The position numbers and the translations under genes are program-made. A DNA stretch of 33,792 nt, taken from NCBI GenBank assembly GCA_020445765.1, contig JAGRFY010000002.1, positions 1 through 33,792 of the forward strand, written 5' to 3'. Each line of letters begins with the position of its first letter. Positions within the stretch are counted from its first letter, which is position 1. Origin of the DNA: Rhodocyclaceae bacterium. GTDB taxonomy: Bacteria > Pseudomonadota > Gammaproteobacteria > Burkholderiales > Rhodocyclaceae. Of the stretch, positions 1-33,792 are shown in pieces. Below the pieces are notes generated by a model. That model made no database searches. It saw only the letters and a program-made list of their open reading frames with translations, and had not been told where the DNA came from.

Positions 1-467
1 CGTGCGCCGGTGCTCAGGCCCGGCGTCGGGTAGAACAAGGCGCGCAAGTGGGCAAGGCGTTCGAGCGGGTGATAGTTGCCGTTGGAATCGCGGTGGCAGT
101 CGGTCCATTCATTGTCGCCGGGGGTGTAGATGAATGGCATGTCGAACTGCTGGAACTGGTCGAATCGACGCTGTAGCAACTCGTCGTCGCAGCGCTCGCC
201 GCCGGCCTTGATATCGCCGGTGTGGAGCACGAATCCGACCTGTCGCTGGGCATTGATGTCCGTGATGACCCGGTCGAACTGCTGCTCACGGTCGACACCG
301 TAGGGCGCGTCGCCGATCAGCGCGAACGAGGCGTGGTGGCCGCGCAGGGCATCGGCGCGGCGGCCGTCCTCACTTCGGTCCGGGTCGGCGAATGCGGGGG
401 TGGTCGCCGCGGCCAGCAGGATGGCGCACAAGGTAGCCCGAACCGGGCATCGAGTCGATGAGGTCAC
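1..467 (-). CDS. Secreted calcineurin-like metallophosphoesterase, 3' end cut by window edge
   Basis: An open frame starts at a GTG (465-467) and runs off the left edge, so only about 155 N-terminal residues are visible. A GGAG about 9 bases upstream supports this start. The first 28 or so residues form a signal peptide with a hydrophobic core and an AFA cleavage site, so the product is probably periplasmic or secreted. Metallophosphatase motifs follow: LIGDAPYG, HTGDIKAGG and PGDNEWTDCH, the last being the metal-binding GDN block of this superfamily. The substrate cannot be read from the sequence. The setting, close to a 5'-nucleotidase and two CYTH proteins, suggests phosphate metabolism (inference). 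The C-terminal GHxH motif lies outside the window. Family call is firm, substrate unknown. Confidence 0.8.
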   Translation of the reverse strand, partial: MTSSTRCPVRATLCAILLAAATTPAFADPDRSEDGRRADALRGHHASFALIGDAPYGVDREQQFDRVITDINAQRQVGFVLHTGDIKAGGERCDDELLQRRFDQFQQFDMPFIYTPGDNEWTDCHRDSNGNYHPLERLAHLRALFYPTPGLSTGA

Positions 468-628
468 TTTGATGGTCTCCAAGGGAAGCGGGTGAGGGGC
501 CCGGGGGCCGCTGGCCGGGCACTCTAGAGACCAAGTGTTGTGGTTTCGTGTCGCATTGCCGCGGGCGCGGGTGCTCCGACGCGGCAACGGCGGGGGCGAA
601 CGCCGGACGCGGCCGGCGTGTGCCGCGG

Positions 629-2152
629 CTAGCTGGGCCGAGCGCGGCCGGCCCTGCGCCAGGGCGGGCCGTCGTCGAGCACCGCCGCGATCTCCGGCAA
701 CACCTGTAGCCGCACCTGCGCAGCCATCGCCGCGTGCCAGCCGGCGACGTAGGATGCCGCACGCAGCAGCGACGGGTTGTCACCGGCCCATTGCAGCATG
801 CGCTGGTTGCCCACCTCGATATCGTTGAGGTAGCCGAGGTGTTCCTGTGCGCGAGCGAGCTTGGCAATGAATCGCTTGACCGGCTTGCGCGGAAACAGCG
901 GCGAGAAGAACTCGATTGCGTAACGCAGCTTCTTCAGGCTGATGCGCAGGGCGTGCAGCTCGGCGATGTCTCCGTCCCGCGCCTTGCGCCAGCGCTTGCG
1001 TGCACGCTTGCGCAGGAAGTCGAGCTGCAGCCGGGCGAAGGCCGCGAGATCGGCGGACGCGTCGAGCGGGTTGGCCTCGAGCTTGGCCAGTTCAGCGGCG
1101 AAGCTGAGCATCCGACGCCCCTGTTCTGTCCCGTCCATGTTCGCGCGAACATGTTCGCGAGCGCGGTTGCGCGCCGCGACCACGGCCTCGTTGAGTTCCT
1201 GGACCTGGGCGGGGCACAATGGATCGGCGAGGATCGGCACGATCAATTCCTCGTGCAGGACATCGATGTCGCGGGCCTCGCCCAATTCGTCGGCGGCGTT
1301 CGAGAACTCGGTCGACCAGCGTGCGACCCAGTCCGCTGGCAGTGCCGGCTCGAAAAGCTTCAGCGCGGATCGCAGTCGGCGCAATGACACCCGGATCTGA
1401 TGCACGAACTCCGGTGCGTGGTCGACGGCCGCCCCGTCGGCGTTGGCCTGCCATTGGTCGAGACAATCTTCGGCGATCCGGCGGAATGCGCCGAGCGGCG
1501 AGTCGCCGGCGCCAAGGGGCGAGGGCCCGGCCCGCTGCGGCTTCTGCTTGGCGTCGTGGAACAGGCGCAATCCGCGGGCGGCCTTGCTTTCGTTGATCGG
1601 CCGCAGCGCGACGTCGTGGGCGAGGGTTGCCGCCAACTGGAGCAGGTCCGGCGCGTGTCCGCGCTCGAGTTCCAGCTCGATCTCGCAGATTGGCGTCGTG
1701 CGTCCGCCGGCCGTGATCGTGCCGTGGTCGATCATCACCAGCACCGACGCTTCTGCGTGCGGACTGCAGCGGAAGGTCTCGCGTCGGAACTCGGTGACGA
1801 AGATCGGCTCGAGCGCGTCAGCGTGGGCGTCGAGCAGCCGGCGGATTCGTGCGTCGTCGACCGCCGCGAAATCGAACTCGCCACGATACGCCTGCTCCCA
1901 CTCGGGGCGGACGCTGAGGCCGCTGGACGAGCGGGCGTCGCCCTTGACGGTCTGCAGCAGACGCCGGCCCTGCTTGCGGGTGCGCACCGAGACCCGTTCG
2001 GCCGCGAGCCGCTGGTCCGGCGTGTCGAAGTAGGTGCTGATCAGCGTGGCCGTTCGGGCGGCCCGTTCGGCATCGGTGATCAGCGGATGCCGCTTGAGCG
2101 CGCGCAGCGCCGACGCGGAAAGACCGAGTTTGAGTTCGACCTCTGTGCCCAT
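629..2152 (-). CDS. CYTH-CHAD domain protein (inorganic triphosphatase, YgiF-like)
   Basis: The 507-residue protein opens with the CYTH signature ExExK (E4, E6, K8). The CYTH triphosphate-tunnel domain spans roughly residues 1-200. A C-terminal CHAD domain from about 215 to 490 has the histidine- and basic-rich helices typical of the family (HQIRVSLRRLRSAL, and LHALRISLKKLRYA near 400). CYTH-CHAD proteins such as E. coli YgiF hydrolyse inorganic tripolyphosphate, and CHAD domains bind polyphosphate (family knowledge). There is no signal peptide, so it is cytoplasmic. ATG at 2152 has a purine-rich AAGAAGAAG upstream, and a perfect palindrome lies about 52 bp further up. A second, CYTH-only protein is encoded at 7507-8037. 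Length is normal for the family. Confidence 0.9.
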   Translation of the reverse strand: MGTEVELKLGLSASALRALKRHPLITDAERAARTATLISTYFDTPDQRLAAERVSVRTRKQGRRLLQTVKGDARSSSGLSVRPEWEQAYRGEFDFAAVDDARIRRLLDAHADALEPIFVTEFRRETFRCSPHAEASVLVMIDHGTITAGGRTTPICEIELELERGHAPDLLQLAATLAHDVALRPINESKAARGLRLFHDAKQKPQRAGPSPLGAGDSPLGAFRRIAEDCLDQWQANADGAAVDHAPEFVHQIRVSLRRLRSALKLFEPALPADWVARWSTEFSNAADELGEARDIDVLHEELIVPILADPLCPAQVQELNEAVVAARNRAREHVRANMDGTEQGRRMLSFAAELAKLEANPLDASADLAAFARLQLDFLRKRARKRWRKARDGDIAELHALRISLKKLRYAIEFFSPLFPRKPVKRFIAKLARAQEHLGYLNDIEVGNQRMLQWAGDNPSLLRAASYVAGWHAAMAAQVRLQVLPEIAAVLDDGPPWRRAGRARPS

Positions 2153-2203
2153 GGCTTCTTCTTGTGCATGCTGCGGTGGCGACAGGCCACGCGCCGTTTA
2201 TGG

Positions 2204-2218
2204 GCACTATTTTAGTGC
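2204..2218. promoter_or_regulatory. Perfect palindrome, possible operator or NtrC-type site
   Basis: GCACTA-TTT-TAGTGC is a perfect 6-bp dyad with a 3-bp centre. It fits the GCAC-N7-GTGC core of NtrC enhancer sites. On the minus strand it contains TAAAAT (2209-2214), a possible -10 element for the CYTH-CHAD gene, so it could equally be a repressor operator. Which protein binds it is unknown. Confidence 0.4.
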
Positions 2219-2380
2219 AATGCCGCGTTCATTGATTCAATCGTGCCGAAAAAAAGAAAAAGTGACAAAAATATTGCGTCATTAAAATGTAATGAATAGT
2301 CGACGGCAAGATCCGGGTGTGGTGGTCGTTTCGCGTCGGAATCCGATCTGCGACGGCATGGTTCGACGAAGCCTCGGACG

Positions 2381-2398
2381 ATTTCACCCGCTTGTCAC
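2381..2398 (+). promoter_or_regulatory. Weak Pho-box-like repeat upstream of Mpo1-psd pair
   Basis: ATTTCAC (2381-2387) and TTGTCAC (2392-2398) are separated by 4 bases, the 11-bp spacing of PhoB half-sites (consensus CTGTCAT). They match at 5 and 6 of 7 positions. CACGAT, a poor -10, follows at 2409-2414. The gene starts at 2468. Confidence 0.35.
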
Positions 2399-2467
2399 AT
2401 CGCCGGCTCACGATGGCGCAGCCTGGCGTCACGATCGGGCATTTCCATCAATCGCTCAGGAAAGGCC

Positions 2468-3073
2468 GTGAACGAATTCCTCAGACAACTCGCGATTCAG
2501 CGCGAGGACGACCACCGCTTCTACCACCACAGTCGCGTCAACCAGACCCTGCACCTGCTGAGCGCCATCAGTTTCCTGTGGGCCTACGCCATGCTGTTCA
2601 GCGATCCGGCCGGTGCGGCCCTGGTGGGATGGCTGGTGTCGATGGTGAGCCGTCAGTCAGGCCACTTCTTCTTCGAGCCTCAGGGCTTCGATACCGTCAA
2701 CGGGGTCTCGCACGAGTACAAGGAGTCGGTCAAGGTCGGCTACAACCTGCGTCGCAAGGTCGTGCTGATGGCGATCTGGCTCGCCGTACCGCCTTTGCTC
2801 TATGTCGCACCGGATCTGCCGGGGCTCCCCGTGGCACGGGATTCTTCGACCGACTTCGCGGGACAGGTCGGCATCGCCTGGCTCACCCTCGGTGTGCTGG
2901 GGCTGCTCTACCGCACGGTTCAACTGTTTTTCGTGCGCGACGTGATGACGGGGCTGGTCTGGATGACCAAGATCCTGACCGATCCGATCAATGACATCCG
3001 TCTGTACTATCGATCGCCGTTTCACCTGCTCCGCGGCGAACTGATCGACCCGGGCCGGCCCGCGGCAGGCTGA
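2468..3073 (+). CDS. Mpo1-like (DUF962-type) integral membrane protein
   Basis: The 201-residue protein starts at GTG 2468 behind AGGAAAGG. It has about four hydrophobic segments, near residues 30-48, 50-62, 98-113 and 132-152. Two blocks resemble the Mpo1/DUF962 family: YHHSRVNQTLH near residue 20 (the family pattern is H, a few residues, N, then H) and QSGHFFFE near residue 65 (family pattern GHxxFE). Yeast Mpo1 is an iron-dependent dioxygenase acting on 2-hydroxy fatty acids (family knowledge). The match is my own pattern recognition and is distant, so the reaction here is not established. Only 2 bases separate its stop from psd, which implies a two-gene operon in membrane lipid metabolism. 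Confidence 0.5.
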   Translation: MNEFLRQLAIQREDDHRFYHHSRVNQTLHLLSAISFLWAYAMLFSDPAGAALVGWLVSMVSRQSGHFFFEPQGFDTVNGVSHEYKESVKVGYNLRRKVVLMAIWLAVPPLLYVAPDLPGLPVARDSSTDFAGQVGIAWLTLGVLGLLYRTVQLFFVRDVMTGLVWMTKILTDPINDIRLYYRSPFHLLRGELIDPGRPAAG

Positions 3074-3075
3074 CG

Positions 3076-3975
3076 ATGTCGCGTTCGAGTGCCGCATCCG
3101 GGGACGGTGTGCAGTCGCGGCGAGGCGTTTTCCCGAGCGCGGACGATCTCAATTTTCTGCTGACCAATTGCATCCCGCGGGCCGCGGCGACGCACCTGAT
3201 GGGGTGGTATTCGCGCGTCGAGAGCCGTCTCTTGTGCCGCCTGTCGCTGGCGGTCTGGCGGATGTTTGCCGATCTCGATCTGTCGGACGCCGAAACCCGC
3301 GAGTTCGACAGCGTCCACGCCTGCTTCACGCGTCGGCTCAGGCCCGGTGCGCGGCCTGTGGACCAACGGCCGGACATTCTGGTGAGCCCATGCGACGGCA
3401 TCGTTGGTGCCTGTGGTCCGGTATGCGGCACCCGGGTGTATCAGGCCAAGGGCTTTCCGTACGAACTCGCGGACCTGCTCGGCGAGGCGGGCGATGCCGA
3501 GCGCTTCGTCGACGGCTGCTTCGTCACATTGAGGCTGACGTCGGCGATGTACCACCGCTTTCATGCGCCCGCCGATGCCCGGGTCAGACAGATCCGCTAT
3601 ATCTCGGGCGACACCTGGAACGTGAATCCGATCGCGCTGGCGCGCATCGAGCGATTGTTCTGCCGCAACGAGCGCGCGGTGATCGAGCTCGCGCTGGCCG
3701 ATGGCGACTGGCCGATCCTGCTGGTGCCGGTCGCCGCCATTCTGGTGGCGAGCATCAGGCTGCACTGCGCCGATGTTCGATTCCATCTGCGCTATCGCGG
3801 GCCAAACCTGATCCCGGCAGATTCCGTCGTCGCACGTGGGCAGGAAATGGGGTGGTTCGAGCACGGCTCGACGATTCTACTGTTCCTGCCGCCAGGATTT
3901 CGCTGCTTCGAAGGTATCGTCCCGGGATACCGGATACGCATGGGCGAGCCGCTGGCCTGCCTTCCTCGGTCGTAA
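3076..3975 (+). CDS. psd: Phosphatidylserine decarboxylase proenzyme-like protein
   Basis: Phosphatidylserine decarboxylase makes phosphatidylethanolamine from phosphatidylserine at the inner membrane and self-cleaves to form a pyruvoyl cofactor (family knowledge). In this 299-residue protein the catalytic triad can be placed: D107 in SPCDG, H163 in the YHRFHAP block, and S265 in EHGST, the self-cleavage site (usually LGST). KGFPYELADLL and the NVNP block also fit the family. The start ATG is 2 bases after the Mpo1-like stop, so the two are probably co-translated. About 75 residues precede the conserved core, including a hydrophobic stretch near residues 50-66. The GST preceded by His rather than Leu is a mild deviation. 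Confidence 0.88.
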   Translation: MSRSSAASGDGVQSRRGVFPSADDLNFLLTNCIPRAAATHLMGWYSRVESRLLCRLSLAVWRMFADLDLSDAETREFDSVHACFTRRLRPGARPVDQRPDILVSPCDGIVGACGPVCGTRVYQAKGFPYELADLLGEAGDAERFVDGCFVTLRLTSAMYHRFHAPADARVRQIRYISGDTWNVNPIALARIERLFCRNERAVIELALADGDWPILLVPVAAILVASIRLHCADVRFHLRYRGPNLIPADSVVARGQEMGWFEHGSTILLFLPPGFRCFEGIVPGYRIRMGEPLACLPRS

Positions 3976-4224
3976 GGTGCGAGTGTTCCGGTCCGCAGAC
4001 CGGCGCCGTTGCCGGCTGCCGGCGCGCGTGCCGGCCGTGGCTCCGTGCGAACACGGCCTGTTCAGCGGCGAAGATGCGCGCTGTCAGCGTGCTGTCACAT
4101 GAATTTGGCCAAATGCGTCCGACCGATCCATCGGCGCGAGCGCTTGGTCGGCACGTCGGCTTTGCGACGGCGTTGCCCGACTTGGTTCGCGTGTTCCCGT
4201 TTGTGCGATTGAAAGGAGCAATTC
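3976..4224 (+). promoter_or_regulatory. Porin upstream region with a post-psd hairpin
   Basis: This gap is non-coding as far as I can see. A small hairpin, CCGGTC-CGCA-GACCGG at 3988-4003, follows psd but has no T-run, so it is at best a weak terminator. The Pho box at 4081-4098 lies in the middle. AAAGGAG just before the porin ATG is a strong ribosome binding site. Confidence 0.45.
4081..4098 (+). promoter_or_regulatory. Pho box (PhoB-type direct repeat) upstream of porin
   Basis: CTGTCAG-CGTG-CTGTCAC is two 7-mers with 11-bp spacing. The first matches the PhoB half-site CTGTCAT at 6 of 7 positions; the second is CTGTCAC, the usual form of the second half. A possible -10, CCAAAT at 4109-4114, begins 11 bases after the box, near the spacing seen in PhoB-activated promoters. 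It predicts induction of the porin under phosphate limitation. Confidence 0.6.
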
Positions 4225-5241
4225 ATGCGAAAGCATCTTGGCGCATTCACCTTGACCTGCCTGGCTGCCACGCCGGCCATGGCGCAGTCGAACGTGACCC
4301 TCTACGGCGTTGCCGACGTCGGCATCGGCTATGGCAAGGCGGGTGATACGACCTTCACCGGCGTGGTCAATGGCGTGCTGTCGGGGCCGCGCATCGGATT
4401 CAAGGGTTCGGAAGACCTCGGCAACGGTCTCAAGGCGGTCTTTCAGCTCGAGCAGGGCTACAGCGTCGGCACCGGCGCACCGAGCAGCACCAGCCGTCAG
4501 TTTCACCGGCAATCCTGGGCGGGCCTGAAAGGCGGATTCGGCATGATCGGGCTCGGCCGTCAGTACGCGCCCGGCTACAACTTTACCAGTCGGCTCTCGG
4601 CGGCCGTGCCCGGCAGTGTCTTCAACTCGCAGTCGATCCTGGCCAATTCGATTTCCGGTGCGTCGATTCACCCGAATTCCGATGCGCGCTGGAACAATTC
4701 GATCAGGTATGCATTTGGCGGCAAGTCGGGTATGGCTGCCGAGGTGATCTATTCGTTCCAGGATACCCAGAGCGGGGACGATCGGACCGATGACGACAGG
4801 TTCGGTGTCGGTGTCGGATATTTCGGCGGCAGCTTCGGCGCTGGTGTCGTCTATCACCGTGCCAAGCGCGCCAACGACAATCTGGACGAGATCTATCTCG
4901 GCGGCAGCGTCGATCTTGGCGTCGCGACCCTATTTGTGAGTTATCAGACTGCCAAGGAAGACGACGTCGTCGACGCCGCGGTCGCCTACCTCGGCGTGTC
5001 CGCCAAGCTGGGCAACGGCAATGTTCATCTCGATGTCGGCAAACTGAGCGACGACGAGAACGACGACAACGATTCGACCTCGGTCTCGGTCGGCTATACC
5101 CACGGCCTGTCGAAGCGAACGACGCTGTACGCCATGGTCAATCGTACGACCAACGACGACAACGCCGATCGCAGCGTGCTCGCGGAAGAGGACGGCGAGG
5201 GATCGACCGCGGTGGGATTCGGCATGCGCCACAAGTTCTGA
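4225..5241 (+). CDS. Outer-membrane general porin (betaproteobacterial type)
   Basis: The 338-residue protein has a 20-residue signal peptide ending ATPAMA, followed by QSNVTLYGVADVGIGY, the classic first strand of neisserial/Burkholderia porins. Further family marks are the GFKGSEDLGNGLKAVFQLE block, the GMIGLGR block and a C-terminal phenylalanine (MRHKF) that serves as the outer-membrane assembly signal. Porins of this family form trimeric 16-stranded barrels for small solutes (family knowledge). The many Asp/Asn residues in the last third probably lie in surface loops. AAAGGAG precedes the ATG. A Pho box upstream suggests use in phosphate or phosphoester uptake, but selectivity cannot be read from the sequence. 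A strong terminator follows. Confidence 0.93.
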   Translation: MRKHLGAFTLTCLAATPAMAQSNVTLYGVADVGIGYGKAGDTTFTGVVNGVLSGPRIGFKGSEDLGNGLKAVFQLEQGYSVGTGAPSSTSRQFHRQSWAGLKGGFGMIGLGRQYAPGYNFTSRLSAAVPGSVFNSQSILANSISGASIHPNSDARWNNSIRYAFGGKSGMAAEVIYSFQDTQSGDDRTDDDRFGVGVGYFGGSFGAGVVYHRAKRANDNLDEIYLGGSVDLGVATLFVSYQTAKEDDVVDAAVAYLGVSAKLGNGNVHLDVGKLSDDENDDNDSTSVSVGYTHGLSKRTTLYAMVNRTTNDDNADRSVLAEEDGEGSTAVGFGMRHKF

Positions 5242-5265
5242 GGGTCCTCTCAAGGTGTCCGCTTT

Positions 5266-5294
5266 GGCAGGCGCAGTGCGCCTGCCATTTTTTT
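5266..5294 (+). terminator. Rho-independent terminator after porin
   Basis: A perfect 9-bp stem (GGCAGGCGC, 5266-5274, with GCGCCTGCC, 5278-5286), a 3-base loop and a following run of seven T (5288-5294) make a strong intrinsic terminator 24 bp after the porin stop. Confidence 0.92.
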
Positions 5295-5350
5295 CGTGCA
5301 GCCGTCGCTGTCGCCGTCGCTGAGCTCACCGCACCGGGCTGGTGCCGACG

Positions 5351-5390
5351 TCGTCATTCAACCGTCCGATTCGAGTCACGGGTCTGTCAT
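5351..5390 (+). promoter_or_regulatory. Tandem Pho-box array upstream of 5'-nucleotidase
   Basis: Four 7-mers start at 5351, 5362, 5373 and 5384, an exact 11-bp period: TCGTCAT, CCGTCCG, GAGTCAC and CTGTCAT. The last is a perfect PhoB half-site and three carry GTCAT or GTCAC. Exactly 10 bases after the array lies TAAGTT (5401-5406), a possible -10. The likely start codon of the nucleotidase is at 5441. Confidence 0.6.
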
Positions 5391-5440
5391 CGCCCGGGAC
5401 TAAGTTTCCGGTTGATCGAACGACAGCAGGAGAAATCGGC

Positions 5441-7378
5441 ATGGTACGGCTCGTTGGACCCGTGGTTACCGGCCTGGCTTTGGCCTTGGCCTCGAGCGCG
5501 CAGGCGGTGCAGTGCAAAGGAAGCGTCGTGGTTGGCGACATCGATTCGGGCGTGGTCGAGCGCAGCATCGACGGCGCCTGCATCGGCGACCTGATCGGCA
5601 GCGACCGCGACTGGCGCAGTCACGGCGAATTCGTCAGCCGTGTCGCCCGCGACAGTCGGACCTGGGTGAGGCAGCGCTACCTGAGCGCGGCCGAGCGTGC
5701 ACGACTGCTGTCGGCCGCGGGGCGATCGCGCGTCGGCAAGACCATCGACGTACGCATCCTCGCCTTCGGCGACTTTCACGGCAATCTGCGTCCCACCGGT
5801 ACCCGCACCGTTGACGGCGTACTGTTCGATCGCGGCGGCGCCGAGTATCTGTCGGCGCTGGTCAAGCAGGAACTTGCGGCACACCCGAACAGCATTCTGG
5901 TGCATGCGGGCGACCTGATCGGCGCATCGCCACTGCTGTCGGCCCTGTTCCACGACGAACCGACGGTCGAGGCGATGAATGAAATGGGTCTCGTCCTGAA
6001 CGCCGTCGGCAACCACGAATTCGACGAAGGTCGCGACGAACTGCTGCGCATGCAGTTCGGCAGCCAGACCGGTGGCGACGGTTGCCACCCGATCGACGGA
6101 TGCACCGACGGCGACGGCTATGACGGCGCGAGCTTCGATTTCCTGGCGGCCAATGTCGTCGACGACACCAGCGGCAAGACGCTGTTCCCAGCCTATCGGG
6201 TGGTCGACTTCGACGGCGTCCGGGTGGCTTTCATCGGCATGACGCTGAAGGGTACACCGAGCATCGTCACGCCTTCGGGCGTCGCCGGGCTGCGCTTCCT
6301 CGACGAGGCCGAAACCGTCAATGCGCTGGTTCCGGAACTGCGCCGCGCCGGTGTCGAGAGCATCGTCGTCGTCGTCCATGAAGGTGGCTTCGCCAGCGGC
6401 GGCATCAATGCCTGCGACGAGGCCTCCGGGGCGATTGTCGACATCGTCGGTCGCCTGGACGATGCCGTCGACGCGGTGATCACCGGCCATACGCATCAGG
6501 CCTACGTGTGCAGCATGCCGAATCGGAACGGGCGCGAGATCCTGGTGACCGCAGGCTCGCCTTTCGGTCGATTCCTGACCGACATCCGCTTGACGATCGA
6601 CCGCCGTACACGTGACGTCGTTGCGACCGCCGCGACCAATGCCGAGCTGCTGTTCGAACGGGGCGCGGCGGCGACCGATCCGGCCATCACCGCCCTGATC
6701 GGCAAATACGACACCTTCGCGGCGCCGCTCGAGAACCGCCTGATCGGCAGCCATACCGATACCCTCAGCCGCAGCAGCAACGCGGCCGGCGAATCACTGC
6801 TGGGGGACGTCATCGCAGATGCCCAACTCTTCGCCACGCGGGATGCCGGGTTCGGCGACGCTGTCGTCGCACTGATGAATCCTGGTGGCATCCGGGCCGA
6901 TTTCGCATTTGCCCAGACCGGCGCCGAGGGCGACGGCAACATCACCTACGGCGAAGCATTCACGGTGCAGCCGTTCGGCAACTCGCTGGTGACGATGACG
7001 CTGACCGGCGCGCAGATCGAGACCTTGCTCGAACAGCAATTTGTCGGCTGCAGCAACGGGCAGCCGTTCGACCGGGTACTGCAGGTATCTGCCGGGTTCA
7101 CCTATACCTGGAATGCCGTGGGGCCGGCCTGCGACAAGATCGCGCCGTCGAGCATCATGCTCGACGGTGTCGTCGTGCGCGCGGACGCGGACTACCGGGT
7201 CACCGTCAACAGCTTCCTGGCCGACGGCGGCGACAACTTCACGGTCTTGCGCGAGGGGCTGGCGCGCACTGGTGGCGCCCAGGATGTGGACGCGCTCGAA
7301 TCCTATTTGTCGGTTTTCGGAACGGTCGATCCGGCCGCCTATCCGCAGGCACTCGAGCGCATCGGACGGCAGAACTGA
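5441..7378 (+). CDS. Secreted 5'-nucleotidase / bifunctional phosphoesterase (UshA family)
   Basis: I chose ATG 5441 because AGGAGAA precedes it and a 22-residue signal peptide (ending SSAQA) follows, giving 645 residues. The frame is open further upstream. After a cysteine-containing N-terminal extension of about 80 residues comes the metallophosphatase domain: GDFHGN (110-115), HAGDLIG (155-161), GNHEFDEG (190-197), VVVHEGG (310-316) and GHTHQ (349-353), all the metal ligands of the family. The C-terminal 5_nucleotid_C domain shows NPGGIRADF, YGEAFTVQPFGN and NSFLADGGDNF. Such enzymes dephosphorylate nucleotides or cyclic nucleotides in the periplasm, releasing phosphate and nucleoside (family knowledge). 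The tandem Pho boxes upstream fit that role. The exact substrate is not determined, and the N-terminal extension is unassigned. Confidence 0.92.
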   Translation: MVRLVGPVVTGLALALASSAQAVQCKGSVVVGDIDSGVVERSIDGACIGDLIGSDRDWRSHGEFVSRVARDSRTWVRQRYLSAAERARLLSAAGRSRVGKTIDVRILAFGDFHGNLRPTGTRTVDGVLFDRGGAEYLSALVKQELAAHPNSILVHAGDLIGASPLLSALFHDEPTVEAMNEMGLVLNAVGNHEFDEGRDELLRMQFGSQTGGDGCHPIDGCTDGDGYDGASFDFLAANVVDDTSGKTLFPAYRVVDFDGVRVAFIGMTLKGTPSIVTPSGVAGLRFLDEAETVNALVPELRRAGVESIVVVVHEGGFASGGINACDEASGAIVDIVGRLDDAVDAVITGHTHQAYVCSMPNRNGREILVTAGSPFGRFLTDIRLTIDRRTRDVVATAATNAELLFERGAAATDPAITALIGKYDTFAAPLENRLIGSHTDTLSRSSNAAGESLLGDVIADAQLFATRDAGFGDAVVALMNPGGIRADFAFAQTGAEGDGNITYGEAFTVQPFGNSLVTMTLTGAQIETLLEQQFVGCSNGQPFDRVLQVSAGFTYTWNAVGPACDKIAPSSIMLDGVVVRADADYRVTVNSFLADGGDNFTVLREGLARTGGAQDVDALESYLSVFGTVDPAAYPQALERIGRQN

Positions 7379-7506
7379 TCGGATGCGATCGCCGGTAATG
7401 GCTTGCGTCGGGTCGATCGCTAGACGTTGCCGGTGGCGTCGATCGGGTCGGATCGCCGAAGCCGAACTGCTCTATCGGATCGCGGCGTGCCAGCGAATGG
7501 GGCGAT

Positions 7507-8037
7507 TCACGCGGCAAGCCCGCGTGTCCGCGTGACCGGCCCGACGTAGCGCCCGCGCGCCGCGAGCATATGGGCGCGCTCTTCGAGGGCCAGGGAGAAG
7601 TTGCCATAGCGGCGGTCGAGGCTGACCTCGTCTCCGAGCCAGTCCGGGCGCACGATGGCTTGGTGTTCGTGCCCGAGTTCGAGCTCGGCGATGACGAGTC
7701 CGCGATGGACGCCATCGAAGACGTCGACCTCGAAGCATTGGCCGTGCGCGACCACCTGGAAGCGCGTCTTGCGGACGATCCGATGATCACAGTGATTGGC
7801 CAGCATGGCACGAGCGTCGTCGATCGGTATCGAATATTCGAACTCATCGCGCCGAAGCCCCTGCAATGGCGACTTGAGCGTCAGCAAGGCCGCCTGACGG
7901 TCTTCCAGGATGCGCACGCGCACCGTCATGTGGCCGTTTTCCTTGACCGCGTAGCCTTGCACGATGCGTTCGCCGGCCAGGCCGGCAACGACGCCGGCAT
8001 CGCGGACAAGGAACTTCCGTTCGATCTCGATGGCCAT
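7507..8037 (-). CDS. CYTH domain protein (triphosphate tunnel metalloenzyme)
   Basis: The frame is open further upstream, but ATG 8037 has GGAGAG about 8 bases before it and gives the canonical start MAIEIERKFLV with ExExK residues E4, E6 and K8. The 176-residue protein is a lone CYTH domain, the size of the single-domain bacterial enzymes that hydrolyse tripolyphosphate, such as the Nitrosomonas protein (family knowledge). Tunnel-type basic and acidic strands are visible: TVRVRIL, LTLKSP, RRDEFEYSIP, IVRKTRF, FEVDVFDG and IAELELG. It is cytoplasmic. A TATAAT promoter lies just upstream. It is divergent from the choice-of-anchor-I gene. Family call is firm; physiological substrate is open. 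Confidence 0.9.
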   Translation of the reverse strand: MAIEIERKFLVRDAGVVAGLAGERIVQGYAVKENGHMTVRVRILEDRQAALLTLKSPLQGLRRDEFEYSIPIDDARAMLANHCDHRIVRKTRFQVVAHGQCFEVDVFDGVHRGLVIAELELGHEHQAIVRPDWLGDEVSLDRRYGNFSLALEERAHMLAARGRYVGPVTRTRGLAA

Positions 8038-8062
8038 GCTCAACTCTCCGGTTTGCGACCGG

Positions 8063-8091
8063 ATTATAGCGGCCTGTTGCATTGCAGCAAA
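8063..8091 (-). promoter_or_regulatory. Sigma-70 promoter for the small CYTH gene
   Basis: On the minus strand TATAAT (8063-8068), a perfect -10, is 17 bp downstream of TTTGCT (8086-8091), a poor -35. Its -10 lies about 26 bases from the start codon. Confidence 0.6.
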
Positions 8092-8168
8092 GCAATCTTT
8101 TCGCGGGACCGAGGCTGGATGCCGTCCGCATGGTGCCCGGATGCGCTGGCGTCCGGCGCCGCCCGGTG

Positions 8169-8186
8169 CCGTAGAAAAACCGTCAT
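8169..8186 (+). promoter_or_regulatory. Marginal Pho-box-like site upstream of choice-of-anchor-I gene
   Basis: CCGTAGA-AAAA-CCGTCAT has the 11-bp spacing, but only the second half is close to CTGTCAT (6 of 7). TAGGCT at 8197-8202 is a possible -10, 10 bases downstream. Alone this would not be convincing; it is listed because of the neighbouring boxes. Confidence 0.25.
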
Positions 8187-8235
8187 GAAGCGTTGCTAGG
8201 CTCGATGCCCCTACTGAAGAACTCGAGTAAAGACG

Positions 8236-9777
8236 ATGAAGACTGGCTTCACAGCGGGCGCGCTCGTGCTTGCGCTCTCGACCGTATCCACCGCCACGCT
8301 GGCCGACAATGGCTTCTCGGCCAGACTGCTGGGCACCTATCGCACCGGTCTGGCCGACATCGACGAAGGCGTGTCGTCGGGCGAGACGGTCGCACTGCGG
8401 GGCTCGCGGATGTATGTCACCAACGCCGACGACGTCTCGCTCGACATCGTCGACGTCGCCGACCCGGCGGCGCCGCGGCTGATTCGTCGCGTTCCGCTGG
8501 CAGCCTACGGTTCGAGTGCCAACAGTGTGGACGTATCGGACCGCAACGTCATCGCCGTGGCGCTCGCCGCGGCGAAGCGCACCGATCCCGGCACCGTGGT
8601 GCTGCTGACGCCGGCCGGCCATATCAGGCGAACGGTCGAGGTCGGCTCGAATCCGGACATGGTGGTGTTCACCCGCGGCGGCGATCGGCTGCTGGTGGCC
8701 AACGAGGGCGAGCCGGACTGCTATGGCAACGGCTGCACCGATCCGGAAGGCTCGGTCAGCGTCGTCGAAATGCAGCCGATCGGAAGGCGTCCGGAAGTGC
8801 ACACCATCGGTTTCGACGGTGTCCCGATGCCGTCGGGCGTGCGCATCTTCGGGCCGGGTGCCAGCGTGGCGCAGGACCTCGAGCCGGAGTACATCGCGGT
8901 CAGCGACGATGGCGATACCGCGTGGGTCAGCCTGCAGGAGAACAATGCCGTGGCGACCCTCGACCTGCGCACGCTGACGGTGGCAAACGTGACCGCGCTC
9001 GGCGTCAAGGATCATGGCGTCGTCGGCCAGGGGCTGGACCCCAGCGACCGCGATGGTGCCATCGACATCCGGCCGTGGCGCCACGTGTTCGGCATGTACA
9101 TGCCGGACGCGATCGCCCAGTTCCAGGTCGACGGCGAGACCTACCTGGTGACCGCCAACGAGGGCGATGCACGCGACTACGACGGCTTCGAGGAAGAGCA
9201 GCGGGCACGCAGCCTGGCAGGCGACCATCCGAGTCTGGCGGGCATCGTCGGCGTCGACGACAACGCCGCGCTGGGGCGACTGACGGTCACCAACGCGCCG
9301 CCCGACGGTGACTTCGACCACCTGTATGCCTTCGGTGCGCGCTCGGTGTCGATCTGGCATGCCGCGAGCGGTGGCCAGATCTGGGACTCCGGCGATGAGA
9401 TCGAACGGCTGACCGCCCAGGTGCTGCCGGACTTCTTCAATTCGAACAATGACGAGAACGAGGCCGAGGGGCGTTCGGACAACAAGGGTCCGGAGCCCGA
9501 GGGCGTCGCGGTCGGGCGCATCCACGGGCGCAGCTTCGCCTTCGTCGGCCTCGAGCGGATCGGCGGCGTCGTCGTCTATGACGTGAGCTCGCCCCACGCG
9601 CCGCAACTGGTGGACTACCTCGTGACCCGCGACTTTTCACGAGACGTGGCGGAATCGGACTCCGGGCCGGAGATCCTGCGCTTCATTGAAGCGCGGCGCA
9701 GCCCGACGGGGCGCCCGCTGCTGGTGGTGGCCAACGAAATCACCGGCACGGTCAATCTTTGGGCTTTGGGCGACTGA
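8236..9777 (+). CDS. Secreted choice-of-anchor I beta-propeller protein
   Basis: The 513-residue protein has a signal peptide of about 23 residues (core AGALVLALSTVSTA, cleavage near TLA-DN). The body is a propeller with repeats such as MYVTNADDVSLDIVDV, LLVANEGEPDCYG, YLVTANEGDARDYDGF and FVGLERIGGVVVYDV. The NEGE and NEGDARDY motifs are characteristic of the choice-of-anchor I family, secreted proteins often found with or fused to alkaline phosphatase or nucleotidase modules (family knowledge). No catalytic residues are recognised. Its neighbours and a marginal Pho-like repeat suggest a place in phosphate scavenging (inference). It stops at TGA 9775-9777, convergent with the LysR gene. Confidence 0.8.
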   Translation: MKTGFTAGALVLALSTVSTATLADNGFSARLLGTYRTGLADIDEGVSSGETVALRGSRMYVTNADDVSLDIVDVADPAAPRLIRRVPLAAYGSSANSVDVSDRNVIAVALAAAKRTDPGTVVLLTPAGHIRRTVEVGSNPDMVVFTRGGDRLLVANEGEPDCYGNGCTDPEGSVSVVEMQPIGRRPEVHTIGFDGVPMPSGVRIFGPGASVAQDLEPEYIAVSDDGDTAWVSLQENNAVATLDLRTLTVANVTALGVKDHGVVGQGLDPSDRDGAIDIRPWRHVFGMYMPDAIAQFQVDGETYLVTANEGDARDYDGFEEEQRARSLAGDHPSLAGIVGVDDNAALGRLTVTNAPPDGDFDHLYAFGARSVSIWHAASGGQIWDSGDEIERLTAQVLPDFFNSNNDENEAEGRSDNKGPEPEGVAVGRIHGRSFAFVGLERIGGVVVYDVSSPHAPQLVDYLVTRDFSRDVAESDSGPEILRFIEARRSPTGRPLLVVANEITGTVNLWALGD

Positions 9778-9822
9778 CGAGCCGGGCGGGGCGGTCAGCG
9801 GCAGGCGGCCGCCGCCCGCAAC

Positions 9823-9843
9823 GGCGATCGGTCCGGGATCGCC
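9823..9843. terminator. Hairpin between convergent genes
   Basis: GGCGATC (9823-9829) pairs with GATCGCC (9837-9843) across a 7-base loop, in the gap between the convergent propeller and LysR genes. There is no T-run, so a terminator role is tentative. Confidence 0.3.
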
Positions 9844-9861
9844 ACCGATGACGATGGGCGC

Positions 9862-10734
9862 TCAGGTCGCGTGTCGGCCGACGCCACCCGGCGCCAGGAT
9901 ATCGACCAGGGCCGACACGTTTGGCGAGCATGCGCCGCGACGCCAGATCAGCACCGTGTCGGCGACGTCGAGGCCGGCTGGCAGCGGCTCGGTGCGCAAC
10001 CGGTGGTGCTCGGGGAAGGTCGTCAGCACGCTGCGTGGCAGCAGGGCGACGCCCATGCCGACGATGACGCAGCCGAGCATCGCGTGGTAGGACGACAGCT
10101 CGATGGTATGGGCCGGCATCTGACCGCCGTCGGCATACCATTGCTCGAGACGGCGCCGATGGGGGCAGCCGTTCTCGAATGCGATCATCGTCGCCGGCGG
10201 ATGGCCGCGATCGATCGGCGGGTGGTCGTGTGCCGCCACCAGTACCAGTTCTTCCTCGAAGACCTTGAGCTTGTCGAAGGGTTCGTCGGCGACCGGTTCG
10301 GCGACCAGTGCGGCTTCGATTTCTCCATTCAGCACGGCGCGGGCCAGTTGCTGGGGATTGCCGGTACGCAGCTGGAGGTCGACGCCGGGGTGGCGCCGGT
10401 GATATTCGATCAGTGGTTCGGGCAGCCGAACTGCCGCGGTGCTCTCCATCGATCCGAGCAGGAATACGCCACGAGGTTGCGGGTCACGGACCGCCTCGCG
10501 CGCTTCGTCGGCGAGTGCCAGCAGGCGTTCGGCGTAATCGAGCATGGTCTGGCCGGCGGCGGTCAGGTGCAGGCGCTTGCCGTCACGTTCGAACAGCGCC
10601 ACACCGAGTTCATCCTCGAACTGGCGGATGCGTGTGGTGACGTTGGATTGCACGCGATGCAGTCGGTTGGCCGCCTTGGTGATGCCGCCTTCGCGCACGA
10701 CGGCCTGGAAGATCTTCAGCTGCGTCAGATCCAT
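9862..10734 (-). CDS. LysR-family transcriptional regulator (PtrR/YneJ-like)
   Basis: Starting at ATG 10734 (GGAGAG just upstream, product MDLTQLKIFQAVV) gives 290 residues, the usual LysR length. The winged helix-turn-helix covers residues 1-60 (GGITKAANRLHRVQSNVTTRIRQFE). The effector-binding domain begins near 90, with MESTAAVRLPEPL and later SSYHAMLGCVIVGMGVALLPRS. The sequence closely recalls E. coli PtrR (YneJ), which regulates putrescine catabolism genes, but the ligand here is not known. It is divergent from the globin gene and a dyad lies between them, so the globin/ketopantoate-reductase pair is the likely target and autoregulation is likely, as usual for the family. Confidence 0.9.
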   Translation of the reverse strand: MDLTQLKIFQAVVREGGITKAANRLHRVQSNVTTRIRQFEDELGVALFERDGKRLHLTAAGQTMLDYAERLLALADEAREAVRDPQPRGVFLLGSMESTAAVRLPEPLIEYHRRHPGVDLQLRTGNPQQLARAVLNGEIEAALVAEPVADEPFDKLKVFEEELVLVAAHDHPPIDRGHPPATMIAFENGCPHRRRLEQWYADGGQMPAHTIELSSYHAMLGCVIVGMGVALLPRSVLTTFPEHHRLRTEPLPAGLDVADTVLIWRRGACSPNVSALVDILAPGGVGRHAT

Positions 10735-10769
10735 GTATCTCTCCGCAAGATCAAGTGCATCTTCATTAT

Positions 10770-10785
10770 TCATTTTACGAAATGA
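10770..10785. promoter_or_regulatory. Dyad in the LysR-globin intergenic region
   Basis: TCATTTTACGAAATGA has perfect 6-bp arms (TCATTT/AAATGA) around a 4-bp centre, in the 101-bp gap between the divergent LysR and globin genes. It is the best candidate for the LysR binding site. The surrounding bases are AT-rich relative to the window. Confidence 0.45.
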
Positions 10786-10835
10786 TTTGACGCGCGGACA
10801 CTGATTGCACGGTCAACAGCGACGGAGGAAACGAA

Positions 10836-11321
10836 ATGAACGCCGATCAGATTCGCAGCCTGCAGCAATCGTGGGCGCTGGTGGCGCCGAATGGTGAGGC
10901 GGCCATCGCCAGCTTCTATCAGCGTCTGTTCGAGATCGATCCGAGCACTCGCCGGTTGTTTCGCTCGGTCGACATGTCGCGGCAGCACAGTCGTCTGGTG
11001 CAGGCGCTGGCCGCTACCATCGACGGCCTCGACCGGCCCGGGCAATTGCTGCCGATGCTGGAACAACTGGGCCGGCGCCACGCAGGCTACGGCGTCTGCG
11101 ACGGACACTTCGACTCGGTCGGCCAAGCCTTGTTGTGGACCTTGGAACAGGGGCTGGGCGAGGCATGGACGGCGGCGCTCGAGGCTGCCTGGGTCGACGC
11201 CTACGGGCTGATTTCGGGCGTCATGCGGGGCGCGATGGCGGATCAGCGCGCGTCGAGCGGGTCCACGGCCTTCGGTGCCCGCCCGCTCGAAACCGCAATG
11301 ACCGTGAATGGAGGCGCGTAA
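10836..11321 (+). CDS. Single-domain globin (Vitreoscilla hemoglobin-like)
   Basis: The 161-residue protein follows GGAGGAAA. It matches the bacterial single-domain globin/flavohemoglobin class: LFRSVDMSRQ near the CD-E region with Q50 as likely distal residue, LGRRHAGYGV with proximal histidine H82, and HFDSVGQALLWTLEQGLG and WVDAYGLI as helices G and H. No FAD/NAD reductase domain follows, so it depends on a separate reductase. Such globins bind oxygen or detoxify nitric oxide in the cytoplasm (family knowledge). The last 20 or so residues beyond helix H are an unstructured extension. Its TAA stop shares one base with the next ATG (TAATG), showing translational coupling. Confidence 0.9.
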   Translation: MNADQIRSLQQSWALVAPNGEAAIASFYQRLFEIDPSTRRLFRSVDMSRQHSRLVQALAATIDGLDRPGQLLPMLEQLGRRHAGYGVCDGHFDSVGQALLWTLEQGLGEAWTAALEAAWVDAYGLISGVMRGAMADQRASSGSTAFGARPLETAMTVNGGA

Positions 11322-12277
11322 TGAAGATCGCCGTATTCGGAACCGGTGGGCTGGGTGGCTACTTCGGCGCACGACTGCTGCAGGCGGGGCACGAGGTTTC
11401 GTTCATCGCCCGTGGTGCGCAGCTCGCGGCCCTGAACCGTGATGGACTGCGGGTCGAGAGCGCGCTCGGCGATCTGCACCTCATCCCGGTGCGGGCGACC
11501 GACGACCCCGCCGAGATCGGCCCGGTGGATGCCGTGCTGTTCATGGTCAAGCTCTACGATACCGCGGCCGCGGCGGCTGCGCTGGCGCCGTTGCTCGGCG
11601 CCGGGACCGTGGTGGTGTCGTTCCAGAACGGCGTCGATGGCTGGCAGCGCATCGGTGAGGCGGTGGGCCAGGGCCGGGTACTCGGGGGCGTTGCCTACAT
11701 CTTTTCGGAGGTGCTGGCGCCGGGCGTGATCCGTCACAGCGGCGAACTCGCCCGGCTGCTCTTCGGCGAATTCGACGGGCGCCATACGCCCGGTGCCGAA
11801 CGCTTGGCGCGTGCTTTCGCCGATGCCGAGGTCGATGCCCATCTGGTCGAGGACATTCTGGTGAGGATCTGGGAGAAGTTCGTGCTGCTGTCGGCGATCA
11901 GCGGGGTCACCGCGCTCACGCGCCTGCCGATCGGGCAGGTGCTGGCGGACGGGCCGTGCGCGTCGCTGTTCCGCGACGCGCTGGGCGAGACCGCAGCGGT
12001 CGGTCGCGCCCGTTGTCCGGCGCTGGCGGCCGACATCGCGGAGCGCCAGTTTGCCTTCGCGCAATCGCTGCCCTTCGGCATGCGCGCGTCGATGCTGAAC
12101 GATCTGACACGGGGCCGGCGCCTCGAACTCGAGGACCTGAGCGGCGCGGTGGTGCGGCTTGGCTCCGAACTCGGCCTGGCGACGCCGGTACATGGCGCCA
12201 TCTACCGTGCCCTGCATCCGCTCATCGACGGCTCGCCTCGTGGCGAGCCGGAGCGCCCGGACGCAGCCGGGCGCTAG
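11321..12277 (+). CDS. Ketopantoate reductase family protein (PanE/ApbA-like)
   Basis: ATG 11321 overlaps the globin stop, giving 318 residues. The N-terminal Rossmann motif GTGGLGGYFGARL (8-20) binds NADP. FMVKLYDT and VVSFQNGVDG are standard family blocks. The C-terminal helical domain has EDILVRIWEKFVLLSAISG with the catalytic lysine in WEKF. In E. coli PanE an asparagine lies four residues after that lysine; here the position is leucine, so pantoate synthesis is uncertain and another 2-keto acid or imine substrate is possible. Coupling to a globin is unusual for panE. The 3' end of the gene encodes two hairpins and a charged tail. Confidence 0.8.
   Translation: MKIAVFGTGGLGGYFGARLLQAGHEVSFIARGAQLAALNRDGLRVESALGDLHLIPVRATDDPAEIGPVDAVLFMVKLYDTAAAAAALAPLLGAGTVVVSFQNGVDGWQRIGEAVGQGRVLGGVAYIFSEVLAPGVIRHSGELARLLFGEFDGRHTPGAERLARAFADAEVDAHLVEDILVRIWEKFVLLSAISGVTALTRLPIGQVLADGPCASLFRDALGETAAVGRARCPALAADIAERQFAFAQSLPFGMRASMLNDLTRGRRLELEDLSGAVVRLGSELGLATPVHGAIYRALHPLIDGSPRGEPERPDAAGR
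12230..12275. terminator. Tandem hairpins at the end of the PanE-like gene
   Basis: Stem one is GGCTCGCC/GGCGAGCC (12230-12237 with 12242-12249). Stem two is AGCGCCCGG/CCGGGCGCT (12252-12260 with 12267-12275). Both are perfect, lie in the last codons and stop of the gene, and face a convergent gene ending at 12284. No T-run follows, so factor-independent termination is unproven. Confidence 0.4.
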
Positions 12278-12283
12278 CGCGGA

Positions 12284-14824
12284 TCAATGCCCGGTCAGCG
12301 GCTGCGGGCTGCCGAGCTGGAAGCCCTGGCCCAGCTCGATGTCGAACTCGGTGAGCGCAGTGAGCACGGCATCGGACTCGATGTGCTCGGCAAGGCAGCA
12401 GATGCCCAGCTCGCGGGCCAGCGCCGCGATGCTGCGCACCATCGCGCGGTCGCGGTCGCTGTCGAGCATGTTGGTGACGAACTCGCCTTCGATCTTCAGG
12501 TAGTCCACCGGGAAGCGCTTGAGGTAGTGGAACGACGAGAAGCCGGACCCGAAATCGTCGATCGCCAGGCGGAAGCCTTCGTCGGTCAGCCGCGAAATGT
12601 AGTGGTCGAGGACCTCGGGATGTCGAATCGTCTCGCGTTCGGTGATCTCGAACACGATGCGCCGGGAGTCGATGCCGATGTCCTTGACGATGCGGCGAAT
12701 CTCCGGGATGAATTCCTCCAGCACCAGGGCGCGCGGCGACGAGTTCAGGAAAATGTTGCCGGTAAAGCCGGAGTCGGCAAGTTGCCTGAGGGCCTTGCGG
12801 ATCACGATCAGGTCGATGCGATACATCACACCCATGCGCTCGGCCAGGGGAACGAAATCCTCGGCGCCCAGCACGCCGTTGGCGCGCGGCAGGCGGCTCA
12901 GCACCTCGTAGGCGACCACTTCACCGTCGGCCAGTCGCACGATCGGCTGGAAGTACGGCACGAAACTCCTGGCCTCGATCGCATCGAACAGTTGCAGCGT
13001 GCGCTCGCCGGCGGTGCGGAAGGTGTCCGCGAGGTCGTCGGTACTCGGTACCCGGAGTTGGCCCTTGGATTCGGCCTTGGCCTTGTAGAGCATGTTGTCG
13101 GCCAGCAGGAAGAGGTCCTTGGCGTCGCGCGCATGCTCCGGAAAGGCGGCCAGACCGATCGTGAAACCGGACTTGACGATGCTGTTGTCGGGCGCCATCA
13201 GATCGAGCCGGGAGCCGGCCGCGAGCATCCGCTCGGCGACCCGGCTGCCTTCGGAAATGGTCGCGCTCGGCAGCAAGGCGATGAACTCGTCGCCGCCGTA
13301 GCGGGCGACGATGTCGTCCGGTCGTACCGACTGGCGCAGGGCCTTGGCCACCGCCTGCAGGAAACTGTCGCCGAAGGCATGGCCATGGCCGTCGTTGATG
13401 GACTTGAAGTTGTCCACGTCCACCAGCAGCACGACGAAGCGGGTTTCGCGCCGTGCCGCCCGCGCGATCTCGTTTTCCAGCAATTCCCAGAAGATGCGCT
13501 GGTTGTAGAGCTTGGTCAGCGGATCGCGGGTGGCGAAGTATTCGAGCTCGCTGGTGTAGCGGTGGATTGCCTTGACCGAGCCGACCACGTTGAGCAGGGT
13601 GGACAGCACTGAATCGATCACCAGCAGCCGCGCCGGATCCTCGGCCGGATCGGGCTGCAGGCCGATGCCGACGATGCCGCCGATCTTTGGTGCATTGATC
13701 ACCAGCGATTTGGTCTGAAGCTCGGTTCGCGCGTCGTCGGGGTCGAGCGTCGCGGCGGGATCGGCCACGTTGTGGCGGATGCTGCAGCCGGTGGTGCTGT
13801 GGTCCAGCGTTGCATGCAACAGGTTGCGGCGCAGTGCCTGTTCGAAACTGGCGGTCAGCTCCGGGCCCGGGCGCTTGAGCCAGAACACTTCGATCTCGTA
13901 GTCCTGGGGCCCGGTCTTGAAGATCGAGAACAAGGCATAGGTCGGCAGGATGGTATTGATCTCGGACAGCAGGCTGGTGACGTAGTCGCGCCAGTCGCGC
14001 ACGACTTCCGAAGTGATGATGAATTTCTCGAGCAGCCGGATCTCGAATTCGAGCATGTCGCGATCGACCGCGACGCCCCGCAGCCGGTCGGTCAGCCGCG
14101 AAATCTGCTCGCCGATCGGCGCGAATTCGGTGAACGCCAGCATTGGCGGTCGGGCGGCCAGATGCTTGAGATCCGAGACCGAGTTGATCGCTTCGATGTC
14201 GCGGGACAGGGCGGCGATCGAGTGGCTCAGGCGGCGCGAGATATAGACCACCATCAACAGCACGGCGACCGCGGTAATCGGAATCGCCGGCAGCCCGGCG
14301 ACCGTGAAGCGCTCCCGATGGGCCGCGATCAGCGGGCCGATCGATTGCGCCACCGAAACCGCCCCGAGCACTGCGCCGGGGGTCGCGTTGGTGTGGCATT
14401 TCAGGCAGGGTGTGTCGGCGATCAGCGGCATCACGAACCGCACTTCGCCGTCGTCATGCTGCTGGACCGGCCGCGCGCTGCGCACGGCCTGCAGGATCGA
14501 CGGATCGGGCGGGGCCTGTTCGATCTCGCCATAGAGCGCGCTGACGAAAGGCGAGCGGTAGATCTCGATGCGCGCCGGGCTGCCGTCGGCGGCATGGCTC
14601 AGCGAGGCCAGGAACGCCTCGAGCTGTTGCCGGTTCCAGCCGGTGCGCATAAGCTGGAACATGCCATTGAAGCTCACCCGCGCGAGCAGTTGGGCGTCAG
14701 CGACTGCATCCTCCCGCAGGCTTCGTTCGTAGGCTTCGGAGAACGTGTAGTAGCCGAGCGCGAAGAGGCCTGCCGCCAGCAAGGTCGATGTGATTAGGAG
14801 GAGTCCGCGGACGGTTCGGGTCAT
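12284..14824 (-). CDS. Membrane GGDEF-EAL protein with periplasmic heme-c sensor domain
   Basis: The ATG at 14824 is preferred because the first membrane helix (residues 8-26) follows at once; the Shine-Dalgarno is weak. The 846-residue protein has a periplasmic region (27-174) with CLKCH at 140-144, a c-type heme site of the DUF3365/Tll0287-like sensor type. Then come a second helix (about 175-195), a HAMP-like linker, a GAF-like region (270-415), a GGDEF domain with intact GGDEF (510-514) and I-site RPDD (501-504), and an EAL domain from about 620. The EAL signature is EVL (640-642), and the EITE, IDDFG and QGF motifs are kept, though KID is KIE and AEGVE reads AEHIE. It may both make and degrade c-di-GMP in response to heme redox state or ligand (inference). 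Confidence 0.9.
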   Translation of the reverse strand: MTRTVRGLLLITSTLLAAGLFALGYYTFSEAYERSLREDAVADAQLLARVSFNGMFQLMRTGWNRQQLEAFLASLSHAADGSPARIEIYRSPFVSALYGEIEQAPPDPSILQAVRSARPVQQHDDGEVRFVMPLIADTPCLKCHTNATPGAVLGAVSVAQSIGPLIAAHRERFTVAGLPAIPITAVAVLLMVVYISRRLSHSIAALSRDIEAINSVSDLKHLAARPPMLAFTEFAPIGEQISRLTDRLRGVAVDRDMLEFEIRLLEKFIITSEVVRDWRDYVTSLLSEINTILPTYALFSIFKTGPQDYEIEVFWLKRPGPELTASFEQALRRNLLHATLDHSTTGCSIRHNVADPAATLDPDDARTELQTKSLVINAPKIGGIVGIGLQPDPAEDPARLLVIDSVLSTLLNVVGSVKAIHRYTSELEYFATRDPLTKLYNQRIFWELLENEIARAARRETRFVVLLVDVDNFKSINDGHGHAFGDSFLQAVAKALRQSVRPDDIVARYGGDEFIALLPSATISEGSRVAERMLAAGSRLDLMAPDNSIVKSGFTIGLAAFPEHARDAKDLFLLADNMLYKAKAESKGQLRVPSTDDLADTFRTAGERTLQLFDAIEARSFVPYFQPIVRLADGEVVAYEVLSRLPRANGVLGAEDFVPLAERMGVMYRIDLIVIRKALRQLADSGFTGNIFLNSSPRALVLEEFIPEIRRIVKDIGIDSRRIVFEITERETIRHPEVLDHYISRLTDEGFRLAIDDFGSGFSSFHYLKRFPVDYLKIEGEFVTNMLDSDRDRAMVRSIAALARELGICCLAEHIESDAVLTALTEFDIELGQGFQLGSPQPLTGH

Positions 14825-14880
14825 GGGCAGGCAGCAATCCGTTCTGACCGGCCGGCGCGATGCGAATAGCGCACGCAAGC

Positions 14881-14896
14881 TGGTCCGGTTCCTGCG
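14881..14896 (+). promoter_or_regulatory. Possible sigma-54 promoter for the triheme cytochrome
   Basis: TGGTCCGGTTCCTGCG has the obligatory GG-N10-GC spacing (GG 14882-14883, GC 14894-14895). It agrees with TGGCACNNNNNTTGCW at about 7 of 11 fixed positions. Transcription would begin about 30 bases before the likely ATG. In GC-rich DNA such matches arise by chance, so this is weak. Confidence 0.25.
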
Positions 14897-14937
14897 TCCG
14901 GATGCAATTCCCGTGCTTGCGACAGGGGCGATTCGCC

Positions 14938-15543
14938 ATGAACTTCACAGTCAACCGCTCGACGAACCTGCTGGCGCTCGCCGTCGCGCTGCTTGCAGGC
15001 AATCCGGCGGCCGCCTTTCTGCGGCCCGCACAGATCCCGGAATCCGAGGCGCCGGCGCAACCGGCGCCGAAGCCGGCGGGCACCCAGCGGCCGATCGTCG
15101 AGCCGCAATTCGACTCCTACGACCGGGCCAACCCCGACTACGGGCGACTGCAGCGGCCTGAGGACGCGCTGCAGGGCTTCCCGCTGGACGAAAACGGCAA
15201 GGTCGATTGGGCCAGGGCCTTGCGGGACGGCGTGATCTCGCCGCGGGAGGTGTTGCAGGGCGACAAGACCTACCTGCCGCTCGATCTCGATATCGTCATG
15301 CGCAATACCAAGGGCATGCCCTACGTGCGCTTTCCGCACAAGACCCACACCGAGTGGCTGGCCTGCAGCAACTGTCATCCGGCGATCTTCGCGCAGAAGG
15401 CAGGCACTTCGCGCATCCGCATGGAAGACATCTTCCGCGGCGAATTCTGCGGCAAGTGCCATGACCGGGTCGCCTTCATCACCCACCGTGCCTGCTTTCG
15501 CTGCCACAGCGTTGCGCAACCCGGGCAGCGCATGCCGAACTGA
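14938..15543 (+). CDS. Periplasmic triheme c7-type cytochrome
   Basis: Starting at ATG 14938 gives 201 residues with a signal peptide of about 26 residues ending PAAA. A proline-rich linker (35-55) and a spacer lead to the heme domain with CSNCH (143-147), CGKCH (171-175) and CFRCH (186-190). FPHKTH (132-137) and ITHRAC (181-186) offer extra histidines for bis-His ligation. The arrangement matches the c(7)-type triheme domain known from multiheme cytochromes of metal reducers. It is probably a periplasmic electron carrier. It diverges from the heme-c-sensing GGDEF-EAL gene, and the two may share regulation. The region between residues 56 and 130 has no domain I recognise. Confidence 0.88.
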   Translation: MNFTVNRSTNLLALAVALLAGNPAAAFLRPAQIPESEAPAQPAPKPAGTQRPIVEPQFDSYDRANPDYGRLQRPEDALQGFPLDENGKVDWARALRDGVISPREVLQGDKTYLPLDLDIVMRNTKGMPYVRFPHKTHTEWLACSNCHPAIFAQKAGTSRIRMEDIFRGEFCGKCHDRVAFITHRACFRCHSVAQPGQRMPN

Positions 15544-15551
15544 GCGGGCAA

Positions 15552-16277
15552 TCACTCGGAGTTGATGACCAGCGACTTGAGCCTTTCGCGGTCAAGTATG
15601 GTCACGTTGCGCCCGCTCATTTCGATCACCCGCTCGTCGATGAGCCGGCGCAGGATTCGCGAGAAGGATTCATGGGTCAGCGAGAGCAGTGACGCGACCG
15701 TACGCTTGGGCGCCGGCAACTGCACCTGCGTGACCGGGTGGCTGCGCTCCGACAATTCGCTGAGATAGGACGCGACGCGGGTGATTCCGAGCCGCGACGA
15801 GGTCGTGCAGATCGCGTCGATCAGCTTCTGTACCCGGCTCGAGACCTCCCGCAGCATGCGCCCGGAGAGTTCCTGGTCGGATTCGATCGCCTTCATCACG
15901 TGGTGGCGCTCGACGTGCACCAGCGTGCAGCGGTCGACCGCCTGTGCCCACGAGCGGTAGGAGGAGTGCATGAATATGCCGATCTCGCCGAACATCTGGC
16001 CCGAGCTGAACAGTTCGATCACCTTCTCGCGGCCGTCGGCGTCCTGCGCAAGCAGCTTGACCGAGCCACCGATCACGAAATAGAGACCGGTCGGCGCGGT
16101 GCCGCGGCGAAAGATCGTCTGGCCCCGGGAAAAGCGGGTCAGACGCGCCTCGCTGGCCAGCATGCCGATACTCGTCTCCGGCAGTCCCGCCAGAATCGGC
16201 ATGCGCTCCAGCATCCTGTACAGATCGGGGCCGTTCGCCTCGGCGGCGTATCGGTCACCGGCCTGCGTTGGCCGCAT
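15552..16277 (-). CDS. Crp/Fnr-family transcriptional regulator
   Basis: The 241-residue protein follows GGGAGGGG. A cyclic-nucleotide-binding-type beta-barrel spans residues 25-145 (RGQTIFRRGTAPTGLYFVIGGSVKLL, described here as two adjacent blocks, and SSGQMFGEIGIF). A C-terminal winged helix has KRTVASLLSLTHESFSRILRRL as its recognition region. The N-terminal cysteines of FNR are absent, so it should not carry a 4Fe-4S cluster; the ligand could be heme, nitric oxide or something else. It is the last gene of the minus-strand propeller/cytochrome cluster, 45 bp after the second propeller, and may control it or the convergent triheme cytochrome (inference). Confidence 0.9.
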   Translation of the reverse strand: MRPTQAGDRYAAEANGPDLYRMLERMPILAGLPETSIGMLASEARLTRFSRGQTIFRRGTAPTGLYFVIGGSVKLLAQDADGREKVIELFSSGQMFGEIGIFMHSSYRSWAQAVDRCTLVHVERHHVMKAIESDQELSGRMLREVSSRVQKLIDAICTTSSRLGITRVASYLSELSERSHPVTQVQLPAPKRTVASLLSLTHESFSRILRRLIDERVIEMSGRNVTILDRERLKSLVINSE

Positions 16278-16322
16278 TTCGTCCCCTCCCGTGCGCGCCG
16301 CGCGGCAGCCCGCTCCGATGGT

Positions 16323-17588
16323 TCAGTTGATCGTGTCGCCGCGGATGTGCGCGACGCCGCCGTAGCTGCCGACCCAAAGGCTGCCGTCCTCGGTCGTGGC
16401 CATCGAGAACACGGCGTTGCTGAACAGGCCGTCGCCGGTCCTCAAGATCTTGTAGCCGTTGTCCTGTTTCAGCGCGAGGCCATTGTTGGTACCGATCCAG
16501 AGTCGATTCTTGTCGTCTCGGTGCAGCATGAAGACGTGATTGCCGGGCAGCCCTTCCTTGGTCGTCACGTTGACCCAGTTGCCGTCGATGTAATGGGCCA
16601 GGCCGCCCCCCCAGGTACCGGCCCAGACGCTGCCGTCCTGGTCCACCTCGAGTGCAACGATGTAGTTCGGGTTGTAGGCCTGGTCGACGTCCTGCAGGCC
16701 CATCTCGCGCTTCTGCTGGGCGTGGTGCTGCGATGCCTTGCCCGGATCGTCCTTGAACGCGATGTCGTCTCGTACCTTCTCGTAGGGTGCGCCGATGCCG
16801 CGGGAGTGGTTCCAGTTCTCCCACTGGCCGTCGGCGAAGCGCGCCATGCCGCCTTCGGTGGCGAGCCAGATCTCGCCGTTCTTGCCTTCGGCGAGGCCAT
16901 AGACCCAGTCGTTCGGCAGGCCACCGCCGGTGCTCGCGACGGTGTGCAGTTCCCACTGGCTGCGGTCGTGCAGCTTGCCACCCTTGACCCGATTGACGCC
17001 CGACCAGGTGGCAATCCAGATGTCGCCGTCGCGGGTCTCGATGACGTCATAGACGAAGGCGTCGCCGAGTCCCTGGGGGATGTTGAAGTTCTCCCAGGTG
17101 CCCTTCTCCTCGTCGAGCATCGACATGCCGCCGCCGTAGGTGCCGACGGTGAGCTTGCCCTGGATCCGCCCGACGTAGAACATGCCGTTCGAGAGCAGGC
17201 CGGTCTTGACGTCGAAGAGCTTGAAACGATCGGTCGACAACTCATAGCGGACCACGCCGCCGGAGGTGCCGACCCACATCGTGCCGCCGTCGGCATAGAT
17301 CGACTTGACGTTCTTGTTGCCGACGCGGAAATGGGTGAAGCGCTCGGACGGGTTGAAGCCGACCTTGCCTTCGCTGTTGATGCCCTGGTGAGCCGCCGCT
17401 GCGGCGTCGCCAGACGCCTGGGGTGCAGCAGTCGGCGCGGGTGCACTGGCGGCGGCCGGCGCGGGTGCGGGTGCCGCCGGCTTCGGCGCCGGCGCGCTGC
17501 TCTGTCCCTGTTGCTTGCCGACGGTGTAGGCGCCGGCGATCGCAGCGCCTGCCACGATCACCGCGACCGCGAGTGTCTTGTGATCCAT
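16323..17588 (-). CDS. Membrane-anchored seven-bladed Reg_prop beta-propeller (paralog B)
   Basis: The ATG at 17588, with AGGAG upstream, gives 421 residues. An N-terminal hydrophobic segment (residues 5-24) followed by a long Ala/Pro linker (about 32-62) suggests an uncleaved membrane anchor holding a periplasmic domain. Seven repeats with the WxGT-type motif of two-component-regulator propellers follow (MWVGTSGGV, LTVGTYGGG, IWIATWSGV, IWLATEGGM, VWAGTWGGG, LWIGTNNGL, LWVGSYGGV). Reg_prop domains usually form the sensor half of hybrid kinases (family knowledge), but no kinase or output domain is present here. It shares an insertion ending in YNPNY with its neighbour paralog. Role unknown; ligand or protein binding in the periplasm is likely. 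Confidence 0.85.
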   Translation of the reverse strand: MDHKTLAVAVIVAGAAIAGAYTVGKQQGQSSAPAPKPAAPAPAPAAASAPAPTAAPQASGDAAAAAHQGINSEGKVGFNPSERFTHFRVGNKNVKSIYADGGTMWVGTSGGVVRYELSTDRFKLFDVKTGLLSNGMFYVGRIQGKLTVGTYGGGMSMLDEEKGTWENFNIPQGLGDAFVYDVIETRDGDIWIATWSGVNRVKGGKLHDRSQWELHTVASTGGGLPNDWVYGLAEGKNGEIWLATEGGMARFADGQWENWNHSRGIGAPYEKVRDDIAFKDDPGKASQHHAQQKREMGLQDVDQAYNPNYIVALEVDQDGSVWAGTWGGGLAHYIDGNWVNVTTKEGLPGNHVFMLHRDDKNRLWIGTNNGLALKQDNGYKILRTGDGLFSNAVFSMATTEDGSLWVGSYGGVAHIRGDTIN

Positions 17589-17622
17589 TACTGGGAGACT
17601 CCTGGAATTCGTTGATTCGGAT

Positions 17623-18690
17623 TCATTGCTTCTTGCCGATGCGGGCGACACCGTGGCGGGTGCCGGCCCACACCGAGCCGTCGGGCGCCACCGCCAGTGC
17701 ATAGACGTTGGCATCGAGCAGGCCGTCGGCCACCGTGACGTTCTGGAAGGTCTTGCCGTCGTAACGGCTGACGCCCCCGCTGGTGCCGAACCACAGCACG
17801 TCGTCGTGGTCCCGCGCGATCGAGTAGACGATCGTGCCGGCGAGTCCGTCCTTGACCGTGAAGCTTTCGAAATGGCTGCCGTCGAAGCGGCTGACGCCAC
17901 CGCCCCAGGTGCCGATCCACACCTTCTGGCCCTGATCGACGTGCACCGCGAAGCAGTAGTTGGGGTTGTAGGTCTGCATGCCGGCGGCCATCGTCGACAG
18001 GTCATGGCGGCTGCGGGTGCCGAGGCCGGTGTTGGTGCTCGCCGGCCGGTCGTCGGCGTTCGGCGCACCGAGCCCGTCGGCATGGGTCCACGAGCGCCAG
18101 TTCTCACCGTCGTACATCGACAGCCCGCCTTCGGTGCCGAACCAGACCTTGCCCGAACCATCCACGTCGAGGCCGTAGACCCACTCGTTGATCAATTCCT
18201 TGACGTAGGTGGTGAACTCGCCGGTGTCGACATCGAAGCGGCTGGCACCGGCCCAGGTGCCGATCCACAGGTCGCCGTCCTTGCCGTTGGCGAAGGAATA
18301 AATCCAGTAGTCGGCAAGTCCGTGCATCGGGAAATAGGTCTTCCATTGCCCGTCCTTGTAGCTCGACGCGCCGCCGGCATTGGTGCCGAACCACTTGTAG
18401 CCGCGCGTGTCGGTGCCGATCGCGAAGACGTACTCGTTGGCGAGTCCGTCGTCACGGGTGAAGGTGAGCTTGGGGGTGTTGGTGGCAAGGTCGATGGCGT
18501 GGACGCCACTCGAGGTGCCGACCCACATCGTGTTGTCGGTCGGGTCGAGATGCAGCGAACGGACATAGACGTTCTGTCCGACGTTGAAGGTTTCGAGGAC
18601 GACCGGCTTGTCGTCGCCGGCGCTCGCGGCGAGGCTGGTGGCGAGCAGGGCTGAAGCGGCGAGTTGTCGGAGGAATCTGGGCATGGGCAT
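17623..18690 (-). CDS. Secreted seven-bladed Reg_prop beta-propeller (paralog A)
   Basis: The 355-residue protein has a signal peptide of about 24 residues (ASALLATSLAASAG) and seven blades marked by MWVGTSSGV, KWFGTNAGG, LWIGTWAGA, VWFGTEGGL, VWIGTWGGG, LWFGTSGGV and VWAGTRHGV. It is a free propeller in the periplasm with no attached kinase. A roughly 35-residue insertion (about 215-250, ending YNPNY) falls at the same blade as in paralog B. It starts 6 bp after the cytochrome stop without a clear ribosome binding site, so it is probably translated by coupling; a second in-frame ATG at 18684 is an alternative start. Function unknown; it sits between a cytochrome c gene and its paralog. Confidence 0.85.
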   Translation of the reverse strand: MPMPRFLRQLAASALLATSLAASAGDDKPVVLETFNVGQNVYVRSLHLDPTDNTMWVGTSSGVHAIDLATNTPKLTFTRDDGLANEYVFAIGTDTRGYKWFGTNAGGASSYKDGQWKTYFPMHGLADYWIYSFANGKDGDLWIGTWAGASRFDVDTGEFTTYVKELINEWVYGLDVDGSGKVWFGTEGGLSMYDGENWRSWTHADGLGAPNADDRPASTNTGLGTRSRHDLSTMAAGMQTYNPNYCFAVHVDQGQKVWIGTWGGGVSRFDGSHFESFTVKDGLAGTIVYSIARDHDDVLWFGTSGGVSRYDGKTFQNVTVADGLLDANVYALAVAPDGSVWAGTRHGVARIGKKQ

Positions 18691-18696
18691 GGAAAG

Positions 18697-18999
18697 TCAG
18701 CGGTGCAGGGTTCTGAGATAGGCGATGACGTCCCGGATCTCCTGCCGGCGCAGGATGCCGAGGAAACCGGGCATTACGTTCTTGCCGTTTTCGATCGAGT
18801 CGATCAGCATCGTGTCGGGCTGCATCATGCGCTCGCCCTTGGCAAAGCTCGGCGCCGACGGCAGCACCGGATGACCACCGACACCGTGGCAGACCGCGCA
18901 GTTCATGTCGTAGATCTGTCGTCCGTTCATCGGATCCGCCGCCTGCGCCGCGGTTGCGGCGAGCATGGCCAGCAGCGCCATCAGGATGGCATTCTTCAT
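18697..18999 (-). CDS. Small monoheme cytochrome c
   Basis: The 100-residue protein follows AGGAGAA and has a signal peptide cleaved after AAQA (residue 20). The mature part of about 80 residues carries CAVCH (34-38) and the likely axial methionine M76 in NVMPGFLG, typical of class I cytochrome c of the cytochrome c5/cbb3-donor type. It should shuttle single electrons in the periplasm. It sits between a Sel1-repeat protein and two propeller proteins in one apparent operon, with gaps of under 10 bp on both sides, which implies a shared task. Confidence 0.93.
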   Translation of the reverse strand: MKNAILMALLAMLAATAAQAADPMNGRQIYDMNCAVCHGVGGHPVLPSAPSFAKGERMMQPDTMLIDSIENGKNVMPGFLGILRRQEIRDVIAYLRTLHR

Positions 19000-19008
19000 C
19001 GCGTTCTC

Positions 19009-19644
19009 CTATTTCTTGTCCTCGCCCGCCTTGGCGTCGCCGGCCTTCTTGCTCCACAGCGCCGCCTTGTCCGGATCCGGGGCGATGCCGAGCATGCCCT
19101 TCGAGTAGGCCATCGACAGTGCGTCGATCGAACGCATGTAGCCGCTCTCGGCGCTCCGCGTCAGGATCGTTTCGGCGTCCGGCTGATCGGTCGGCGGCGC
19201 CAGTGTGCCGTTGAGCAGGCCGTCCGCCAATGCGTTCCAGGAGCGCTCGTGGCCGAGCGCCGCTGCACGCTTGAGCAGCGCGAAACCCTTTTCGACGTCC
19301 TGCTCGACACCATCGCCGCTGATCGTCATCGACGCCAGGCCGTAGATGCCGTCCGGAAAATCCTGGTCTGCCGACATCTTGTAGTAGCGGTACGCCTCGG
19401 CGTTGTATTCGCCGAGATCGAGGATGTAGGCAAGCATCGACTGGGCGTGGGCGTGGCCGGCGTCGGCGGCTCGGCGAAGCGGTTCCATCGCCGAGAACAG
19501 GTCGCCGCTGCGGAAGGCGGCCATGCCAGCCGCGAAATCGCTATCGACGTCGGCGCGGGTCGCGATCGGTGCGATGGCCAGCAGCACGGCGACGGTCAGC
19601 GACTTGAAAGCGAGAATCGGATTCTTTGCGACGGGAAAGTTCAT
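19009..19644 (-). CDS. Periplasmic Sel1-repeat protein (first copy)
   Basis: I chose ATG 19644, with GGAAAAGG 6 bases before it; ATG 19650 is possible. The 211-residue product begins with a signal peptide (core LTVAVLLAIAPIA, cleavage near TRA-DV). Sel1-type TPR-like repeats follow: FRSGDLFSAMEPLRRAADAGH, AQSMLAYILDLGEYNAEAYRYYK, GIYGLASMTISGDGVEQDVEKG and RSWNALADGLLNG, each cut short here. Sel1 proteins are scaffolds for protein-protein contacts (family knowledge). It is the first gene after the response regulator and lies 9 bp before the cytochrome c gene. A divergent second Sel1 protein is found at 22898-23431. Confidence 0.85.
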   Translation of the reverse strand: MNFPVAKNPILAFKSLTVAVLLAIAPIATRADVDSDFAAGMAAFRSGDLFSAMEPLRRAADAGHAHAQSMLAYILDLGEYNAEAYRYYKMSADQDFPDGIYGLASMTISGDGVEQDVEKGFALLKRAAALGHERSWNALADGLLNGTLAPPTDQPDAETILTRSAESGYMRSIDALSMAYSKGMLGIAPDPDKAALWSKKAGDAKAGEDKK

Positions 19645-19687
19645 GGTCATCCTTTTCCGGGCGGGGTGGGCAGGATCGGCGACTGTC

Positions 19688-21058
19688 TCAGGTCCGCAGA
19701 CCCAGGGATTCGAACTCCTCGATTTTCCGGTACAGGCTCGACAGGCCGATGCCCAGCGCCTGGGCGGCCACCCGTCGGTCGCCGCCGGCCTCGTCGAGCG
19801 CCTTGAACACCAACTGCGCCTCGATCTCGCGCAGCTGGTCGCGCAAACAGCTTGCGGGAGCAATTGACGTGCCAGTGCCGCCTGCGGCGCGGCTGCCGCG
19901 GGTGATCTCGGGCGGCAGGTCGGTCATTGCGATGGCGTCGTCCTCGGCCAGGATGCAGGCGCGATTGATCACGTTCTCGAGTTGGCGCACGTTGCCCGGC
20001 CACGGGTAGCCCAGCAGCAGGCGCTCGGCATCGGCCGCCAGACCGAGCCGCTCGGTCGCGCCCGCCTGACTGCGCGCGCGCTCAAGCAGGAAATCGATCA
20101 GTCCGCGGATGTCGCCATGGCGCTCGCGCAGCGGCGGAATGTGGATGTGGAACATGCTGATGCGGAAGAACAGATCCTCGCGAAACGTCCCGTCGCCAAC
20201 CATCTGCTGCAGATCCCGGTTGGTGGCCGCGATGATGCGGCAGTCCACCCGCCTGGGCTGTTCGCTGCCCACCGCGCGGATCTCCTTCTCCTCGATGGCG
20301 TGGAGCAGCTTGGTCTGCATGTGCATCGGCAGCTCGCCGACTTCGTCGAGGAACAAGGTGCCCTGGTCGGCCTGCAGGAACAGGCCCTTGCGGGCCTTGT
20401 CGGCGCCGGTGAAGGCGCCCTTGGTGTGGCCGAAGAATTCGCTTTCGAGCAGCGTCTCGGGGATCGCCGAGCAATTGACCGGCAGGAACAGATGGTCGGC
20501 CCTGCGGCTGTGTTCATGGATGTAGCGTGCGAGCACGCCCTTGCCGGTACCCGATTCGCCGGTCACCAGCACGGTGCTCTCGGTCGGCGCCACCTTGCCG
20601 GCCAGGCGTTCGACCGCCTGCATCGCCGGCGACGCGAAGCGGAAGGTCGGTGCGTCGCCCTTGGCGAACTGGCGCAACACGCGGTTCTCCTCGCGCAGGC
20701 CACGCAGCGAGGCGACCTGTTGCACGCGGTGCAGGAGTTCCTCCATGTTGGCCGGCTTGACGATGTAGTCGGACGCGCCTGCGCGCAGGGCGTCCACCGC
20801 CGTCTCCATCGACGCGAACGCGGTCACCATGATGAAGTTGGTCTCGATCCGCGACTCCTTGATCGAGCGCACCAGTTCGACGCCGTCGCCATCGGGCAAC
20901 TTGATGTCGCACAGCGCGATGTCCACATCGCCGCGTACCAGCTTGGCGGCGGCTTCCTTGCAGGTTGCCGCCTGATCCACCGAATAGCCGGCACGGGTAC
21001 AGGCGTCCGCGATGATTTCGCGGATGGCACGTTCATCGTCGATTACCAGCACGTGCAT
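19688..21058 (-). CDS. Sigma-54-dependent NtrC-family response regulator
   Basis: The 456-residue protein follows AAGGAGAG. The receiver domain (1-120) has phospho-acceptor D51 in ALCDIKLPDG. The AAA+ domain shows Walker A GESGTGKG (167-174), the sigma-54 contact loop GAFTGA (214-219) and Walker B TLFLDEVGE (234-242). A C-terminal Fis-type helix-turn-helix (about 415-450) binds enhancer DNA. It activates RNA polymerase with sigma-54. It lies 40 bp after the histidine kinase and is almost certainly its partner. The likely targets are the Sel1 gene at 22898 and perhaps the cytochrome genes, since sigma-54-like sequences occur upstream of two of them. Confidence 0.95.
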   Translation of the reverse strand: MHVLVIDDERAIREIIADACTRAGYSVDQAATCKEAAAKLVRGDVDIALCDIKLPDGDGVELVRSIKESRIETNFIMVTAFASMETAVDALRAGASDYIVKPANMEELLHRVQQVASLRGLREENRVLRQFAKGDAPTFRFASPAMQAVERLAGKVAPTESTVLVTGESGTGKGVLARYIHEHSRRADHLFLPVNCSAIPETLLESEFFGHTKGAFTGADKARKGLFLQADQGTLFLDEVGELPMHMQTKLLHAIEEKEIRAVGSEQPRRVDCRIIAATNRDLQQMVGDGTFREDLFFRISMFHIHIPPLRERHGDIRGLIDFLLERARSQAGATERLGLAADAERLLLGYPWPGNVRQLENVINRACILAEDDAIAMTDLPPEITRGSRAAGGTGTSIAPASCLRDQLREIEAQLVFKALDEAGGDRRVAAQALGIGLSSLYRKIEEFESLGLRT

Positions 21059-21098
21059 CGAGTGATCTCTCCTTCAAGGTGTCCGGACTGGCCTGCGG

Positions 21099-22625
21099 TC
21101 ATGCGCGCACGGCTTCGCTTACGTTCAAGGGCAAGGTGATCCGTGCCATCGTACCGGCGCCGGGCTCGGACTCCAGCACCAGCGTGCCGCCACCGTCGAG
21201 AATCAGTTCGCGGCTCAGCGCGAGCCCCAGGCCGGAGCCCTTGCCGGCCGGCTTGGTCGTGAAATATTCGTCGAAGGCGCGACCGAGGGTCTCGGCGTCC
21301 ATGCCCTTGCCGTTGTCGCGCACCTCGATCACGGCATGCCGATCGTCGGTCCGGCTGACGACGTTGATCTCGGGCGCTTCCGGATTATCTTCCATCGCGT
21401 CGGCGGCATTGATCAGCAGATTCATCAGGGTCTGGGTGATGTGGTCGGCGACGGCCCGCACGGCAGGCAGCTCGCCATCGAGATCGGTCGACAGCTCGAT
21501 GCCGCGGAAACGGCGGTCGAAGGCGACGAAGTTGATCGTCGAGCGGATCAGCTGATTGAGATCCAGCAATTCGGGCGAGAGCGGCTGCGGGCGGGTGAAG
21601 TCGGCGATCTGGCGCGTGATCTGGGAAATGCGCCGGGTCTGTTCGAGGATCAGTTCGGGCTCGCAGCTGACGCCCTGGTGCTGGCAGCCGGGAACGCAGG
21701 CCGAACGGATCGAACTGGCGATGCCGCTGATTGCGGCGATCGGGTTGTTGATCTCGTGGGCGAGCTGGGACGCGAGTGAGCCGACCGCAACCATCTTCTC
21801 GCGATGGAACTGCTCCTGGCGGGCACGCTCGATGTGACGCTCCCGTTCGCGCAGGTCGCTCTGCATCTGGTTGACCGCCCGCATCAGGCTGCCGACCTCG
21901 TCGCGGCGGGTGACGTCGAGTTCCTCGCCGCGGTAGCCATTGACGATGTCGAGCGCCCGCGATTCGAGCTTGCGGATGTCCCAGGTCAGCCGGCTGAAGA
22001 AGATCGCGGTCGCGGCGCCGAGCACGATGATGCCGAGCACGGCAAATGCCAGCCCCTGCAAAGTGACCCGGTCGTAGGTGACGCGATACTCGGCGAGCAG
22101 GCGCGCCTTGCGGTCGCGTGTCGCCTGCGTGATCTGCTCGAGCTCGTTGATCAGTTCGTGCAGGGTGGTCCGCGTGACCGCCAGCACGCCGCGGCCCGGG
22201 CTGCTGACCAGATCGTTGGTCAACGCCTGCAGTTCGTGCGAAAGGATCAGGATGCGCGGGTGCTTGTCCTCCAGCGAGCGCAGCAGCGAGCGCGTCGCTT
22301 CGATCTCGATCACCGCCCCCGGGGCGGCGGCCAGTGGGTCGGTCGCGGAGAACGCGACGTTGACCGAGAGCAGCGTGCGTGCCATCGACATGTTGATCTG
22401 GACCAGCAGTTCCTCCGAGCGATGCACTCGCTCGAGGTCTTCGACCATCACCAGCAGCTTCTGGCGCTCGGCGTCGGTGAAGATGCCGACCAGCAGCGCG
22501 TAGAGCACGAAGGCGATGAAGGCGAGCACGCCCTTGACCTTCAGCGAGAGGCCTTCGTGGCGACCGTCGGTGGAAGACGCTTCGCGTTCCTCGTCCGGTC
22601 CAGCGGTGGATTCGTGCTTGCTCAT
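21099..22625 (-). CDS. Membrane sensor histidine kinase with cysteine cluster in the DHp hairpin
   Basis: I chose ATG 22625 (MSKHES) although the Shine-Dalgarno is weak; the frame is open further upstream. The 508-residue protein has helix one near residues 27-48, a helical periplasmic region, helix two near 180-200, a HAMP domain, then HisKA with the H-box LAHEINNP (phosphorylated H290) and an ATPase domain with N-box QTLMNLLINAADAM, DNGKGMD, FTTKPAGKGSGLGL. Between the two dimerisation helices lies a loop with C310, C314 and C321 (CVPGCQHQGVSC), which could bind a metal or an iron-sulfur cluster or form a disulfide (inference). It partners the sigma-54 activator downstream. Confidence 0.93.
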   Translation of the reverse strand: MSKHESTAGPDEEREASSTDGRHEGLSLKVKGVLAFIAFVLYALLVGIFTDAERQKLLVMVEDLERVHRSEELLVQINMSMARTLLSVNVAFSATDPLAAAPGAVIEIEATRSLLRSLEDKHPRILILSHELQALTNDLVSSPGRGVLAVTRTTLHELINELEQITQATRDRKARLLAEYRVTYDRVTLQGLAFAVLGIIVLGAATAIFFSRLTWDIRKLESRALDIVNGYRGEELDVTRRDEVGSLMRAVNQMQSDLRERERHIERARQEQFHREKMVAVGSLASQLAHEINNPIAAISGIASSIRSACVPGCQHQGVSCEPELILEQTRRISQITRQIADFTRPQPLSPELLDLNQLIRSTINFVAFDRRFRGIELSTDLDGELPAVRAVADHITQTLMNLLINAADAMEDNPEAPEINVVSRTDDRHAVIEVRDNGKGMDAETLGRAFDEYFTTKPAGKGSGLGLALSRELILDGGGTLVLESEPGAGTMARITLPLNVSEAVRA

Positions 22626-22664
22626 GCCGTGTGCGGTGGCCGCCGGAACGGTGTTGGCGGCGGC

Positions 22665-22682
22665 GCACCGATGGAATGGTGC
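22665..22682. promoter_or_regulatory. Dyad, possible enhancer site for the sigma-54 activator
   Basis: GCACCGATGGAATGGTGC has arms GCACC/GGTGC with an 8-bp centre that is itself partly symmetric. It lies about 115 bp upstream of the sigma-54-like promoter, a normal enhancer distance. NtrC-class activators bind such dyads. No second copy was found nearby. Confidence 0.4.
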
Positions 22683-22794
22683 GGTATAAGTGGCGCCCGG
22701 GCAAATGCCTGCCTCGTGTCGCGCCCGGTACCGAACTGCAAGATACGCGCCCATGAACCGGGGCAGGGCGAGGACCGGCGCCGCGACCGACTCG

Positions 22795-22810
22795 CGGTAT
22801 GAATCTTGCG
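22795..22810 (+). promoter_or_regulatory. Sigma-54-like promoter for second Sel1 gene
   Basis: CGGTATGAATCTTGCG has GG (22796-22797) and GC (22808-22809) separated by exactly 10 bases, with a perfect TTGC at -12. The -24 part is weaker. Transcription would begin near 22821, leaving a leader of about 77 bases. Confidence 0.4.
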
Positions 22811-22897
22811 CGGGTCGCCGCGGTCGTTCATCTGCAGAGGGCAATGGCCTCGATCGCCGCGCGCTCGCCCCTTCCCCGAAAAGGAGTCCCGTTCCCC

Positions 22898-23431
22898 ATG
22901 CTCAAAAGTCTGTGTCTGTCCCTTGTCCTGCTGGTCGGCGCGGCGCCTGCACTGGCGGCGCCGGTCGATGACGCGATTGCGCTGCTCGACGCAGGCAAGT
23001 ACGAGGAGGCCGCGCAACAGCTCCAGCCGCTGGCGGAGCGCGGCGACGCAATCGCTCAGCACCGGCTCGCCATTCTGTACTTCTACGGTCACGGCGTTCC
23101 CGAAGACGAGAATCGCGCGCTCGAACTGGCGCTGCGCAGCGCAGAGGCGGGCAACGTCGACGCGATGTTTCTGGTCGGCAACATCTACGTCTTCGGCCAT
23201 ACCGTGCCGAACGAGGCGGACGATCCGGATCTCGAGGCGGCAAAATGGTTCCACGAGGCCGCGAGTCGGGATCATGCCGAGGCCGAATACAACCTCGGGC
23301 TGCTGTTCCTCGCCGGCAAGGGCGTGATCCGCAGCCAGGAAGAGGCCATGAAGTGGATCCGGCGGGCCGCCGACCACGGCCATGCCGGCGCCCGCAACTT
23401 TCTCGGCGGCGAGGACGGTCACGCCAAGTGA
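22898..23431 (+). CDS. Periplasmic Sel1-repeat protein (second copy)
   Basis: I chose ATG 22898 because a signal peptide follows directly (LCLSLVLLVGAAPALA). The AAAAGGAG is about 12 bases away, somewhat far, and the frame is open upstream. The 177-residue product has Sel1 repeats: AIALLDAGKYEEAAQQLQPL, AQHRLAILYFYGHGVPEDEN, AMFLVGNIYVFGHTVP, AEYNLGLLFLAGKGVIRSQE and a final AMKWIRRAADHGHAG (each shown in part). It is probably a scaffold in the periplasm. It is divergent from the histidine kinase and has the best sigma-54-like promoter of the window, so it may be a direct target of the two-component system. It resembles the Sel1 protein at 19009-19644 in plan but is not a near copy. Confidence 0.87.
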   Translation: MLKSLCLSLVLLVGAAPALAAPVDDAIALLDAGKYEEAAQQLQPLAERGDAIAQHRLAILYFYGHGVPEDENRALELALRSAEAGNVDAMFLVGNIYVFGHTVPNEADDPDLEAAKWFHEAASRDHAEAEYNLGLLFLAGKGVIRSQEEAMKWIRRAADHGHAGARNFLGGEDGHAK

Positions 23432-23456
23432 GGCGCGCCGCGGCGGCACACCGTCG

Positions 23457-23978
23457 TCAGCGGGCGGCGGAATGGCCGCCCAGCGCATCGAGAATGTCCT
23501 GCAGCGCGTCGTCCTGATCCCATTCCCGCGCCCCCAGGTACTTGCCGACGATGCGCCCGTCGGCGGCGATGTAGTAGGTCACCGGCAGCGCAATTGCTTC
23601 GAGCTGGCGGAAGGTCTCCGAGGCACTGACCGCCACCGGTGTCGGCAGCGTGATCGCGTACTTGCGCAGGAATTCGTCCATCAGCTTCAGATCGTCGTCG
23701 ACCGACAGCGCGACGACGTCGATGCCGTGTGTCTCGAGCCGCGCGGCAAGCGCCTGTAGCGCCGGCATCTCCTTGCGGCAGGGACCACACCAGGTCGCCC
23801 AGACGTTCAGCACGGTCGGCCCTTGCGGAAGTTCCGACAGCAGTTCGGGACTTCCGGTCGCGGCGCGCAGCGGCAATGGCGGGAGATGCGTCGGCGACGG
23901 TTCGGTCGGTCCGGCAATGGCCTGGGTCGCCGCGACGACGAGACCGATCAGCCACTTGCGGGCAATTGCGGGGGTCAT
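23457..23978 (-). CDS. TlpA/ResA-like periplasmic thioredoxin
   Basis: The 173-residue protein starts at ATG 23978, overlapping the previous stop in ATGA, with GGAG 8 bases upstream. A signal peptide or anchor (residues 8-22, IAG site) precedes a thioredoxin fold with the active site WCGPC (63-67) and the cis-proline block ALPVTYYIAADG. It is likely a reductant or exchange protein for cysteine pairs in the periplasm. It ends a run of cytochrome c maturation genes and is distinct from CcmG (active site WCVSC). Coupling to the DUF3365 heme protein suggests it keeps that CxxCH reduced for heme attachment, or uses it as a partner (inference). Confidence 0.9.
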   Translation of the reverse strand: MTPAIARKWLIGLVVAATQAIAGPTEPSPTHLPPLPLRAATGSPELLSELPQGPTVLNVWATWCGPCRKEMPALQALAARLETHGIDVVALSVDDDLKLMDEFLRKYAITLPTPVAVSASETFRQLEAIALPVTYYIAADGRIVGKYLGAREWDQDDALQDILDALGGHSAAR

Positions 23979-24589
23979 GGCGGTGTCTCCGGCAGCGGCT
24001 TCTTGAACGAGATTGCGCCGAGCATGTCGCCGGCGCGATAGCCGGTCGCCCGATCGTGCGGGTATTCGCTGGCGAGCCTGGCGCGGGTCGCGGCAGTCAT
24101 CGATGCCACCGGGCCGTGGCAGCTTACGCACAGGGTGCCGGCGACGATGGCCTTGAGATAGCGGAAATAGCGACCGGCCGGCTCGTCGACGACTTCGGCG
24201 ACTTCGAGTGCCGACAGCGCCTCGCCGCGGCCCACCCGCCGTTCGAATTCGAGGAGTTGGGTCTGCTCCCAGCGATCCGCGGTTCCTAGGGACGGATTGC
24301 GTACGCGCAGGGTCACCCGCCGGACCTGGGCACCGTAGCGGCGCGACAGGGCGGAAGTCAGTTCCGGCGCGGTGTACTTGCAGACGACGATCGAACGCAG
24401 GGTTCCGCTGATGGCGTACTCGCGAGCCAGTTCTCCGGCGATCTGCTGGTGAAGTTCGTTCACCGCCGTGCGTGCCTCGTCGGTCAATTCGCCCATCTGG
24501 CTCGCGTCCGGCGCCGCCATGGCCGCAACCGCGACCCACGATGACGCGAGGGCGGCAAGCAGGGCTAAGGCAATGCGGCGAGGTGTCAT
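23975..24589 (-). CDS. Stand-alone DUF3365 (Tll0287-like) c-type heme protein
   Basis: The 204-residue protein has an N-terminal signal peptide or anchor (residues 6-25) and one c-heme motif, CVSCH, at 154-158, in the context EPAGRYFRYLKAIVAGTLCVSCH that marks the DUF3365/Tll0287 sensor fold (shown here with the preceding helix). Normally this fold is a periplasmic sensor fused to kinases or cyclases; the GGDEF-EAL protein at 12284-14824 is such a fusion. Here it stands alone. A further cysteine (C70) could be a ligand or redox partner. It starts 25 bp after ccmI and overlaps the TlpA-like gene by 4 bases, so it is co-expressed with the maturation machinery. Its function is unknown. Confidence 0.82.
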   Translation of the reverse strand: MTPRRIALALLAALASSWVAVAAMAAPDASQMGELTDEARTAVNELHQQIAGELAREYAISGTLRSIVVCKYTAPELTSALSRRYGAQVRRVTLRVRNPSLGTADRWEQTQLLEFERRVGRGEALSALEVAEVVDEPAGRYFRYLKAIVAGTLCVSCHGPVASMTAATRARLASEYPHDRATGYRAGDMLGAISFKKPLPETPP

Positions 24590-24614
24590 GAGTGGCTTGG
24601 CGGAAGCAGGTCGG

Positions 24615-26246
24615 TCAGCGGATCTCCCGACCGATGATCAGATCGAGGCCGCTGCTGTTCGACCGCACCGGATCCGAAAGGATCTCGAAATCACCGGGCT
24701 GTGGCGCAGCATTGCCCGAGCGCGACACCCGTGCACCGACGACGACCTCGGGAAAGGCCGACAGTCGCATTGCCGGCGTCATCGCCATCGAATCGTCGAG
24801 CGTGAAAGCCAGCGGCAGGTCGCGCACCTGCTTGCGCAGGATCGCCAGTGGCATCCGCGGGCCCGTGGCCGCACGGGCGAAGATGAACACGGTATCGGTC
24901 GGCGCGACGCGCTCGCCGACGCCCGCCGCCAGCGATACCTGGCCGCTGAGCCCGGCTGCCGCGGCCGGCGCCGCGGCTTCCGCCGCCGCTGGCGGCGCGC
25001 CGGCGGACATCGTGGCGCGGCCGCCGAGGACCAGCTCGACCGCGGTCGCGGCGTGCGGGTCGAAGGCCTCGGAGAAGATGTCGATGTCGCCGGGCTGGGG
25101 CGTGGCGCTGCCCGAGCGCGACACCCGGGCGCCGACCTGAACCTTGCGGAAGGCCGACAGCCGTGCCGCGGGCATCATCGCCATCGAATCGTCGAGGGTG
25201 AATTCGAACGGCAGATCCCGTACCTGCTTGCGCACGATCGCGAGCGGCATGCGCGGACCATCCACCGCTCGCGCAAACACGAACACGGTATCGTCCGGTT
25301 GCAGCTGTGCCGTGATCGCGCCATCGGCACTGACCCGCCCACTGACGGCAACCGGACTGCCGGCGGCAGCCGACGCGCTGGTCGTGCCGCCGCTGGCGCC
25401 GAGGCGATTGCGTGCCTCGGCGATCGATCCGGCGACCGAGCGAGCGGTCGGCGAATCCGGTGCGACCTGCGATTCGATGCGCTGCCAGAAGTCGATTGCA
25501 GCGGCGTAGTCGCCACGCTCGAAGGCGGCCGTGCCAGCCAGGGCCAGGGCTTTGACGTTGCGCGCATCGAGTTCGAGCGCGCGCGCGATGATGCTTTCGG
25601 GCTCGCCGCTCAGCTGCCTGCCGCGAGCCATCGCCAAGGTGTCGGCATAGTCGGCCAGCAACTGGGCATCGGCCGGCAGCAAGCGCGTCAGCGTGCGGAA
25701 GGCCTCGGCCGCTTCCGGGTAGCGTCCGAGCGCATTGTAGGTGCGCGCCAGCATGACCCAGCCTTCCGCGTCGTCCGGGGTCTCGCGCAGCCGCGCAGCG
25801 AGCTTTTCGACCATCGCTTCGACCTGCTCCGCCGTCAGCGAGTGGCCTTCGCCGGCGTTCGCACGGGCGGTGACCGCCGACGGATTGAGCGCTTCCGGGC
25901 TGCCGAGGTAGAGGTATAGCGGGATCGCCAGCGCCGGCAACAGCAGCACGATGGTCGCCACCAGGCCGATCGGCGGCCGGCCCGCCACCGCCGATTCGGC
26001 CGCAGCGGACTCCTCGAGCACCCGGCGTTCGAGTTCGCCTCGAGCCTTCTCGAACTGGGCATCGTCGATCTCGCCGGCCTGATGTTCGGCTTCGAGTTCG
26101 CGCAGCTGATCGCGAAGGACGGTCAGGTTGGCGACCTGGTGGTCGGCGCTGCCTTCGATGCGAATCCGGCCGCCGAGCAGCGGCGGCACGACGAACAGCA
26201 GCGCGCCCGCCATCAGCATGGCGGAAACGACCCAGAACGTGATCAT
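24615..26246 (-). CDS. ccmI: CcmI (CycH), apocytochrome c chaperone, with duplicated C-terminal domain
   Basis: The start ATG overlaps the ccmH stop (ATGA). The 543-residue protein has two N-terminal membrane helices (2-22 and about 93-113) with a cytoplasmic coiled segment between (LTVLRDQLRELEAEHQ), then a periplasmic TPR domain (about 130-290) with AEGWVMLARTYNALGRYPEAA. CcmI binds the C-terminus of apocytochromes and hands them to CcmFH (family knowledge). The C-terminal Ig-like CycH domain is present twice, near residues 298-391 and 432-525, joined by an Ala/Pro linker. By hand 59 of 77 core residues are identical between the copies. This makes the protein longer than usual. Family identity is firm. 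Confidence 0.93.
   Translation of the reverse strand: MITFWVVSAMLMAGALLFVVPPLLGGRIRIEGSADHQVANLTVLRDQLRELEAEHQAGEIDDAQFEKARGELERRVLEESAAAESAVAGRPPIGLVATIVLLLPALAIPLYLYLGSPEALNPSAVTARANAGEGHSLTAEQVEAMVEKLAARLRETPDDAEGWVMLARTYNALGRYPEAAEAFRTLTRLLPADAQLLADYADTLAMARGRQLSGEPESIIARALELDARNVKALALAGTAAFERGDYAAAIDFWQRIESQVAPDSPTARSVAGSIAEARNRLGASGGTTSASAAAGSPVAVSGRVSADGAITAQLQPDDTVFVFARAVDGPRMPLAIVRKQVRDLPFEFTLDDSMAMMPAARLSAFRKVQVGARVSRSGSATPQPGDIDIFSEAFDPHAATAVELVLGGRATMSAGAPPAAAEAAAPAAAAGLSGQVSLAAGVGERVAPTDTVFIFARAATGPRMPLAILRKQVRDLPLAFTLDDSMAMTPAMRLSAFPEVVVGARVSRSGNAAPQPGDFEILSDPVRSNSSGLDLIIGREIR
24670..25354 (-). repeat. Tandem duplication inside ccmI
   Basis: Two in-frame copies of roughly 280 bp (about 25075-25354 and 24670-24953) encode the repeated CycH-type domain. 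They are separated by about 120 bp coding an Ala/Pro-rich linker. The match is visible at DNA level too, for example the shared cgagcgcgacacccg at 24719 and 25110. Confidence 0.85.
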
Positions 26247-26719
26247 TTGCTGTCTCCGCCGTCCGCCTGTTCGAGCAGGCTGTAGGCCTGACGCTTCTGT
26301 TCCGGCGTGAGTTCCGCAGCCTGGATCTGGGCCGTCCGGCGGCGCAGCTTGACGAACAGCGTGCCGAGGCCGAGCACCAGCAGGACGCCGGGGCCGAACC
26401 ACAACAGCCAGGTGGTGGACTTGACCTGCGGCTTGTACAGCACGAAGTCGCCGTAGCGGGCGACCATGAAGTCGATGATCTCCTGGTCGGACTTGCCGGC
26501 ACGCATCATCTCGCGGATCTCGTTCTTGAGATCCACCGCCAGCTCGGCGTGGGAGTCGGCGATCGTCTGATTCTGGCAGACCAGGCAGCGCAGCAGATGG
26601 CCGACCTCCATGACCCGTTTCTCGAGCACCGGATCATCGCTTGCCGGCACCGCCTCCGCGGCGATGCCCGGTAGATGGATCAATACCGCGAACACTGCGG
26701 CAACGAACTTACGAAGCAT
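26243..26719 (-). CDS. ccmH: CcmH, cytochrome c maturation thiol-disulfide subunit
   Basis: The 158-residue protein has a signal peptide (to about residue 21), the hallmark LRCLVCQNQ with C45 and C48, the typical IADSHAELAVDLKNEIREMM helix block (three-helix bundle), and a C-terminal membrane helix (about 103-123). CcmH reduces the apocytochrome CxxCH in the CcmFHI heme lyase complex of the inner membrane (family knowledge). Its 5' end overlaps ccmG by 11 bases and its 3' end overlaps ccmI by 4. Length and motif are normal. Confidence 0.96.
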   Translation of the reverse strand: MLRKFVAAVFAVLIHLPGIAAEAVPASDDPVLEKRVMEVGHLLRCLVCQNQTIADSHAELAVDLKNEIREMMRAGKSDQEIIDFMVARYGDFVLYKPQVKSTTWLLWFGPGVLLVLGLGTLFVKLRRRTAQIQAAELTPEQKRQAYSLLEQADGGDSK

Positions 26720-27236
26720 TGAGTTCCCTCACCATGGGCAGCAACTTCTCCTGCAGGGCCTGCGGCGTGATCGGGCCGATGTGCTTGTGACGGATGACAC
26801 CCTGCTTGTCGATGACGAAGGTCTCGGGCACGCCATAGACGCCGTACTCGATACCGATGCGACCGTCGGCATCCATGATCGACGCAGTGTAGGGGTCGCC
26901 GTGCTCGTTCAGCCACTTGAGGCCGGCGTTGCGGTCGTCCTTGTAGTTCAGGCCGTAGATCGGGACGATGCCCGCCTTGGCCAGTTCGACCAGCAGCGGA
27001 TGCTCCTGCCGGCAGGAGACACACCATGACGCCCAGACATTGAGCAGCCACACCTGACCCATCAGATCGTCCCGCGACAGCGTCATGTCCGGCTTGTGCA
27101 GCACCGGCAGCGAGAACTGCGGCGCCGGCTTGTCGATCAGCGGCGAGGGCACTTCGCGGGGATTGAGGTTGAGACCGACCGCGAGGAAGCCCACGAGGGC
27201 AAGAAAGATGGCCAGCGGCCACAGGAATCGCGTCAT
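26709..27236 (-). CDS. ccmG: CcmG (DsbE), membrane-anchored thioredoxin
   Basis: The 175-residue protein has one N-terminal membrane anchor (5-21), then a periplasmic thioredoxin fold with WASWCVSC (active site at 71-75) and the GVPETFVID block that marks CcmG/DsbE. It passes reducing power to CcmH or apocytochromes. It begins 5 bp after the ccmF stop. WCVSC differs from the common WCPTC or WCVPC but is within the family range. Confidence 0.96.
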   Translation of the reverse strand: MTRFLWPLAIFLALVGFLAVGLNLNPREVPSPLIDKPAPQFSLPVLHKPDMTLSRDDLMGQVWLLNVWASWCVSCRQEHPLLVELAKAGIVPIYGLNYKDDRNAGLKWLNEHGDPYTASIMDADGRIGIEYGVYGVPETFVIDKQGVIRHKHIGPITPQALQEKLLPMVRELNAS

Positions 27237-27241
27237 GTCAG

Positions 27242-29263
27242 TCAGGCTCCGTCACCGCTGCCGGCTACCGCCGGTCGCGGCGCAGCCGCCACCGCCGGGG
27301 CGCTGCCGGCGCCGGAAGCCTGGGCACGCGCGGCATCGCGCGCTGCCAGCTTGCGATAGCGACGGTCGGAGGCGGCCAGCAGTCCGCCGAGGGCCATCAA
27401 GACGCAGCCACCCCAGATCCAGACGACGTAGGGCTTGTGGAAGATGCGGACGATCCAGGTATCGCCTTCGACCGCCTCGCCGAGCGAGACGTAGAGATCG
27501 CGGGTGATCGAGGTGTCGATCGCGGCCTCGGTCATCGGCATGCGCTGCACCTGATAGATCCGCTTCTCGGGGTGCAGCACCGTGATCGGCTTGCCGTCGC
27601 GGGTCACCGTCAGCGTGCCGCGCGCGGCGATGTAGTTCGGCCCCTGGAGTTCCTCGATGCCATCGAAACGATAGGTGTAGCCGGCCACCGTCGTCGTGTC
27701 CCCAGGTGCCATCTTGAGGTCCGACGTGACCTGCGAGCCATTGACCATGGCCACGCCGATGACGAACACGGAGACGCCGACGTGGGCCAGATTCATGCCC
27801 CAGAAGGCCATCGGGATGCGGCCTTCGGCCTTGCCGCGCGCTGCGGCAAGGCGCTCGAGAATGCCGGTGGCTGTCGCCAGCAGGACCCAGAAGGCCAGGC
27901 TCATGGCCATCACCATCATCGCCGAGAACTTGTCGATCGCCAGCGGCACGACGATGCCCAATACCACCGCCAGCACCATCGCGACGCCGAGCCGGCGCAA
28001 CAGCGAACCCAGTGCCTGCTGCTTCCAGCGGGCTACCGGCCCGACCGCCATCAGCAGCAGGATCGGCACCATCAGCGGAACGAAGACCGAGTCGAAGTAG
28101 GGCGGTCCGACCGAGATCTTGCCGAGGCCGAGAGCGTCGAGGAACAGCGGGTAGAGAGTGCCGAGCAGCACCGAACCGGCCGCCACGCTGAGCAGCACGT
28201 TGTTGGTCAGCAGCAGGGATTCGCGCGAGAGCAGTGCGAAGCTGCCGCCGAGGCCGACCTTCGGCGCACGCCATGCGAACAGGGCCAGCGAGCTGCCGAT
28301 CACCACCACCAGCAGGGCGAGGATGAAGATGCCGCGGCGCGGGTCGGTGGCGAACGCATGCACCGAAGTCAATACCCCGGAGCGCACCAGGAAGGTCCCC
28401 AGCAGCGACAACGAAAAGGCCGCAATTGCGAGCAGCACCGTCCAGCTCTTGAAGCTGCCGCGCTTTTCGGTGACCGCGAGCGAGTGGATCAGCGCAGTGC
28501 CGACCAGCCACGGCATGAACGAGGCGTTCTCGACCGGATCCCAGAACCACCAGCCGCCCCAGCCGAGCTCGTAATAGGCCCACCAGCTGCCGATCGCGAT
28601 GCCGAGGGTCAGGAAGATCCAGGCCACCGTGGTCCACGGTCGCGACCAGCGCGCCCAGGCGGCATCCATGCGGCCGCCGAGCAACGCAGCGATCGCGAAG
28701 GCGAAGGCCACCGAAAAGCCGACGTAGCCCATGTAGAGCATCGGCGGATGGATCACCATGCCCGGATCCTGCAGCAGAGGGTTGAGGTCGCGACCGTCGG
28801 CGGCGGCCGGCAGCAGCCGGTCGAAAGGGTTCGACGTCAGCAGCATGAACAGGATGAAGCCGACGCCGACCAGACCCATCACGCCGAGAACGCGGGCCAC
28901 CATGTCTTCCGGCAGATGTCGGCTGAACACCGTGACGGCGAGGGTCCAGCCGGAGAGCATCAGCGTCCACAGCAGCAGCGAACCTTCGTGGCTGCCCCAG
29001 CTCGCTGCGAACTTGTAGGCGATCGGCAGTGCGCTGTTGGAGTTGGTCGCGACATTGACGACCGAGAAGTCGTCACCGAGAAACGACCAGACCAGGCAGC
29101 CGTAGGCCATCGCCACGAAGACGAAGAAGCCCTGTCCGGCCGGACGCGCCACCGACATCAGGATGGCATTGCCGCGGGCTGCGCCGATGATCGGCACGGT
29201 GCCGAGAACCAGCGAAATGATCAGGGCGATGATCAGCGCAAATTGTCCAAGCTCTGGAACCAT
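27242..29263 (-). CDS. ccmF: CcmF, cytochrome c heme lyase subunit
   Basis: ATG 29263 has GGAGG 7 bases upstream and gives 673 residues, normal for CcmF. It is a large multi-helix inner-membrane protein with the heme-handling tryptophan-rich block GWGGWWFWDPVENASFMPWL, the HEGSLLLW motif near residue 90 and HPPMLYMGYVG. CcmF, with CcmH and CcmI, attaches heme delivered by holo-CcmE to apocytochrome c (family knowledge). ccmE is not beside it, although it normally lies between ccmD and ccmF. An Ala-rich, disordered C-terminal tail of about 35 residues ends the protein. Confidence 0.97.
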   Translation of the reverse strand: MVPELGQFALIIALIISLVLGTVPIIGAARGNAILMSVARPAGQGFFVFVAMAYGCLVWSFLGDDFSVVNVATNSNSALPIAYKFAASWGSHEGSLLLWTLMLSGWTLAVTVFSRHLPEDMVARVLGVMGLVGVGFILFMLLTSNPFDRLLPAAADGRDLNPLLQDPGMVIHPPMLYMGYVGFSVAFAFAIAALLGGRMDAAWARWSRPWTTVAWIFLTLGIAIGSWWAYYELGWGGWWFWDPVENASFMPWLVGTALIHSLAVTEKRGSFKSWTVLLAIAAFSLSLLGTFLVRSGVLTSVHAFATDPRRGIFILALLVVVIGSSLALFAWRAPKVGLGGSFALLSRESLLLTNNVLLSVAAGSVLLGTLYPLFLDALGLGKISVGPPYFDSVFVPLMVPILLLMAVGPVARWKQQALGSLLRRLGVAMVLAVVLGIVVPLAIDKFSAMMVMAMSLAFWVLLATATGILERLAAARGKAEGRIPMAFWGMNLAHVGVSVFVIGVAMVNGSQVTSDLKMAPGDTTTVAGYTYRFDGIEELQGPNYIAARGTLTVTRDGKPITVLHPEKRIYQVQRMPMTEAAIDTSITRDLYVSLGEAVEGDTWIVRIFHKPYVVWIWGGCVLMALGGLLAASDRRYRKLAARDAARAQASGAGSAPAVAAAPRPAVAGSGDGA

Positions 29264-29652
29264 GTCATGGCCTCCGATTGCGTGGCGGGCGCGGCCCGCC
29301 ACCTGATGGTCGCGCGATGGCCGCTGTCGTGTTCGAGTCGAACCCGGCGTCCCTCGCTCAACCTGCGAGTGTACCCCGGAAGCACGACACGCGCCCTCGG
29401 ACTACAGTGGCGCAAATGGCGGCTCCGTCTGCAGCGCCGCTGCAGCCAGGCCCGCGTCGATGCTGCAATGGGACCGGGCATGGTATGGCCCGGTTCCCTG
29501 CCGGGCGATCGGCCACGGTGGACGGACGGCGCAGGCTGCCGGCGGTCGCGGGTGCGCATTCGCCGCCGCTGACCGCTGCCTCGTGAGACGCACTGCGGGT
29601 CCCGTGCGCGCGCGTGGTCGGATCGCCGCGCGCGCGGCACTGCGCGACTGTT
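29264..29652. other. ccmD-ccmF gap without a recognisable gene
   Basis: This 389-bp stretch lies where ccmE would be expected. I read all frames and find no CcmE signature (the HxxxY heme site or the LPDLFREG-type block). Open frames here look arginine-rich and random. A perfect hairpin, GTGGCGGGC/GCCCGCCAC at 29282-29302, sits just upstream of the ccmF ribosome binding site, and a smaller GCCCGG/CCGGGC stem lies near 29487-29505. A promoter for ccmF may be here, but I see no convincing one. Confidence 0.6.
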
Positions 29653-29847
29653 TCACGACGGCCGTGTCGCGACCTTGCGCCGCGAGAGGCGGCTGAGCCG
29701 GCCGAGATGCTCGAGAATCGACTTGCGCTTGACCAACAGCACGCAGACCTCGGTGACGATGACGGCCAGGGTCACCGCGTAGGAGCCCCAGACGTAGAGG
29801 CCGTGGCCACCCATGTTCCAGAAATCCTGCCAGGTGCCCCAGCTCAT
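29653..29847 (-). CDS. ccmD: CcmD, small heme exporter subunit
   Basis: This 64-residue frame begins at ATG 29847. It shows the CcmD pattern: a short N-terminus with FWNMGGHGLYVWGSYAV, one membrane helix (about 18-38), then a basic cytoplasmic tail with KRKSILEHLGRL. CcmD helps release holo-CcmE from the CcmABC complex (family knowledge), yet none of ccmA, B, C or E is in the window. The ribosome binding site is weak (GGAA). Despite its size I consider it real because of the pattern and its place ahead of ccmF. Confidence 0.87.
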   Translation of the reverse strand: MSWGTWQDFWNMGGHGLYVWGSYAVTLAVIVTEVCVLLVKRKSILEHLGRLSRLSRRKVATRPS

Positions 29848-30162
29848 GGCACGTTCCGCACGACAAGGGCAATGCCTTCGGCGTCGCGGCGAGCGCCACG
29901 GCTGCGCGGTCCGCGATGCACGCGCGCCGGCACCGACGCGAGGGCGAAAGGGCTTCGTCGTGTTGGCATGATTGGTACGTGGCCCGCGGCTGGCTGAAAC
30001 TCGAGCGAGGCAAGCAATCGGTGTGCCGATACCATTCAATGGGTGGAATGGCGACTTCGGTGGGCAATCGTCCCGCAGGCCGGAAGTGACTGCCCGGGAT
30101 TTCCCGGATCTGGGAATCTGCCGTCGCAGAAATCCGAAAGGCGGCGCGGGCAAGGGCCCGGA
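29848..30162. other. Gap between TPR gene and ccmD
   Basis: These 315 bp separate the System II-type genes from the ccmDFGHI run, both on the minus strand. I see no gene and no strong promoter or terminator. The start of the ccm operon promoter should lie here or further upstream. Confidence 0.4.
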
Positions 30163-30762
30163 TCAGTCGCCCGGCCCGGCTTCGGCCGCGGGTGGCGCGT
30201 CGGTCGGTTGGTCGGATCGCCGGCCCGCCTGATCGAGCTGCGCCCGCCATTCCCAGATAGCCACCTCGGCCTTGCGCCGGTAGCGGTCCTGATCGCCACT
30301 GCGATGGATGTAGGTGCGCATGGCGCCGATCGCGCCGGACAGGTCGCCGAGCCCCTCGAGCGCCATTGCCAGGCCATAGTAGGCATTGGCCTGTTCGGGC
30401 TGGAGTTCGATCGCCGTCGCGAAGAAATCGTGCGCGGCCGGCCACTGGGCCAGGCCGACCAGCGAGAAGCCCATGTTGACATGGGCTTCCGGCAGACGCG
30501 GCGCGAGCTGCAGCACCCGGTGGAAGGCCTCGGCAGCTTCCTCGTATCGGCGGGCATGGAGCATCACGACGCCCTGGCGAAAGCGCTGTTCGAGTTCGCC
30601 GCGGCGCTGCATCTCGGCGTGGCCGCGCAGGCGCAGGGACTGCACGCCGGTGGCAATGTCGTCGTAGCGCGCCAGCAGTAGACCGCCGAGGACGACGCCG
30701 GCCACGGTCAGCAGCAGCGCCAGCGGGCGACGGTCGCGACGCTTGTCAGCGAGCGGCTTCAT
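30163..30762 (-). CDS. Membrane-anchored TPR protein
   Basis: The 199-residue protein has an N-terminal basic stretch and one membrane helix (about 13-31), then a coiled region and TPR repeats: RYEEAAEAFHRVLQLAPRLPEA, VNMGFSLVGLAQWPAAHDFF and AYYGLAMALEGLGDLSGAIGA (each cut short). The plan resembles the TPR part of CcmI or NrfG, which present apocytochromes for heme attachment, so a chaperone role is plausible (inference). It overlaps the preceding heme-copper-fold gene by 17 bases, showing tight coupling. The C-terminal 25 residues are disordered and acidic/proline-rich. Confidence 0.83.
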   Translation of the reverse strand: MKPLADKRRDRRPLALLLTVAGVVLGGLLLARYDDIATGVQSLRLRGHAEMQRRGELEQRFRQGVVMLHARRYEEAAEAFHRVLQLAPRLPEAHVNMGFSLVGLAQWPAAHDFFATAIELQPEQANAYYGLAMALEGLGDLSGAIGAMRTYIHRSGDQDRYRRKAEVAIWEWRAQLDQAGRRSDQPTDAPPAAEAGPGD

Positions 30763-32083
30763 TCTCGATTCCCCGCCCGAGGGCGACCGGCCACAGCCGC
30801 ATCAGTACCAGGTAGGCGAACATCAGGATGCCGATCGTGGCGAGCAGGCCGCCGATGCCGAGCATGATCCGCGAGATCGTCTCGATGCTCCAGCTCAGGC
30901 CCAGGTCGCCCGGGGTCTTGCGCGGTGCGCCCATCAGTCCGGCGCCGGCCAGGCCGAGCATCATCAGCATGATGCCCCAGCCGTAGCAGGCCAGCTGGCT
31001 GCGGGCGGCGCCGGCGGAGACGGCGGTGGCGCCGAGCCGCGGCAGCAATTGCAGCGCGGTCGCCATGAATGCCAGCGTCACGGCACCGATCGTGCCGTGA
31101 TAGTGGGCGGTGACCAGGGTGGTCTGGCCGTCGATGGCGGCTCCGATCAGCAGGCCCTGGATGAACAATACGGCCGACAGCCCGAAGCCCGGCATGGCAC
31201 GCGGGCTCGTGCGCAGCAGCAGTGCGAACAGGATCACCGGCGCCGGCCACGAGGCCCACTGCATCAGGCGCGTGAAACCGATGATGTAGTCGGCGTCGAG
31301 CGGGCTGCGGAACGTCGCCAGACCGATGCCGGCAACGATCGGTGCCGCCGCCAGCAGCAGCAGACCCGCCGGAACCGCCGGCGCCAGGCGCGCCGGATTC
31401 GGGGGCGCCAGTACCAGCCAGCACACCATCATCAGCAGCACCAGCACGAACTGCCAGAGGTGGCCTGCACCCCAGAACAGCGATTCGTAGTAGGCCAGGC
31501 CGTCGACGCCCTCGGCGATGACGCGATGGGCGAGCAAGGCCAGCAGCAGGCTCGCGCAGAAGCCGATCGCGGCGAGCCGCAGACCCAGCGCGCGAACATC
31601 GCCGAGGCCCGCCGGACGTCGCCATGGCAAGGGTAGGGCGCTGCGCGCGGCGCGCAGCGCCAGGGCGAGACCGAACAGCAGGAAGGCACCGGTAAACAGA
31701 CGCGAGTCGAGCACCGGCAGATAGTTGCTCATCAGCGGCGCAGGTTCGCCGACGCCGACCGACAGGGCGATGCCGATGGTGCCGAGCGCAGCGGCTGCCA
31801 GGCTCAGGTGGTCCACCGACGTCGGCCTGCGCGGCGCGTCGAGCGCCCACAGGCAGGCCGCGAAGGCCATGAACCAGACGCCCTGGGACAGCGTCACGTG
31901 CAACGTCAGCGCGACCCGGTAGAACTCGGGACCGGGGAAGAGCTTGCCGATTGCCGGGACGCGCGCCAGCGCAATCAGGATCGCGAACAGGCCGGCGGCC
32001 GCCACCGCGCCGGCGGCCAGCGCCAGCCAGTTCTGCGCGTGCCGGCGCCGGCCAGCGTCGTCGTCGCGTCCGAAGTGCGTCAT
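30746..32083 (-). CDS. Heme-copper-oxidase subunit I-like membrane protein lacking CuB histidine pair
   Basis: The 445-residue polytopic protein starts at an ATG overlapping the ccsA stop (ATGA). About 12 helices are visible. It recalls NorB/CcoN: H62 in LTLHVTLSQGVW (low-spin heme ligand position), MSNYLPVLDSRLF, H208 in WGAGHLWQF (the helix-6 position), and AHYHGTIG with H327 and H329 (helix 10, the two heme ligands). The adjacent His-His pair of helix 7 that completes the copper site is missing, so it is probably not an oxidase. Its place between ccsA and a TPR gene suggests a heme-handling or quinol-linked role in cytochrome maturation (inference). I cannot name the family precisely. Confidence 0.72.
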   Translation of the reverse strand: MTHFGRDDDAGRRRHAQNWLALAAGAVAAAGLFAILIALARVPAIGKLFPGPEFYRVALTLHVTLSQGVWFMAFAACLWALDAPRRPTSVDHLSLAAAALGTIGIALSVGVGEPAPLMSNYLPVLDSRLFTGAFLLFGLALALRAARSALPLPWRRPAGLGDVRALGLRLAAIGFCASLLLALLAHRVIAEGVDGLAYYESLFWGAGHLWQFVLVLLMMVCWLVLAPPNPARLAPAVPAGLLLLAAAPIVAGIGLATFRSPLDADYIIGFTRLMQWASWPAPVILFALLLRTSPRAMPGFGLSAVLFIQGLLIGAAIDGQTTLVTAHYHGTIGAVTLAFMATALQLLPRLGATAVSAGAARSQLACYGWGIMLMMLGLAGAGLMGAPRKTPGDLGLSWSIETISRIMLGIGGLLATIGILMFAYLVLMRLWPVALGRGIENEAAR

Positions 32084-32892
32084 ACCGCCCCCTTGTGCGG
32101 GGATTCGGAGACGAAGGGCACGCCGAAGAAGGTCAGGAAGGCGAGCACGAAGACGGCGACGATCATCCACGCGTTGCGCACCGGTTGCGGGCGATAGGTG
32201 AGGCGCAGGTGGATCGCGAAGGCGAGCAGCAGCCAGGTCACGAATGACCAGGTCTCGAGCGGATCCCATGCCCAGTAGCGCCCCCAGGCGTCCTGAGCCC
32301 AGATCGCGCCGGTGATCAGCATCAAGGTGTCGAAAACCAGCGCCAGCGCCATGAAGCGGTAGGCGAGTTCGTCCAGGCGTCGGTCGTCCGGCAATGTCGC
32401 GAAGCGCTCCTTGGCGATGCCGAAGCGGCGCAGCAGGACGATGCCGGCGATGCCGAGGGCGACAAGCGTGGCGCCAAGGAAGACCTTGGCCATGCCGATG
32501 TGGATGAACAGCCACGGTGTGCGGTAGGTCGGCGGAAAATGGCCCTCGCCGGGATGGGCCAGCATCAGCCAGCCCATCAGTACGAACAGCACCGGCATCA
32601 CCACCGCCGCGCTGGGACGGATCTTCGGAATCCGCCAGTAGGCGACCAGGAACACCAGCATCAGGCTCCAGACGTTCGACGACAGGATCTCGAACAGCGT
32701 GATGAAGGGGCCGTGCTCGAGGCGCTGCCAGCGCAGTGCCAGCGATGCCGCATGAAGCGCCAGGCCGGCCAGCAGCAGCCCCAGTACGACCCGGCCCTGT
32801 CTGCGCCCGAGGGCCACGCCGAAGATCGCCAGCACGCCGCCCAGCACGTAGGCGACGATGGCGGCCCAGAGAATCTGCAGTTCGCGTTCCAT
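32080..32892 (-). CDS. ccsA: CcsA/ResC, System II cytochrome c synthase subunit
   Basis: The 270-residue membrane protein starts at ATG 32892, 4 bp after the ResB stop. It has about eight helices and the WWD heme-binding block in WGRYWAWDPLETWSF, with histidines before it (H82-region LEHGPF, LFIHIGMA) and after it (AIHLRL), as in CcsA/ResC. With ResB/CcsB it exports heme and attaches it to apocytochrome c (family knowledge). Finding it beside CcmF, another WWD protein, in the same locus is unusual. Family call is firm. Confidence 0.92.
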   Translation of the reverse strand: MERELQILWAAIVAYVLGGVLAIFGVALGRRQGRVVLGLLLAGLALHAASLALRWQRLEHGPFITLFEILSSNVWSLMLVFLVAYWRIPKIRPSAAVVMPVLFVLMGWLMLAHPGEGHFPPTYRTPWLFIHIGMAKVFLGATLVALGIAGIVLLRRFGIAKERFATLPDDRRLDELAYRFMALALVFDTLMLITGAIWAQDAWGRYWAWDPLETWSFVTWLLLAFAIHLRLTYRPQPVRNAWMIVAVFVLAFLTFFGVPFVSESPHKGAV

Positions 32893-32896
32893 GATC

Positions 32897-33792
32897 TCAG
32901 GCGTCCCACGCCTTGCGTCGGAATTTGGTCGCAAAGTGCCAGCCCAGGCTGATCACCGCGAGTGCCCCGGTGGCGGCGAGCCACGGCAGCGTCCAATCGT
33001 AAAACACTTTGTATCCCATCCAGGTGCGCAGGCCGACCAGTTCGAGGCGGCCTTCCGGCAAGTCGATGGCCTCGCCCGGCCGAAGTTCCCAGCGCTCGGC
33101 GTTGTCGCGCACGATCACCCGGTAGTCCGACGGTACCCGGAAGGCCGACGGCTGTGCCGGATCGAGAATGGTCTCGTCGAAATCGAGCAGGATCCACAGC
33201 ATCCGGCGGGTGCCGGGCAGCGCCCACTCGCGAGTCTGCTCGTACTGGTGGATCGGGTAGGACGGCAGGTGCACGGCGCCGAGGATCGCCTCGCCGCCAG
33301 TCGGCGTAAACGTGAAGGTCGGGGCAAAGCCCTTGTTGAAGCTGGTGTAGAAGCGGTAGTCCTCGACCACCAGCGGGTGTTGGTCGCCGATCGTCGACTC
33401 GCGCATGCGGCCGCGCTCGTCGATCCAACCGACGCGATTGCGGGTCGCGTCCCGCCGCACGCCGGGCGCGTAGTCGATGGTGAATCCGAGGTTCGTGAAG
33501 CGGACCCGGTCGAGGTCGCCCATGTGCCAGCGCGCGGCGTCGGTCGAGGTCAGCGCGCCGCCCTCGAACCAGGCGCCTTCGGTGAGCTCGAGGGTGCCCT
33601 TCAGGTAGCTCATGCGCCCGGCCGCGATCAGCAGCAGCAGCGCAACCAGCGCCAGGTGGAACACGATCAGCGCGGTCTGTCGCCGGAACGCCGGATTGCT
33701 CGCCAGCGCAGCCAGCAGATTCAGCGCGAGCCCGGTCAGCGGCAGGGCCAGCGGCCAGCTTCGCCATGCTTCCGAGTTGTAGGCGAGCACGA
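32897..33792 (-). CDS. resB: ResB/CcsB-like System II cytochrome c biogenesis protein, 5' end possibly beyond window
   Basis: The frame is open to the right edge. A GTG at 33788-33790 would give 297 residues, but the true start may lie outside. Two N-terminal helices (roughly 14-32 and 40-60), a large periplasmic beta-rich domain (LTEGAWFEGGALTS, LGFTIDYAPG, YRFYTSFNKGF) and a C-terminal helix followed by a basic end (KFRRKAWDA) match ResB/CcsB. ResB forms the synthase with CcsA, whose gene follows after 4 bp. It is shorter than many ResB proteins. Confidence 0.78.
   Translation of the reverse strand, partial: VLAYNSEAWRSWPLALPLTGLALNLLAALASNPAFRRQTALIVFHLALVALLLLIAAGRMSYLKGTLELTEGAWFEGGALTSTDAARWHMGDLDRVRFTNLGFTIDYAPGVRRDATRNRVGWIDERGRMRESTIGDQHPLVVEDYRFYTSFNKGFAPTFTFTPTGGEAILGAVHLPSYPIHQYEQTREWALPGTRRMLWILLDFDETILDPAQPSAFRVPSDYRVIVRDNAERWELRPGEAIDLPEGRLELVGLRTWMGYKVFYDWTLPWLAATGALAVISLGWHFATKFRRKAWDA

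Follow-up and report, generated by a model that had tools for sequence, protein, structure and literature searches.

A conserved Reg_prop propeller and cytochrome c gene cassette, usually found with a predicted Uet-type electron-transfer island

Gene content of the locus

The window analysed here, a stretch of 33,792 nucleotides from a Rhodocyclaceae bacterium (assembly GCA_020445765.1, contig JAGRFY010000002.1), carries a tight gene cluster (Table 1). On the minus strand, genes for a histidine kinase (HK), an NtrC-type regulator, a Sel1-repeat protein (Sel1b), a cytochrome c (CYT) and two propellers (A and B) follow one another in tandem, with a second Sel1 gene (Sel1a) divergent. An earlier note on this DNA had listed seven minus-strand genes and one divergent gene; all are found where it placed them, and their named domains are backed by Pfam matches. 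The spacing of 6-34 bp that it gave for Sel1b-CYT-A-B is likewise borne out by the intergenic gaps, which measure 9 bp (Sel1b-CYT), 6 bp (CYT-A) and 34 bp (A-B). The haem motif of CYT is CAVCH, with a likely Met distal ligand in VMPGF (by eye), and CXXCH is present in all 64 relatives used for the CYT profile. The NtrC-type regulator has a receiver, an AAA+ sigma-54 domain and an HTH. The kinase has a Cys-rich insert within its HisKA hairpin, and the ~140 residues between its two TM-like segments are likely to form a periplasmic domain of its own. For Sel1a, a start at 22898 is likelier than one at 22799 (by eye).

Table 1. Features of the window, in order of position.
Feature	Position	Strand	Support
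GGDEF/EAL protein, N-terminal sensor region with CXXCH (CXXCH by eye)	12284..14878	-	
c7-type trihaem cytochrome	14860..15543	+	TIGR04257 E 5e-17
Crp/Fnr regulator	15552..16277	-	Pfam
Propeller B, 421 aa	16323..17588	-	Reg_prop E 1e-28
Propeller A, 355 aa	17623..18690	-	Reg_prop E 4e-23
CYT, small exported monohaem cytochrome c	18697..18999	-	Cytochrome_CBB3 E 6e-13
Sel1b, exported Sel1-repeat protein	19009..19644	-	Sel1 E 3e-13
Sigma-54 (-24/-12) site TGGCACGTCAATTGCT, ~215 bp before sel1b	19859..19874	-	perfect match
NtrC-type response regulator, sigma-54 activator, Fis-type HTH	19688..21058	-	Response_reg, Sigma54_activat E 3e-68, HTH_8
Sensor histidine kinase, two TM-like segments, HAMP	21099..22625	-	Pfam and segment scan
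Sel1a, divergent exported Sel1-repeat protein	22898..23431	+	Sel1 E 3e-26
TlpA/ResA-like thioredoxin, WCGPC (by eye)	23457..23978	-	Redoxin/AhpC-TSA
Tll0287-like exported protein, one CXXCH	23975..24589	-	PF11845 E 4e-21
CcmI, CcmH, CcmG, CcmF (cytochrome c maturation)	24615..29302	-	
TPR protein	30163..30762	-	
Open frame with COX1-like membrane protein	30746..32515	-	
CcsB-type System II cytochrome assembly protein	32080..32934	-	below NCBIfam equivalog cut-off
ResB, truncated by contig end	32897..33790	-	

Propeller A, for which 65 sequences were aligned, has by eye seven WxGT-type blades and an N-terminal signal-like segment, and in the PDB it matches chains of Reg_prop sensors from hybrid kinases (4a2l, E 5e-29). 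The 4.84-Mb genome has six Reg_prop matches (E up to 0.001), every one of them within A or B. Propeller B starts with a hydrophobic segment, followed by a Pro/Ala-rich linker and the Reg_prop blades, and is therefore probably membrane-tethered rather than free; the N-terminal segment recurs in 59 of 60 scorable B orthologues (77 in total). The earlier description of two propellers standing alone thus holds in that Pfam finds no kinase domain in either chain, but probably not in that B would be free. A reading as fragments of polysaccharide-sensing hybrid kinases was set aside, given the redox context and the lack of a kinase fusion.

Among the flanking genes, the c7-type cytochrome is a paralogue of the UetD/E/G-like cytochromes on a second contig of the same genome, C2 (47% identity to C2:14210-14860). 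A TPR protein similar to that of the window occupies the equivalent position in genome G001 (by eye). The true start of the COX1-like protein is uncertain, near 32000; among 15 relatives an HxH is conserved and no HH pair is.

Conservation of the cassette and co-occurrence with UetJ

Neighbourhoods were compared for the best 80 of 265 confirmed relatives of A, with neighbour profiles derived from these very loci, which therefore match by construction. Within this set, B follows A in all 76 judgeable loci (L113 included), CYT directly precedes A in 74 of 79, and Sel1b lies upstream in 66 of 70. The NtrC gene is in operon company in 59 of 67 judged loci and the HK gene in 53 of 62, the order HK-NtrC-Sel1b-CYT-A-B is kept in most, and a divergent Sel1a is found in 36 of 62 judged loci. 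The order CYT-A-B is retained in records titled Rhodocyclaceae, Ramlibacter, Gallionella and Chromatiales, and cassette bearers include named strains of Aromatoleum, Ramlibacter and Dechloromonas. These counts support the earlier proposal of a conserved module tied to redox proteins, and a check for propeller homologues scattered apart from the cytochrome or Sel1 genes left that module standing. The Crp/Fnr gene, which had been taken for a core member, is present at only 6 of the 80 loci; it is a local addition, and we rejected it as a core part.

The interpretation in the earlier note missed the wider context: the redox module lies among cytochrome c maturation genes and is probably an arm of a Uet-type island with UetA- and UetJ-like multihaem cytochromes. 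Judged by its genes, the window is one half of a predicted multihaem-cytochrome island, with the other half on C2. The content of C2 agrees with what has been reported for the Tenderia Uet (undecahaem electron transfer) cluster. Genes for a uetA tetrahaem cytochrome, a PPIase, a barrel, trihaem cytochromes and two NHL proteins are ordered alike in C2, G001 and G057, where the PPIase, barrel and NHL labels were given by eye and the Uet letters were taken from the published description rather than from an alignment to Tenderia. Both G001 and G057 have the cassette and the Uet-like genes on the same contig, and their UetJ-like proteins have 11 CXXCH motifs; the UetJ-like gene of C2 (C2:17105-18889, E 1e-273) shows eight before the contig ends. 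C2 stops within this gene and the contig of the window, C210, within resB, as the arrangement in G001 would predict, where resB overlaps the uetJ-like gene at the latter's end; the join is absent from the assembly.

Strong matches to A and to UetJ were counted in three samples. Among 101 relatives, ten genomes have both, one has A only, none has UetJ only and 90 have neither, with weak-match rows left out (A, three of 14: G042, G067 and G081; UetJ, three of 13: G022, G035 and G043). The 369 class genomes comprise 38 with both, three with A only, two with UetJ only and 326 with neither (Fisher p 9e-46, not corrected for relatedness), leaving out the A rows of 29 of 70 genomes weaker than 1e-100 and the UetJ rows of 14 of 54 genomes weaker than 1e-90; most of the left-out A frames listed exceed 1,000 aa, and a single propeller gene is present in each of G134, G157 and G244. 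UetJ is also found in 19 of the 21 families bearing A in the class sample. The corresponding figures for 398 phylum genomes (cut-off 1e-40) are 20, none, four and 374. Together the samples contain 70 distinct genomes with strong A, the source genome counted once, and UetJ is present in 66 of these; ten genomes have A or UetJ without its partner. In 17 of the 38 class genomes with both, A and UetJ share a contig, at a distance of 5.7-47 kb, and in the remaining 21 the main matches fall on different contigs of draft assemblies; the cassette and a UetJ-like gene also occur together at a Ramlibacter lithotrophicus locus (L079). These data suggest that the cassette is usually found with a large island predicted for electron exchange with extracellular solids.

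Regulation and possible roles of the propeller pair

The dedicated two-component/sigma-54 system proposed in the earlier note is supported, in the source lineage, by -24/-12 sites. The site before sel1b lies inside the NtrC gene, at its 3' end; perfect sites before sel1b and uetA make up two of the 16 in the genome, which encodes RpoN. These two sites make the kinase-NtrC pair the probable on-switch of the island. Near relatives have similar sites. Across the best 80 of 265 relatives, the region upstream of sel1b contains a perfect site in 15 of 74 loci vs. 0 of 675 random windows, and in many other lineages the sites there are weak or absent. Scores before 12 more distant tetrahaem paralogues in six islands range from 0 to 8 of 11. 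A search upstream of the sigma-54 sites found no enhancer common to uetA and sel1b; an inverted repeat precedes uetA in two genomes, and not sel1b.

Gene composition, gene order, the near one-to-one presence with UetJ and the sigma-54 sites in the source lineage together point to the cassette as a periplasmic arm with accessory and control functions, dedicated to a Uet-type island for extracellular electron transfer, a reading that we consider fairly likely. The kinase would sense a periplasmic or redox cue and phosphorylate the NtrC-type activator, which together with sigma-54 would turn on sel1b-CYT-A-B from the promoter in its own gene's 3' end, and uetA as well. B would be anchored in the inner membrane through its N-terminal helix, with a flexible linker, and would partner soluble A; the pair would position CYT so that it bridges the inner-membrane electron chain and the Uet trihaem cytochromes, Sel1b serving as an additional adaptor; the adjacent Ccm/Ccs, TlpA and Tll0287 genes may aid haem-protein maturation. 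A and B themselves could act as a relay scaffold, an assembly factor or a sensor. More tentatively, they may represent a novel type of electron-transfer component, a pair of haem-free seven-bladed propellers, tethered to the inner membrane, that docks CYT and controls the passage of electrons between that membrane and an OmcE-like cytochrome wire, a part absent from the Uet model in the portion of its description consulted. CYT is absent beside A-B in five of the 79 loci, so its relay role cannot be universal.

A and B are also more constant than CYT and associate almost one-to-one with UetJ, as could be expected if they help to assemble the Uet multihaem cytochromes or control their quality, serving folding, haem loading or outer-membrane delivery instead of relay. 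Moreover, Ccm or ResB genes, recounted using window proteins alone, accompany 54 of the 60 loci whose upstream DNA spans 9 kb or more, among the best 80 of 265 relatives. However, this role does not readily explain CYT immediately before A at nearly all loci, domain profile searches of A and B found nothing chaperone-like besides the Reg_prop blades, and, by eye, a PPIase and NHL-type propellers are already encoded in the island; we regard the assembly role as possible but rather unlikely.

It is rather doubtful that the kinase senses through A, B and CYT, which would then make up a Reg_prop sensor in the periplasm, split over separate chains, that informs NtrC of the redox state. In hybrid kinases, propellers of this family are known to provide the sensor half, as in the 4a2l match of A, and the HK and NtrC genes mostly keep operon company with the cassette; on the other hand, the kinase apparently has its own periplasmic domain, and CYT-A occur without an HK or NtrC match within 9 kb in five of the 62 loci that have 5.5 kb or more of upstream DNA (L070, L088, L093, L107 and L112; upstream DNA at L088 is 5.6 kb, L093 stops after A, and the counts cover linked copies). 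These five loci also weaken the redox-sensing complex that was the main idea of the earlier note. Finally, that the genes are neighbours without a common function, for which only the general clustering of cytochrome genes speaks, is highly improbable in view of the CYT-A-B order kept across the differently titled records and the UetJ co-occurrence in three samples.

Relation to known systems

The Uet cluster of 'Candidatus Tenderia electrophaga' is described (PMC10734462, consulted in part) as comprising tetrahaem UetA, PPIase UetB, beta-barrel UetC, trihaem UetDEG, NHL proteins UetHI and undecahaem UetJ, and counterparts of UetA to UetJ, compared by description only, are present on C2 and in G001 and G057. 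In contrast, the portion consulted covers UetA to UetJ only and does not mention the Reg_prop pair, CYT, Sel1, HK-NtrC or the Ccm/Ccs arm. A literature search found no paper on the propeller-cytochrome-Sel1 gene set. We regard the novelty of the cassette relative to the Uet cluster as provisional, and its genes may be named in the original 2022 description. An undecahaem cytochrome was reported in Dechloromonas occultata (Szeinbaum et al. 2020, as given in part of a citing paper). The FoxEYZ system for Fe(II) oxidation likewise has a propeller protein beside a c-type cytochrome, a likeness in working within extracellular electron chemistry; FoxY is predicted to have eight blades (PMC10654088).

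The Reg_prop hybrid two-component systems (4a2l, 3v9f, 3ott) share the repeat family of A and B, whereas A and B are separate chains without a kinase domain and the locus has a separate kinase. Two proteins match PDB 7tfs, the OmcE cytochrome filament of Geobacter, with E 2e-17 each: the UetA-like one of L106 and, in its N-terminal part, the UetJ-like one of L122. The likeness is one of sequence, and UetJ-like proteins differ in having ~11 haem motifs. A cluster similar to the island is reportedly also present in D. occultata.

How the Uet conduit links to the inner membrane and how it is switched on are absent from the Uet descriptions, in the parts examined. The propeller pair, with A accompanied by UetJ in most genomes, would supply a concrete list of missing Uet parts, and the sigma-54 sites point to a specific regulator. 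With named bearers of the cassette, including the R. lithotrophicus locus that has a UetJ-like gene, the question is therefore testable at the bench.

The propeller cassette and its neighbours

All genes named in the earlier note were recovered in the window by gene calling and Pfam domain searches; minus-strand transcription runs from histidine kinase through NtrC-type regulator, Sel1b, the small monohaem cytochrome c (CYT) and the Reg_prop propellers A and B to Crp/Fnr, and a second Sel1 gene has the opposite orientation. Sel1b, CYT, A and B are separated by gaps of 9, 6 and 34 bp. Every Reg_prop match genome-wide falls within A or B. Among PDB chains, A is similar to the sensor half of hybrid kinases (4a2l, E 5e-29), and a Pfam domain search of both proteins found no kinase domain. 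B starts with a hydrophobic segment, present in 59 of 60 scorable orthologues (77 in all), followed by a linker of 21 to 73 residues, and is probably tethered to the inner membrane. CXXCH occurs in all 64 CYT relatives of the profile set, and a crude pattern finds a Met-Pro-like distal ligand in 57. A and B have in common a long conserved insertion ending in a YNPNY consensus, close to an invariant Arg-His (A) or His-His (B), which could point to a binding site for a ligand or a partner.

Features of the window and of related loci
Feature	Location	Strand
Propeller B	16323-17588	-
Conserved insertion in B	16660-16810	
Propeller A	17623-18690	-
Conserved insertion in A	17955-18085	
CYT	18697-18999	-
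Sel1b	19009-19644	-
NtrC-type regulator	19688-21058	-
Perfect -24/-12 site	19859-19874	-
Histidine kinase	21099-22625	-
Cys-rich kinase insert	21660-21760	
Stretch ahead of CcmF	29303-30162	
CcmD-like frame	near 29700-29900	
COX1-like membrane protein	30746-32515	
Small family ~3.8 kb after A	L067:13864-14124	
Sigma-54-like sites, second contig (C2)	L131 (G000:C2) 4682 and 7053	

Searching A against GTDB species genomes confirmed 265 relatives, of which the best 80 (L047-L126) were examined, and neighbour profiles were built from the same 80 loci. Tallied over judgeable loci selected by A, and so measuring the constancy of A's neighbours rather than their frequency without A, B follows A in 75/76, CYT lies beside A in 74/79, and Sel1b, NtrC and kinase are present in 66/70, 59/67 and 53/62, respectively. 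The sole miss for B (L113) is a coordinate artefact, the B frame being continuous there; the five CYT-less loci (L062, L087, L108, L110, L121) have no CXXCH in three forward frames over the 1.5 kb before A. A and B also adjoin in 39 of 41 class-sample genomes with strong A by a hand count of positions (separate contigs in G187 and G201), and in 20/20 in the phylum sample. Crp/Fnr, counted in the module by the earlier note, is close by in only 6/80 loci and looks like a local addition rather than a core member. A trihaem cytochrome is close to the cassette in 20/80 loci. A heptahaem doubled-CXXCH cytochrome lies downstream of B, 2.8-4.1 kb after A, in L066, L091, L110 and L125 (Pfam run on L110), and 12 loci encode a small protein family ~3.8 kb after A, represented in L067 by an iron-sulphur protein of the HiPIP type.

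Upstream of the cassette is a run of cytochrome c maturation genes, CcmF-G-H-I with a Tll0287-like protein and a TlpA-like thioredoxin; beyond these come a TPR protein, a COX1-like membrane protein, CcsB and ResB. When only the window proteins serve as queries, 56/80 loci have Ccm or ResB genes, as do 54 of the 60 loci whose upstream flank reaches 9 kb or more; 4/80 have both kinds. The COX1-like protein, adjoining ResB/CcsB, has a conserved HxH in 15 relatives and no conserved HH pair among them, and may be a relative of haem-copper oxidases that lacks CuB. The stretch ahead of CcmF has no called gene; by eye it holds a CcmD-like frame.

Probable sigma-54 control and the kinase

The cassette regulator is an NtrC-type activator, and the genome encodes RpoN. 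One perfect -24/-12 site lies within the 3' end of the regulator's own gene, ~215 bp before sel1b, and another 85 bp ahead of uetA (start codon by eye) on C2, a second contig with genes like those of the undecahaem electron transfer (Uet) cluster of Tenderia; genome-wide there are 16 perfect sites in 4.84 Mb vs. 3 for the reversed pattern. Before sel1b (or CYT), a perfect site is found in 15 of 74 judged loci and a score of at least 10/11 in 19, compared with 0 and 6 of 675 random windows and 0 and 7 of 740 shuffles, but the perfect sites are not independent events because they are concentrated mainly in the nearest lineages; in other lineages the sites are weaker or absent. In six islands, close uetA homologues (47 to 100% identical) have sites 85 to 118 bp ahead of the gene that score 11, 11, 10, 10, 9 and 8, and the 12 more distant tetrahaem paralogues of the same islands score 0 to 8. 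Control by NtrC and sigma-54 is well supported by this anatomy, for this lineage only. No enhancer common to the sites before sel1b and uetA was found; an inverted repeat before uetA, TCTCAAAG-N10-CTTTCAGA, conserved in comparison genome G001, is a possible enhancer. On C2, two sigma-54-like sites scoring 10 and 11 of 11 precede cytochrome genes.

The kinase seems to have a periplasmic domain of its own. An HExNNP box is present in 41/57 orthologues, with two to four Cys in the following 75 residues in 28 and one or none in 13, a split that makes the Cys insert a possible redox or metal sensor or switch, specific to certain lineages. In the window this short insert (C-x3-C-x6-C) sits in the HisKA hairpin after the phospho-acceptor His.

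Association with the Uet conduit

Taking strong matches (A better than 1e-100 and UetJ better than 1e-90 in the class sample; 1e-40 in the phylum sample), the numbers of genomes with both, A only, UetJ only and neither are 10, 1, 0 and 90 among 101 relatives, 38, 3, 2 and 326 among 369 class genomes, and 20, 0, 4 and 374 among 398 phylum genomes; the samples overlap (own genome and some negatives) and their genomes are not independent, owing to kinship. By family, the class sample has 21 with A, 20 with UetJ and 19 with both, and two families supply 11/20 phylum positives (hand count). Strong A stands without strong UetJ in G017, G187, G311 and G459, and the reverse holds in G157, G181, G500, G554, G568 and G633, G157 having one propeller with a weaker match. 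Strong A is absent from 13 of 14 class genomes with only weak UetJ-profile matches (other multihaem cytochromes) and present in G187, so the propellers accompany Uet rather than OmcE-like cytochromes generally. Among the 38 class genomes bearing both, 17 have A and UetJ on a single contig, at distances of 5.7 to 47 kb; in the remaining 21 their main matches are on separate contigs of draft assemblies.

A large cytochrome with 9 to 11 CXXCH lies upstream of ResB in L079, L093 and L122, further loci being cut by the flank. The N-terminal part of the L122 protein matches PDB chains 7tfs, which we take to be the OmcE filament, and 9yuq, as does a tetrahaem cytochrome of L106. G001 and G057 carry the entire region on a single contig: tetrahaem cytochrome, NHL-type propeller, OmcE-like tetrahaem cytochrome, PPIase, barrel-like protein, tri-/tetrahaem cytochromes, two NHL-type proteins and 11-haem cytochrome, followed by ResB, CcsB, COX1-like protein, Ccm genes, Tll0287, TlpA, kinase, NtrC, Sel1b, CYT, A and B (several labels by eye; ResB and CcsB identified in G001 alone; extra genes interspersed in G057). 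In our genome the first half is on C2, which ends inside the 11-haem gene, and the window ends inside resB; since these two genes touch in G001, C2 probably borders the window across a gap of ~1 kb. The island's gene set equals the Uet cluster as described in the passages compared of PMC10734462 (UetA tetrahaem, UetB PPIase, UetC barrel, UetDEG trihaem, UetHI NHL, UetJ undecahaem), which also report six Gallionella with Uet. Passages of other papers place UetJ in Leptothrix-group genomes (PMC13386937) and three trihaem genes among the most highly expressed of Tenderia on a cathode (PMC5371394).

Novelty and possible role of the cassette

From these passages the Uet conduit is already known, Betaproteobacteria included. 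The Reg_prop pair and its cassette are not mentioned in the Uet passages compared, and literature searches listed no paper describing them; we regard them as undescribed, provisionally because the original Uet paper lies outside the literature compared.

An assembly role for the A-B pair is a close rival to the relay function that we favour, as the pair is more constant than CYT and is usually near maturation genes. The gene module of the earlier note holds up as a conserved set, but redox sensing by A, B and CYT is the weaker reading given the kinase's apparent periplasmic domain and the retention of CYT-A in 5/62 loci with no kinase or regulator match in the flanking DNA examined. Judging from export, tight linkage, the haem-motif cytochrome and the probable inner-membrane tether of B, the reading that in our view fits best is a relay scaffold, in which A, B, CYT and Sel1b would link the trihaem Uet cytochromes to the inner membrane.
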